From Macrocystis pyrifera (lineage: Eukaryota; Sar; Phaeophyceae; Laminariales; Laminariaceae): a stretch of 64,000 nucleotides of DNA. A model generated the notes under the pieces. It was given only the letters and a program-made list of their open reading frames with translations, did not search any database and was not told where the DNA came from. Below, piece by piece: positions 1 to 64,000 of the stretch (the first letter of the stretch is position 1; each line of letters starts with the position of its first letter). The stretch lies in NCBI GenBank assembly GCA_031763025.1, contig JASSKH010000002.1, forward strand, positions 20,774,168-20,838,167, in the 5' to 3' direction. Position numbers and translations under genes: made by a program.

Positions 1-600
1 AGCTCGTTGGAGAATTTCAGTAATGGTACGCAAAATGGTTTTACTCTGGAAACAAAACCACGAAAACACAGCTCCGGTGCTGGCCAGGCAGTGCGATAAA
101 GAAAATATGGTCAGCTCGTTGGAGAATTTCAGTAATGGTACGCAAAATGATTTTACCCTGGAAACAAAACAACGCAAACACACTGTATCATCTGGAAGAA
201 ATTACATCGCGTGTGATGCTTCGTTCAAAATGAAGGATTGATACGCCGCTGGTCCAAAACTCCTGAAAAACAGATCTTTGAATATTGGTCCCTCCGATCA
301 AGCCGCCAAAAGAACACACCAGTCGATGTACCTTTTTAGTTGCTGCAGCAGGAATTACCACACAGCACATGACATGCTTGACAATATGGTGGGGAAGGAG
401 GAGAAGAGCTTGCTATACGACCGAAGATCTAGGTTATAAGACAGAGACTTGAAAGGGTTGAAACAGTGAGGAAGAAGACCATCTACTACTACTACTACTG
501 CTGTATGCGGTACTCTTCACGGGTATACATACATACCTGGTACGTAAATTTGTTGAATTCGGGGAGACCAAATCAAGAACACAAAATACCCGAGAAACAC
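1..600 (+). repeat. Repeat family B, truncated copies
   Basis: Two adjacent partial copies of a module sharing AGCTCGTTGGAGAATTTCAG (positions 1 and 114) lead into a longer copy. That copy contains GATCTAGGTTATAAGACAGA, TGAAAGGGTTGAAACAGTGA and a stretch ending near AACACAGGATACACTCTATT. The same order of landmarks recurs near 6.45, 7.56, 11.84, 12.54, 13.09 and 14.1 kb. No coding frame is conserved between copies, so I read it as a non-coding interspersed repeat. Confidence 0.8.
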
Positions 601-604
601 AGGA

Positions 605-1640
605 TACACTCTATTCCCTAGGTTTACCCTAGGGTAATCTAGAAGCAACATTAATTTCCTGTCCTAACTGACCAAATGACAATAGAACGGTACACCAGCG
701 CTTTTTTGCCATTTTACGGTACAAAAAACTCAAACCAGGCTATCAGGGCACACCAAACCCAAGTTAGATGACATTTTATGTCAAGGTATACCGTTTTGTG
801 GCGAAACATCCATGTCCGTCCGTCTCACTTGCAAAAATGCCAAAAAACGGTACACCATCGTATTTTCGCCAGTTAGTAGAACAAGGTGATCAGGGCACAC
901 CAAACCCAAGTTATATGACATTTATGTCAAGTTATACCGTTTTCTGGCGAACAATGTCCCGGTACAGCTTATATTTTCGAACGAACACAGCGTTCGTCAA
1001 TAGAAACGCATTCTTGTACTGTGTCCTCCTGTTCAAACGAACGTACCAGGTACGAGTCAAGCGTGCTTATATATAATCTGAAGCCATTTTATTTCGTTTC
1101 GTGCGCGTGCGTGTAGTCAGAACACGGTACCGCGGGCGAGCCCGGCGCCGCCGCGGGTGTCAGCGGGTGCTAGCAGGTAGAGGGAGTGTTGCAAGGAGCG
1201 CCGTCGCCGTTTGCATGGCTAGGCGTCGCGTGTGTCTCGAGACCCGCAGGAAGCACGAATGGGCTCTGTCTGGCCTCCTTGTGAGGCTCCGCTTGCACCA
1301 TATACGAGATGTAAGGGTCGTTTTGATATGCGAAATCATATTTAAGCAGTGCTTGTTTTTGCGACCAAACTAAACTTCAAAGAGACTTCAATGCAGTTTG
1401 AGCACGAACTTTGTCGAAGTGGCGAAGAAGGGCCAAGGTGAGCACCGGGCTTTCCGCGAGGCGGGCGACGACGCTCACTGTGGCAGAGAGGGAGGAGAAC
1501 TTTATCCGGACCCAATCGGTGGTGATGTGGTCGCGAGACGGGCGGGCGGCGTACAAGGCTAAGAGGGAAGCTCTGCTGTTCTTTTTTTTTTCTTTTTGAC
1601 CGGTGGAACGTGTCCCAATCAGGCAGAAAATTGATACAGG
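605..1640 (+). repeat. Repeat family A, forward copy 1
   Basis: This copy starts near GGTTTACCCTAGGGTAATCT. Next come two tandem units of about 130-160 bp marked by AACGGTACACCA and CAGGGCACACCAAACCCAAG. Then follow a TATATAAT-like stretch at about 1068, a GC-rich part (CGGGTGTCAGCGGGTGC) and a tail rich in T. Parallel copies lie at 46.85-48.11 kb and 23.23-24.48 kb, and reversed copies at 22.0-23.1 and 41.4-42.5 kb. Its body holds the uninterrupted TA site (1171-1172) that carries a miniature transposon in the 47-kb copy. It looks like a non-autonomous mobile element; no protein is encoded. Confidence 0.8.
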
Positions 1641-1673
1641 CAGCAAAAACAACGCAAAAAACAGAATAGACTT

Positions 1674-1785
1674 TTCGAGCTTGCACCAATCAAAGCAGAG
1701 CTCCTGTGACTTACCGTATGACTTGACCTTTCGTGCTTGCACCAATCAAAGCAGAGCTGTGACTTACCGTATGACTTGCAAAATT
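1674..1785 (+). repeat. Two-copy tandem repeat of about 50 bp
   Basis: The phrase GCTTGCACCAATCAAAGCAG, followed by TGTGACTTACCGTATGACTT, occurs twice in succession (from about 1680 and 1735). The copies differ by a two-base insertion and a short linker. It lies at the 3' edge of family A copy 1. Confidence 0.85.
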
Positions 1786-1889
1786 GTCGTGATTGGCCAA
1801 CACTGCCGTTACAACTGCTGCTGAGCACAGATATCGTATTGAGCGTGCTACGAGTACTACAAACAGGCTGTTGTACATCGCTGCGGCCA

Positions 1890-2790
1890 TGTCACCCAGC
1901 AGCAGCAGCAGCAGGCAAAACCATGCGCGTGAGGTGGCACATCCGCAGTATACTCTATGGATGGCTTGTATCGGGGCCTATGCATCACGGAGGATGGATA
2001 GGTAGAGTTTGGGTGCGGGCGCATGTATGTATCCCGACTCCCGACCACACCCACCACGACGACGACCAACAACCACCGCCACCTGCTGTTGCCCAGCAGC
2101 ATCATAACAGGCCAAACCAGCGCGCGAGGTGCACACCCGCAGTGTATTCTTGGCTATTGTACCTGTAGTTGCAAGTAAGTGTTGGAGCCTACGACGCGTC
2201 ATCGAGGATAGATAGGCAGAGCTTGGTGTGCGGGGGCATGTTTGTAACCCGACTCCCGAACACGCCCAACGATCAACAACCATCTAACTGCCACCAGGCA
2301 AAAAAAAAAAACTGCGTGAGGTGGGAGGGTGTACTCTTGGCTACTGTACCTGTAGTAGTTGCATGTGTCGGAGCCTACGATGCATCATCGAGGATAAATA
2401 GGAAGAGCTTGGGGTGCGGGCGTATGCATGTATCTATGTACCCATGTATGTATCCTGACTGCCGACCACGCCCACCACAAACATCAACGACCAACTGCCA
2501 CCAGACAAAACTACTCACCCTCCAGCAGCAGCAGCAGGCGCCCAGCAAGCAGCACACCAGCAGCAGGCAAAATCATGCGCGCACGTTGGCATATGCGGGG
2601 TGTAATTTTTGACGAGTTGCGTGTATCGGAGCCTACGATGCAGCACCGAGGACGGATAGTAGGCAGAGCTGGGGGCACGGGCGCATGTACAGCATGAATG
2701 ACATCCCGACTCCAAACCACACCGACCACAACGATCAACAACCGCCACCAGAAAAAAACTGTTGTACTCCTCTGCTGTTGTTCTGAGCAG
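1890..2790 (+). repeat. Tandem repeat, about 200-260 bp unit, roughly four copies
   Basis: Units begin near 1921, 2115, 2311 and 2573. Each contains a GTGAGGTGGCA-like stretch, a GGAGCCTACGATGCATCA-like stretch, a TGGGTGCGGGCGCATGTATG-like stretch and a CCACCACGACGACCAACAACC-like end (slightly different in each copy). CAG runs separate the units. Open frames across it follow the repeat and are not credible genes. Confidence 0.8.
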
Positions 2791-3413
2791 CAGTGCAATT
2801 CTCACAGCCAATCGAGAGGACAGCAGTACGCATGTGCCTGCTGTCGCCACCGTTTGCCTGCGCCACCACCACGTACCACCGTCTCTGCTGTTGCTCGAGC
2901 TGCGCGGTTGGTATTTTGGATCGCCAAGCTCGTCATAATTTCATTCACGTATACAGTGGACCCAAAAGCTGCGTCACAGTAGTAGTAGGGTGTCCCCTGC
3001 AACCGCTTGAGAGCACAGCAGTAGTAGTAGCAGTACAGTTCCTGCGGTCGTCCTTTGCCTCCACACCATACACACCGCCTATATCTTGCTGTGCAAACGT
3101 TGCTCGACCGGCATTGAGGCGGACGAAAATCGATTGAAACGCCTCAAAATCGTTGGACGACAGACAGCCTACCCTTCTAACACCCTACATAGCTGGTCGA
3201 AACAAGGCTGCAGTGATACTGACTTCTCGATATCTGCGACCTACAGTATCCACTTCTTACAGTGCCAAAACCAAATTTTATAGTTCCAAAACCGCAAGAA
3301 AAAGCGGAAATTCTATGGTACGAATACGTGCTTCCTACGTACTTTTCTTGATACTTCCATTATCATTACAACGGTAACGGCCCACGTCAACAACGGTGCT
3401 GCCGCTTAGCGGC
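2791..3413. other. Unannotated spacer
   Basis: No conserved protein motif or RNA was recognised. Short GTAGTAGTAG and CAGCAG tracts occur. The last 100 bases (TTCTTGATACTTCC and AACGGCCCACG) resemble 24.86-24.90 kb, which suggests a shared flank of the family C/protease repeat. Confidence 0.5.
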
Positions 3414-4122
3414 CGGGGTCTCGATCGACCTGATGATCAACTCCACCCCAACAGCGGATGGCCAGGTGACGTCGTGGAACGGCATGCTCGTATCATGTAC
3501 ACTCGGAAAGCTCTCGGATTCAACTGGGAACTACACTACCGATTGCCATGTCGAGGACCATGGCCATATCGAGATAACCGCATCCCAATGTGCACGATAG
3601 CGAGATCCCGCACCAGTCTTGATTCCGCACGGACCACCCCAGTCACTCCAGGATGCAGTCAATGCCTTGTTCCTGACCGGGGCCGCCTCCGGCTTCTCAT
3701 TTCCTGGACCTGCTCCGTGCCCCCACTGCGACGAGAAGCTGCGCCCGGCACATCAGCACATCCATATGGTCGATTCTTCCTTGGAGTGCGGACAACGCCC
3801 CAGATTTGCTATTCTTCGCGTCTGCGCGTGTAGACACATCTGCGAGGACGCCGGAGAGCCGCCAGCACCGCCACCCATTTTGATGATAGGCGTTGAGTAC
3901 TGCCTCGTAGCTGCCATCTACTCCATTCCGAACCATTTCGTGACCCAGTTGCGTTCGAGAGGGCGGTTGTTGAAGTACGATTGTATACTCGGGGGGAGTA
4001 CCACGTCTTGCGACGATTTCGACTATGACTGGTATCATGGTTTCCAGCATATGTACGTATGTCTACCTTCAAAAGTCTATGACCTTGCCTGTTCCCCAGG
4101 CACAAACAACACCATACCGTAG
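3414..4122 (+). pseudogene. USP-like cysteine protease fragment, broken copy
   Basis: This is a diverged copy of the C-terminal half of the protease gene at 49.9-50.6 kb. Over most of the length the two copies align closely in nucleotide sequence. The reading frame has to change at least once: one frame reads MINSTPTADGQVTSWNG up to a TAG near 3598, and another carries the later part with CPHCDEK. The C-terminal part keeps the features expected of a USP (peptidase C19) histidine box: YCLVAAIYSIPNHFVTQ, then a basic stretch and KYD. The catalytic cysteine exon and the helicase part seen at 49 kb are absent here. I infer a 5'-truncated dead copy of a mobile element. Confidence 0.7.
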
Positions 4123-4264
4123 TGCTAGCTACCATGAGCGCGCAAGCCAAGAACGCGCGAAGATAATCGAGGCGACTAGACAAGGACCCATCATGCCTCC
4201 GCCTTACGGAAGTCCTGGCCACTACGACGTGGGGAGCGCAGCTGTGCCTTGCCGACTCGACTCC

Positions 4265-5560
4265 GACGTACCGCCGCCTTGAGCGTCTCACAGGTTCTTC
4301 ACACATGTGTGTTGAAATGTTTTGTTTTTTTTTGCGGATATTGCTTCGCGATTCAGACTGCCTGCCTTCTTGTTTCCGTCTTTTTGCTAGAACGCATTTT
4401 GCAGAAATGTTGCGCGGCGCGTTCAGCCTTTCGAGTTCTGCGCAGCTACGTTCATGTTAACTGTTCGGTCGACAGAGTGTTGTTTACGGGGTGCGTGTAC
4501 GTAACGATCATTGGCGAAAAATCTGCTTGTATGCCTTTTGTCATCTTGAACTTCACTGCGTCGTTTTTTGGTATGGCCGAGGTCGCGACATGTCGAGGTC
4601 ATCGCAGTCTGCGCGATGCGACTGTGATGTTATGTTTTGTTTTTTTTTTTGCTTCGAAATAGCGATAACTGCAACATCTTGAAACAAGTAATATTCTACG
4701 TGGCAAAAATCGACGTCGCGAGAGAATTTTCATACCTCCGTCCAACCTTTTATTATATGGTAACACCTAGGGAACAGCAGGGCAACCCTTGCCCTGCCCT
4801 ACATATTTACCTGCACGGAGATGGAAAAAATGTATTGTCTCTCCTTCCATCATCATTATCGGACGCTCCGAAGCATCTATTACTCCGTCGACGGCACCGA
4901 AAGCAGCAGCAGCCAAAAAGTACGGAACGTCTAAGTTTCAATAGAGGGCTTAGAGGGGAAAAAAGGTATCTACCGGACTCAATCCACTTGTTGTGTCGGC
5001 GACCGCCACAACAAAAAGCAAAACTATCCAAAGGGCTACTACGTACAAGCAGGGTGACCGAACAAGTCGGCGTGCAAGAGGGATAGTTAGGGTATAGCAG
5101 GTATGCACATTTTGTATTTCGAATTAAGTTCCCATGAGACTCGCGAAGACTCTCTCGTTTCAGTGCTTTGACGCACTTTTGGACTCGGTACTTCAAAATT
5201 ACTGGTATTCGCGGGTCAACGACTAAGTCCCGATGACTGGGCAATGGTACTGTGCCGACCTTTTTGTTTGCAGTATGCAGTTTTGTCGCTGCTACATTTT
5301 CACTCCTACCCGAAATGCACCTGTCCTCTGCAGTATAGTGGTATTTTTTGTATCGCTGGTGTTTTTTTTTGCCCCTACCCCGAACGCACATGTTACGTAT
5401 TGTTTCTGGTCGACGTCTTTGCGTACGTATCGTTCCTGCTTTTTGGGCCGCTTTTCTAAGCCCGACAAATGCCTGAAATTTCCATACCTCCGTTTAACCT
5501 TGTATTGATGGTAACACCTAGGGAACAGCAGGGCAACCCTTGAGTTGCTCTACAATACTG
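4265..5560 (+). repeat. Repeat family C, copy 1
   Basis: This non-coding sequence follows the protease copy and recurs after its paralog (50.76-51.30 kb) and, without the protease, at 24.95-25.46 kb. Landmarks are GACTGCCTGCCTTCTTGTTT, TTTCGAGTTCTGCGC, GTTTACGGGGTGC and GACTCGGTACTTCAAAAT. A submodule, ATGGTAACACCTAGGGAACA followed by GCAGGGCAACCCT, occurs at about 4756, 5508 and 51247. It is probably the 3' non-coding part of the same mobile element. Confidence 0.75.
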
Positions 5561-7300
5561 AAGGAGTTAATCTCCGCCCAAAACATAACACGCAGGACAT
5601 CAAAAGAACAACACACCAGCCATTGTGGTGCTGCTGTACTGCAGTAAGCAGTAATGCACACCAGGCTGTTATCTGTAACATGTTGCTGCTGTACTGCAGT
5701 AAGTAGTAATGCGCACCAGGCAGTGTTCCTTTTTATACTTCACAACAGCGGGGAGGCGGGGGGAGAGCCTGCTCTATGACCGACCCCGGATCTAGGTTAT
5801 AAACGACGCCTCGCGGAAGGGAGCAAAAAAAAATAGGGCGAATATAAATGATGGGTTGCGCGAATGATCGGAAAATAAAATGTTAAGCTGAAGTGCAGAA
5901 AGCACGGGATACAAAAAAATAATCTCTCTCCGAGGTAAACGAAAAGACTGTTTCACCTTGGGTTCTATCTGGTTTACCACACTATTATTCATTGATAACA
6001 TTATTAATAGTCATTATTCATTGGTAATATTATTGATAGTCTACTGCTGTGAAAATATGTTCTATTAATATTTAGCCGTTTGGCGATGTCGCAGGACATG
6101 ATAAGAACGTCATTGTGCACAACACGATCTCAGCGAAATCGATAGAGTGGGGAGGGAGGAGAAGAGCTTGTTCCACGACCACCCCGAATCTAGGTTATAA
6201 GGCGGAGGCTTGAAAGGGTTGTTGTGCGTCAGTAGTCTGTTGAAATGATAGTGTTTTTATTACTAGCCTATTGCTTTTTGCCACCTTCTGCTGTAATTTT
6301 AATAACTCTCACTGCTGCTCAGAAGTATTTAGTCCTTTGTACACGGTAGTTGTTTGTTGATATTTCAAAGTAATAATAGTCATCTCACTGCTGCTCAGAA
6401 TTCCCATCACACTCATGCTTTTTGACATTGCCACATACATACGTTTAAAAAGACTCCGGTGCTGGCCAGGCAGTGCGATGAAGAAAATATGGTAAGCTCG
6501 TTGGAGAATTTCAGTGATGGTACGCAAAAATGATTTTACCCTGGAAACAGAGCTGAGGAAAGCAGAGAAGAGCTTGCTTTACGACCACCCCGGAGGTACT
6601 GTAGGTTAAATGGCAGACACTTGAAAGGGTTGAAACAGTCAGGAAGAATACCATGTACTCCTGCTGTATGTAGCACTCTTCATGGGTATACACACATACG
6701 TCTCTGGTACGTAAATTTGCTGAGCTCGAGGAAACGAATTAAAGAAAACACAATACCCGAGAAACACGCAACACACTCTATTCAAATAATAGTTTTTTTT
6801 CTATCAGCCTACTGCTGCTGCATGTACTACATGTATGTACGTAGGCGAGCTTTCTATCCTGTTACGCCAGGATATATACGGCAAAAGGCAGCTGAACACG
6901 CTTGCCACTAAATTCATTTTTACAGTATACAAAATATTGTCTGGAATTTGTGCAATTTTAGTTGCGTGATTTCGTGTTTTGATCGGATTGTATTACCGAT
7001 ACATCACAATCGAAGTAGTCGTTGCAAACTTCTCGCTTCTTCTCCCCCTGTACGTAGTAGAATGCCCAATGAAATTAACAAGTGACGACTATAATATTTT
7101 TTTCGACAAAAATAAGGCCTTCTTGTTTTGCTGCGTTTTCTGCTGTAAAACTGAACAACTCTCACTGCTGCTCAGAGTGCAATACCACACGAACTTCACG
7201 ACCAAAGCGTGCGTGTGTGATCGGTTTACCAACAAATATGGTATCCCTGTTATGCCACCGCATAGATTGATGCGTACCTGATCAAACAACGTGCCGATAA
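5561..7300 (+). repeat. Repeat family B block
   Basis: It contains a variant with CTGCTCTATGACCGACCCCG and AGGGAGCAAAAAAAAATAGG (about 5730-6240), a standard B copy (about 6449-6785), and a downstream piece with GGCGAGCTTTCTATCCTG (about 6845). The last two sections recur at 12.4-13.7 kb. The site TTCTATTAATATTTAGCCG near 6059 is the unoccupied version of the place that carries a miniature transposon at 10.18 and 11.30 kb. No protein was recognised. Confidence 0.75.
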
Positions 7301-7940
7301 AGATGTTTTTTTCGTTTTGGTTTCATTTTCTGGTCTCTCGGATCAAGCCGTCAACCCCTTCGTACTGCAGGCCCGTTCCGAGGACAAAGCACTAAATTTC
7401 ATGTGGTTTTCCCCCAAAATGAGACTGCAGTACTACCGCATGGAATAATTGGAGTGGTTCGTCCACAAAGCGTGAGTGCAGTACTTAGAGGGTTAGTCTC
7501 CCCCCCCCCCCCCCCAAACGACACGCAGGCATAAAAGAAAGGACCGCTTGCTCGACACCATAGTAGTGGGGAGGGAGGCAAAGAGCTTGCTCTACGGCCA
7601 CCCCGGATCTAGGTTGTAAGACAGAGACTCGAAAGGGTTGAAAGAGTAAGGAAGAAGACCATGTACTCCTGCTGTAGGTAGTACTCTTCATGGGTATACA
7701 CCCATACCCGGGGTACGTACATTTGCCGAACTCGGGGAGACGAAATCAAGAAAACAGAATACCCGAGAAACCCAAAACGCACTCTACTAAAAACATAAGA
7801 GTTATTTTCCCATCAGCGTACTGCTTTTCGCGACGCACTGCCGCTGCAGTTGGAATAACTGTCCTCACTGCTGCTAATAACAGGAAGTAGTGAATCGTAC
7901 GCACTCGGCAGTGGTCGACAACTATGAGCAGCAGTAATGA
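7301..7940 (+). repeat. Repeat family B partial copy with poly-C tract
   Basis: A run of about 17 C at 7500-7516 is followed by a partial B copy (about 7560-7790) with the usual GCTCTACGGCCACCCCGGAT and GAAACCCAAAACGCACTCTA landmarks. Nothing coding was recognised. Confidence 0.7.
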
Positions 7941-8559
7941 TATTATTTACGAATTAATAGCACATCAGCTCGCAGACACGTCATATGTTCCACTCGAGAG
8001 GTCGCAGGTCATCAACAAAAGAACGCGACGACACGACCTCACCGAAACCGATATCGGGCATGCGTGAAAGCTCCGAAACTCCCGAAGGAAGGGAACAACA
8101 AACAGTCGAAACCTCGCAGGCAAACCCCCGTCCATTTCCCCGCAGCTCGGCAACTCTGAAACGAAGACGATAAGGGCGGAGGCAGACCACGAACGGCTGT
8201 CCCGCAAGCCATGAGAGCGCGGGAGAGGGGCAGCGGAGGCTGTGAGGCATCGGAACAAATCCGACTAATGTTACATATATCTATACAAGGGCCTTCGTCG
8301 AGAGGCCTTTCAAATGGCGTCCGACGAAGCTAAGGCCCGCAGGCAACCTTAAGAAACGGCTAAGGGCCGCAGGCAATGAACAGCTGCAAACGGCAATTAA
8401 TGGTCGTTGCAAACGGCAGTTTACGATGCCAAGGGCCCGATCACGATGAAATGATACAAACTACAGCTTGCAAAGTTGAGTATCAACTATTCAATCAGTC
8501 GAACTCGCAGCTGACGTATTTCAAAATTTATAAAAAACTACGGCAGTACGAAGAAGTCC
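7941..8559 (+). other. Low-repeat stretch with weak coding signal
   Basis: Between 7941 and 8056 one plus frame reads a protein-like peptide (YELIAHQLADTSYVPLERSQ and onward) to a TGA. From 8376 an ATG-initiated frame of 107 codons runs to 8699, but its second half enters the tandem repeat that follows. I do not recognise either product, and the frames may be chance. Confidence 0.25.
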
Positions 8560-9340
8560 TGTTAAAAATATTATCGGTCCCTGACGCATTGGATGTTCCC
8601 GTACGCATTGACATACGCAATGACAAAACAAACAACAAAGTTTTAGCGACTCGTACGACGCACGATCAGCAACTGAGAATCGTTGCTCGATACGAATGAA
8701 AAAGCCAATGCCATATAAAGGCGTAAAAACCGTTCGTGGGAAAAAAATGATACTTTCTCTTGTTCCGTACGGCCCACGACAGGTAATGTGGACTCTACCC
8801 CGAGAATCCATCTACTTTCTTTCCCCGGCGACGAATCGAAGAAAGCCAGCTAACCGTTCGAGGGGATGGTAATGGTCCCTGACGCATTGTATGTTCCCGC
8901 AGGCAATGACAATAGCATGTGGAACAAAAATGTTTTCTTCCGTAAACTCTGCCGCACTCCACCCTCGGGTCATGACAAAAATATCTGCCCCAACAAAACA
9001 CACCAGTGTATGTACCAAAGCGAGACTCTACGATGCACGATCGGCAACTGAGAACCCTCGCCTGATGCGAATGAAAAAAGTCAATGCCAAGATCATAATG
9101 CATAATATACCGTTCGTGAGAAAAGTATGACACTCTCTTGTCCCGTACAGCCCACGACGGATACGGGAGAATTAATCTACGCTATCCGAGAATCTGCGTC
9201 CCCCTGCGATTGATCGAAGGAAGCCAAAGCCAAGGTACAATATACCGCTCGAGGGAGGGTAGTATGCTGTTTTCTCGTCCCATACAACGCACGGCAGGGA
9301 AAGCAGACTAACCTACGCTTTGCGGCACGACAGGTAATGG
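8560..9340 (+). repeat. Degenerate tandem repeat, about 300-400 bp unit
   Basis: CTGACGCATTG-ATGTTCCCG appears at about 8580 and 8880. GCACGATC-GCAACTGAGAA appears at about 8660 and 9033. ACCGTTCGTG followed by ATGACACTCTCTTGTC-like text appears near 8730 and 9110, with a weaker third copy from about 9240. Confidence 0.75.
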
Positions 9341-9719
9341 AGAAAGCAGCTACGCACTCAGGCTATAAAGCGAAAGTAAACAGAAAAAACTGTAGTTTCC
9401 CATTGTCCCCTAAAACCCAACAAACAGGGCTCTTCAGCAATAACGCCAAAAAGAGAAACCCTGGTTCAAAACACAGTAATTTCGTCGGACAGAAACACCG
9501 ACAACGAACGCCCCAGAAAAAATAAGCGGGCGTAGACGGGCAGGTAACAACAACAGTCAGTCGTGTCATCCAATGTGATAAATATTCGAGCATCGAACGA
9601 AGCAACCCTCACCCCCCGTGAAACGAATGTGACGAATTTGTGAGAAATCATCAACAAACCCAAAGAGGAAAATACGCAACAAAACACACCAAATACTTTA
9701 GTTTTGTGGACAAACCACT
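9341..9719. other. Unannotated spacer
   Basis: No conserved protein, RNA or obvious repeat structure was recognised. Overlapping open frames on both strands have no motif I know. Confidence 0.4.
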
Positions 9720-10183
9720 CTAGCTTCATGTGGTTTGTCTCCAAAACGGGACCACTGCAGTAGTAGTACTAAAAGAGTTAATCTCCCCCCTATATAAACA
9801 TAACACGCAGGACATCATCAAAGGAACAACACACCGGCCAGTGTATCCATCTGCTGCTAGTATGTATCTAGTATTAATAGTGCACCAGGCAGTGTGTTCT
9901 TTTTTACATATTCACAACAAACAGCGGGGAGGCGGGGGGAGAACCTGCTCTACGATGACTCCCAGAGGGGAGCAAAACAATTACTGTAGGGCGAATATAA
10001 ATAATGGGTTTTGTGCGAAAGATCGGAGGGAAAAAAAAACGTTAAAAAGCTGAAGCAAGTGCAGAATGCAGGGAGGTGATACAAAAAAAAGTAATATCTC
10101 TCCGAAGTAAACAAAAAGATGGTTTCACCTTGTATTCTCTCTGGTTTATATGTCTACCGATGTGAAAATATGTTCTATTTGAT

Positions 10184-10288
10184 ATGGGGGTCCATAGTAA
10201 GTAGGACCTAGAGTGTACACAAACAAATATACATTATTACACTTTTTTACCAACAATGTTTGGTCCTATTTACTATAGCCCCCCGTAA
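10184..10288. mobile_element. MITE (TTACGGGGG family), copy 1
   Basis: The terminal inverted repeats pair GGGGGTCCATAGTAAGTAGG on the left with CCTATTTACTATAGCCCCCC on the right around an AT-rich core. The right end reads CCCCGTAA next to TA. The related repeat at 6059 lacks the element. Its length of about 105 bp matches the copies at 38.05, 47.56 and 59.82 kb. Confidence 0.85.
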
Positions 10289-11297
10289 TATTAATATTTA
10301 TAATAATAACCGTTTGGCGACGCCGCAGAACATGAAAAGAACGTCATTGTGAACAACACGATCTCAGCGAAATCGATAGTGGCGAGGGAGGAGAGGAGCT
10401 TGTTCTACAACCACTCCGAATCTAGGTTTTAATGCAGAGGCTTGAAAGGGTTGTTGTACTTTATTCAGTAGTCAATTGAATTGATAGTTATGTTATTCTC
10501 AGCCTAGTGCCCTTTGCAACGTACTGCTGTACATTTAATAACGCTCACTGCTGCTGAGAAGTACCAACTCGGTAGCTTGTTAAAATAAAAAAGTAATAAT
10601 ATTAATAGTCATCTCATTGCTGCTCAGAAGTCCAATCACAAACAACACAAACTTCACGACAAAAACGTGCGTATGTGATCGGTTTACACGAAAAAGGTAT
10701 CCCGGTCACGCCAAAGAAAATATGGACAGCTCGTTGGAGAAGTTCAGTCAGTGATGGTACGCCAAAGTGATTTTACCCTGGAAACTAAACAACGAAAACA
10801 ACACTGCATCATCTGGAAGAAATTACATGTGGTTCGTCAAACCACTTTAATTTCGAGACAACGGGACGACTGGTACTAAAAGAGTAATCTCCCCTAAACA
10901 TAACAGGACATCATCAAAGGAACAACACACCGGCCAGTGTATCTATATGCTGCTGTACTGCAGTATGTAGTATTAATAGTGCACACCAGGAAGTGTGTTC
11001 TTTTTTATACTTCACAACAGCGCGGAGACGGAAGGAGAACCTGCTCTATGACCGACCCCGGATCTAGGTTATATACGACGCCTCCCAGAAGGGAGCAAAA
11101 AAAAATAGGGCGAATAGAAAATAATGGGTTGTGTGCGAAAGATCGGGGGCGGGGGGAAATGTTAAAAAGCTGACGTGCAGAATGCAGGGAGAGGATACAA
11201 AAAATAATCTCTCCGAAGTAAACAAAAAGATGGTTTCACCTTGTATTCTCTCTGGTTTATATAGTCTACTGCTGCTGTGGAAACATGTTCTATTTGG

Positions 11298-11406
11298 TAG
11301 GGGGATCCATAGGAAGTAGGACCTAGAGTATACACAAAAAAATATATTTATTTGTTACATTTTTTTACTAACAATATTTCGCCCTATTTACTATGGCCCC
11401 CCGTAT
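11298..11406. mobile_element. MITE (TTACGGGGG family), copy 2
   Basis: This is the copy in the second 1.1-kb block. The left end GGGGGATCCATAGGAAGTAG pairs with the right CTATTTACTATGGCCCCCCG. It has diverged from copy 1 by substitutions and small indels. Confidence 0.85.
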
Positions 11407-11970
11407 TATTAATATTTATAAGAGTAGCCGTTTGGCAATGTCGCAGGACATGAAAAGAACGTCATTGTGAACAACACGATCTCAGCGGAATCGATAGTGG
11501 CGAGGGAGGAGAAGAGGTTGTTCTACGACCACTCCGAATCTAGGTTATAATGCAGAGGCTTGAAAGGGTTGTACTTCATTCAGTAGTCTATTGAATTGAT
11601 AGTTACTTTATTCTCAGCCTAGTGCTTTTTGCAACGTACTGCTGTATATTCAATAACTCTCCCTGCTGCTCAGAAGTATGTATTACGTACTCGGTAGGGT
11701 AGTTGTTTGTTAATATTAAAAGTAATAATATTAATAGTTATCTCACTGCTGCTCAGAAGTCCGATCACAAACAACACACACTTCACGACAAAAACGTGCG
11801 TATGTGATCGGTTTACATGAAAAAGGCATCCCCGTTACGCCAAAGAAAATATGGACAGCTCGTTGGAGAAGTTCAGTGATGGTACACAAAACAAAACGAT
11901 TTTACCCTGGAAACTAAACAACGAAAACAACACTGCATCATCTGGAAGAAATTTCAAACGATCAAAATAA

Positions 11971-14532
11971 TGGATTGTTACGCCCACAACTCCTGAAAAA
12001 CAGATCTTTGGTTATTGGTCCCTCGGATGCTGGTGCCGAAATTACCACACAGCACATGACATGCTTGACAATTGTAATATTGTGGGGAGGGAGGAGAAGA
12101 GCTTCCTCTACGACCATCCCGGATCTAGGTTATAAGACAGGCTGAAAGGGTTCAAACAGAATAGTGAGGAGGAAGACCATCTCCTATTATAATACTTACT
12201 AGACTGCTGTATGTAGTACTCTTCATGGGTATACACATAATACATACATACCTGGTACGTAAATTTGCTGAACTCGGGGAGACGAAATCAAGAAAACACA
12301 ATAGTTACCCGAGAAACACAACACCCTCTATGAAATATTAGGTATTTTGCTATCATCCTTCTGCTGTACAAAATGTATGTACGTAGGCGAGCTTTCTATC
12401 CTGTGACGCCCGGATATTTTGTTTTGCTGCGTGCACGACCAAAGCGTAGGTATGTATGTGATTGGTTTCCAAAAAAATAAGTTACAGCAATAATATCATT
12501 AAATAATAGCAATAAGAGTAATGACACATACGGTAAAAAAAACTCCGGTGTTGGCCAGGCGGTGCGATATTGAATATGGCCAGCTCGTTGGAGAATTTCA
12601 GGATGGTACGCAAAAATGATTTTGCCCTGGAAACAGAACTGGGGAGGGAAGAGGAGAGCTTGCTCTACAACCACCTCGGATCTAGGTTATAAGACAGACA
12701 CTTGAAAGAGTTTAAAAACAGTGAGGAAGAAGGCCATGTACTCCTTCTGTATGTAGTACTCTTCATAGGTGTACACACATACCTGGCACGTACATTTGCT
12801 GAACTCGATGAGACGAAATCATGAAAACACAACAAACGCCCGAGAAACACACAACACACTCTATTCGAATAATAGTTATTTTTTATTAGCCTACTGCTTT
12901 TCGCATCGCACTGCTGCTGCTGTGTATTTTGAGTGACTTTCACTGGTTCATTGATTAATAAAAAGTATTGAATCCTACGCACTCGGTAGTTGTCGGTAAC
13001 TATCATCATCGTAGTAATTGTATTATTGTTGAGTAGCACTAGCAATAAGAGTGATGATGCTTGCTGCCACATACATACTACGTTAAAAAAAATCTCCGGT
13101 GTTGGCCAGGCAGTGCGGTATAGAAAATATATGGCCAGCTCGTTGGAAAATTTCAGTGATGCTACGCAAAAAAGATTTTCCTCTGGAAACAGAGATGGGG
13201 AGGGAGGCGAAGAGCTTGCTCTACGACCACCCCGGAGCTACTGCTGTAGGTTATAAGACAGACACTTGAAACGGTTGAAACAGTGAGGAAGAAGACCATG
13301 TACTCCTGCTGTATGTAGTACTCTTCATGGGGTACACACACATACATACATGGTGCGTAAATTTGCTGAACTCGGGGAAACTAAAGAGAGACGAAATCAA
13401 GAAATCACAACACCCGAGAACCACATAACACACTCTATAAAATAATAGTCGTTTTTCTATCGGCCTACTGCTGCTGCATATACTTGATGTATGTACGTAG
13501 GCGAGCTTTCTATCCTGTGACGCCCGGATATATACGGCAAAAGGCGGCTGAACACGCTTGCGACCGAGTTCATTTTTCCAGTATACAAAATACAGTTTGG
13601 ACTTTGTGAAATTTTAGTTGCCTGACTTCGTGTTTTGATCGGATTGTATCCCCGATACATGAAAATCAAAGCAATCTCTGTAAACTGCCCGCTTCTATCG
13701 TCCACCCGTAGTACAATGCTCAATGAACATAAGTGATGACGATAATATTTTTCTTGACAAAAAGAATAACCCTCACTGCTGCTCAGAGTCCAATATCACA
13801 CGAACTTCACGACCAAAGCGTGCGTATGTGATAGGTTTACAACAAAATAGGTTACAGCAACATAACACGTATTATTTATTTATATTAATAGCAATGATAG
13901 CAATAAGAGTGTTGACGCTTGTTGCCACATACATACGGTATTTGTATTTTGAGTAACTCTCACTGCTTCATTGATTAATATAAAGTATTGAATCCTACGC
14001 ACTCGGTAGTTGTCGGTAACTATCATCATCGGTGTAATAATACTATTTTTTTTTAGTAGCACTAGCAATAAGAGTGATGATGCTTGTTGCCACATACATA
14101 CTATGTTAAAAAAAAAACTCCGGTGTTGGCCAGGCAGTGCGATAAAGAAAATATATGGCCAGCTCGTTGGACAGTTGTGGTACGCAAAAACGATTTCCCC
14201 CTGGAAACAGAGATGGGGAGGGAGGCGAAGAGCTTGCTCTACGAGTACCCCGGAGCTACTGCTGTAGGTTATCAGACATACACTTGAAACGGTTGAAACA
14301 GTGAGGAAGAAGACCATGCACTCCTGCTGTATGTAGTAGGTATACACACATACCTGATGCGTAGATTTGCTGAACTCGGGGAAACTAAAGGGAGACGAAA
14401 TCAAGAAAACACAACACATGAGAAACATATAACACACTCTATAAACTAATAGCTTTTTTTCTATCAGCCTACTGCTGCTGCATGTACTAAATGTATGTAC
14501 GTAGGCGGGCTTTCTATCCTGTGACGCCCGGA
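11971..14532 (+). repeat. Repeat family B, three to four degenerate copies
   Basis: B copies occur at about 12040-12340, 12540-12870, 13085-13440 and 14105-14450, each beginning with CTCCGGTGTTGGCCAGGC or its flank. Between them lie GGCGAGCTTTCTATCCTGTG pieces and an ACTCGGTAGTTGTCGGTAAC piece seen at about 12988 and 14000. Open frames conserved between copies contain no recognisable domain. Confidence 0.8.
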
Positions 14533-15300
14533 CACATATATATATACAAGGCTTTCCTTCGGAGTGGGTATTCCGTCGTTTCTTGTACATATAACTGCAA
14601 TTAATTGGGGCAATAGCCCAATGCCAACCAAACTAAATGTATTTGTGTAAGAAACGGTGAAGGATGTAATAAATGCCTTTATTTATGAATGTAATGTGAA
14701 ACGTAAGATCGGGTGACGCAAGAGTAAGAATGACATTCGTCTAATAATAAGAATACACATCTTTCATCAGTGTGGGGAGAGAGTGGAGTAGTGCTTGGCA
14801 TGTGGATGATATACAACATACAGGCTGTTGTTTACAGGAAGGTTTGGGACAGGAGAGAAAGCAGCAGTGCCGGCAACGACAACGGTTATGGAAATGTTGT
14901 ATAGTTGCTGGGCGGCCGCGATTTCGATGTAGCCAGCATAGGAGTTTGGATGAGACATGATGTGTAAATAGTCTTCCAGGCTGCTGTAGTACCGAGGCGT
15001 GAGGCCCAGAATGTGGATCTGTTCGCTGTTGAACCCTTTGGATATGTGTAGGAAGAAATAATCGTGATTTTGGGAAATGTGGGAAACAATTTGTTTCCTT
15101 CCGTTCGTCCTGGATGGGGACACTCTGCTTGGCGTACTGCTTCGGAATTTCCGCGAAGCCCTGGAGCAGGCGAAATGGAAGGGAGTATTTTTGGGCTTGA
15201 TGATGTCTCCGTCTTTGATGGTGGAGTCCGTCAGGCGGCAGTTGTAGCACTTGCCACGGACCTGGTCGAAGTAAACATAGGGTGCGCGGGGCGGGAGTGG
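14533..15300. repeat. Direct repeat unit, first copy (partner 17787-18660)
   Basis: Both units open with ATACAAGGCTTTCCTTCGGA and GTGGGTATTCCGTCGTTTCT, run through the OTU-like coding part, and end in a G-rich tract. They share most of about 770 bp, so this is a tandem paralogous duplication of the 3' end of a minus-strand gene. The second copy additionally contains the long palindrome at 17849-17927. Confidence 0.9.
14767..15275 (-). CDS. OTU-like cysteine protease, C-terminal exon with zinc-finger-like N-terminus
   Basis: Read on the minus strand, one open frame starts at a likely acceptor (TTTACTTCGACCAG before GTCCGTGGCAAG). It first encodes a possible zinc finger, GKCYNCRLTDS, then IKDGDII and PFHFAC. 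After a linker comes an OTU-type pattern: RKQIVSHISQNHDYF, then YLHIM, then GYIEIAAAQQLYNISITVV, and a C-terminal VYHPHAKHYSTL. Members of the OTU family are deubiquitinase-like cysteine proteases, and the HYxxL-type end matches their histidine box. The usual DGNC cysteine box is not in this exon and I did not find it nearby, so activity is uncertain. The start at 15275 follows from a four-base indel just upstream relative to the paralog, which suggests intron there. It could belong to a host gene or to a transposon. Confidence 0.6.
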
Positions 15301-15313
15301 GGGGGGGGGGGAA

Positions 15314-15396
<83 letters not shown>
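15299..15396 (+). repeat. Extreme poly-G tract
   Basis: There are thirteen G, then AA, then 83 uninterrupted G (15314-15396). On the minus strand this is a poly-C tract directly upstream of the predicted acceptor of the OTU exon. The paralogous position at about 18635-18668 is G-rich but short and interrupted. Tract length may be distorted by sequencing or assembly. Confidence 0.95.
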
Positions 15397-15399
<3 letters not shown>

Positions 15400-16870
15400 A
15401 GTTCATTATTTGTACTGCTCTACAGCGGCACAACAGCAGTACGTAATCGCTTGCTATACGACGGCAGCAGCAGCAGCAGAAGCAGCAAGTACGCAATTTC
15501 GTTGACGATACAGAATTATGTACACACACAAGTGTAGTACAGTACACACACAAATCACGTCCAGCATGATGTACGGCAACAACGCAGCAGCACCACAAAA
15601 AAAAATCATTGACGATACAGAAATATGTAGGCACGCACAAGTTAAAGTGTAATAGACACACAAATCATGTCCAGCATGATGTACGGCAACAACGCAGCAG
15701 CGCCACAAAACGACCAGGAAACACAATTATCGGAATACATACATTCAGTGAATATTGTGGCAGCACTAAAAGCAGAGCAGCAGCAGCAGAAGCAGCAACG
15801 GATCGCCACAGCATTGGCAGCAGCAGCATAGCAACGATATGAAAAGAAGGGAGAAAAAAAGTATGTACCCCGAGGCCGTCCGAAAAGTATTTTTGGTACC
15901 TCACTATAGACCCACCTCCGCATGCTGTACGGCAACAACGCAGCAGCAGCATAACAACAATACGAAGTACAAGAAAAAGTAGTACGTACGCAAAATGCAG
16001 GAGCAAAACACCCAAAATATTTTTTTTTACGTATCAAAAAAACCATTTGGGTACAAAAATGGCCAATAAAAACAGTAATCCGCGTTGGCAGCAGCAGCAT
16101 AGCAACGATATGAAAATAAGGAAGAAAAAAAGTATGTACCCTGGTATGCCGCAATCGCAAAACCTACGGAATTTCATTGACGATACCGAAATATGTACAC
16201 ACACAAGTGGAGCATGATGTACGGCAACAACGCAGCAGCACCACAGCAGCAGCATAGCAACGATATGAAAATAACCAGGCCAAAAACGAGAACAAGCAGT
16301 ACGTACGCAAAATGCAGGAGCAAAACGACAAAAATATTTTTTTTACGCATCAAATGAACCATTTGGGTACAAAAACGACCAAGAAAAACAGTAATCCGAG
16401 TACATACGAACATTCAGTGGATATTGCGGCAGCATTAGCAGCAGCAGCAGCACAAGCAGGTACAGCATTAGCAGCAGCAGAAGCTGCAACGAATCGCCGC
16501 AGCGTTGGCAGCAGCAGCAGCAGCAGCATAGCAACGATATGAAAATAAGGAAGAAAAAAAGCATGTACCCTGGTATGCCGCCATCGCAAAACCTACGGAA
16601 TTGACGATCTTAAAATATGTACGCTTCCAGCATGATGCACGGCAAGAACGCAGCAGCACTACATACAGCAGCAGCAATTGCACAGGAGCAGCAGGTGCAC
16701 AGCACGGCAACAACGCAGCAGCACTACAGCAGCAGCGAGTGCACAGGAGGATCAGGTGCACAGCAGCAGCAGCACTCATGGCGTGGCGCTGCAGCAGCAG
16801 CAGCGGCAGCGGCAGCGGCAGCGGCAGCCGAAAACGAGCAAAATGAGTACGTAGGGTCACCAAAACATTG
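15397..16870 (+). repeat. CAG-rich tandem array, probably intronic
   Basis: Imperfect units of about 230-430 bp contain GCAACGATATGAAAATAAGG (about 15831, 16099 and 16529), CATGATGTACGGCAACAACG (15564, 15676, 16214 and others) and CAAAATGCAGGAGCAAAACG-like text. CAG/GCA runs are interspersed, densest at 16430-16520 and 16660-16830. If the minus-strand exons at 17.2-17.6 kb and 14.8-15.3 kb belong to one gene, this array lies in its intron. Confidence 0.8.
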
Positions 16871-17195
16871 ACACACAGAAATCGTGTGCATGCATCGAAA
16901 ATGCACCACAGTAGCAGCAGCACTCACGTCGTTCGGTGCAGCGCTGACGGCGACAGCTGAATCCTCCGTTCCTTCGTTCACGTCCCGCAAACAGTTGTGC
17001 ATGTGCGCGTTCGCGTGCACTATGTGTAAGAGGAGCCGACGCAACGCACGAAGGGGAAAGAACGAGCATGGATGAGTAAAAAAATAAATAAACGCTTTGA
17101 CGTAGATTTGTATGCAAAAGGGCAATTGAAAACCCCCAAAAAACGTACTGGCAACATACAGCATGCACAATAGACGTAAGACACTCACCACCGTC

Positions 17196-17556
17196 AGCAG
17201 TCTCGAGGGAGTACGAGACAATCCCTTCCTTGATCGGGCGAGCACAGAACTCGCAGTCGGTTGCCCTGTCAGGATGATCCCGCCACCAGCGCACGTGAGA
17301 TCCTTGCAGGTGGCGAAGGCCACGTTTTTGCCACCAGGCGCGGAGTTCTTGATCAAGTGCTGGTCCGTGCACTGGTCGCAAACAACAGCCGGCACCAGGT
17401 CGGTCTTTGTCGTTGCCGCTCTCTTGCCAGAGGGCGAGGACCACGCGCCTCTCGACGAGGGGGAGGTGAGCTTAGGGGGCGTGGAGAAGGGAGAGGCGGG
17501 GGTTGCAGCACCAGCAGGTTCGCCACCGACAGCAGCAGCTTGGCCGCCGACAGCTG
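17196..17556 (-). CDS. Zinc-finger-like exon upstream of the OTU exon
   Basis: On the minus strand, a likely acceptor (AGATAGGTGCAG) is followed by a Gly/Pro/Ser-rich linker and a basic patch (SGKRAATTKTD). A cysteine-rich segment then reads VVCDQCTDQHLIKN, later CKDLTCAGGG. After a one-base frame change, a second segment reads DCEFCARPIKEGIVSYSLET and runs into a good donor, GGTGAGTGTC. Its C-x2-C plus I-x-x-G pattern resembles CYNC-IKDGD in the exon at 15.2 kb, which suggests one protein with repeated metal-binding fingers. The frame change at about 17250 means a sequence error, a missed tiny intron or decay. Function unknown. Confidence 0.45.
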
Positions 17557-17786
17557 CACCTATCTATGCCGTTCGTCGAAGGCGAGACGCCTCTTTTAGG
17601 CGCCGTGCGAAGAGCTGTCTATTGGTTGGCAGTTTGCGGAAGAAGAAAGAAGAAAGGTTGTTTGGCTGTTTGGCTGTTCGGCTGTTTCAAAGAAGAAGGG
17701 ATGTTTGCGAAGAGCTGTCTATCAGTCGGTCTGTCTGCCAAGAGCTAACAAGTGATAACGACCCCAAAAATCGTAATTATAGTTGT
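17557..17786. other. Spacer with short tandem repeats
   Basis: TGCGAAGAGCTGTCTAT occurs at about 17607 and 17706, and TTGGCTGTT is repeated at about 17660-17685. The minus-strand acceptor of the zinc-finger-like exon is at its left edge. No exon was recognised. Confidence 0.5.
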
Positions 17787-17848
17787 ATTTATATACAAGG
17801 CTTTCCTTCGGAGTGGGTATTCCGTCGTTTCTTGTGCAAATACGTTTG

Positions 17849-17927
17849 GTTTGGTTGGCTTTGGGCTATGACGCCAATTGTTGCAATTGGCGTAACAATT
17901 GGCGTCATAGCCCAAAGCCAACCAAAC
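17849..17927. repeat. Perfect inverted repeat, 34-bp arms, 11-bp spacer
   Basis: The left arm 17849-17882 (GTTTGGTTGGCTTTGGGCTA, then TGACGCCAATTGTT) is matched exactly in reverse complement by 17894-17927. The spacer GCAATTGGCGT itself carries part of the same motif. The paralog at about 14590-14630 has only degraded pieces (AGCCCAATGCCAACCAAAC). It lies just 3' of the OTU copy and could form a strong hairpin. Confidence 0.95.
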
Positions 17928-17985
17928 GAAATGCATTTTTATTTGTGTAAGAAACGGTGAAGGATGTGATTAGTACCAATCGCGT

Positions 17986-18600
17986 TTATTTATGAATGTA
18001 ATGTGAAACGAAAGATCGGGTGACGCAAGAGTAAGAAGAATGACACTCGTCTAACGATATAGCGCAATAATAATAATCACATATTTCATCATTGCGGGGA
18101 GAGTGGAGTAGTGCATGGCATGTGGATGATATACAGCATACAGGTTGTTGTTTAAAGGAGGGTTTTGGGACAGGAGGGAAAGCAGCAGCGCCGGCAACGA
18201 CAACGGTTATGGAAATGTTGTGTAGTTGCTGGGCGACCGCGATTTTGATGTAGCCAGCAGAGGAATTTGGATGAGACATGATACGTAAATAGTCTTCCAC
18301 GCTGCTGTAGTACCGAGGCGGGAGGCCCAGAATGTGGATATGTTCGCTGTTGAACCCGTTGGACATGTGTAGGAAGAAATAATCGTGATTTTGGGAAATG
18401 TGGGAAACAATTTGTTGTCTTTCGTTCGTCCTGGATGGCGACACTCTGCTTGGCGTACTGCTTCCGCGAAGCCCTGGAGCAGGCGAAATGGAAGGGAGTC
18501 TTCTTGCACTTGATGATGATGTCTCCGTCTTTGATGGTGGAGTCCGTCAGGTGGCAGTTGTAGCACTTGCCACCGACCTGGTCGAAGTAAACATAGATAG
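17986..18600 (-). pseudogene. OTU-like protease exon, second copy, frameshifted
   Basis: This is the paralog of the exon at 14767-15275. The finger is kept (GGKCYNCHLTDS and FHFAC), as is the OTU core (QQIVSHISQNHDYFF and GYIKIAVAQQLHNISITVV). An eight-base difference after the finger puts finger and OTU core in different frames. A further one-base difference before the end puts the HYSTL motif out of frame. The copy is therefore probably non-functional. Upstream on its coding strand the similarity stops at a G-rich tract beside the LINE remnant. Confidence 0.7.
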
Positions 18601-18671
18601 GGTGCGCGGGGCGAGAGTGGCGTGCAGGGAATGACGGGGGAGGGGGAATAGGGGGGCGGGGGGGGGCGTAC

Positions 18672-19810
18672 TCATTTGTTGCTTGCCTTAGTCATTTGAC
18701 CATTGACCACGCATCCCTTTAGAGACGGAGCACCGTTCCTACTCCTAATAGCGACACCCCCAACAATTGGGCGCTCATTACGTTGTTTCCATAAATTACG
18801 TTGAAAAATTTTGCTAATCTTATCCCCTTCCTGTTTGGCCTCCTGTTGCCACCATCTGTCTCCTAGGATAGCGATCGTTTTCTCGCTATTCATTGTATCA
18901 AACTCCTCCATGTCACATTCGTCTATTTTCCTTATCTCCTCTTCCAACACATCCCGTTCCTCCTTGTATATTTCACATTCTCCTACTATGTGAGTTCTAC
19001 TCTCTATTGCTTTGCCACACGGGCACAACTGTGCGTCTTCCTTCTCCTCCTGGCTACTGGTGTACCTCTTTCTTCTTTCTGGCAGGTCCAGGTCCCCTAC
19101 ACGAAAGCGCAGTTTCAGCGTTTTCGCGAAGTCCATTGGGCCATGCTAATACGTTTTCATTCCTATTCCTTGCCTCAATCCCCCGTTTATCTCCAAGTGT
19201 TTTTCTGATTCCACCTTGTTTCTTAGCGCTAGCCTTTCCCTTCTTTCTATCCTTTCTTCTACTTCTGTCTTGTACCTCCCAAACTTCCTGGCGGACATCA
19301 TCTCTACTTGGTTTCCCCCTAGATCCTTCCATACTTTCTCAACTACGCCATCCCACCTTATTCCAGCTCACCCTTTTGTTACTTTCTCCCATACAGCTCT
19401 ATCAACTATGGCTGGCAACCTCTTTTTTGGCATGTTCCTTACTTTATATTGCCAGTTCAACTTTCTCATGTCTCTATTTGTCTTGAGTGGGCGCATTCCC
19501 AGTTCTGCTCTTAATACTGTATTACTAGTCGTACTTGAGCATCTTAGGATTGTTTTAGCTGCTGTAGTTTGTACTGTTTCCAACTGTTTTACGAGTTTCG
19601 CGTTTCCTTCCCATACTTGTCCCGCATATTCTAGCTTTGGTACTATCACATTCATCAAGATACATCTGTTAATCCTAGTGTCAAGGTTCGGGTCTGTTAA
19701 GATCGCATCCATCTTGCCTACTTGTGCCCTACCCTTTCCTATTACTTTTGCTGTATGTGTATCCCAAGAGCATCCGGCGACCCTAGCACCTCCCTTAGCC
19801 AGTACGATAC
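18672..19810 (-). mobile_element. LINE (non-LTR retrotransposon) remnant, 3' end of ORF
   Basis: On the minus strand three consecutive segments resemble the region after the reverse transcriptase domain of LINE proteins. The first is about 19800-19366, with VPKLEYAGQVWEGNAKLVKQ and LRAELGMRPLKTNRDMRKL. The second is about 19365-19150. The third is 19136-18672, with LKLRFRVGDLDLPERRKRY and a Cys/His motif CPCGKAIESRTHIVGEC. A frame change at about 19365 and an in-frame TAG at about 19147 break it. The protein ends normally at 18672. No reverse transcriptase core or poly-A tail is visible, so this is a 5'-truncated, dead copy. Confidence 0.85.
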
Positions 19811-21233
19811 TACTGGCAGTACAGCACTACTGGCAGTACATACGGGATCAGGGCCCAGCCCTACGGTGTTTTTTTTTTATTGGATACCCAAAAAACCTCA
19901 CCCCCAACAGTCCGAGTGGTCTATTGGATAATGTTGCCATACGTTCGGATCATGGCGAGTACTCGTAAATACCGTTGATTTTTTGTGATTAGCCTGTTGA
20001 AATTGCATCCAATTTTTCACTATGAATATGGACGCAGCGCAACTTAGGGCAGCCGCCGGCCTTTTTACCAACTGCCACCGCAATCAATAGTTGGCCAGGC
20101 CCGACCCCTTATCTGTTGTGTATCAAACGTTATTTGTTCCTACGGCTTCGCTGTGGAGCTATTCCTTGTCGTAGGGTTGTGCTCCTACTATATACCTGGT
20201 ACATAGGGTTGCTGTTGCCGTCCTGCCGTACAGTACTGCTTCTGGTGGTGCTAGCTGCTTCTGTAGCAGCTGTACTGCTTGGCTACTGTTGGTGTCCATT
20301 GTCCACATAAATTTGTTACGGTTTTGGGTTGATGGCTATTCAGGTAGAGTACGATACCGCTCGTCCGCAATACATTTAGTATTTTGACGGATGGGTTTAA
20401 TATTTCAAACCAATTCACATCTCAACACATCAGACAGGGCCCGAAGACACAGAAAGACATGCGCGACCGTCGTCGATATGGACCTTTGTTGGTCCCAGCA
20501 TACGCGACGATTGTCGACGGCGACACAGCTAACCCTGCGCTGTAGACCCTGTTTTTTCGGTGCTATGCTCTACATCGCTCTCGCACGAGGTGCGATTTTC
20601 CACAGTAAGCTGTGGGTAAAAGCCGTTGCAGAATTGGTCGACACTTGAGCTATATGAGCTGGTCTGATCCAGAAACCAGCTTGAACTTTCTTGGTCATAA
20701 CTCATGAACGCCGACCAACTACACCCAGATACGCCTATTTTGCTAATCAGCCAATTAATGCTCTTTCGATGTTTTTGCAATTTGCTATTTATTAATCAAG
20801 TTGTTTGAAGGCCACAAAAACTCTCGATTTTGTTTTATAGTATAGGCTGGGCAAAATCGGCAAAATCTTGGAAAGCATCATACATCGACCGAACATATTA
20901 CGTTGATACTTTGTTTCGTTGGCGAAGGTCTACCAAGGCGCTAGATGTCTGTTTTGGGTTGTTGATTGTTTGCCTGAAAAATACAGCCACAAGTGTAAGT
21001 CAGGGAACTGGAGGATGCATCGGCGAAACAGGCATTAGCTATAACCGTTTTTACTAATCACTTCCTCTTTTTTTTACACGTGATTCACAACGCTTATGTC
21101 TAAACGTGCAAAAGGGGACGCTTTGTATTTTCGTTTTTCGCCCCGAGATATTCGCCAATTTTTTTTTCGGTTTTGAAGAAAACATTCGTCCATTCGTCCA
21201 GTTCGTGCGAAAACAAAATTAACAAATACATTT
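19811..21233. other. Unannotated stretch
   Basis: It starts with a short duplicated CTACTGGCAGTACA motif (19806-19845) and a T run. Nothing else was recognised: open frames are short, on both strands, and without known motifs. Confidence 0.4.
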
Positions 21234-21353
21234 CCCTTTTAAACGTGTTCGTCTGTAGTTGAGGAAAAGCCATACCTGGGTACGAAATACATCCCCTTTT
21301 AAACGTGTTCGTCTGTAGTTGAGGAAAAGCCATATCTGGGTACGAAGTTCAGT
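21234..21353 (+). repeat. 60-bp tandem duplication
   Basis: Two adjacent and almost identical units carry CCCTTTTAAACGTGTTCGTC and TGAGGAAAAGCCATACCTGG. They differ at only a few bases, so the duplication is young or conserved. Confidence 0.95.
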
Positions 21354-22008
21354 TTGGGGCGGGAAAATTGTGTGCTAATTGGACTGCAAAGTTCAAGTTA
21401 TTCACCATACCAGACCAGCTTTTAGTAGATTAATATGATTGCGCTTGGTAAATATATCTATCCGCCGACTTCTACTACGTTTCCAGTTTACAGCAAAACT
21501 ATCTCGCGATGTTCACGAAACGCTATGGTACCCCAAAATGGGCGTAATCTGTCTAGTACAGGTATTGCCTCCCTGAAAAAGGGAATTCGTTCTTGACACA
21601 AGTGGTTCCGGCGACAGGCGAAACACTCGCCTTCAAAAGTTTGTTCCGTAGTTGTTTTTTCTGTGGAAAACGAAATTCGGTGTCCCTTGTGATTGGACAA
21701 GAAATCGTATCAGTGGTCGTTTGTGTAGAGGTATGTTTTGCCTATGGACCTGGAATTTTGCGATCTATTGGTATTTTTCCGCGAAGAAACAAAATAAATA
21801 AATTTAAGGTCGCTGACAAGATTTTTCGTCGGGTATCAATAATAAATTTACCAAACCTTGTTTCCCAACCACGGCGCAAAGGTGATTCGGTTCGGAAAGT
21901 GGACAAAAGAGTGGCCTAAATTATGCGTAAGTTGTCGATTGGAATTGTTTTCCTCCCCCAACACCACAGCAGATATCGACCAGGACCATTATTAATAGTA
22001 AGTGTTAC
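21354..22008. other. Unannotated stretch
   Basis: An open frame of 108 codons (21593-21919, plus strand) has no domain that I recognise. The rest is without clear features. Confidence 0.35.
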
Positions 22009-23141
22009 AAGGCGCTTCGCTCCGCGGGCGGCCTACGCCGCCCGCTACGCTCGCTCAGGACGGAAAAGGACATCAAATTATGCGAAGTGGACAGAGGTCT
22101 ATGATTGAATATTGCTTTTTCATGACTGCTGTAGTTGCAAACTGGCAAGTTGAATATGCCAAGAGTCCCGCCGCCATGCTTCAGGAGAAGACACCTCGGA
22201 CGCCACATACGCTTCGCGTCGCGGGCGGTTTTCCGCTACGCTCGCTCACATGTCGTAGGTGCGTACATACCCCAGGTAGGGTACTCGTTTTCTTCTTTCG
22301 ATATGTTGTGTCTGTACTCGTATGTGCGAAAGATAAAGCACAGCACGGCGCAGCACAGCAAAAACAATCAAAATGAAACCGAAAAAATCTGAAAAAAACA
22401 AAAAACTCGTTCCCTTTCGTATAGTAATTTACTACCTGATTGGAACACCTTACACCGGTCAAAAAGAAAAAATCAAACAGCAGAGCTTTTCTCTTAGCCT
22501 CATACGCCGCCCGCCCCTCTCGCGACCATCTCGCCACCGATCCGGTCCGAGTAAAGCTTTCCCCCCTCTCTTCCACAATGAGCCGCGTCGCCCGCCTCGC
22601 GTGAAGCCCGGTGCTAACCGTGGACCTCGTTCGCCAGCTCGACAATGTTGGTACTCATTCGGGGTACCTCGCTCTTGCGATTTCGGCCAGTCGCAAAAAT
22701 AAGCACGGCTTGAATATTATCTTACAATCCCGAACGACCCTTAAATAGTCGTACGTACTCTATAAAAAAATCACAAATGGAGGCCAGACAGCCTTTTGAT
22801 GCATCCCTCGTGTCTCGAGGCACACGCGACGCCTAGGCACGAAAGCGGCGAGCGCGCTCCTTGCAACTCCCCCTCTACCCGCCAGCACCCCCTGACACCC
22901 GCGACGGTGCCGGGTTCGCCCGCGGAACGTTGGTCAGAGTACACGCACGCGCACGAAACGAAAGAAGAAAAAAGGAAAGAAAAACTGAAATTACGAAGAG
23001 AAAGGGAGAAAACAAAGACCCGCTGGAAAGGTCCGGCAAGTAATAAAAGGAGGCGATTCCCAAGTGGGAGCTCTGAGAAGCCAGGGATGCACCAACCGAG
23101 CACGCTCAGAGGGTGAGACCTACGTAAGTAGTTCTATGTTG
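22009..23141 (-). repeat. Repeat family A, reverse copy (long form)
   Basis: From GGCGCTTCGCTCCGCGGGCG to about GTAAGTAGTTCTATG it matches 41409-42543 in the same orientation. Its right-hand two thirds match, in reverse complement, the family A copies at 0.6, 23.2 and 46.9 kb. The left part carries a GC hairpin (22024-22045) and extends the family beyond what copies 1 and 2 retain. No conserved protein frame was seen. Confidence 0.8.
22024..22045. repeat. GC-rich hairpin at family A end
   Basis: Perfect 9-bp arms GCGGGCGGC and GCCGCCCGC flank the loop CTAC. A decayed version lies at about 41424. Related GC hairpins occur at 26272 and 28930. Confidence 0.9.
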
Positions 23142-23229
23142 CCCTCCTATCAAGATTCTATACCTATTCTTCGTATGGTCACGTGTAAGGCGAATAATAC
23201 CCTCATGTGCATACAAACTTCTGGGGATA

Positions 23230-24480
23230 TATATTCCCTAGGTTTACGTAGGGTTTCTATCAATAGGAGCACCATTCAAGATCTCTCCCACTATACAAAA
23301 TGCCAAAAAAAAGTGGTGATTTTTTTGCCAGTTAACGGTACGATTGTTTCGAACCAGGAGATCAGGGTACAACAAACCTAAGTTAACTGACGTTTTCTGT
23401 CAAGGTAAACCGTTTTCTGGTAGAATTTCAATGTCTGCCCAAGTGATAAAAAAGGACAGAAAACGGTACACCAATGTATTTTTGCCAGTTTACGGTACAA
23501 AAAAATAAAACGAGGTAATCAAGATACACCAAACCCCAATTAAATAACTTTTTCTGTCATGGTATAACTTTTTCTGGTGAAATGTCAATGTTTGATGTAG
23601 CTTATAATGCACGAGCAAAAAGCGCGTTCATGAATACAAGCGCTTTCTCGTACGCGTATCCATACCAATAGTCAAGCGTGGCTTATATTTCTGAAGAAAT
23701 CTTGCGTTTTTTGTGCGTGCTTGCACTCAGAGCACAACCGCGAGCGAGACCGGCGCCGTCGCGGGTGTCAGCGGGTGCTGGCAGATAGAGGGGGGGTTGC
23801 AAGGAGCGCGGTCGGCATTTTTCGTGGCTAGGCGTCGCGCGTGCTTTGAGACACGAGGAAACTGGAATGGGCTCTGTCTGGCCTCCATCTGTGGGATTGT
23901 GGATACAATTGTATGGTCTGTAAGGGTCGTTCGGGATTGCAAAATGACATTGAAGCGATGCGTATTTTTGCAATGCGTATTTTTGCATCCAAGCTGAAGT
24001 TCACAGAGAGAGCTACGTAGTCTGAGCACCGACTTTGTCGAGCTAGCGAATGAGGGCCACGATGAGCACCGGACTCCACCCGAGGCGGGCGACGGGGCTC
24101 ACTGTGGCAGAGAGGGAGGAAAGCTTTACCTGGACCGAATCGGTGGTGAAGTGGTCGCGAGACGGGCGGGCGGCGTACGAGGCTGAGAGAGCTCTGCTGT
24201 TCGATTTTTTTCTTTTCGACTGGTGCAAAGTGTTCCAATCAGGCAGAATATTATTACGTGAGAGGGGACGGGATTTTTTTTCTCCCCGAAGTTTACGTTT
24301 CATTTTCATTGTTTTCGCGGTGCTGCTGTGCCTTGCTGTGATTCCTCTGTTGTACATACATCATACCCGGTATCAAAAGAAGGAAATAAGTACCCTACCT
24401 GGGAAATGTACGGACGTACGGCTTGCGGCGTTCGGGTTGTTTTCCTGAATGGATCATATGGAGCTCTTGGCTTCGCAAAT
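23230..24480 (+). repeat. Repeat family A, forward copy 3
   Basis: It begins TTCCCTAGGTTTACGTAGGG. It has two ACGGTACACCA-type tandem units, an 80-bp module with GTCAAGCGTGGCTTATATTT (about 23670), the GC-rich CGGGTGTCAGCGGGTGCTGG and the tail GCAGAATATTATTACG. It continues further right than copies 1 and 2, matching the reverse copies up to about 24440. Confidence 0.8.
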
Positions 24481-24639
24481 CGCCTCCTTACACCTAATTG
24501 TTTAGATCGCGTCTGTTGCGTCCTATTCTCGTTCATGAATACAAGCAAGCGCTTTCTCGTGCTCGTAATTATACGAATATTCAAGCCTAGCTTATATGTC
24601 TGAAGTAAAGTTGTACTGTATGTACCCAGCAGAAAAAAT
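24481..24639 (+). repeat. 80-bp module with TTATAT, extra copy
   Basis: CTCGTTCATGAATACAAGCA and CTAGCTTATATGTCTGAAG at 24520-24603 repeat the module seen inside family A copies and, alone, at about 62935-63005. Confidence 0.8.
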
Positions 24640-25460
24640 GTACATGGAAGCAGACAAAGGAAGACCAACGCACGTACTGCTTTACTAGCCTACTACATTA
24701 GACTACGGTTCGAGTTCGTACTTTCTACGTAGTTCTCTTTGTCGATACCTACAGTACAGTACGCCGATCTTTTCCCCCAAACCTATAACCTACTGCTTGC
24801 TGCCGTACTAGGCTACGAACTGTATCAAGTAGACTATAGCACAATTACGTACTTCTTACGTACTTTCTCGATACGCACATGACGACGATAACGGCCCACG
24901 AAGAACGATAGTCAACCTACCGTGCTTTCCGTCACCGTTGAGGTCGTGCCTGCGTTTGTTTCGTTGATTCAGGTTGTTGCACGGCGCGTCGAGGCCTTCG
25001 ATTTCTGCGCAGCTACGTTGATATTATCTGTTTTGTCTACAGATTTTTGTTTACAGGGTGCATGTACGTAACGATAATCGGCGAAAGTTCTCTTTGTATG
25101 CGTTGTGTCGTCTGCGGCGTCTTATTTGGTATGTACACGGCATGTCGAAGCCGTCGCCATCTGCGCGAATCGACTGTACTATTATGTTTTGGTTTTTTGT
25201 TTCCAATCGAAGTACCCATGAGACTCGCGAGGACTAAGTCATTTCAGCCCTTCGTACCCTTGAGACTCACGAGCGTCATTTTAGCACTGTGACGTACCCT
25301 TGGACTCGGTACTTCAAAATGACTGGTATTCGCTAGTCAACGAGTGAGTCCCGATGACTGGACAGTGGTACTCTGCCGACCTTTTTGTTTGCAGTTTGCA
25401 GTTCTCGTGTCGCTGCTGCAATTTTTCCCTCCTACCCAAAATGCGCCTGAAAGCAAATAT
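24640..25460 (+). repeat. Repeat family C, copy without protease
   Basis: From about 24950 it parallels 4380-5330 and 50880-51060: GCACGGCGCGTCGAGGCCTT, GCATGTACGTAACGATAATC, GACTCGGTACTTCAAAATGA and CCGATGACTGGACAGTGGTA. The upstream 24860-24900 resembles the flank of the protease copy at 3.3 kb, so this may be a deleted version of the same element. Confidence 0.75.
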
Positions 25461-25469
25461 TAAGGTCAC

Positions 25470-25735
25470 GGAGATGTACCGGTTACGACGAGGTACGACG
25501 ACGACGTCGTGCGTCTTCGTCCTCGTACGCCACCGGGCTCCCCTTCCCCGACTGTTGTGCCACGGCAACCTCGGGCGTGCATGATGTGCTGCTGCTGCTG
25601 CCGCTGGTCATCTGCTTCCCTGGTGCTACTGCTATATAGGTCATGCTACTGTTCTGTTCTGCTGCTAGTGCTGCTGCTTTGTCTGCGATGTGTTTTTGCT
25701 GTTGACCCCCGTGTGGGTATGATTATTGTGCAGAT
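25470..25735 (+). repeat. CTG-rich repeat module, copy 1
   Basis: A CCCCGACTGTTGTGCCACGG stretch with CCTCGGGCGTGCATGATG is followed by CTG/GCT runs. The same module occurs at about 27420-27640 and 27950-28360. Open frames are artefacts of the triplet repeat. Confidence 0.75.
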
Positions 25736-25739
25736 CAAC

Positions 25740-26400
25740 TCCTCTCGGTGATGTATCTCCGCATCTTAAAGCTGAACGACGGATCCACTGCTTCGGAAGC
25801 TGTACGAGTACCGTCTCGCATTTGACATTTATGTAGGGAATCTCGGCGGAGGTCTCGTGCCAGCGTAATTTTCGTATAATATGTACCTATTCCCTATGCT
25901 GATGCTGCTTGCTGCTGCTGAACTTGTTGCACCAACGTAATCGCCGGCGCTTTATACTGTAGATGGACTCGATCGACTGCTGCTCAACTATTTTTTTAGT
26001 ATCTATCTGTACAAGAAGTATACAGTACGGACGCCGAGCGTCTCGTACGTCGTAGTGTGTAGTGCTGCTTTCTGCTGTATAGAAACGAGTAATGCGTTGT
26101 TGGGCCGGATGGCGGATGGCAATGCTTGCTTTTCTCGTGTTTGTAGCGTTTTATTTCTCTTTGCTCAATTTGTTTTGGTTTTTTGCACCCCTTGGCAGTA
26201 CTGTCGCACTAACAGCCTCGAGTTGCACACCGGTAGGCCCTCAGCCATTACGGGCATGCGTGGAGCCGCAAGCGGGCGTCAGCCCGCCGCGGCGAAGCCC
26301 CCCTTGTATTTATGTACAATATTGTTGGCGGTGTGCTCTCAGCGCTCCTCGGTGTTTCTTGGACGTTTTTTTCGTTATGTTCGTGCTAGCGCGAGATGAG
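25740..26400 (+). repeat. Dispersed direct repeat, copy 1 (partner 28400-29000)
   Basis: Shared landmarks in order are GACGGATCCA, GGAAGCTGTACGAGTACCGT, GAGGTCTCGTGCCAGCGT, TCGATCGACTGCTG, ACGGGCATGCGTGGAGCCGC and a GC hairpin (here 26272-26287). Together with the CTG module on its left it forms a compound unit duplicated about 2.6 kb apart. Confidence 0.85.
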
Positions 26401-27310
26401 TTTACGTTACGGGACAAAAATACCTCATCGTGATCCCAAACTCCGACTGTATCAGTGGCGACCTCGGGTATGTTTAAGCCGTGCCCTGGCTGCCGGCCGG
26501 CCGGGTGTGCTGTGCTAGTTTTTCCAGAAAAAAATCAAGTATGTCAGCTACGAGTTGCATCAGTTGAGTGGTCGATACTTGATTTATCAGTCGCGCGGCC
26601 CAAGATTTTGCTTGACGGCCTACCTTCGCCCCGTCACGCCTACTTTTGGCCCTCCAGGCCCTCTTGTAAAATATATTAGTTTTTAAGAGTGGGAGGTTCT
26701 TGACAGCTGTCCGTCAAGGGGTAAATGTGCCGTCAATCGACATCTATGCTCGCTCGTGCCGGTAATTTTTTTCTGTTTTCGATGCCATCACCCGCATTGG
26801 ATCTTTTCTCGGCCAAAATGGCAGAGGCCGCGGCCTCCGCGGCTTTTGACATCTCATGGCGGCAAGAATGTGGGAAATTTGGGTTAGGGTGGCAGGTCTC
26901 ATGCCCCGCCGTTGCGGGTGCGTTGAGTGTAGGGCGTTGCAGAAACGAGTGTCCAACTACCGATTCGGACTATTTTACGTGTGAAAGCACGAGTTTTCCC
27001 AAAAAGTGTTGACACTCGTAGGCTACCATATACTCGCGCAATGAGCGTCGCGAGCCTCTTGGCTGCTGTGCACGCCGGCCGAACAGAATCCGTAAGGCAC
27101 ACAAGACGGGTCTTCGGTTTTTTGACCGAATCGGATAAGCTTACGCCGCGGGAGGAGCGGTATGGTAGTGGAGGTACAAACGGTGTCTACGATTTTGTTT
27201 TTTTTACACGCAGCAGGCAGTATCACATGCGTCGTGGAGTTTCGGTTGTGTTGTGAAGCAGTTTTTATTTTTTTATCATCCACGGCAAAAAAAAGGTATC
27301 AATGAGTACG
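26401..27310. other. Unannotated stretch
   Basis: The open frames at 26725-27012 and 26981-27256 (plus) have no motif that I recognise. A lone TTAGGG-like phrase at about 26884 is not a telomere. Confidence 0.35.
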
Positions 27311-28395
27311 CTTGCGGGTTACGACCACGTCGTGTTTCTTTACACCCTCATGCGACTCCCTTATTGGAGTAGGTCAGCCTGCAATGTATTTCGTTGCTGA
27401 CCCTCGAGGGTGTGATTATGCCTTTCCTCGCCGTACCCCACCGTGCTCTCCTGTCCGGACTGCTGTGCCGGGACGGCCTCGGGCGTGCCTGAGGCACTGC
27501 TTGCTTCTGCTGTTGCTGCTGCTGTTGCCACGTATCACCGCTGCTGTGCTCCTCTGTTGTTGCTGCTCACGCACCTCTTCTCGTGGAGTCGTCAACCTCT
27601 GCGTTCTGTTCTGTTGTTGAACCTCGAGGGTGTGGTTCTTTTCCTCATTCAATCTGATTTTTTCTTTTCAGCTTCTGAACAAGCCGTGGTCACAAGTGTC
27701 GCCCCTTTCCCCCGCGATAACTGCCTTTATTATTATCACGTAGAAGGCTCAGCATTCCTAACAGTCGTCGATTTTTCATTGAATTTTACCGACTCACGCT
27801 CTCGCGCTTTCGGCTCGTCAAGTTTTTACGCAAGCAAAAGTCCCTATGAGCACGAGCACGCACTCAGTGAGACTTGAACTTACATCTTGACTTTAGTGGG
27901 GACGAGATTCGCCTGCTCGTACTACAAAATAACTGCATCGGGGACCCCAATATACTTCCTCGTCGTGCCCCACCGTGCTCCCCTGCCTCGACTGCTGTGA
28001 CGTGGGCGGCCTCGGGCGTACGTGATGTTCCACTGCTGCTCCTGCTACTCCTGCTACTCCCGCTGCTCTGCTACTGCTCTGCTACTGCTCCGCTGCTGCT
28101 GCTATGTTGTTCTGCTGTTGCTGCTGCAGATGCTGCTGCTGCTCACGAAGTCCCCTTCACAGAGGTCGGCCTGAGATACATGATTATCCCTGTGTGCCAC
28201 TGGACTTCCCTGCCCCGACTGTTGTGCCAGGGGCAGCCTCGGGCGTGCATAATGCCTACTGCCGTTGCTCCTGCCGCTGTTCTGTCGCTGCTCTGGTGCT
28301 TCTTCATGTATGTGGTGCTGCTGTGCTGTTCTGCTGCTGCTGATGCTGCTATGTCTGCGATATGCTTTTGCTGCTGACCTCCGTGAGCATGGTTA
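27311..28395 (+). repeat. CTG-rich repeat modules, copies 2 and 3
   Basis: Two further copies of the CCCCACCGTGCTCCCCTG plus CTCGGGCGTG module lie at 27420-27640 and 27950-28130, with a third partial at 28205-28360. All are followed by CTGCTG runs. The stretch between them (27650-27930) has nothing recognisable. Confidence 0.7.
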
Positions 28396-29005
28396 ATATG
28401 CAAGTCAACCCTTCTCGATGATGTACCTCTGCATCTTGAAGCTGAAAGACGGATCCATCTACTCCGGAAGCTGTACGAGTACCGTCTCGCAATTGCCACT
28501 TACATGGCGTTTCGGCGGAGGTCTCGTGCCAGCGTGGTTTTCGTATGATACGTACTTGTTCGCTATGCTGCTGCTTGCGGCTGCTTGCTGCTGCTGAGCT
28601 CCACCAACGTAATCGCCCGCGCTTCGGACTGTCGATTAACTCGATCGACTGCTGATTAACTGTGTTGTGTTTGTCTGTGTACGAAGTATACAAGCGTCTC
28701 GTACGTAGCACTCTGTAGTGCCGCTTGCAGCTGTCACGAACGAGTAAATGCATTGTTGTGTCGGATGTCGGGCAATGCTTGTTTTTCTTTTGTTCGCAGC
28801 AGTTTCTTTCTCTGTACTCTATTGATAATTTGTTTCTTTTGATGCACCCTTTGGAGGCACGGTCGCACTACCAGCCTCGAGTTGCGTACCGGCACGCCCT
28901 CAACCGTTACGGGCATGCGTGGAGCCGCAGGCGGGCGTCGGCCCGCCGCGGCGAAGCCCTACTCGGATATATATTTGTCCCCGGGCACGAAACGCCCCCG
29001 AATTC
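28396..29005 (+). repeat. Dispersed direct repeat, copy 2
   Basis: This is the partner of 25740-26400, with the same order of landmarks and a better preserved hairpin at 28930-28947 (GGCGGGC, loop GTCG, GCCCGCC). Confidence 0.85.
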
Positions 29006-29516
29006 ATCAAAATGTTCACACAATTGTTCACTATCGCGATGGGCTGCTCCGATTTACAAAAAAGCATAACACGTTCCCTTTGTTGATGCGGTCATGTGGA
29101 TATGTTTAATGTGGAGCAAGTCGTCGTATTAACTACTCTTTTGTCCTCATGGCCTCCAGTGTTGCCTCCTACTTTTCATCCAAAGCGCAATAGACGGCGT
29201 GCGGTCTGGTGCATGGCTCATGGCGTGACAGTTTTTCAACGCTTGTTTCGTTGCAATCGAAAGGAAATGAGAGGATGCGTCGCCCAAGCGTTTCTTCCTC
29301 GGGCGGTAGTTTGTAAGTCTGACAAATACTAATCCCATTGATAGCTGCAGCGCACAGGCGGTGGTCCGAAAACGCCGTTGACCCTGTTTTGTCACCCCCG
29401 GCCCACCCCCCCACTCCCCCCCCCCCCCGCTCCCGCGTGCCGTCATTTTGCCTTTGTTTTGGTGCCCATCGAACGTTCTACGCCCACGTTTCCCTGTGCG
29501 GTTGCTCCTATAATAG
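29006..29516. other. Upstream flank or intron of the LeuC gene
   Basis: No preceding LeuC exon was recognised. A C-rich tract (about 29400-29435) and the pyrimidine-rich GTTGCTCCTATAATAG immediately precede the first exon and fit an intron end. Confidence 0.5.
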
Positions 29517-29711
29517 GCAAGATACTACTCCAAGCAGAGCTACAATCTCGGCAACCTTGAGCCTGTTGTGGCTAAACCTCATTCGCCGGACAATAAGGCC
29601 TTGGCCAAGGACTGCCGTGATACCAAGATTGATCGCGTCTATATCGGCTCTTGCACTGGAGGAAAGACGGAGGATTTTGCGGCTGCAGCCCGTATTTTGC
29701 AAAACGAGAAG
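29517..29711 (+). CDS. leuC: Isopropylmalate dehydratase large subunit (LeuC), internal exon 1 seen
   Basis: In leucine biosynthesis this aconitase-family enzyme isomerises 2-isopropylmalate to 3-isopropylmalate using a [4Fe-4S] cluster; in plants and algae it is usually plastid-located. The 65 codons start after TATAATAG. They read YYSKQSYNLGNLEPVVAKPH, then SPDNKALAKDCRDTKIDRVY, then IGSCTGGKTEDF, closely matching the part of LeuC before and around the first cluster cysteine (Cys codon 29652-29654). The exon must end after AAG at 29711, because the next conserved residues (VRVPTF) resume in frame at 35628. The intron then starts GCAGGT, a GC-type donor. There is no stop or frameshift. The N-terminal two thirds of the enzyme must be encoded further upstream and were not found. 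Confidence 0.9.
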
Positions 29712-32649
29712 GCAGGTTGTCCGTACTTGTACCCTGAAGCTAAATTTTACAGATAATACCCGATACCCGAGGAGGTGGTACTAACATTTTTGTCTACAAA
29801 CCGTGCGCGGAAGCCGATTTGAGAGTACCCCGTTCGCCCAACGAATTGTGTTTACTCTGATAAAGGTGTTAGACGTGAACCATATGCATATAACGGCCGT
29901 GTAGGTTTACTGTGCCATATTTTGAAGAAATCGCCCAGATTGAGAGTACCTCGTTCGCCCAACGAATTATTTTTACTTGATGAAGGTGTTCGATGGACAT
30001 GAACCAAATGCACATAACCGGGGTGTAGGTTTACTGTGTCATGTTTTGAACTTCGTCGGGTTGCGTGGTACACCAGCTGCGTTGCATTGGGTACTTTTCC
30101 TTCACACGTTTCCCACACATGGAACATCTTAAGGCGTGTTGCCTTTTCTTCTAGGCGCTGCCAACCAGACCACTCTTCATCTCGTCTGCAGGATATATTG
30201 TCAACAAAATCCTCGTCATCTGTTCTTTTATTACGGTGTGAAATGTGTTTTATTAAAGTTGCTTCCAGAATCAGCACACCCTGGACAATAGACTCAACAA
30301 TAGTGTATTGCTTGGCAATGGACGAGGGGGAAAATATATCGATGTCCATTGTAGGCTATAATACAAGACTATCGACCGTATCTATCGATAGGTATGGTCG
30401 ACGATAATAGGTTTGGAAACTTGGCAGCACTACTGTAGTGTACCGTGGTAACGAAAGACTGGAGATACTGTCAATGGATAGATGTTGCCCACCACAACAG
30501 ATTCGCAAATGTGTCCATCGATGGCCTTTGCTGGCCGCAATAAATTGCGCAAGCTATCCATCGATGTATATTGTCCACCACCACAGGTTGTGTATGGTGT
30601 CCACAATAGGCTGTGTCCGGTGTCCATTGATGGCCATTGCTGGCCGCAAAAGATTGCGGACAATAGATTGCGGATGACCTCAGCTGAGATCGAAAGGGCG
30701 AACGGACTGAAAACATATTGCACCTGTAGCGCCAGCTTCTGCTCTTTTCTGCCCTGCGGCTTGATGGGTTTTGACGCTCTCTTGCTCTCGTACGAAAGTG
30801 GAGACACTGGCCATTGATACTCACCATTGCACGACATGAATATGGGATGACGAACTTATATTTTTTTGGAAACACACCCCAACAGACTATTGTGGGTGGC
30901 GATGGCTAGCACACAATTGTGCATCTGTTGTTGGCAACAGCTATCGATAGACAATATTATTGGCCCATTGTTTTACCTACTGTGACGGCCATTGACGGAT
31001 AGCTTGCACATCTATTGCGGTCGGCAGTGGTTATATCGATGGACACCACACCCTAGACAATAGACAATGCCCCCTGCAATAGCAAATAGAATATGGTGCA
31101 ATGGACGGGTCTATTGTCCTCGGCAAAATCTATCGATTGGCACTTTCCTCGATCCATTGTCGTCGATAATGTCTACCGATAGGTTAAGTCCCCAACATAT
31201 TGCTCAGGCAGGAGTGTGCTGAAGTACCTGGGTTGGAAGCTTTTGTCACCCACAAGGGCTATCGACGGATAGCTTGCAGAATCTATTGCGGTCTACAGTG
31301 GTTATCAATGAACACGTTTCTCAATCTATTGTGGCCGGCAATGGCTATCGATAGATGCATTTCTTAATCTATTGTGACCGGCAATGTCTATCGATAGATA
31401 TGTTTCTGAATCTTGTGCGACCAGCAGTGGCTATCGATAGATACATTTCCTAATCTGTTGTGGCCGGCAATCGCTATCGATGGACACCGTTGAGAATTTG
31501 TTGTGGGGGACAATGTCTATCGATGGATTCCATCACCCGCCTATTTCCACACCTACAATGTACTCTGATTTATTATGCAATGCAATATTTTGTGCCGCAG
31601 CAATGTCACCTTTTCATCTTGTGATCACCACCAGTATGGAATGAGTGCACGGTGTTGTATCGTGATGAGCAGCAATGTGGGTGCATGGCATAGCGTCCAG
31701 GAGAGCTGCAACGTTGTGTCTCAACGAGGCAGTGGGCATCATGGGGGTAAAGCGTGTTGCGTTGTCGGCCGTGTCGTTTACACTTTGTACGTATAAGAGA
31801 TAAATCATTGCCGTCAAACAATGACCCCTACAACATGCTTGTCAACGGCCATTGTCGACCACAATAGATTGCCCACGCTGTTTATCGATAGACATTGCGA
31901 ACCGCAATAGATTTTGATATTTTGGGCAATGTGCCGTTAGCATCATGGGATAGATGAGGTGAGGTGTGCTTACACCCTGGACAAAAGAATGGAAGTAGAA
32001 CATTGCCGCTACAGTAGCTCCGAAAAAAGTGTATCAATAGATATTGTTAACGACAATTGATTGGCAACTCTGGCTAACGAGAGACATTGCGAGCCACAAT
32101 AGACTGGCAACACTGTCCATCGATAGACACTGTTAATCACAATCGACGGTCAAGGCTGTCTGTCGACAGATGTTAACGGCAATAGTCTGGCAACGCTGTC
32201 TATCGATAGATATTGTCAGAAGACAATATATTTTCGGCAATGGACACGGTATGCCATTGCCCTAACAATGAAATCACAAGGTTGTCCATAGATGGCCATT
32301 GTCCTGAACAATAGATGTTGGGAAAGCAACCGCGATAGATGTTTCTTGAACAAAAGACCAAAAACGTTTGCCTATCGATGGCTATTGTCGCGTACAATAT
32401 ACACCGAATTAAAAATATAAAATAAAAATATGACCGATTGTATCCATCAATAGCCATCTTCACCCACAATGGACTGTTGGGCGTGTGTTCGCGGTAGATT
32501 ATTGTCTAAACCTTTTGTTACCGTGAAATGATGTATGTCGATGGCCTTTCTTGACGACCGCCGAAGCTTCTATTGCCTCCAACAATCGGTGCGCGATGGT
32601 GTCCAACAATAGCCATCGCCACCCACAAAAGATTGTTCGCCGGGCTCCG

Positions 32650-33135
32650 AAAAATATGAATCTGACTTACTTTATTTCAGTATGGGACAAAAAACTCGAG
32701 TTGAGAAACGGTAGGCTGAGGACTTTCTTGTAAAGTTGGCCTGCATCTGAAAAAATAAGTCTGACTTACTTGAGAACAGTGTGGGACAAGAAAGCTCGAG
32801 TTAAGAAATGGAAAGCTGAGGGTTTTCTTGTAATAAATCTGACCACATGTTTTCAATATAGAACAAAAAAGCTCGAGGTAAGAAACGGAAAGGTGATAAT
32901 TTTCTTGTCAAAGTGGTCTTATTTTTATATCCATTTTATTTTTGAGAGTACAGTTAATATAAGACAACCCGACGTTAATAAATCGAATATATTTTCGAGC
33001 GAAGAGAAAAATCGAATATAAAGATGACCAGCATTGAACAAAATAGCTTTTATTGATTTCGTTTCAGTATGGGACAAAAAACCTCAAGAGGAAAACGGAA
33101 AGCTGAGAGTTTTCGGCATAAGGTGGTTTTAGTTT
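32650..33135 (+). repeat. Tandem repeat, about 90-bp unit, four degenerate copies
   Basis: Units contain AGTATGGGACAAAAAACTCG, then AAACGG-AG-CTGAG and TTTTCTTGT. They start at about 32680, 32780, 32862 and 33068. The array lies inside the LeuC intron between two TATCGATA blocks. Confidence 0.8.
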
Positions 33136-34803
33136 TTTCTCCACGTTCTATTCAAAGTGGAGTTAATATAGGACAAAGTAAGGGTGTTACATCGAATCTA
33201 TTTCCGAAATTACCAGCGCACACAAGTTGACGACAGTTACCAATATCCTGGTGCGCGAGTTCCCAGCGACATCTATATAATGCCTTCTCCAAATGAGTGT
33301 GAGAGCGTATGGTCTCCACAACATGAGGAGGTCGGTTCACATGACCACACGCAGAACATGAACACACCTGGTACACATTTGGGAGCTTTTCCCGAAGATA
33401 AAATATAATTTTCATTGGAAAGGCAGTAACCATCGCAGTCCACAATTAATTATTGGACGCGCTTTGTAAACAGACTATTGCCTCGCGTATGTCGTGGGAT
33501 GAGTGCAAGATATCCTCGAGATGGCTTACGATGGATAGCTTGTACAATCTATCGTGGCCAGCAATGGCATTCGATAGACATCTCGCACAATCTATAGTGG
33601 CCATCGATCGACATCTCGCACAATCTTTTGTGGCCTGCAATGGCCATCGATGGACGCGGTTCACCATCTATTGTGTTCAAAGATGTCTATCGATCGACAG
33701 TATCACCAGTCTTTTGTCGCCGACAATATCTATCGATAGATACTTTCCACAATCTGTTTTCGCCAACTTTCCACAATCTGTTTTCGCCAACAATATACGT
33801 CGATAGATTCCCCCTCTCGTCTATTGTCGGAGCAAAAGACTATTGTTGTGTCCATTGTTCAGAGTGTGCAACCTCACACAACCTACGGTGACCGGCATTG
33901 ACCATCGATGGACACAGTACCGACCCAAATGATATGGACAATATCTGTCGATAGAATGTGTTGCTAGTATTTTATGGTCGACTGCGGTTATTTACACGCA
34001 CGGTTTTGGGACTATTGTGGGGTCAGTGTTATTTTTTTTCTCATGATTGTATCTGTCCATTATCCATGCTTCCAAAGTATACTTTTACCCAAAATATATG
34101 TCGATCGACAATGTTGCTGGTATTTTGTAGCAGGTAGCCGGCAATAGTCATTGACAGGTGGTGTGACGCGTCACCTATATATTTTTGGAAAACGAATTCA
34201 GATTCACAGTTGTCTCTTTGTTTCCATTCCTCTCCCCGCTGTCCTTATTCTCCTCTCCTTCCTGTTGCTTTGTCCGTGCAGCAATCTGTCCTTTGTGGGT
34301 ACATATACTTTTCTGGTACGTCGCAGCCTTTCTGATCTCCATGCACCATTTGTAATATACCTTTCATTTCAGATTTTTTCATATTTTTGTCCCTATTTTC
34401 TGGTCTTGCTTGTGTTGTGTTAGCTCGTACCCGGCACGCTGGCATTTCACTTGCTTCACCCATGGCTTTGCGATTGTTTTTGCTTTTGTTTTTCGCTGTC
34501 TCCGTCTTGTCATCACAGAACAGTATCTATGCCTCGGATATAGAATCAGGACGGACACTGGGTGTACTGATGAAGCTGGGTAGAAAGAATGATTTAATGG
34601 GAAGACAACACACAGCATAATGGGCACACACAAATCGGAATGTCATACTAAACCATACGTACCAGGTATACGAAGTAATATGTTGGATGACGTGATCACA
34701 ATACTGTATATTAATATATCATGCCCTCATTTCTCGATCACGACATAGCACACTCATTGCTGCAATTATCACAGTCTATAGTTTAATATTTACCTGATAG
34801 ATA

Positions 34804-34948
34804 AAATTGCTGTCTCACAAATTGCTTGTCTCACAACATATATTTAATTTAAGCTGTCTCACAAATTGCTGTCTCACAACATATATTTAAATTGCTGTCT
34901 CACAAATTGCTGTCTCACAAATTGCTGTCTCACAACATATGTTTAATT
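34804..34948 (+). repeat. 17-bp tandem repeat
   Basis: AATTGCTGTCTCACAA is repeated seven times, in part directly and in part separated by CATATATTTA. Confidence 0.95.
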
Positions 34949-35627
34949 GCAGTTTTTTTGTAACAGTGTACATTGTATGTGTTTAGCAATAGACTAGTGG
35001 TACTCATAGCCGATCACGATATAGCACACGCTCATTGCTGCAAGTATCACATTCCTTAACACAATAGATGAAATTGCTGTCGCACAACGTACATTTAACT
35101 ATTTGTTATTGGTCCACGTTGTATACATGTGAGCAATAGACTGGCGATACTTGTCGATCGATAGACATTGTCCGCCACAATAAATGTGCATCGCGTCCAT
35201 CTATGGCCGTTTCCGGTCACCAGAGATTGTGTAAGGTGTCTCGCGCTAGCCGTTGTCGACCGCAAAATGTTTGCTTGCTTTCCATCTATGGCCGCTGCCG
35301 GTGGCAATAGCCTTCACCGAGGGACTGCCGAAGATTGCTGCCAAACAAAATATAGGGAAAATGAAGTAATCGATACCCTGGTATATTTTACCGGCGACAC
35401 TACTGAAGGTTGAGAAACGTGTCATTCGACACCCTGCAATAGACTCGTCAGTCGCACCATATTATATTGCTATTACAGTTTCCATTGCCTTTTGTCCAGG
35501 GTGTGAAGTACTACTATAGCTTGCGCATGACGATAGGCGAGATGTCCACGTTTTTTTTTTATCAATTTGGGTGTAATGTCAACGAAACATTGTTGACATC
35601 GTTTCTTCATCTCCTGAATCTGGGCAG

Positions 35628-35693
35628 GTCCGGGTGCCGACGTTCTTGGTTCCTGCGACCCAGAAAGTGTACAACGATCTGCAAACCTTGAAG
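35628..35693 (+). CDS. leuC: LeuC, internal exon 2 seen
   Basis: Twenty-two codons, VRVPTFLVPATQKVYNDLQT then LK, match the conserved VPxFLVPATQKV segment between the first and second cluster-ligand regions of LeuC. The acceptor is CTGGGCAG and the donor is AAG|GTAACG, both in phase 0. Reading on past the donor meets a stop after four codons, which supports the boundary. The exon is unusually small next to its 5.9-kb upstream intron. Confidence 0.9.
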
Positions 35694-36040
35694 GTAACGG
35701 CGCTTTGATTTCGATTTCAACGTGTTCTGTTTGGTGTCCTGCGTTCAACCCCAACAAATGCAGGAAACATCACCACTTCGCTGTCTTGATTATACTTTAG
35801 TCATCGTGTTACGGCTTTAGTTTTAAGCCTTTGAGGTAGGGCAGTCTGACTAATTTTCAGGGTGTTGAAGTTTGTTTCATAGTCCTCTCCCAGTAATTCA
35901 GCTTTTTTGTTGTTGCTAGTGTAAGTGCATGTCATAGTTCGCATGTCCAACATGTAGGAGTTATGAGTTAAAATAATTGTACTTGATGGGGACGTTCCGT
36001 GCACTTGTTCAAATATTTCCGCACCTATGCGTCCAAGCAG
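35694..36040 (+). other. LeuC intron, 347 bp
   Basis: It runs from GTAACG to ...GTCCAAGCAG, phase 0. It contains no repeats seen elsewhere in the window. Confidence 0.85.
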
Positions 36041-36214
36041 ATTGGTGGGCGTACGCTGGCGTCAATTTTTCGTGAGGCTGGCTGCCTAGAGCCCGCGTCC
36101 CCTTCTTGCGCCGCTTGCCTTGGAGGACCGGCCGACACGTATGCCCGCATGAACGAACCCTTTCAGTGTGTCTCAACCACCAACCGTAATTTTCCCGGGC
36201 GCATGGGGCACAAG
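36041..36214 (+). CDS. leuC: LeuC, internal exon 3 seen, with second cluster cysteine pair
   Basis: Fifty-eight codons begin IGGRTLASIFREAGCLEPAS. They continue PSCAACLGGPADTYARMNEP and end STTNRNFPGRMGHK, the near-C-terminal signature of LeuC. The SCAAC pair (codons 36107-36109 and 36116-36118), with the GSCTGG cysteine of exon 1, completes the three iron-sulfur ligands. The donor is AAG|GTGAGC in phase 0. The last segment of the family (usually reading like GQIYLASPYTAAASA) was not found within the window, so a further long intron is likely. Intact coding in all three exons argues for a working gene. Confidence 0.92.
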
Positions 36215-36884
36215 GTGAGCGCTGGTGTGGTTGATGGTATCTTGAACTCTACGGTGTGGTAGTGATCGTTCGAGGCTTCTGCCTAATACATCGATTGTCG
36301 CCGTTGGGAACATAGGTTGATTTCAGTTTTGCGCATCGATCAAAATGGGTTGATACTTTTTCCCCGTAAAATTGTCAGAGATTGAATATGGGAGTTGTGT
36401 TTAGTCGAGCCTGGATCAGCAAGTTGGGAGTTTTAGGGTACGAAACGGTGGAGTAGAACCGCCAGTTTTTTGTCTTCGGATAGCCCACCTGTGCGTTGAC
36501 TAAAGTTGACCGGGTGCGGCTGTACCACGTTCGGGCTTACGGCAGGGCTGAGTCATCTAGTTTCACATTTGTCAATGTTATCGTGTACGGAACTATGATA
36601 TTATAAATTTGATACCTGGTATTTTGCTTTCGCAGTGACGGTCGAAAATCCGCCGTTATGGATAGCAGCGATTGCTGCGTTAGCATGCTTCGAACACCTT
36701 GGGTTTTGTGACGGGGAATCACGTCTCATTTGGTACGAGCTCAATTTTGTGGCCTGTTGGCAAAGTGACGTGTCAAGGAAAGCTTATGTTCGTGGGATAG
36801 GCGGGGCCTCCGTACCCACTTTGCGAGGGTTATTCTCGCCTTGACTCATTTTCCACGACTTTGCGCCATTTCTATGCGTTGAAT
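36215..36884 (+). other. Probable LeuC intron, no exon recognised
   Basis: It begins at the GTGAGC donor. A frame at 36635-36844 (VTVENPPLWIAAIAALACFE and onward) is open for 69 codons but does not resemble LeuC or any family I know. Confidence 0.5.
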
Positions 36885-37345
36885 GGCATTACGTTAGTGT
36901 TATCTGTAACACAATGTTCCGTGTTAGTGCTGGTGAGCATGGCAACGTGATGTTAGGGTGTTATGTCTAACACTCCTCCTAAGGGTAACACTATGTCAGT
37001 GTGTTACGTCTAGCGCTGCGCCGACAATAACATTATGTTATCGTGTTGGTAAATATGCGGATATCGATCTGGGCATGTTAAAGTGATAGCGTACGTGTTT
37101 GCTCAAAGCCTATCACTGTATTACAGTGTTCGTTCAAGGACTGATCACGGCATAACATAATGTTACTGTACCGGAGCTGCGCGAGACCGAGCAGCAACCT
37201 AACGATAAGGCACGTGCACGTTCGTGGGTTTCCAGTTGATACTGTGTTACCGCGTTACCGTGATCGCTTCTCCAGTGCTAACACTATGTTAGTACGTTAC
37301 CACGTTCCTCTGTTTGGCCCCTTAACGTAGATTTGTGTTATCCCA
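36885..37345. repeat. Degenerate TAACA/TGTTA inverted-repeat cluster
   Basis: Short palindromic units are scattered over about 450 bp. They include ATAACATTATGTTAT (37027-37041, perfect arms), TAACACTATGTCAGTGTGTTA, CATAACATAATGTTACTG and CTAACACTATGTTAGT. The unit looks like TAACA-n-TGTTA and is not seen elsewhere in the window. Confidence 0.75.
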
Positions 37346-38051
37346 GTGTTAAGCTATCCGAGGTGTGAAATATTGCGCCCAAATGGTTGTATACATTTGT
37401 ACGAAAGCTACAGTGCCAATTCCTTCGCGCACTAGCACGGATCGCCTGGGTGCCTCCTGTTAGAGAGTTTCTCGTAGAGATCCAAAGAATCACAGCATGT
37501 AAGGTGGCGGATTTATCGATGCGATATCAACTGTAGTAGCCACGAGCGTTTTTTTACTGGGGCATAGTTTACTTACGGCCGTCTAGAGTTCGCACCCTAA
37601 TCGGTGGCATCGCGTGTACTTTCAAACACGACACATATTATTTGCACGTCATTACGGATGACACGTCTTGATCGATGGCGCTACTGGAGTATTTTTCAGT
37701 ACTACAGTACGATGTGTTGCATGCCTTGGATGTCCGTACTCCTCGTGCACTGTCTAAGAAGAATCAGTGACGTATCCCGCCATCGCCAGCAAGCTACCTT
37801 AAGGACTTCGTTGAACAAGCAGCTGGGACGCTTTGAGATAAACACCCACAGATGCCGTTTTGTAGCGTGTCCAAGCCCGTTGCTTAACCAGGGAAGATGT
37901 CGCCGCGTAGGAAATGGTGTGGTATGTTGACGATTTTGTCTTGTAGTGAATGTATCGTTAGGTGGACACGCCTCCTGTTGCTGGAAGAGTGTGGAACGTC
38001 GAAAATCGAAAAGAAAACAGATCGAAGAACGTATGCATTCACCTTGCTATA
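37346..38051. other. Unannotated stretch
   Basis: The longest open frame (37604-37930, plus) has no recognised motif. No repeat family was seen. Confidence 0.35.
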
Positions 38052-38156
38052 TTACGGGGGTCCATAGTTAACGGGACCAAATTTTGTTAGTAAAAATAGG
38101 CAAATATATAGGTTTTTATGTGCATCATAGGTCCTGTTAACTATGGACCCCCGTAA
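38052..38156. mobile_element. MITE (TTACGGGGG family), copy 3
   Basis: It is 105 bp. The left end TTACGGGGGTCCATAGTTAA mirrors the right end TTAACTATGGACCCCCGTAA exactly. It is flanked on both sides by TA (38050-38051 and 38157-38158), the target duplication typical of Tc1/mariner-derived elements. The core is AT-rich and non-coding. With 20-bp identical ends this is the best preserved copy. Confidence 0.95.
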
Positions 38157-38794
38157 TAGCCCATTTTCTAAATGAAGCAGTTTGATTTCTCGTGCGCTGC
38201 TTCTATGCGTTTCATTATTTACCCTATTCGCGACGTTGGGCCTGGCTTATGGTTGAAGACAATGTTTTAAAATTCCAATGGCCCAATGCGACTACTGTAG
38301 CGTCACCCTTGATGTTCAGTCAGAGGAGTGATGCAGATTGGGGTAAGCTTCCCGCGTAGAGCAAGTGCGTAACTTGAAGCAGTTGCCCGACGCCCACCTC
38401 TGTTTGCCCTTGAGTGCTTGGAAAATCGTTCGTAAACGGTATGGAGTGCGAACAAACCTCTTTACTATAAACAACTGCCTGGTACGAGCGAACGCCGATA
38501 TCCCGACCACGTAGGTACCCGCAGTTTTGGGATTTTTTTCACCTTATTGTTTTATTTACAAGGTATTTGCCTATGATCCAGCGGGTCGATCGACGATGGA
38601 CACGCGTGTAGTTTTTCAATTGCAGGGGAAGACGCAGGCCTGTGTTGGGGAGTGTATTTTTTTCCCGTCTACTTTACTTTAGTTGCCAAGACGCGTTGTT
38701 CCTCCGATTGGCCTTCATCTTTCGGCTTGCGAGAAGTGAAGAACTTGATTTCTCAACTAATGGGTCAGGTTGTGAACGGCGCTCACAGCGAACC
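38157..38794. other. Unannotated stretch
   Basis: No conserved protein, RNA or repeat was recognised. Short open frames on both strands only. Confidence 0.35.
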
Positions 38795-39110
38795 GCGCTT
38801 GATTCCACAACGTGTTTGAAACCACAGTTCGGTTCATTGCCACCCAAGGTATGTTTTGGTGTCTTCCTAAATATCTGCATGTTTCAAGAAGAGCTTCGCC
38901 GCGGTAGGCTGACGCCCACCTTGGCTACGCGCACGCCCGTAATGACTGAGGACTGGATTTCACAACGTTTTTGAAGAGCACCGCTCGGAACATTGTCACC
39001 CCATGTATATATTACTGTCTTCCTAAACTTAGCACATGTTGCAAGGGGGGCTTCGTTGAGGTAGACTGACACCCGCCTTGGCGACGCGCACGCCCGTTAC
39101 TTTGAAAGTA
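38795..39110 (+). repeat. Tandem repeat, about 160-bp unit, two copies
   Basis: TTCCACAACGTGTTTGAA, TGTCTTCCTAAATAT, GGTAGGCTGACGCCCACCTT and CGCGCACGCCCGTAA in the first unit match ATTTCACAACGTTTTTGAA, TGTCTTCCTAAACTT, GGTAGACTGACACCCGCCTT and CGCGCACGCCCGTTA in the second. Confidence 0.9.
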
Positions 39111-40244
39111 TGGGCAAAGCCAAAAATGGGCGCACCTCAAGCCTTTTGAGCCATTTATAGGTGCACGGCATGTCACACTCTGGAAAAAGTTTCGTGGCCC
39201 CGTTAGTGATTTGTTATCGGTCCTACAAGTGGCTCAAGCGTCCAAGGTACACGTGCTCGCATGACCGGATTTTCAAGTTCGTTCACCTATTTTTTCCTGA
39301 AAGTGTACCTAAAATGGTTCGGCGGAACCCTTTTCTGCCAACGAGAATTCGGGCAGTTATCCGACACCAGATGCCGGAATTGTCAATCACGTGACCTTAC
39401 CTGTCAGCACAAACGCCCGAATAGACTACAAAACACTACGCACGCAACTTGCGCCGAACACAGCACAGGTCACCAAATAAACTGGACGGCCGGCCCATTC
39501 TGCACTTTATTTCCAGTCCACATGCCCGAATTTCTTGTTCTTTGTGGAAGTCAGCCTGACTGTCGTTTGTATGGTGCCCAAGTTCTTATCTGTGGTGTGG
39601 GTCGTTATGCCCGCGTATATAGCGGTGTAGTCTATGGCCTTATTATTGACGTTTTTTACTGCCGCCACACCCTCATGCACTCGCAAACTCGAACAGGGTA
39701 GTCTCTACATGACCACGGTAATGGGGATTTTATTGCTTTCCCAGCCATATAACTTGACACCCACCCAGGTGGCTTTTGCCGCAATCGATGAACAAATGTA
39801 TAGCTTTCAAGCTAAAGTGGTGTATCCGTGTCAATAACTCCAACGTCCTTTATATACGTACTGTTCGGCTCCAATTTTTTCAGCCTGCCCTGTGACTACG
39901 GACTCAATATTTTGGACTTGAGTTTATGTGAGAACCGCAACAACAGTATACAAGGTACTTGATACCAGGTATCACTCAAGTACGTGGCCGGTTTACGCGG
40001 CTTCACGCGTACAGCTTGCTGCCTCCGAGCGAGGTGCCTAAACACTACCAGTATTAAACATATTGTGTAATACCGTGCATGATATTGACCACTCCTGCTA
40101 CTACTATTACGAGTGCAGCATTTCTTTTTACGATGATATTCGATATTCTCCGGGTCAGTTTGTTCTTGATATCGTTTTTTTTTGGGAATTCAAAGCGAAA
40201 TCCACGACGACGTTCCGACTGAATCTCCTGGGTTGTTGAGTGAT
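39111..40244. other. Unannotated stretch with weak coding signal
   Basis: Open frames at 39261-39701 and 39634-39837 (plus) overlap. The second contains a hydrophobic segment (MTTVMGILLLSQPYNLTPTQ) that could cross a membrane. I checked it as a possible LeuC C-terminus and it does not match. Confidence 0.25.
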
Positions 40245-41345
40245 ATGCGCGCTATCGCGCCAACGCAGTCCAGGCTGCATGATGCGCTTGGGTTGATCAT
40301 ACGTTCACCAAGATGAGTATGCTATGTATGAAGCTTCAAAGGAGGCACCATTATTGTCTCGATCCGAGGGTGTTGCACCGCAGGAGGTGGGACTGAAAAC
40401 GTTTTCATTGTCGTTTGATGATACTTGATTGCGTCAGGGAATAGTCGAACGTATTTGAAGGGGCCTTTTTTCGTTGATGTGTGGCATCTAGGGACTATCC
40501 CCTGGTATATTTACGGGTTTACTACTAAGGCATATACATTCGTACGTAAAACGTAACCTGCAACTGCCACTGGGAACGTCGCCGTCTACGGCGCATATGA
40601 TGAACTTGGTCCATCCACCTGACCGGGCAACGATGCTGGCCACGGGCTATCGCTGAATGCAGGGGGGGGCGTGGATGTAGTGTTGTGTATGATTCGTTTC
40701 CTCGGGAAGACACGAGACGCTCCCAGTGGTAGTTATCTAATACGCGTCACGTAAGAACCTGCTTTCTGGGGTTTTGCGTGCTTTGCGTTTTCTGATACCA
40801 TACCCAGTTCAGGCTGTGCATGATACGCTTGGGTATATCATACTTTTCCCAAAAACGGTATACTATATATAGCTACAAGGGGGGCACGATTTTTGTCTCC
40901 ATCTGAGGGGGTTGTGTCGCAGAATGTAGAGCGGAAAGTTCTGACATTGTCGTTTGATGATTTATTGCGTCAATAAAGAGTTGAACATGTTTCAACGGAC
41001 CTTTTTTCGTCGATGTGTGGCGTCTGGGGACTATCCTCTGGCATATCCACAGGTTTACTACTGCGGCGTACGTAGGCATGCAGATTCTTACGTACAGCGT
41101 AACCTGCAACTTCCACGGGGAACGTCGCCGTTTACGACGCATGTAGTATCACTATGATCATCTCTTTGTTATTGAACTTGGTCCACCCACTCACGAAGCC
41201 GGGCAGCGATGCTGGCCCCGGGCTCGTGTTGAATTCAGAGGTGGGCGTGGATGTAGCGCAGTGGATAATTAGTTTCTTGGCGAAAACACTATGATACGAG
41301 ACTTGCACAGTGGCAGTTTTAGGTTACGCTTCACGTAGAAACCTG
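40245..41345 (+). repeat. Tandem duplication, about 560-bp unit
   Basis: The units begin near CAGGCTGCATGATGCGCTTG (40270) and CAGGCTGTGCATGATACGCT (40811). They share TGTCGTTTGATGAT, CCTTTTTTCGT-GATGTGTGG, GGTTTACTAC, CGTAACCTGCAACT and GGGCGTGGATGTAG, and end with GTAAGAACCTGC and GTAGAAACCTGC. Confidence 0.92.
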
Positions 41346-41408
41346 CGTGCCTACACCGCAGTAGTGAACTCGTGGATATACCATTGGGTCAGGGATTAGT
41401 AGAACATA
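41346..41408. other. Short spacer
   Basis: It may hold a degraded third piece of the 560-bp unit (GCAGTAGTGAACTCGTGGAT). Nothing else was seen. Confidence 0.4.
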
Positions 41409-42543
41409 CAAGGCGCTTCGCTCCGCGGGCGGCCTACCCCGCCCACTACGCTTGCTCAGGAAGGAAAAGTGCATCAAATTATGCTAAGCGGACAGAGGTC
41501 CATGATTGAAAATATTAATAGTTTTTTCTGATTGTAGTTGCAAAGTGGCGACTTGGTAGTGCCAAGAATCCCGCCGCCATGTTTCAGGAGAAAACAGCTC
41601 GGACGCCACGTGCGCTTTGCGTCGCGGGTGGTGCCGCCCGCTACGATCGCTCACATGCCGTACGTACGTAAAATACCCCTGATAGGGCTATTATTTTCTT
41701 CTTCTGATACGCTGCATGTACGCAAGAGAAAGCACGGCGCAGCCAGCAGCACCGCAAAAACAATGAAAGTGAAACCGAAAATTTCGGAAAGAAAAAAAAA
41801 AAGATCCTGTCCACTCTCATGTAATTTTTTTTTTTCCTGCCCGACTGAAACACCTTGCACCGGTCAAAAACAAAACAAAACAGCAGAGTTTCTCTCTCAG
41901 CCTCGTACGCCGCCCGCGCCTCTCGCGACTACCTCGCTTCCGATTCGGTCCGGGTAAAGCTTTCCTCCCTCTCTGCCCCAGAGTTCCCCGTCGCCGCCTC
42001 GCGTGAAGCCCGGTGCTCACCGTGGCCCTCGTTCGCCAGCTCGACAAGGTTGGTGCTCAGACTGCGTCGCTCTCTCTGTGAACTTCAGCCTGGTCGCAAA
42101 AATAAGCACCGCTTGAATCTACCTTGCAGTCCCGAACGACCCGTACGGAGTTGTACATACTCAATCGAATTATGCAGATCGAGGCCAGACGGAGCCGATT
42201 CATGCTTCCCTCGTGTTCCGAGGCACACGCGACGCCTAGGCACGAAAACGACTACCGCGCACCTTTCAACTCCCCCTCTACCCGCCAGCACCCGCTGACA
42301 CCCGCGACGGCGCCGGTCTCGCCCGCGGTGCCGTGCTCCGAGAACACGCACGCACACGAAGCGAAAGAAGAAAAAAGGAAAAAATAATCGAAAGTGCCAA
42401 GAGAAATGGAGAAAACAAAGAACCGCCGGAAAGGTCTGGCAAGTAATGAAAGGAGACGATTTCCAAGTGGGAGCTGTGAGAAGTCAGGGATGTGTACCAA
42501 CCGAGCATCAGAGAGTGAGATATCTGTAAGTAGTTCTATTGTT
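41409..42543 (-). repeat. Repeat family A, reverse copy 2 (long form)
   Basis: It matches 22009-23141 over its full length: GGCGCTTCGCTCCGCGGGCG at the left, CCCGCCGCCATG-TTCAGGAG in the middle, and GGAGCTGTGAGAAG, GAGAGTGAGAT and GTAAGTAGTTCTATTG at the right. The two ends coincide between copies, which defines an element of about 1.13 kb. Confidence 0.88.
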
Positions 42544-42719
42544 TCGGGCCTTCTTTGGTTGCTTGATCCTTGCGTCAGAGCTCGAACAATCTTTAACGAG
42601 CCCATGGCATCGGAAACTGCCGCTTTTAGTTACGTATGGTTTACACTCAAACGTAATGGTCTCAGCTCCGTCGGCGGCCTTTACTAGGCCGACGGCGGAG
42701 CCCCCTTGTTCTTGAAAGA
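42544..42719. other. Spacer with GC-rich imperfect hairpin
   Basis: At about 42665-42702, GCTCCGTCGGCGGCC and GGCCGACGGCGGAGC flank a short TTTACTA loop with an offset in pairing. It recalls the GC hairpins at 22024, 26272 and 28930. Confidence 0.6.
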
Positions 42720-43045
42720 GTGCGGCCTCGGATGACGGAGCTCTTCTTCCCGTCGCAGCCGCCAGCTCCTTGCTCGGTTCTTGCAGTGGATAGTTGAACT
42801 GCTGTCAGCTTTCTCCCCCTTTCCAACCAGATCCGCCGCTTGAGCAAACGGTGTAGACTGAGATCGCCGCAAGCCTCTTTGTCCGCTTTAGCTCTGGACG
42901 GTTGAACTCCTTCAAGGTTTCCACCGCTTTGCAGCCAGACCCACCGCTTGAACAAACGGTTGAGGCTGGAGTTGTCGCCAGTTATTTCCTTTGGTTTAGC
43001 GCTTGACGGTTGAACTGCTTAATCTTCATCTGGATACCCCACTCG
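42720..43045 (-). repeat. Tandem repeat, about 120-bp unit, open on the minus strand
   Basis: About three units share AACCGTTTG-TCAAGCGG, GCAGTTCAACCGTC or GAGTTCAACCGTC, and GGCGA-C in minus-strand order. One minus frame stays open for 97 codons (42955-42662) and reads repeating LFKRWVWLQSGG, GDLSLHRLLKRRIWL and VQLSTART-like peptides. The period is close to a multiple of three, so this could be a repeat protein or chance; I do not recognise it. Confidence 0.5.
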
Positions 43046-43072
43046 CCGATATTGGTAGCTGACGTCTTACAC

Positions 43073-44036
43073 CTATTCGATGAACGTTTGCCGCCGTCGA
43101 ATGTCTAGAAGCTCCCTCCGGACCTTAGTATCTAGCCGATGTGCTTCGCTGGCTGCTCTGGAAGTTGTTTCTCGTTCTTCCCCTGTTGGCATCTCCGTCG
43201 AGCGAGGACGACAGTCTGAACCGTAGTGCAGTCCATACAAAGCGTGAAATATATCCAGCTGCAAAGGACTAAAACTTGTGCTTACCTCATCCTGATCCAG
43301 TCGGAGACTATTCCCATACTTAAGCGTCTCCACTAGGAATACGTTGAGCTTCAGCGGAGTGATACTCTCGAATTATCCTCGTCAAGCCAGTTAGAAAGTA
43401 CTCGCATACTTACATGTCTGCGACGTCCCTTGAGAGCTTGCGATCGGTTATCGTGTATAACGGTTTCCGCCAAAGTGTGAATATCGTCAAGTCTTATATC
43501 CGATGCCCCGACCAGGTGCACGAGCCATGAATCGACGGCACTGTCAAGCTCAGAGCGTTCATGAAAATGTCTTGGTGCCCACCGCAAACACCGTCGTCCT
43601 CGTTTTGGCGCTGCACCCGTCCACAAGTAACGTTTGTCAAACATCGATATCAGGCATAAAAAAAATCAATGGCAGGCATGACAAGCGTTTAGCTCGGACC
43701 TGATACACATCAGTGACAGGCACGACGAACGTGAACGGAACGCATGGTGGGTGAGGATCTGGGTGAAGCATCGAGTCCATCACTCGGGGAATACTTATTT
43801 GTCTCACTGAAGAGGCGAATACCTGCAGAGTCCCGATAGTGTTTTCTGTGGCCACTCCCCCCATTCGCTTCGACAGCTCCTGCCCTCGGGGGTGATTGAC
43901 GAAACCGTTGCGCATTGATTCGCTTAGCCACTGTCACAGATGTTTCATCACGTGGACTGCAAACTGCCCCCCTGCATCGCCCCGGACCAATAGCGGTTCC
44001 GAAAAGCGCATCGCTCAGAGTGAGGCTTTGCCGCAA
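43073..44036 (-). CDS. Hypothetical minus-strand coding fragments
   Basis: Three minus frames have a protein-like composition. One is 43915-43637 (GFVNHPRGQELSKRMGGVAT onward). Another is 43644-43351 (GASDIRLDDIHTLAETVIHD, ending SNWLDEDNSRVSLR). The last is 43333-43073, beginning METLKYGNSLRLDQDE just before GGTAAGCAC, a good splice donor. The peptides VSMRVLSNWLDED and METLKYGNSLRLDQDE are encoded by related DNA, so there is an internal repeat. I recognise no family. It could be exons of one unknown gene or decayed sequence. Confidence 0.25.
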
Positions 44037-45327
44037 GAGCCTCCTTCGACGGCACAGGACATGTGAGCGAAGGATGTGCTTGCTTCCACCACAGACAACA
44101 CGTGCTCAAACCTAATACCTGTTTATAGCCCCTGCTCACGGCATTAGATGCACATCTCAAGGACCTTCCACGCTTGCAGGGGACTTGTGGGTACTACTGT
44201 CACTTGCGTAGTCATCCATTTGGCCCTCCTGCGCTCACATAATAGTATATACGTTGGCTAGCGTGGGCTGGTTTTACTTGCCTTGGGTCAGCATAGTTTT
44301 ACGTACCACACCCGGGCAACCAAACGTGCTGCGAACCAAGGCGAACAACTCCGGTATCATTGCCTTTGATATAGCTAGCTTTGAACCCTCGTCGTTAAGG
44401 GCCTGCCGGCGTGTACCTTCGTGGTATTGCAGTTACCACCCCCCTTTACCTTTGCTTCTTCACCTGACGCAAGCTCGACAAGGAATATTCGTAATTCAGT
44501 GGTAGCACTCCACCTCTTGCCTAGTTTCCCTCTTACGGTCGCGAATTCTGCACTGCGTCAGTTACTTAGTTTGATATGGCAGAGGGTGGACGTACGGGCC
44601 CCTCTTACCTCCTCGTCGCCCTTGGAGATAATCCACACTTACGGCAATAGTAACTCAGCAAGACCAATAATGTCCGGAATTTGAGTCGTCTTGACAACCA
44701 TAGCCGGTCATTGATCAGACATGTTATGACAGTCAACGCGGTTAATTATCTGGCTTCGACCGCGTTTACAGGTGGTATGCATGCGTAACAGGTGGCACAT
44801 GACGTGTACATATATAGTTGACTCTATTTCCTATATCACTCTCTGTTGCAACCCCATCGTCTGCACCAAGCAAGGATAAGTCCCTCCGATGCTAGTCCGT
44901 CCGAACCTCAGTACGTTTGACAACAAGGTGCATCGTCTGGAAAAGCCTCCCTGAAGCTATCACCTCAAAGCAGAACACGCCAACCTTGACAGGGTATTCA
45001 GGAGCAGGTGACGAGCTTAGGGTGGCCACTACAGGTCCGTGGCGTTTTCGATGAATCGCAGATCTTTTCTGCGCCGCATGGAAGAAAGTCCTTAAATTGC
45101 GAACAGCCGAGTCGACGACGGGCAACTCCTTTCCCCAGGCATACGGTCTGAAGTAGTTCACCAACTAGCTCCTCACTCACTTCCTGTGCCGCGGATGACC
45201 GCCGAGCATTACATGATTGACTCAAGGCCACCGTACACTCTATGACCCGCTCGGAGTTCGTGTTTCCCTGGCGAGACCCTTTCTTTGTTCTCAATCACTC
45301 GCACCTGTTGGACGTTCCTGTCTGGCC
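44037..45327. other. Unannotated stretch
   Basis: It has no match to any repeat family of this window. Short open frames occur on both strands. I compared it mentally with rRNA core motifs and found none. Confidence 0.35.
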
Positions 45328-45827
45328 TATGGCCTCTGCCAGATGATATCAGCAAGAGGGCTTCCAGCGAGGGACTCCACCAGTCTCGCTGGCCTCGCAC
45401 TCAGTAAGTCTTGTTCTTAGAGCTTGTATTATCACGGAGTGATCCTCATCGGACCACGAGCCAGGTGGCTAGGGGACATCACACAGGATCCCCGGCCACT
45501 GCTCCACTCACACATGCGATTACACTGAAACCTCCACGGCTTGGTATCTTTTGGCTACAGCACCCCCAAAGCGAGTTCACTCGACACGAGATATTATGGC
45601 CTCTGCCAGATGATATCAGCAAGAGGGCTTCCAGCGAGGGACTCCACCAGTCTCGCTGGCCTCGCACTCAGTAAGTCTTGTTCTTAGAGCTTGTATTATC
45701 ACGGAGTGATCCTCATCGGACCACGAGCCAGGTGGCTAGGGGACATCACACAGGATCCCCGCCACTGCTCCACTCACACATGCGATTACACTGAAACCTC
45801 CACGGCTTGGTATCTTTTGGCTACAGG
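45328..45827 (+). repeat. Tandem duplication, about 266-bp period
   Basis: TATGGCCTCTGCCAGATGAT through CGGCTTGGTATCTTTTGGCT occurs at 45328-45560 and again at 45594-45826. The two units of about 233 bp are nearly identical (one G lost at GGATCCCC-GCCACTG). A 33-bp linker lies between them. This near identity is unlike most repeats here, so the event is recent. Confidence 0.96.
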
Positions 45828-46849
45828 CCGGTCTAACCTTTTCCACTACGTTGGCCTGAGCAAGTCAAGCATAGCGTTGATATTTGAGTGTTACGGACTT
45901 ACCGCTGAATTGACCACTCCCACTCGTGCAAATAGTTGTCGAGACACGTTGGTCCATTCTTAGCGTTGGGTGCCGTTTACCGCCCAGGCACCGTGCTCTC
46001 TGACTTCGTTAGTCGTGACTCTGTTGCTTCCTTGGTAGTACCCGTGGTGGCTCTGGAGCCGGTTCAACTCCCGTTCCGTTGGGCTTGACTCCACTCAACT
46101 TGTCTGCCGTATCCGTGATAATTACGGATTTAGTAACCTCGCTGTCTCATTGATGACCCTCCTAGTTTGCCTCAAGAGTGTGGCATCACGTTTTAAAAGC
46201 CTTGTGCTTTCGCCATATTTATCACACTCTGGTTTTTCTTAAGGATTGTGGCAGTGAATTAACGCATAGGGCCGCCTTCCATGATTTTACCTTCTTTTCG
46301 AGCATTCGATATTCGAGGACGGGCGCCAGGAGAATAGGAATTCCACTCTCGGCTGCTTCGCGTTTCGGACCGATCCCTATACTTTTGGAGTCGATTGTTC
46401 TATTAATTCCCATGCCTTCACTTTGGGATCGATTGTCCACATCCTGAATCACCCATTTACCTTGATGTTGAGTAACCTATGAACCTATTCCTGGTAGGGG
46501 ACTCCACGACCGATCACAGCAATCCTCTTACCTTGGATATCCTTCAAGTAGATCTCGTAGGTAGGGACGGCTCAACCCCGGGTTGGGTTAACCGCCCATA
46601 GTACAGTAGTCCCCTTATCTTGGACATCCTCTGCCAAGGTTTGCGTTGACAGCAGGAATCGCCTTACCTTGGATATTCTCTCCCCCCCCCCCCCATTGCA
46701 TTTCACTCGGCTGAGCGAACGCAAGATAGCGAAGAGTAACTTCATTCACCCTGTCTTGTGTCTATCGCTGTGACACATCCACTGGTAGATGACAACTACT
46801 TTCGGTGAGATGCTAAACTCTTGCTTTGGCCTATTACTGGTGTCGTGGC
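45828..46849. other. Unannotated stretch with short repeat phrase
   Basis: A phrase CTTACCTTGGATATCC-TC recurs at about 46525, 46612 (CTTATCTTGGACATCC) and 46663 (CCTTACCTTGGATATTC). A C15 run lies at about 46683-46697. Nothing coding was recognised. Confidence 0.5.
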
Positions 46850-48110
46850 TACGGTTTACCCTAGGGTAATCTAGAAGCAAAATTAGTTTCCTGTCCTAAC
46901 GGACAATATGACAAAAAACGGTACACCAGCGCTTTTTTGCCAGTTTACGGTATGAAAAACTCAAACCAGGCCATCAGGGTATACCAAACCCAAGTTAGAT
47001 AGCATGTTATGTCAAGGCATACCGTTTTGTGGCGAAACATCCATGTCCGTCCGTCTCGCTTGCGAAAATACCAAAAAACGGTACACTAGCGTATTTTTGC
47101 CAGTTTATGGTACGAAAAGTAAAACGGGGTGATCAGGGCACACCAAACCCAAGTCATATGAAATTTACTGCGAAACGTCCATGTCCGTCCGTCTCACTTG
47201 CAAAAATGCCGAAAAAAAAAACGGTACACCATCGTATTTTTGCCATTTTACGGTACGAGAAGTAAAACGAGGTGATCAGGGCACACCAAACCCAAGTCAT
47301 ATGACATTTTATGTGAAGGTATACCGTTTTCTGGAAAACAAACAATGTCCCTGTACAGCTCATGTTCTCGAACAAACACTGCGTGCGTCGATAGAAGCGC
47401 CTTCTCGTACTCATATTCATACGAACATACCACGTACGAGTCAAGCGTTGCTTACGTAATCTGAAGCCATTTTATTTCGTTTCGTGCGCGTGCGTGTAGT
47501 CAGAACACGGTACCGCGGGCGAGCCCGGCGCCGCCGCGGGTGTCAGCGGGTGCTATTACGGGGTTACATAGTTAATAGGACCTATGGTATACATAAAAAC
47601 TTATATATTTACCTATTTTTACTAACAAAATTTGGTCCTGTTAACTATGGACCCCCGTAATAGCAGGCAGAGGGGGTGTTGCAAGTAGCTCCTTCGCCGT
47701 TTGCATGGCCGTTTGCATGGCTAGGCGTCGCGTGTCTCGAGACACGCAGGAAGCACAAATGGTATCTGTCTGGCCTCCTTGTGATGCTCCGCTTGCACCA
47801 TATACGAGATATAAGGGTCGTTTTGATATGCGAAATAGTATTCAAGCGGTGCTTATTTTTGCGACCAAACTAAAGGTCAAAGAGACTTCAATGCAGTTTG
47901 AGCACCAACTTTGTCGAAGTGGCGAAGCAGGGCCACGGTGAGCACCGGGCTTGACGCGAGGCGGGCGACGACGCTCACTGTAGCAGAGAGGGAGGAAAAC
48001 TTTATCCGGACCCAATCGATGATGAGGTGGTCGCGAGACGGGCGGGCGGCGTACAAGGCTAAGAGGGAAGCTCTGCTGTTGGTTTTCTTTCTTGTTGACC
48101 GGTGGAACGG
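46850..48110 (+). repeat. Repeat family A, forward copy 2
   Basis: It starts GGTTTACCCTAGGGTAATCT as in copy 1, carries three ACGGTACACCA tandem units (46915-47340), the GAGTCAAGCGTTGCTTACG module, the GC-rich part interrupted at 47556 by a MITE, and ends at TTGACCGGTGGAACGG. Copy 1 has two tandem units and no MITE. Confidence 0.9.
47556..47660. mobile_element. MITE (TTACGGGGG family), copy 4, with preserved empty site
   Basis: It is 105 bp, from TTACGGGGTTACATAGTTAA to TTAACTATGGACCCCCGTAA, flanked by TA at 47554-47555 and 47661-47662. Host DNA on the two sides (CAGCGGGTGC and GCAGGCAGAGGG) is contiguous around a single TA in family A copy 1 at 1161-1180. This shows insertion with TA duplication directly. 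Confidence 0.97.
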
Positions 48111-48679
48111 GCAAGCGGTAAACGCAACTCGTGAGTCACGTTTAAAAACTCAACTCAGGGGACGATAAGTAACTATCCCCTTGCACCCGCGTCGTCCAAC
48201 CCCATACAAACGTACAAACCGTTGGATACTCCGGTCAGCAAGTCAGGCGATCTTACGTACCGAACACAAAGGGCTGAGACTGACGCGGCCACGAACCGCG
48301 GCTGAGCAAGATACGAAAGCAAAATCGCTCGCAGTGGCCTTTGTCCTTTTGTGGTCTAGTCTACAGCGCTAGATTCGAGCAGCTACCTCGGCACGAGCAG
48401 CGAGAAGCCTAACGAAAACAACACAGCAGTCCAGGTTGAAGCATGCCTTAAAAAAGAGGTGGGTGCAGATGTGCAGATGGTGTAGACTGCTGTAGACCGA
48501 CCTACCGTTGTATCTATCGCTGTCGGTCGTGACTCTTGACCAGAGGGTTTGGCTGTTGATTCACAGCAGTTTTTTTCCTTGTGTCGAATGTGTCCCTGTT
48601 TGGTTGGTCGGATCTGTACGTCAGCTGTGAGTTCAACCGATCGGTCGATACTCAACTTTCTGCACACCCCCGGCAGCTC
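48111..48679. other. Unannotated stretch
   Basis: No repeat family or conserved protein was recognised. It separates family A copy 2 from the minisatellite in front of the helicase remnant. Confidence 0.35.
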
Positions 48680-48935
48680 ATGAGCTAGCTCATCTATTGT
48701 GCATAGCTCACGCTTCGAAAACATGTGCAGATGAGCTACCGCCTATAGCTCAAGCCGGGGGAAACATGTGTAGCTCATGTAGCTCCTATAGCTCATCTCG
48801 GGCGCAGATGAGCTACTGTAACTCATGTAGCTCCTATAGCTCAGCCTGGGAAAATGTGTGTAGATGAGCTATCTTCTGTAGCTCAAGCCTTCAAAACATG
48901 TGCAGATGAAGTACCACCTATAGCTCAAGCCTTCC
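48680..48935 (+). repeat. AGCTCAT/CTATAGCTCA minisatellite
   Basis: Imperfect units of about 50-65 bp contain GCAGATGAGCTAC, CTATAGCTCA, GCC-GGGAAA and CATGTG. The AGCT palindrome recurs about 15 times. It abuts the first recognisable helicase codons. Confidence 0.85.
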
Positions 48936-48939
48936 AAAC

Positions 48940-49440
48940 ATCGACGCCGCCGACAGAGCTGGGCTAAAGCTGGGCGGACTCCCTCGAGGTGTCATCGGCT
49001 GCTGTCCTGTCTACAGGAAGTTCTCCATCGTTGGTAAAGGCAAGCGGAAATTCACCATCAGCAGTATGCAGGTGCCTCTGTCTCTTGGTATTTTTTCCTC
49101 AGTCTATCGAGCACAAGGCGAAACCATCGCAAAACTTGTGTTCGACATTCGTAAGCCAGTAGACGGCTATATGGACAGCGCGGCTGTCTACGTCGCTCTG
49201 TCCCGAGCGACCGATGCCAGCAAGCTCTTCTTGCTGTCGCCGGTTACTCTCGACGATCTGACCCATCCACAGGACGACGGTGTAGCGGCTTTGATCGACT
49301 CTCTCGAACGCCTCGACAAGGCTACACTATTAATAGCCTTGTTCTTGGATGATCCCTCTTCATTCCGACCGGCCACGACAAGTCCTCCGGCTAGTTACAC
49401 ATCCCACACCAACGACGGACAGACACCGACTCCATCCGCC
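48940..49440 (+). pseudogene. PIF1/Helitron-type helicase, C-terminal fragment
   Basis: One frame reads IDAADRAGLKLGGLPRGVIG, then FTISSMQVPLSLGIFSSVYR. It then has AQGETIAKLVFDI and DSAAVYVALSRATDASKLFL, the last two motifs (V and VI) of superfamily 1 PIF1-like helicases as found in Helitron RepHel proteins and in cellular PIF1. The N-terminal Walker A and B motifs and any Rep domain are absent, since a minisatellite begins immediately upstream. After about 49400 the frame must change to reach the protease exon. I infer the tail of a mobile-element protein; a truncated cellular PIF1 copy is the alternative. Confidence 0.75.
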
Positions 49441-50596
49441 CTTCACCTTTTCTGCCGCCCAATGAGAACAACAATTGTTTCTTCAACGCCGCCATCGCCT
49501 CCGCCATAGCTGCTTGGGAAGGACACTCTCTCCCCAACCCAACCATGTCAACACCAGCTGGAGCCATCTTCTTCTCCACTCTTGCGGCTGTGCGTGCCTG
49601 CATGTTCGACGGCAAGCCTCTCCAATGCACCCTCTTGGTAAGTTCTTGCTTGTTCTGTTATCCACATCTCGTCGTAATAATACCCCCCAATACTTACCGG
49701 CGCCCGCAAGTACCCATATATACATAAATACTACGTTGTGCTTTCATGTGTCTTTTAAACGTATTGTATCATTTCGTTCGGTATGCGTCGCATTCTTTGG
49801 CGGAATTCAGAATTCTTTGGCTCAAGCACGTGACAAGATCCTTGGTAGTAGCGGCCTACCGGGCGCAGGATCCGTAATGGGAACGTCAGGCTCCATATAC
49901 GAAGCGATCACCCTTCGACCTGATGATCAACTCCACCCCAACAGCGGGTGGCCAGGTGACGTCGTGGAACGGCATGCTCGTATCATGTACACTCGGACGG
50001 CTCTCGGATTCAACTGGCACTACACCACCGATTGCCATATCGAAGACCATGGCCATATCGAGATAACCGCATCCCAATGTGCACGATGGCGAGATCCCGC
50101 ACCAGTCTTGATTCCGCACGGACCGCCCCAGTCACTCCATGATGCAGTCAATGCCTTGTTCCTAACCGGAGCCGCCTCGGACTTCCCATTTTATGGACCT
50201 GCTCCGTGCCCCCCCTGCGACGAGAGCTGCGCTCGGCACATCAGCACATCCACATGGTCGATTCTTCCTTGGAGTGCGGACAACGCCCCAGATCGCGTTT
50301 TCTTCGCGTCTGCACGTGTAGACATCTACAAGGACGCCGGAGAGCCGCCAGCACCGTCACCTATTTTGATGATAGGCGTTGAGTACTGCCTCGTAGCTGT
50401 CATCTACTCCATTCCGAACCATTTCGTGACCCAGTCGCGTTCGAGAGGGCGGTGGTTGAAGTACGATCGCGTACTCGGGGGGAGTACCACGTCTTGCGAC
50501 AATTTCGACTATGACTGGTATCATGGTTTCCAGCATATGTATGTCTACCTTCGAAAGTCTATGACCTTAACAGGCACAAACGACACCATACCGTAG
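49425..50596 (+). pseudogene. USP-like cysteine protease, two putative exons
   Basis: Exon 1 reads FLPPNENNNCFFNAAIASAI, a good match to a USP cysteine box (N-x-C-F-x-N), and ends CTCTTG|GTAAGT at 49637. The second part (about 49810-50596) has an open frame ending DTIP. It contains PPQSLHDAVNALFLTGA, a CPPC pair and FFASARVDIY. It then has YCLVAVIYSIPNHFVTQ followed by RWLKYD, matching a USP histidine box and the Y-D that follows it. Comparison with the 3.4-kb copy shows frame differences near 49920 and 50000, so at least one copy, probably both, is damaged. Family role: removal of ubiquitin-like modifiers. Being adjacent to the helicase and multi-copy, it is likely part of a mobile element. 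Confidence 0.65.
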
Positions 50597-51300
50597 TGCT
50601 AGTTACCACGAGCGCGCAAGCCAAGAACGCGCGAAGATAATCGAGGCGACTAGACAAGGACCCATCATGCCTCCGCCTTACCGAAGTCCTGGCCACTACG
50701 ACGTGGGGAGCGCAGCTGTGCCTTGCCGACTCGACTCCGACGTACCGCCGCCTTGAGCGTCTCCCGTGTTCTTCTCATGTGTGTTGAAACGTTTTGATTT
50801 GATGTGATATTGCCTCTCGATTCGGACTGCCTGCCTTCTTGTTTCCCTCTTTTTGCTAGAACAATTTTTGTAGAAATGTTGCACGTCGCGTCCAGCCTTT
50901 CGAGTTCTGCGCGGCTACATTTATATTAGCTGTTCGGTCGACAGAGTGTTGTTTACGGGGTGCATGTACGTGACGATCATCGGCGAAAAGTCTACTTGTA
51001 TGCCTTTTGCCATCTTTGACTTCAAGGCAGCGTTTTATTTGGTGTGGGTGTATTCGCGACACGTCGAGGTCATCGCAAAATCTGCGCGATGCTCGACTAT
51101 GACGTTTTTTTTATGATTTTGCTTCGAAATAGCGGCGACACCAGCATCTGCAAACAAGTGATATTCTACGTGGTAAATATCGACGTCGCGAGAGAATTGT
51201 CATACCGCCGGCCAACCTTTTGTTTTACCGTTGCCCTGCCCTACAACATGGTAACACCTAGGGAACAGGAGGGCGACCCTCGCCCTGCCCTACAATATGT
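50597..51300 (+). repeat. Post-protease sequence and repeat family C, copy 3
   Basis: GAGCGCGCAAGCCAAGAACG to TACCGCCGCCTTGAGCGTCT matches 4137-4285 almost base for base. The family C landmarks follow (GACTGCCTGCCTTCTTGTTT and GTGTTGTTTACGGGGTGCAT). The GTAACACCTAGGGAACAGGA submodule is at 51247. Shared 3' sequence shows the two protease loci are copies of one longer element. Confidence 0.88.
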
Positions 51301-52079
51301 TATTTCTGGCCTGACAGGCGTTCCGAATAATATGCGCAGGTGTATACGTTTAGAGTTTGACTTTGACCTGCAGATAAATTTATGTACCAGTATATGCCCT
51401 TCATGTTTTTGTTTTTTTCCTTTCGTCATTCATCCTCCCGAAAATAGCAGCAATCAGGATACCGTGGTACTAGAGAGCGTGCGTGAAACAAAGAAAAAAA
51501 CACACCATCGCACAAGTACATTTATTTGGTATGCATTCTTAGATGCTAGTGCATGAAACAAAGATAAACTCTGCAAAAACATCAAATCATATACCAGTGT
51601 AGGGATACAGTTGTTTGGTGCACACTTCAACGTTAGGGCAGCATTTGTTTTTACCGTTACTTTGCATGTGTGGTTACTGCTAGTACTATACACTGTACGG
51701 ATAAAGGGCTGGCAGTGCCTTTTTGATAGTGGGCAACGTCCACACTGTAGTGACAAGCTACGAGGCCGCACCCAGGTACGGCGCGCACACGTTCCTGCTT
51801 GCTCGTCAATACCATGCACAGAGCTGTGTCGAAATACGGGCCGACTTTATAGGCCAACCAGGTCCCCTTCAAAGGCCATACAGAGATCTTCGCGCGTCTG
51901 TTATCGGAGCACCCAGGCCATGTACTCGTGGAAAATAGATACCAAGTACATCCACGTTGAAACGGGGCAGGGTATTATCCTCTGCCACCCACTGCCCGCC
52001 TTTGACGACGGCACCCGACCTCACGTCATCTGCGCTAACGTGGCAAGTCCTTCGCCGCAGCGACGGCGCTAAACCTGAC
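51301..52079. other. Unannotated stretch
   Basis: A plus frame at 51611-52072 ends in a protein-like stretch (TKYIHVETGQGIILCHPLPA) and then enters the minisatellite. I recognise no family. Confidence 0.3.
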
Positions 52080-52615
52080 TCCGTCTAGGCCAAAATGACA
52101 GAGTCATTTGCCACAATGACAATATTACGTCGTCCAAGCATACAGGGAAAATCCTTTGCCACAGCGGCGGCCCAAACCCTCACGTCGCCCAGGCCAAATT
52201 GGCAGAGCCTTTTGCCACAGCGACGGCATAACACCTCACGTCGTTTGGGACTAAGTGGCAAAGCCTTAGCCATAACGACGGTACATAACCTCACGTCGTT
52301 TGAGCGAAAGTGGCACAACCTTTGCGACCACTACGGCACATAACCTCACGTCGTCTGAGCACGAGTGACACAGCCTTCGCCACAACGACGGCACGTAACT
52401 GCTGTGAATGTATCTAAGTGGCAAGTGGTACGGTGCTGTAGTATCCAGTGCCATAAGTAGCACAGCCTTTGCCCTAACGACGCACATAACCTTGCGTCGT
52501 CTGAGCATAAATGGCATAGACTTTTCCATAACGACGGCACATAACCTCACGTCGTCTCGACAAAAGTAAATGCATCTGAGTTGTAAGTGGTAGGTGCACG
52601 GTGCTGTCGCATCCA
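52080..52615 (+). repeat. About 57-bp minisatellite
   Basis: Eight or so degenerate units carry AACCTCACGTCGT, a GGCAAAGCC or GGCACAACC box, TTTGCCAC and AACGACGGCACAT. A piece of its right flank (GCATCTGAGTTGTAAGTGGT) reappears at 54131 beyond the element at 52636-54124. Confidence 0.9.
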
Positions 52616-52635
52616 TTACCCATTATGTCACCACA

Positions 52636-54124
52636 GTTAGGGGTGGGAATGGATTCGTTTTGGTACGTAAAAAAAACAAAGGTTGTCGCATGGTCGTTAT
52701 CGGGGGATCAAAATCTTCTGGAAATTAACCAATGCGTTGTTGGGAAAAAAAAAAAACGTTTGCCACAAAACAATCCGTTCTATGATGCTGCCTCTCAAAA
52801 ATATAATGAAAAGCCGTGCCGGCATCGATTTTGTGGCGTTGAGCTATAGCTGGCAAAAAAGTCAGCCTTGCTTTTTGCACGACACGTGCCGCAGGACGGC
52901 ACGCAACCAAGCCCAGAACGTAAAGTAATAGCGTAGACACGGACGCACGACCGTGAACGAATCGCACGTTCCTGGGGAGGCCTTGGGATTGGCGACCGGC
53001 AGCACGAGAAAACTGCCCCCCCCCCGTGAAACACATCTTGTACAGATCAAGTCACAGTATGCTGTCCTGTTTTTACTGCTATTGGACACGTGCAAATAAG
53101 AAGAACATACCTCGTACCTACATACAGCATCGACACTCGGCCGCGTGTTGCTGTAGTGCACTTCGCCGAGGCCGGGAGTTCGACGGCGCTGCTTGCATCT
53201 CCGTGGCATTGCTACGCGTGCAGCTAGGCTTAAGCCTTGATGCACTCTCCCCGCGCCTGAAATCTGCATGCTGCTGCTGTATGTACTTGTACGTACCTAC
53301 CACTCTGTCCGGAAATGTAAATAACATCTCTATTTTCATGTTTATACATAAAACTATTCCTTTATTTCCGGACAGGGTGGTACGGTAGAGTATTTTTACT
53401 CGATCGTTTTCTCATGTGAGACAACAATGGTGATGCGTTCGCATCTAAACGCTAGGGGTAAATCGCTTCCTGCTGCAACAAGGCCCTATCACAGATGGTC
53501 TTGGGTGCTGCGATGACACCGGGTGTGATGGCGATCGCTCGGCATGCGGATGCTTTCATATCTGGCACCGTTTGCCCGATACCATGAAGACTGGACGTTC
53601 TTTGTTTTTATGTCGGGTTATTTTTTGTCGAATTTCCCATCAACAATTGACTCTTCAAAAGAGAATCAACTCGTGCACTAGATTTCATGTCGGCTCCTGT
53701 CGGATTCAGGCGCGGATTGCATTGCTGTGTGCGCAAAGTCCTGCCGCATCGATTGACTTGTATAGGTTTTCTGCTAAAGTCGAATAGTTCTTCCACAGAA
53801 AAATACGAATACATCCTGAAAAATCGAGTTTTCCCCGCGTATTTCCTCAAAAATTAACGGAGCAAAAATCTGCAGATCAAACCACAACCAGTCAATCGAT
53901 CATTCTCCATTGATGGGAGGTGTCTGTGGAACTTTATCATCCAAATCGTTCCCCGTGTCGAGAAATCAGGTGCTCGGTGCTACACGTGAAAGTAGTCTAA
54001 AACCAAGTAAATAGGGTGGTGGCAGACTATTTTAAAGAATTGCGATTTTTCTATTAATAGAACGGATTCTCGAATAGACTGGACACTTTTGTACGTCTAA
54101 AACGAATCCATTCCCATGCCTAAC
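52636..54124. mobile_element. 1.49-kb element with about 33-bp terminal inverted repeats
   Basis: The left end GTTAGGGGTGGGAATGGATT, then CGTTTT, pairs with the right end AAAACGAATCCATTCCCATG, then CCTAAC, with few mismatches. Both sides of the element have the same flank (GCATCTRAGTTGTAAGTGGT and ATTACC-ATTATGT), so it seems to lie within a duplicated flank. The TTAGGGGTGGGAA-type end recalls hAT elements, but I could not define a target duplication. Inside are a poly-C run, a smaller MITE and no transposase motif, so it would be non-autonomous. Confidence 0.75.
53300..53380. mobile_element. MITE with CTGTCCGG ends
   Basis: CCACTCTGTCCGGAAAT at the left pairs with ATTTCCGGACAGGGTGG at the right (one mismatch) and is flanked by TA on both sides. 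It is 81 bp, with an AT-rich core. The ends resemble Tc1/mariner-type terminal repeats. It is nested in the 1.49-kb element. Confidence 0.88.
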
Positions 54125-54829
54125 GGTGAGTGCATCTAAGTTGTAAGTGGTACGATTCTATAGTATCAATTACCGATTATGTAACGGAGTAAACACAAAC
54201 CAAACCCCCACAAACCCCAACAAAACACACGCCTGAGGGAAGAGCTCACCATCATCTGCCCCTACAATGACAAGTGGTCACCGTCAATGTCAAGGTGCTA
54301 TGCCCTCAGCGCTTACCTTTACTAAACTCGCCTACGCTAGTGCTCACCTCGCCACAAAACCAGACCCCAGGACACTCAACAGCACATAAACCTACGAAAC
54401 ACCTGGAAAACCTACAGCATCCAAACCTCAGGGACGGGCTCACCTTCACCTCCCCCCTCGGCGATAGCTCAATGACGAGTGGTTACCTCCACTCGCAAGG
54501 TGCTACGCTCATCAGTGCTCACCTTCACTGAGGTCAATCCGCGGGAGCGCTCACCTCGCCATCCTGCCTGCTAGACATGAAAACTTCTCACTCCCCAGCA
54601 TATTACCATACCAAGGGTATCAAGCATACTGTCGTACAACCCCAACAACAGCCGATACGCGAACATCTCAGGCATGCTATCATACGAAGAATGCCAAGAG
54701 TACTATCCATCATGCAACCCGAACAACAGCCGAATGCACATCGCATGCTTCCTGTTGTACCAAGAATACCACACGTACTAGCATACAACCCCTCTCGTTG
54801 CTACGTGCAAATCAGGCTGTGAACAACAT
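54125..54829 (+). repeat. Degenerate short tandem repeats
   Basis: 54240-54560 repeats GTGCTCACC, AAGTGGTCACC or GAGTGGTTACC, and AAGGTGCTA phrases. 54600-54800 repeats CATAC-GTCGTACAACCC, CAACAGCCGA and GCATGCT in units of about 75-80 bp. Confidence 0.7.
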
Positions 54830-56240
54830 GAACACGTGCAAAGATGGCAACTCGCTTCTAAACAACAGGTGTAGAATGCCGGTATATTGCCACAGTTGTG
54901 CTGATCTTACGCTGCTGCTGTGGTATCATCGATGTCAGTTCGTGCCAGTTGTGTTTGTCATCCCTGCTCCACAGTAGAAACCACGGACTGACAAAAGTTG
55001 TCAGATCATACCATGAGTCACAGCCAGCATGTGCATCACTGCTGTTGCTTCATGTAATACGTCTATATGTAGTGAGGACGTTTTCGTGGGTGCATACCGG
55101 GTGAGGTCCTCTCTGTATCACTCCGTTCTCCTGTATGCACCCATAGTTTTTTGGACGGACACGCAAAATATCAACAGTAGTGTGCCGCCACGAACAACAG
55201 CAATGCACGTACGGGACTATACTCGCGTCATCATCGACAGCATTATGGCCGAATCGTAAACTATACATACAACCTGTGGTGCACCTGACTCATCAAAGCA
55301 CTCTTCCCCCGAATCAGTTGTATTTCTGATATTTTACGTTGTTTTTCAGGTTTTTGAGGTCACTGCGTACCAGTACTCAATTTTGTACCAGGTCCATCGC
55401 TATCGCTACCCTTTCACGCATATTTCAGCATCGAAAATTACCTCCTCAAACATGCAATTACTGTAGGTAGCAGTACACGTCATACACACCCAAACAAGGC
55501 ATTCTATCACGCCCCCCCCCCCCCCTGTTTTGTGTGCTATGACACAGCATAGACAAAAATAAGTCCGTTTGAAGGCTGCCCCCTGCTCGTAGTTGTAGGT
55601 GATTTAGCATGATATCCTTATACGGTCCGTCCAGGAAAACATGTCCGCTTTCTCGTGTAGATTTTTGGCTTTTAGTGTTGACATGGGCTAGGCAGCGCAA
55701 AACAACCAAAACAGGCTCACCGTCCATATGCTGCCCGTGAGCGTGTACTAGTAGCATTATATTTTCTCGAGGTCGCCAAGCTTTCGGTTTTCGCTCGCTC
55801 TTTGGCCTTTCAAGGTTGGCTAGCGTGCCAGCGTAGACATTGAAAAACACACCCTGACAAAACTCGCCCTCCCGGAATACGTTCTGACCTTACCACATTT
55901 TGTATCTCGTTTACTTCATATCCCTAGTAGTCCTATCTCGGTGGCCCAGCAGTAGGACATGTCGGTATGTGCTGTACGAGTATACCTGATGAGAATTGTC
56001 CGAGGGTGTGATATTACTTTGTGTCAAATGGCCGTTTTTTCCGCAATAGTTAACTTTTCTCGTTTGGCCGCGGGTTTTTTCTCGTGCTTCCTGCTGCGGG
56101 GCCCGCAGGGGGGCGGCGTGGGAGAGTACGGTGCAAGCGTTGGCTCCGGCCGGGCTCCGTGGCACATACTCTAGGTGGTCAAAGTCACGTGACCCAGCAA
56201 GCAACTCAGGGGATGGGGTCCCACTTCCGAATAGCCATCT
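54830..56240. other. Unannotated stretch with one protein-like minus frame
   Basis: The minus frame 55850-55458 reads FFNVYAGTLANLERPKSERK, then WRPRENIMLLVHAHGQHM, and can be preceded by an acceptor (TTTTGTCAG). Its composition suggests coding sequence but I recognise no family; it ends in a C15 run (55512-55526) and may be a decayed exon. The rest shows nothing. Confidence 0.3.
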
Positions 56241-56820
56241 AGGGGCTTGGAAACCTACCCGGATCTTCGTAATTTAGCTGCACAGATTTTGTTGTGCTCA
56301 CTTCTTGCTGCAACTGAACAGCTCGCAGCAGTGCTGATCGAGCGTGCTGCTCGAGCTGCAGCAGTAAAACAACAGCAAAAACAGTCGTACGAGTGCTGCT
56401 GGAGTCGAATGTTGCTCGTGTATCGCTGGGTGCTGCTATGCTGCTATGCTGCTGAGTGCTCGTGTGCCCGTGGCTGCTTGGCCACGTCGTGCTCGTGTTG
56501 ATCTCGTGCTCGTTGCGCTTGAGCAATCGAGTGATCGGGGTCCCGTGTCCTTTTTTGCGGTGCAATATACTATGCTTGCAACCTACTCATGCTCGTGCGC
56601 TCGAGTGCTGCTCGAGCAGTACGCAGCAGTACACGAACAGCAACAAATGGCGCACGAGTGCTGCTCGAATCGAGTGTTGCTCGAGTGCTGCTGCTGCTGA
56701 GTGCTCGTGTGCTCGTGACTGCTTGGCCACAAGACGTGGGAAAAGGCTGAGCCACCACGTACGTACATACCTGGTGGCATTTTTTTAGTATCTCGGTGCG
56801 ATTAATCATTTATCGGATCT
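56241..56820 (+). repeat. Duplicated CTG/CTCGAG-rich module
   Basis: GAGTGCTGCT-GA-TCGA-TGTTGCTCG and GCTGAGTGCTCGTGTGC, followed by GCTTGGCCAC, occur at about 56390-56490 and 56655-56735. Several CTCGAG palindromes occur. Confidence 0.8.
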
Positions 56821-57430
56821 TTGCACCATATTGCGTTGCGTGTAATGGCCGAGTGTTCGCTGCCCTTTTTACAATTTGCCCGTGCCACACGGTTTGCGTA
56901 TTATTCTTGTACTACTCCTGTTGTTGCTGCCGCTACTGCTACACACAATCGCTGTATAGGTGCTACTGTTGCTGGGACAGGTTGCTTTTCTTGCTGCTAC
57001 CCTTGTTTTATTTTCGCCCGTGCCACGCGGTTTCTTTTCTTGCTGCTCATGTTGTTGCTACCGCTGCTGCTGCACACTGCTGCGCACAATCACTGTATTA
57101 GCTGCTACCACTATTACTGTTGAGGCTGGCGCCTTTTCTTGCTGCTACTCAAAGTATTTTTTTGCCCGTGTCACACGGTGGCTTATCTTGGAGCTCGTGC
57201 TGATGACGCTGCTTCTGCGCACTGTCACGGTATAGCTGCTGCTGTTTTTGCTGGCGCAGGTTGCTTTCCTTGCTGCTACTCTTCGTCTTTTTGTTTCCGT
57301 GCCGCTGATGTTTTATCACACCCTGGCCATTTCGTGTACCAGTATATTCTGTACCGGGTGTTAATTGCGTCGCGCGTGCATAGGGTTGTCCATCAACTCA
57401 TTTTCGAGCTTGATTTGTCTCTATTGAGTC
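56821..57430 (+). repeat. Tandem repeat, about 130-150-bp unit
   Basis: TTGCCCGTGCCACACGGTTT, TTCTTGCTGCTAC and CACAATCGCTGTAT-like phrases recur from about 56877, 57017 and 57160. Confidence 0.8.
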
Positions 57431-59495
57431 TTTGATTTTCCCGACGAAACATGTGCAGTTCACGCAGATCATGCAGATCCCACCCGGTGAAGATGTACTG
57501 ATCACACAGACCAAGATGCCACTCAGGTACACACCTGCCAAATATTACAGATCCTGCAGATCATACAGATCCTGCAGGTCATGCAAACCCACCGATAAAT
57601 ATGTGCAGATCATGCAAATCGTACAGACCCCATCCCGATCAAGATGAACATATCGTATAGATCACATATCTTCCACTCAGGTAGATCATACAGATCCTGC
57701 AGATCACACATAATGTACAGATAACACATATCAACTTCCCACTCATGTACACACATGTGAATATCTACCTCATACAGACCCCATCCCGGCTAAACATGAT
57801 GTAAACAATTATGAAGTATCCATATTTCAAATCCTGCAGATCATACAGAAATTATGCAAGTTCCCACCCAGGTACACACGTGTGAAATATCCACCTCATC
57901 GTACAGATACCACCCGGCAAATATGTACAGATCACACACATCAACATCCCCCTTTGGTACACACATCTGCCAAATATTACAGATCCTGCAGATCATACAG
58001 ATCCTGCAGGTCTCATGCAAAAACACCGATAAACATGTGCAGATCATGCAGATCATACAGATCTTGCAGGTCATGCAAACACACCGATAAACATGTGCAG
58101 ATCATGCAGATCATACAGACCCCATCGCGGTCAAGATGAATAGATCATGCAGATCACATAAATTCCACTCAGGTAGATCATACAGATCCTGCAGATTTCA
58201 CATAGGTACAGACCACACAGATCAAGTATCCACTCAGGTTCAAACGTGTGGAATATCTACCTCATACATACTCCATCTTGGCTAAACATGATGTAAACAA
58301 GTGTGAAGTATTCAGATTTTACAGATCCTTCAGATCATAAAGAAATCTTACAAGTTCCCACTCAGGTACACACGTGTGAAATATCTACCTCATACAGACC
58401 CCATCCCGGCCAAACATGCTGAAAGCAAGTGTACAGTATCCAGATTTTACAGATCCTCCAGGTCATACATATCCTGCAAATGGTACAGACCGCATCCCTG
58501 TTAAGATGTACAGATCATATGTATTATGCAGATCATACAAATCCCACCGGGTAAAGATGTACAGATCCCACAGATCCCACTCAGGTACACACCTGTGAAG
58601 TATCTACCTCATACAGACCCCATCTCGGCTAAATATGCTGTAAACAAGTGTGAAGTATCCAAATTTTACAGATCCTCCAGATCATACAGAAATGCCACGG
58701 TTTATGCAGATCCTGCCGATCATGCAGACCCACGGATAAAAATGTGCATATCATGCAGATCGTACATCCCCTATTCCGGTGTACAGACCATACAGATCAC
58801 ACAGATTCCACTCAGGTAGATCATACGGATCCTGCAGATTGTACATCCTCCTGCAGATCAATGACACTACTGATAAACGTGTGAAGATTATTCAGACCGT
58901 ACAGACCCTATCTCGCTCAAGGTGTACAGATCAGGCAGATTGGACAGATCCCATCCCGGTCGAAATGTGTTGATTGTACAGATCACACAGATTCTACTCA
59001 GGTACACATCTATGAAAATTGTAACCACACAGATCCCCTTCAGGCTAAACATGTGCATGTCATTGAAATCAACGAGATCCCACCTGGCACACAAGTGCAA
59101 ATATTACGGAACGTACATGTCTCCCCAGGCAAACTAGTTGGAGTGTGTAGACAAATGATCCTTCAGATAATGCAGATAGATCCTCCACAGCATGCACACA
59201 TGGCATTCGGATCATCCCACTCGGCACGCAAGTGCAATCGTGAAGACCAAGCAGATCTCACCGCCAAAAAAAGAGGGTGATACATCAACATTACACAAAT
59301 CCTGCAGATCTTACAGATCCTTCAGATCATGCAAACCCACCCACGCAAAGCTATTCATCAGTTTATTACGATGCATGTATTCTCGATGAATATGTGTAGG
59401 TCGTGCAAATTGTGTAGACTCCACCCGGTAGGGGTGTTCAGATCATCAAGGATCACACATATATATCGATGATACAGATCCCACCCAGGCAATAA
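57431..59495 (+). repeat. 2-kb CAGATC satellite array
   Basis: A nine-base unit close to CAGATCATR or CAGATCCTG is repeated in runs. The runs form longer degenerate units with ACCCCATCCCGG, AAACATG and CACTCAGGTACACAC-TGTGA. Plus-strand frames read repeating QIMQI or RSCRSY peptides, which follow from the nine-base period. Confidence 0.95.
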
Positions 59496-59815
59496 ATGCC
59501 AGGATGATACAAAAATCCCGTCAATGTTTCCTTCTGAGGGCTACGCTTTCCTTTAAGCAATACAGTGGTCCTTGCCTTCGTTACGCCATGACATGCGAGA
59601 GCATCGAAGACTAGGCTACTACTTTTCGTTTTTAGCAACACAGTAGCCCATGACTCATTTTTACTCCGAGATCAATTTACATCAAAAAGAGGTGCAAGGG
59701 TGTTACCTGCGTCTCCCTTTTCAACTTGCGGCACCCCCCGGATTTCATGCCACCCACATCCCGAAGGGGATTCTTGTACTATTATACCAAGGAGTAAATT
59801 AGTTTTATCCAAATA
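59496..59815. other. Unannotated spacer
   Basis: Nothing was recognised. Confidence 0.35.
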
Positions 59816-59919
59816 TTACGGGGGACCATAGTAAACAGGACCAAACATTGTCAGTAAAATACCTAAATATATAGGCTTTTATATACGCCACGGGTCGTGT
59901 TAACTATGGACCCCCGCAA
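59816..59919. mobile_element. MITE (TTACGGGGG family), copy 5
   Basis: The left end TTACGGGGGACCATAGTAAA and right end TTAACTATGGACCCCCGCAA flank an AT-rich core. TA lies on both sides (59814-59815 and 59920-59921). It is 104 bp. Confidence 0.93.
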
Positions 59920-62900
59920 TAGTAAAAATAAAAACAGGCAGAGAATAATACAAACGATAACTGAAGCACGTCTACACCTCAGGCAGGAAATGTAAAAAGT
60001 GAGGTCCGAGCACGTACGTATCAGGTACATGCGGTACGCTGTACAACGTCGAAAAATCTAACTCGAAATCGAATGTACTGCTGCTTGCTGTTTGTCCCGT
60101 CGTATATTGTATAGACCCTTACTGAAGGTCGCCAGTTTGTGACATTTCTTTTATCACGAGACATAAACCTACTCCGTGCTGGTGTTAATACTATAATAGA
60201 ACTACTATTAATAATATAATTTCAGCGGTGCCTGGAGATACGTGTTTGTGGCACTGCTCTATGTCTTGCCAGTTGGCGACTGTCGATACTACACCCGTAG
60301 AGCATGCAAGTAATGACGGCGCTGCTGCAGAAGAGAGTATGCAGCAGCTAGCGCTGGGCAGAGGTGCGGGTAGAGCAAAAACAGAGTGAATTATTGTCTC
60401 ACAGCACAGGCGCGTCGAAGCTGCCTGTACGCGACGGTTTCATATCCAAGCAAACCGCCATACTATACAGTACAAAACCCAATATCCTATTGAGTCGTTC
60501 TTGCACTACAGATATCCTGACAGCTACTGCTGTGACCGGTTGAATGCTTCCCTGACGCTGCAGGGAGCCAGCACAGACATTTATTGTTTGCCTTGCCAGG
60601 ACTTTGCATGAGGTTGTTGGCACCGCCCTACTGTTGACAGGACAAACGTACCTATGCAGCCCACCGCACGTACTTTAAATAGTACTCCAGGTAAAACTAA
60701 AGCAGACCGCATAACTAAAAACTCTGATTCCATACATGGTTTTAGCGTTGGTGTGTGACTTGTGCGGCAGCCTACCTCCCCCTTCTGTTTGCTCGAGGCC
60801 GACAGCAAGCATCATGTCAGCATCCCTTCTTTTCATTTTTTTCTACTGTCGGTGCCTATCAGCACAAAGTTGGCAAGGTTGTGTTGAAATCCTGTCACAT
60901 CCAGCTGGCTTTTCGATGTTTTCCGTCTGCTGATATGAACGCGAACACGATCGCAGACAAGCGCTCTCATCCCAAACTGCTGATAGTCACAAGCTGCCTG
61001 GCCAACACAGGTAACCCGCATGCCAGTGGGATATTGATAGGGCCTTGCTTGCCATGCCGAGCTATGTCCAGCTGATGACGAAGGACAGCCTATTCGTACA
61101 TTTCTGTGTACTCGACAATGACAGCTGCAGTATGTACACAGTACATGTACTACTGTAGAAGTATCGTGGGTCGCCAGTCTGTTTTCAACTTTTAAGTTTG
61201 TTGTTTGACGTTTTGAGATTATTTGTTGTTGTCGCGTACTGTGCTTCACCAGAGTATATTATCACGACTACCATGCGTTTCGTACGGTGCAGGCAGCACT
61301 CCAGACGGCAGCCGCTGTAGTCAGAAGCGAGTTGGTTGGTGGTGGGAACGGGAGGAAATCTATGTTGTAGTTGAGAGGATATACCCGTGGCCATGTTATT
61401 CAGTTTGCACATTGATTTCATCTTGTGTGCGCCTTCTTCGTCTCGTGTATTTTTAGGCAGCCGAATTTCGATTTTTTATGGTTTTTCGGATCTTCCTAGG
61501 GATCCAGCACCTTTGTGTGACCACGGACTCCCTTGTTTTGACAGATGATGCGAGAGAACAACAAACAACAAATGTAGCCTGATTTTCTCCGCTCGCCGGT
61601 TGTACGTACTTTCAAGCATACATATTCACTATCACCACGTACTGTAGTGGTGTCTTTCATTATTCATCGTTGTTGGTGTAACATACATCAATCGTACACA
61701 ATAGTTCATCCCGTATTACTGCTGGTGTCTACTCTGAATATGGCAGCTTTGTTCTTGTTCACGTGGCATAACTCAATGGTCTTGTTATCACCGGTTAGGT
61801 GCTTCATAGACCCGACTGGCAGCGCCACACGGCAGACAGTCCAGTTACTGGCTGTTAGTTTGGCTTCGTTCGTACCGTGCAACCACATTTCCTGTCCGTA
61901 TATGCACCTCTTTACAACACAGTCTATGACCGATCCACGATGATCTTTTGTTTTTACCACATAGTGGTAGGTTTTCATTTTTGTACACGATAGAATACGA
62001 GCTGTAGGTCACTAGATGTGATAAATAGTGGAGAGGTTCTGGTATGTAGTACTAGCTCCTTACCGTCACCCTGAGCACTACCACTCGCCCCGCGGCTCGT
62101 GTACCGTGGCTGTCGGGCGCTCACCTTCGCCTTCCAGCTGCGTACGGCGGCTAAGAAATGTTCGTCAGATTCCACCAGTTCGCCGGGCCTATGCTTTACC
62201 GGACCTAACGCATTATCAGATTCCATCAAGTCCGCAAAACAAACAGTACAGAACAGCATCAGATTCCATCAGTTCACCGAACCCCCCTTTTTTTTTTGTG
62301 GACACCAGCCCTCGAGCAGCTGGTGCTCGTGTGACTTGCTCTCTCCGACTTGCATGGTGCTCGTAACCCTATCACCACTTTCTGATCCTCTGCCTGGGTC
62401 GATATCCGGGTTCGTCATGTTGCGGTAAGCTCCCCGGTGCGAGCTGTCAAGGCCCACCTGACTCGCCTCGTCAGTTCGCATGTTGGACCCGTCGGCAGTC
62501 AAAGTGGCTACAATGCTTCGCTCAGGCGAGAGCGAAGCAAACGTTGGCCAAAAACCCCGATTACGAGCGATGCAGATACTCGATTATGCCCGTTATCACG
62601 CGCCTGATGCATATATGCGAGCGAACAGTCGGTTTAGCCTTTAATCCTTCAGTTTTTAGTCCTTTGGTTCACTTTTTAGGTTTTGCACGTATTCTCTTCC
62701 TTGCCTGGGTAGCGTCTAAAGACACCCGGTGTTAGCCCACGCGCTGCAGGCGCTGTACAGCTTGGTCAGGCATTTGGCATTCAGCAGGCTGAAACCGTCT
62801 GCTGAATGAAACACCTCAGCCACACCCACAGAGTAAACCCGCCTCCAATCTGCGCCCAACGATTCGTGGCTGCATGCCTCGACCCGTCGTACTTTCGGTT

Positions 62901-62934
62901 GCTCCCACGTCCCTCCGTCACAACATACTCTCGT
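59920..62934. other. Unannotated stretch with weak minus-strand coding signal
   Basis: On the minus strand, 61978-61706 is open and reads MKTYHYVVKTKDHRGSVIDC, then YGQEMWLHGTNEAKLTASNW, a protein-like peptide of unknown family. The frame before it (62259-61975) ends at the same point. AGATTCCATCAGTTC-like phrases repeat at about 62168, 62219 and 62261. No RNA gene was seen. Confidence 0.3.
62515..62538. repeat. Hairpin GCTTCGCTC/GAGCGAAGC
   Basis: Perfect 9-bp arms flank the loop AGGCGA. The arm resembles the GCGCTTCGCTCC at the end of the reverse family A copies. Confidence 0.85.
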
Positions 62935-63005
62935 TTATGAATGCAAGCGCCTTCTCGTACTCGTATTCATACGAGTAGTCAGGCGTAGCTTATATTTCTA
63001 AAGGA
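62935..63005 (+). repeat. 80-bp TTATAT module, solitary copy
   Basis: It reads CGTTTATGAATGCAAGCGCC, then CTCGTATTCATACGAG (7-bp inverted arms), then GTCAGGCGTAGCTTATATTT and CTAAAG. Related copies lie at about 990-1083, 23620-23697, 24520-24603 and 47390-47465. Confidence 0.85.
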
Positions 63006-63780
63006 GTACCTCACGAACGAGAAAAATGCCTAAAACGGACGAAACCGAAGAAAAACGTTAAGAATCGGCGAAAAAATGAAAACGAAAAAAGAGGCCAAAA
63101 AATAAAAACGATCGACCAAATGTTCACAAACAAATGGAAAATAATCGAAACTGAGCGAGATATTCGCGAAAAATGGATAAAAAAGATGGCAAAATCGCAA
63201 AAATGGGGAAACATCGGAAACATTCGTAAACGAACGTGCAAAAGGTGTTTTACGTGCGTCAGCTTATATTTAGGAACAAATACCTCACGATTGAGAAAAA
63301 TACCAAAACCGGACGAAACCGAGAAAAAACGGTAAGAATCGGCCACAAAGAAAACAAAAAAAGGGAAAAATTGGTCGACCAAAACTAAAAAGAAGAGCAA
63401 ATAATCAAAACTAAGTGAGATAATCGCGAAAAACTCATAAAAGCGATGGAAAAGTCGCAACAATGGGGTAGGCATCATCGTGAACTCTTCGAAAACGAAC
63501 ATGCATGCGGTGCTTTACGTGCGTCCCCTTCTATAACTTGAACCATACGTGCGTCGCATACCAACAAGCGCAGGAACAGGCCCAGTCTCTATATAGGGAA
63601 AATGTTCAGAATCGGCAAAAACGCGAAAAATATACGAAAACGAAAAACTAAGGCGAACCAGTCGAAAAAATCGATCAACCGAAACTCCAAAATAAAATGG
63701 AAAGCAATTCAATCTGAACGAAACAATTACAAAAAACGGATAAAAACGATAAAAAATCACACAATTTGGGCTAGACATCG
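63006..63780 (+). repeat. A-rich tandem repeat, about 260-bp unit, about three copies
   Basis: AAACGGACGAAACCGA-GAAAAA, AATCGGC, GATCGACCAAA or GGTCGACCAAA, AACTGAGCGAGAT or AACTAAGTGAGAT, and AATGGGG recur from about 63025, 63290 and 63605. The long minus frame over it is an artefact of low complexity. Confidence 0.88.
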
Positions 63781-64000
63781 TGTCTACCGCTGCTGCTGTA
63801 CGTTTAAACGGATGTTCAATGTTTACGCTCACGTGTATGTATGTAAGTTTCGTGTAGGGTATTGTACGTGTAGTGCTGTGTTGTGTTGAGATAACGGGTA
63901 GAAAAAATAGTGCACACGCACGTGTAAGTTTCGCGTAGGGCGCTGTTTGGATGTGTAGTGCTGTCTTGTGTTGAGACAACGGTTAGAAAAATACAGCAAC
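63781..64000 (+). repeat. About 83-bp tandem repeat at window end
   Basis: GTAAGTTTCGTGTAGGG, then GTGTAGTGCTGTGTTGTGTT and GAGATAACGGGTAGAAAAA, is followed by a second copy with GTAAGTTTCGCGTAGGG and GAGACAACGGTTAGAAAAA. It probably continues beyond the window. Confidence 0.9.

Follow-up and report, generated by a model that had tools for sequence, protein, structure and literature searches.

At one locus in a 64,000-nucleotide stretch of Macrocystis pyrifera DNA, the whole of which we call the window, a helicase remnant is followed by cysteine and histidine boxes like those of ubiquitin-specific proteases (USPs), raising the question of whether the two parts form a single mobile element and, if so, of which kind. 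The order read there by a first-pass annotation, with a PIF1-type helicase C-terminus, a Cys-box exon and then a His box, was seen again at 48940-50596. These parts lie within a decayed copy of the element, copy B, which is composed as follows:

46849..51295, + strand: copy B as a whole, a decayed element of this family with a damaged 5' tip and a helicase that lacks its upstream part
46853..48109, + strand: 5' block common to the copies, with internal repeats of about 150 bp
48940..49440, + strand: C-terminus of a PIF1-type helicase (QVPLSLG..YRAQGETI..YVALSRA), the helicase tail being read as far as 49506
49395..49637, + strand: Cys-box exon (NENNNCFFNA), Cys codon at 49476-49478, in a frame different from that of the helicase tail
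~49638..49810, + strand: predicted GT-AG intron; some copies are open through it
49811..50596, + strand: His-box exon (CPPC..C..H; NHFVTQ..WLKYD)
50597..51249, + strand: 3' block common to the copies (family C of the first-pass annotation)
51250..51268, + strand: 3' subterminal inverted repeat, GGTAACACCTAGGGAACAG
51269..51295, + strand: 3' hairpin and terminus (...CCCTACAA|T)

In copy B, one frame change separates the helicase from the Cys box. The helicase tail matched PIF1 chains of the PDB by phmmer (7otj_A, E=0.0011), and in Pfam it gave sub-threshold helicase matches only. Within the His-box exon, the His codon occupies 50420-50422 and the Asp codon 50465-50467. A minisatellite of GTAGCTCAT-type units (window 48700-48935) abuts the 5' side of the helicase tail; it is present in the consensus of one subfamily too, and may mark a deletion point.

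The relations of copy B to two further copies, A and C, were obtained by blast of 46500-52000 against the window, which also returned two inverted pieces:

614..5555, + strand: copy A; the 5' repeat with its hairpin occupies 614-640, and the His exon together with the 3' block occupies 3425-4803
23234..~25480, + strand: copy C, with a 5' repeat at 23234, the 5' block and a portion of the 3' block
22450..22966, - strand: inverted copy of the 5' block
41855..42369, - strand: inverted copy of the 5' block

On the 3' side, 49915-51294 matches 3425-4803 at 88% identity and 50877-51089 matches 24975-25168 at 74%. The 3' block is shared as annotated, but it is not the only common part: the 5' block at 46853-48109 likewise matches 621-1610 and 23460-24228. 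As this 5' block is common to A, B and C, the copies are whole or damaged elements rather than just tails, with middles that do not align to one another by blast. Copy A, described earlier as a truncated copy at 3.4-5.5 kb, is no bare tail and has its own 5' start at about 614 (TTCCCTAGGTTTACCC); helicase and Cys box were not found in it by tblastn. It bears two 3' ends in tandem (window 4759-4805 and 5510-5556), as does locus L012, an arrangement as from read-through of the first stop or from a nested insertion. A search for the empty site of copy A gave no clean one; the host sequence of this copy is a complex repeat covering window 1-616 and 5700-14500, in which GCTCGTTGGAGAATTTC and CACTCTATTC are examples of the stretches present. 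The copy at 24.9 kb, copy C, gave no protease match by tblastn, in keeping with its description as protease-less, and its 3' terminus was not found. At 47552-47662, the 5' block of copy B is interrupted by a repeat of about 110 bp that copy A lacks. This repeat recurs at window 38050-38160, 59814-59922, 10183-10290 and 11298-11408, with a piece at 8690-8747 of locus L041 (described below); the copies read end in TTACGGGG on one side and CCCCGTAA on the other, and the repeat may be a small inverted-repeat element.

To which protease family does the second part belong? We aligned 26 rows, leaving out L024, L001 and L028, the last two being duplicates, and found the triad kept in nearly all of them (Cys in 25/26, His in 24/26, Asp in 25/26), together with a zinc-like CxxC-x3-C-x2-H motif in 23-24 of the 26. 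Compared with four human USPs, the domain has the USP order of Cys box, His box and Asp/Asn, and USP-like spacing: 254 residues from Cys to His and 15 from His to Asp, for distances of 241-321 and 16-17 in the four human proteins, of which the USP2 sequence was verified. Searches of Pfam, NCBIfam and the PDB returned no USP profile match, and one of these searches matched nothing but two lipoprotein chains without relation to the domain, at E values of 0.39 and 0.43. With hhalign, the domain aligned to the four USPs along 43 columns around the His box, at a probability of 2.7% and P 0.017, and 2 of 200 shuffled controls scored as high. An HMM of the same four proteins, run by hmmsearch over 1030 frames of the window as well as the spliced protein and the consensus, scored the family consensus at -3 bits, and unrelated window frames scored higher (best 4.5 bits). 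The earlier USP-like assignment stands on motif order, spacing and a weak profile signal, with no USP match in Pfam, NCBIfam or the PDB; on these features the domain is likely, not proven, to be USP-like. A C48/Ulp1 protease was rejected, with an hhalign P of 0.63 against one SENP2 sequence and the reverse order of His and Cys; in C48/Ulp1 enzymes, His precedes Cys.

The same genome offers a direct comparison, as it contains Helitrons with a protease of the OTU class. At locus L041, a Rep-Hel-OTU reading frame stays open over 1626 residues, with PF14214, PF05970, PF21530 and PF02338 all above cut-off; in it the OTU domain directly follows the helicase C-terminus. A second, decayed Rep-Hel-OTU element, L042, also has its OTU directly after the helicase (tblastn). 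Fragments of this family lie in the window itself:

14541-18666, - strand: Rep-Hel-OTU family fragments, relatives of L041, with which their OTU parts share 92% and 87% identity

Like the L041 Helitron, the element described here places a protease directly behind the helicase C-terminus; unlike it, that protease is USP-like rather than OTU, and the helicase tails are about 29% identical. Because L041 and L042 carry an OTU domain there, a single genome has proteases of two types at one and the same position following the helicase of its Helitrons. In L041, a short Cys-His motif, LIM- or zinc-like (CYNCRLTDSTIKDGDIIIKRKKTPFHFACSRA), lies at 7851-8345, downstream of the open frame, and motifs of this type also occur beside the OTU remnants in the window.

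This shared position makes it natural to ask whether the element simply carries an ordinary Helitron protease, namely a strongly diverged OTU or VTD (tegument-type) domain on a Helitron2-type element. Such proteases are the ones described in Helitrons and Helentrons in the cited parts of PMC9741609 and PMC4067079, an OTU domain sits at the same position in L041 and L042, and USP profiles did not find the domain. We nonetheless regard this reading as unlikely, on measurements that bear on its OTU form. The Cys-His distance of about 254 residues fits a USP, whereas in the L041 OTU only 122 residues separate the Cys of GDGACLL from the His of HYSTL. The OTU profile PF02338 does not match the domain, and hhalign gave P 0.18 against the OTU of the same genome, an alignment of two close rows only, versus 0.017 against the USPs. 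Finally, WxxYD and YVYLRKS come after the His box, as they do in USP7.

A second alternative is that the protease part is a captured fragment of a host gene, carried as passive cargo by the transposon. Helitrons do capture genes, the aligned copies have only a small excess of changes at the third codon position, and Rep was not found in the copies. We consider this improbable in view of how the parts are joined across the source assembly (537 Mb, 223 contigs). A fused query of 231 residues, comprising helicase and Cys box, gave 494 candidates; among the best 150, which were scored, 139 matches cover the YVALSR region as well as the Cys box within a single frame, and 103 of these are free of stops. 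The same frame is found at the OTU position in a longer, diverged relative, L043. Between diverged pieces (identity <=76%, >=60 residues), dN/dS was 0.40-0.82 in 12 of 12 comparisons, several of which involve broken pieces with stops.

Separate searches with each part likewise gave many copies. The helicase tail gave 638 candidates at first look, and scoring 150 of them yielded 150 matches; the His exon gave 1054, and scoring 148 of them yielded 149 matches. These copy numbers are far beyond chance. We then examined 28 loci, which represent 27 different places and include the copy in the window; they were made up of 20 stretches of 10 kb, selected mostly for long open frames, and the 8 best helicase matches. 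The order helicase, Cys exon, His exon was kept in 28/28; the helicase and Cys parts stand in different frames in the window copy, L002-L006 and L008. That two repeats should merely lie side by side by chance, as the density of nested repeats in the region and the frame change in the window copy might suggest, is hardly credible and was rejected, contradicted as it is by both parts occurring in 28 of 28 selected loci, by the one frame in 139/150 best-scored matches and by ends held in common. Helicase and protease-like part accordingly make up one repeated element, as had been supposed. It occurs as two subfamilies with a common 5' kilobase (93%), a common helicase-protease-3' part and different middles, a pattern as expected of deletion derivatives. 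Scans with pattern A2 gave 10 pattern matches in viral contigs and 35 in genome contigs and no relative among them.

The deletion-derivative pattern directs attention to a Rep-bearing form. A search with PF14214 found Rep at 63 places in the genome; by eye, none of the 63 lies within 10 kb and on the same strand as a USP-type helicase among the helicase places listed, bar one on contig C200. The latter, beside a helicase copy at C200:14.04 Mb, was considered as the autonomous partner and rejected, being one of two separate elements. A longer, older and decayed relative, L043/L044, has PIF1 core motifs. Its PIF1 stretch in L043 (PF05970 E=1.7e-9, above cut-off, with PIF1 matches in the PDB too) lies upstream of the same tail-plus-Cys frame, and further upstream in L043 there was no match to Rep. 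Of the Rep-helicase arrangement, the PIF1 part is therefore present, and a joined Rep was not found among the helicase places listed. The short copies without Rep look like deletion derivatives.

The ends of the element were defined from its copies. Alignment depth falls at the same places over 20 loci; a CTACA end follows the 3' repeat in 17 of these and the 5' repeat is in the expected stretch in 13, the loci without one or the other being truncated or changed. The element is about 4 kb long, 3865-4473 bp in the 9 loci in which both ends were measured, and starts with TTCCCT in these 9. A hairpin 2 nt from the 5' tip folds from TTCCCTAGGGTTTACCCTAGGG (L014, L016, L017, L022) and from copy A; judged by eye, both its arms are kept in 7 of the 9 loci, with L012 changed and L023 shortened. 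At the other end, the 3' repeat ends 30 bp before the terminus in 9/9 loci, a constancy that is partly by construction, the motif having been used to locate the ends. Between this repeat and the terminus sits a 3' hairpin, whose stem is CGA/TCG in copy B versus CAA/TTG in copy A, one paired change. Its folding z was -3.40 for copy A, -2.45 for copy B and -1.54 for the common sequence; the second 3' end of copy A reached only -0.56. The 3' junction reads CTACAA|T at 14 of 17 ends, the exceptions being L010, L015 and L026.

Joining the flanks of 11 loci allowed a search for empty sites, in which the 5' ends taken for L016, L018 and L025 are doubtful. Sites spanning the junction were found for 6 of the 11 pairs (L009, L011, L014, L017, L021 and L022, with L011 messy); for the other 5 of the 11, an empty site was looked for and none was found. 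The results agree with insertion between A and T without target duplication. A 55-bp tandem repeat (ACATAACCTCACGTCGT...) lies at window 52011-52640, and its part at 52457-52640 matches the empty site of L014.

The termini place the element in a class. It has an inverted repeat 0-2 bp from the 5' end with a 5' hairpin, and a 3' inverted repeat that lies 20-30 bp inside the other terminus, ahead of a 3' hairpin, both as in Helitron2; as in Helitrons generally, there is no target site duplication (at the 6 of 11 flank pairs with an empty site, one of them messy). Helitron1, with 5'-TC, 3'-CTRR and no 5' hairpin, was ruled out by 5'-TT, 3'-CTACAA and the 5' hairpin of the element. The hairpin sought at the 3' end on the earlier proposal is thus there, with CTACAA in place of the CTRR. 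No AP endonuclease, the mark of Helentrons, was matched by Pfam in the frames of L010, L012 and L043, none of which is full-length. The termini are of Helitron2 type, so that the kind of element is already known, and the idea of an undescribed kind of mobile element falls on its 5' hairpin, inverted repeats, 3' hairpin and ...CTACAA end.

Taken together, the copies demonstrate one element with fixed ends, a fused frame, insertion at A|T without duplication and two subfamilies. The feature in the window is probably a damaged copy of this high-copy Helitron2-type transposon, with an ancestral PIF1 helicase and a C-terminal USP-like (papain-fold, C19-type) cysteine protease. Somewhat less firmly, we lean towards a history in which one Helitron2 lineage had the C-terminal OTU of its RepHel protein replaced by a USP-class deubiquitinase, alongside the Rep-Hel-OTU elements, making this the third deubiquitinase (DUB) class after OTU and VTD. 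Short copies would be moved in trans by a Rep-Hel protein, with the inverted repeats and hairpins possibly serving as start and stop marks of rolling-circle replication. We speculate that the protease could strip ubiquitin from transposition proteins or host factors, shielding them or countering host control; a role in ubiquitin removal has been proposed by others for the OTU, VTD and Ulp1 domains that transposons encode. Deubiquitinases or related proteins are found in Helitrons, in Ginger transposons and in some viruses. Were a third DUB class indeed recruited to rolling-circle transposons, deubiquitination would appear to be part of how these elements spread. If unrelated protease classes recur at this position, transposition itself or evasion of host control probably depends on removing ubiquitin, and the presence of OTU and USP-like versions side by side in one genome makes the question testable.

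Among known systems, Helitron2 is the closest in its ends. In the cited sections of Bao and Jurka (2013, PMC3627910), Helitron2 elements have a 5' T and a pair of inverted repeats: one lies 0-2 bp inside the 5' end and folds into a hairpin, the other lies 20-30 bp inside the 3' end and is immediately followed by a 3' hairpin; as a rule they make no target duplication, and Rep-less derivatives exist. The present element shares the inverted repeats, the hairpins, the 5' T, the lack of duplication and the Rep-less derivatives; unlike the Chlamydomonas Helitron2 elements of that account (TTTT and T/C), it inserts at A|T, and unlike Helitron2 as described there, it has a USP-like domain on the helicase. 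Helentrons, for which the sections cited of Thomas and Pritham (2014, PMC4067079) give an AP endonuclease as the defining feature and a TT preference, resemble it, together with HINE, in their subterminal inverted repeats, 3' palindrome and deletion derivatives, and some encode OTU cysteine proteases. They differ in the AP endonuclease, not seen here in the frames scanned, and in inserting at TT rather than A|T. The Phytophthora proto-Helentron of the same paper (PMC4067079) shares both the 5' TT and the A|T insertion.

As regards the protease, zebrafish Helitrons carry active VTD deubiquitinases, a role of deubiquitination in transposition has been suggested for them, and the authors consider that different DUB classes may serve the same need (PMC9741609, in the parts cited). 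Our element resembles these in combining a rolling-circle element with a papain-fold deubiquitinase and differs in being USP-like rather than of the VTD or OTU class; in the cited parts of that paper, USP is mentioned outside Helitrons only (PMC9741609). Among the titles and abstract openings listed by searches of the open-licence PMC literature, we found no report of a USP on a Helitron helicase, in line with the view that a USP/C19-like partner would be unusual. That view is qualified by cut-and-paste elements, which differ in this from the present Helitron: in the sections of PMC2836005 cited here, Ginger1 transposases have OTU or Ulp1 as alternative C-terminal domains, a Peptidase C19 is joined to a transposase_11 protein in Trichomonas, and the ubiquitin pathway is proposed to take part in transposition. 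With the Trichomonas case, there is a precedent for a transposon protein that bears a C19 domain (PMC2836005).
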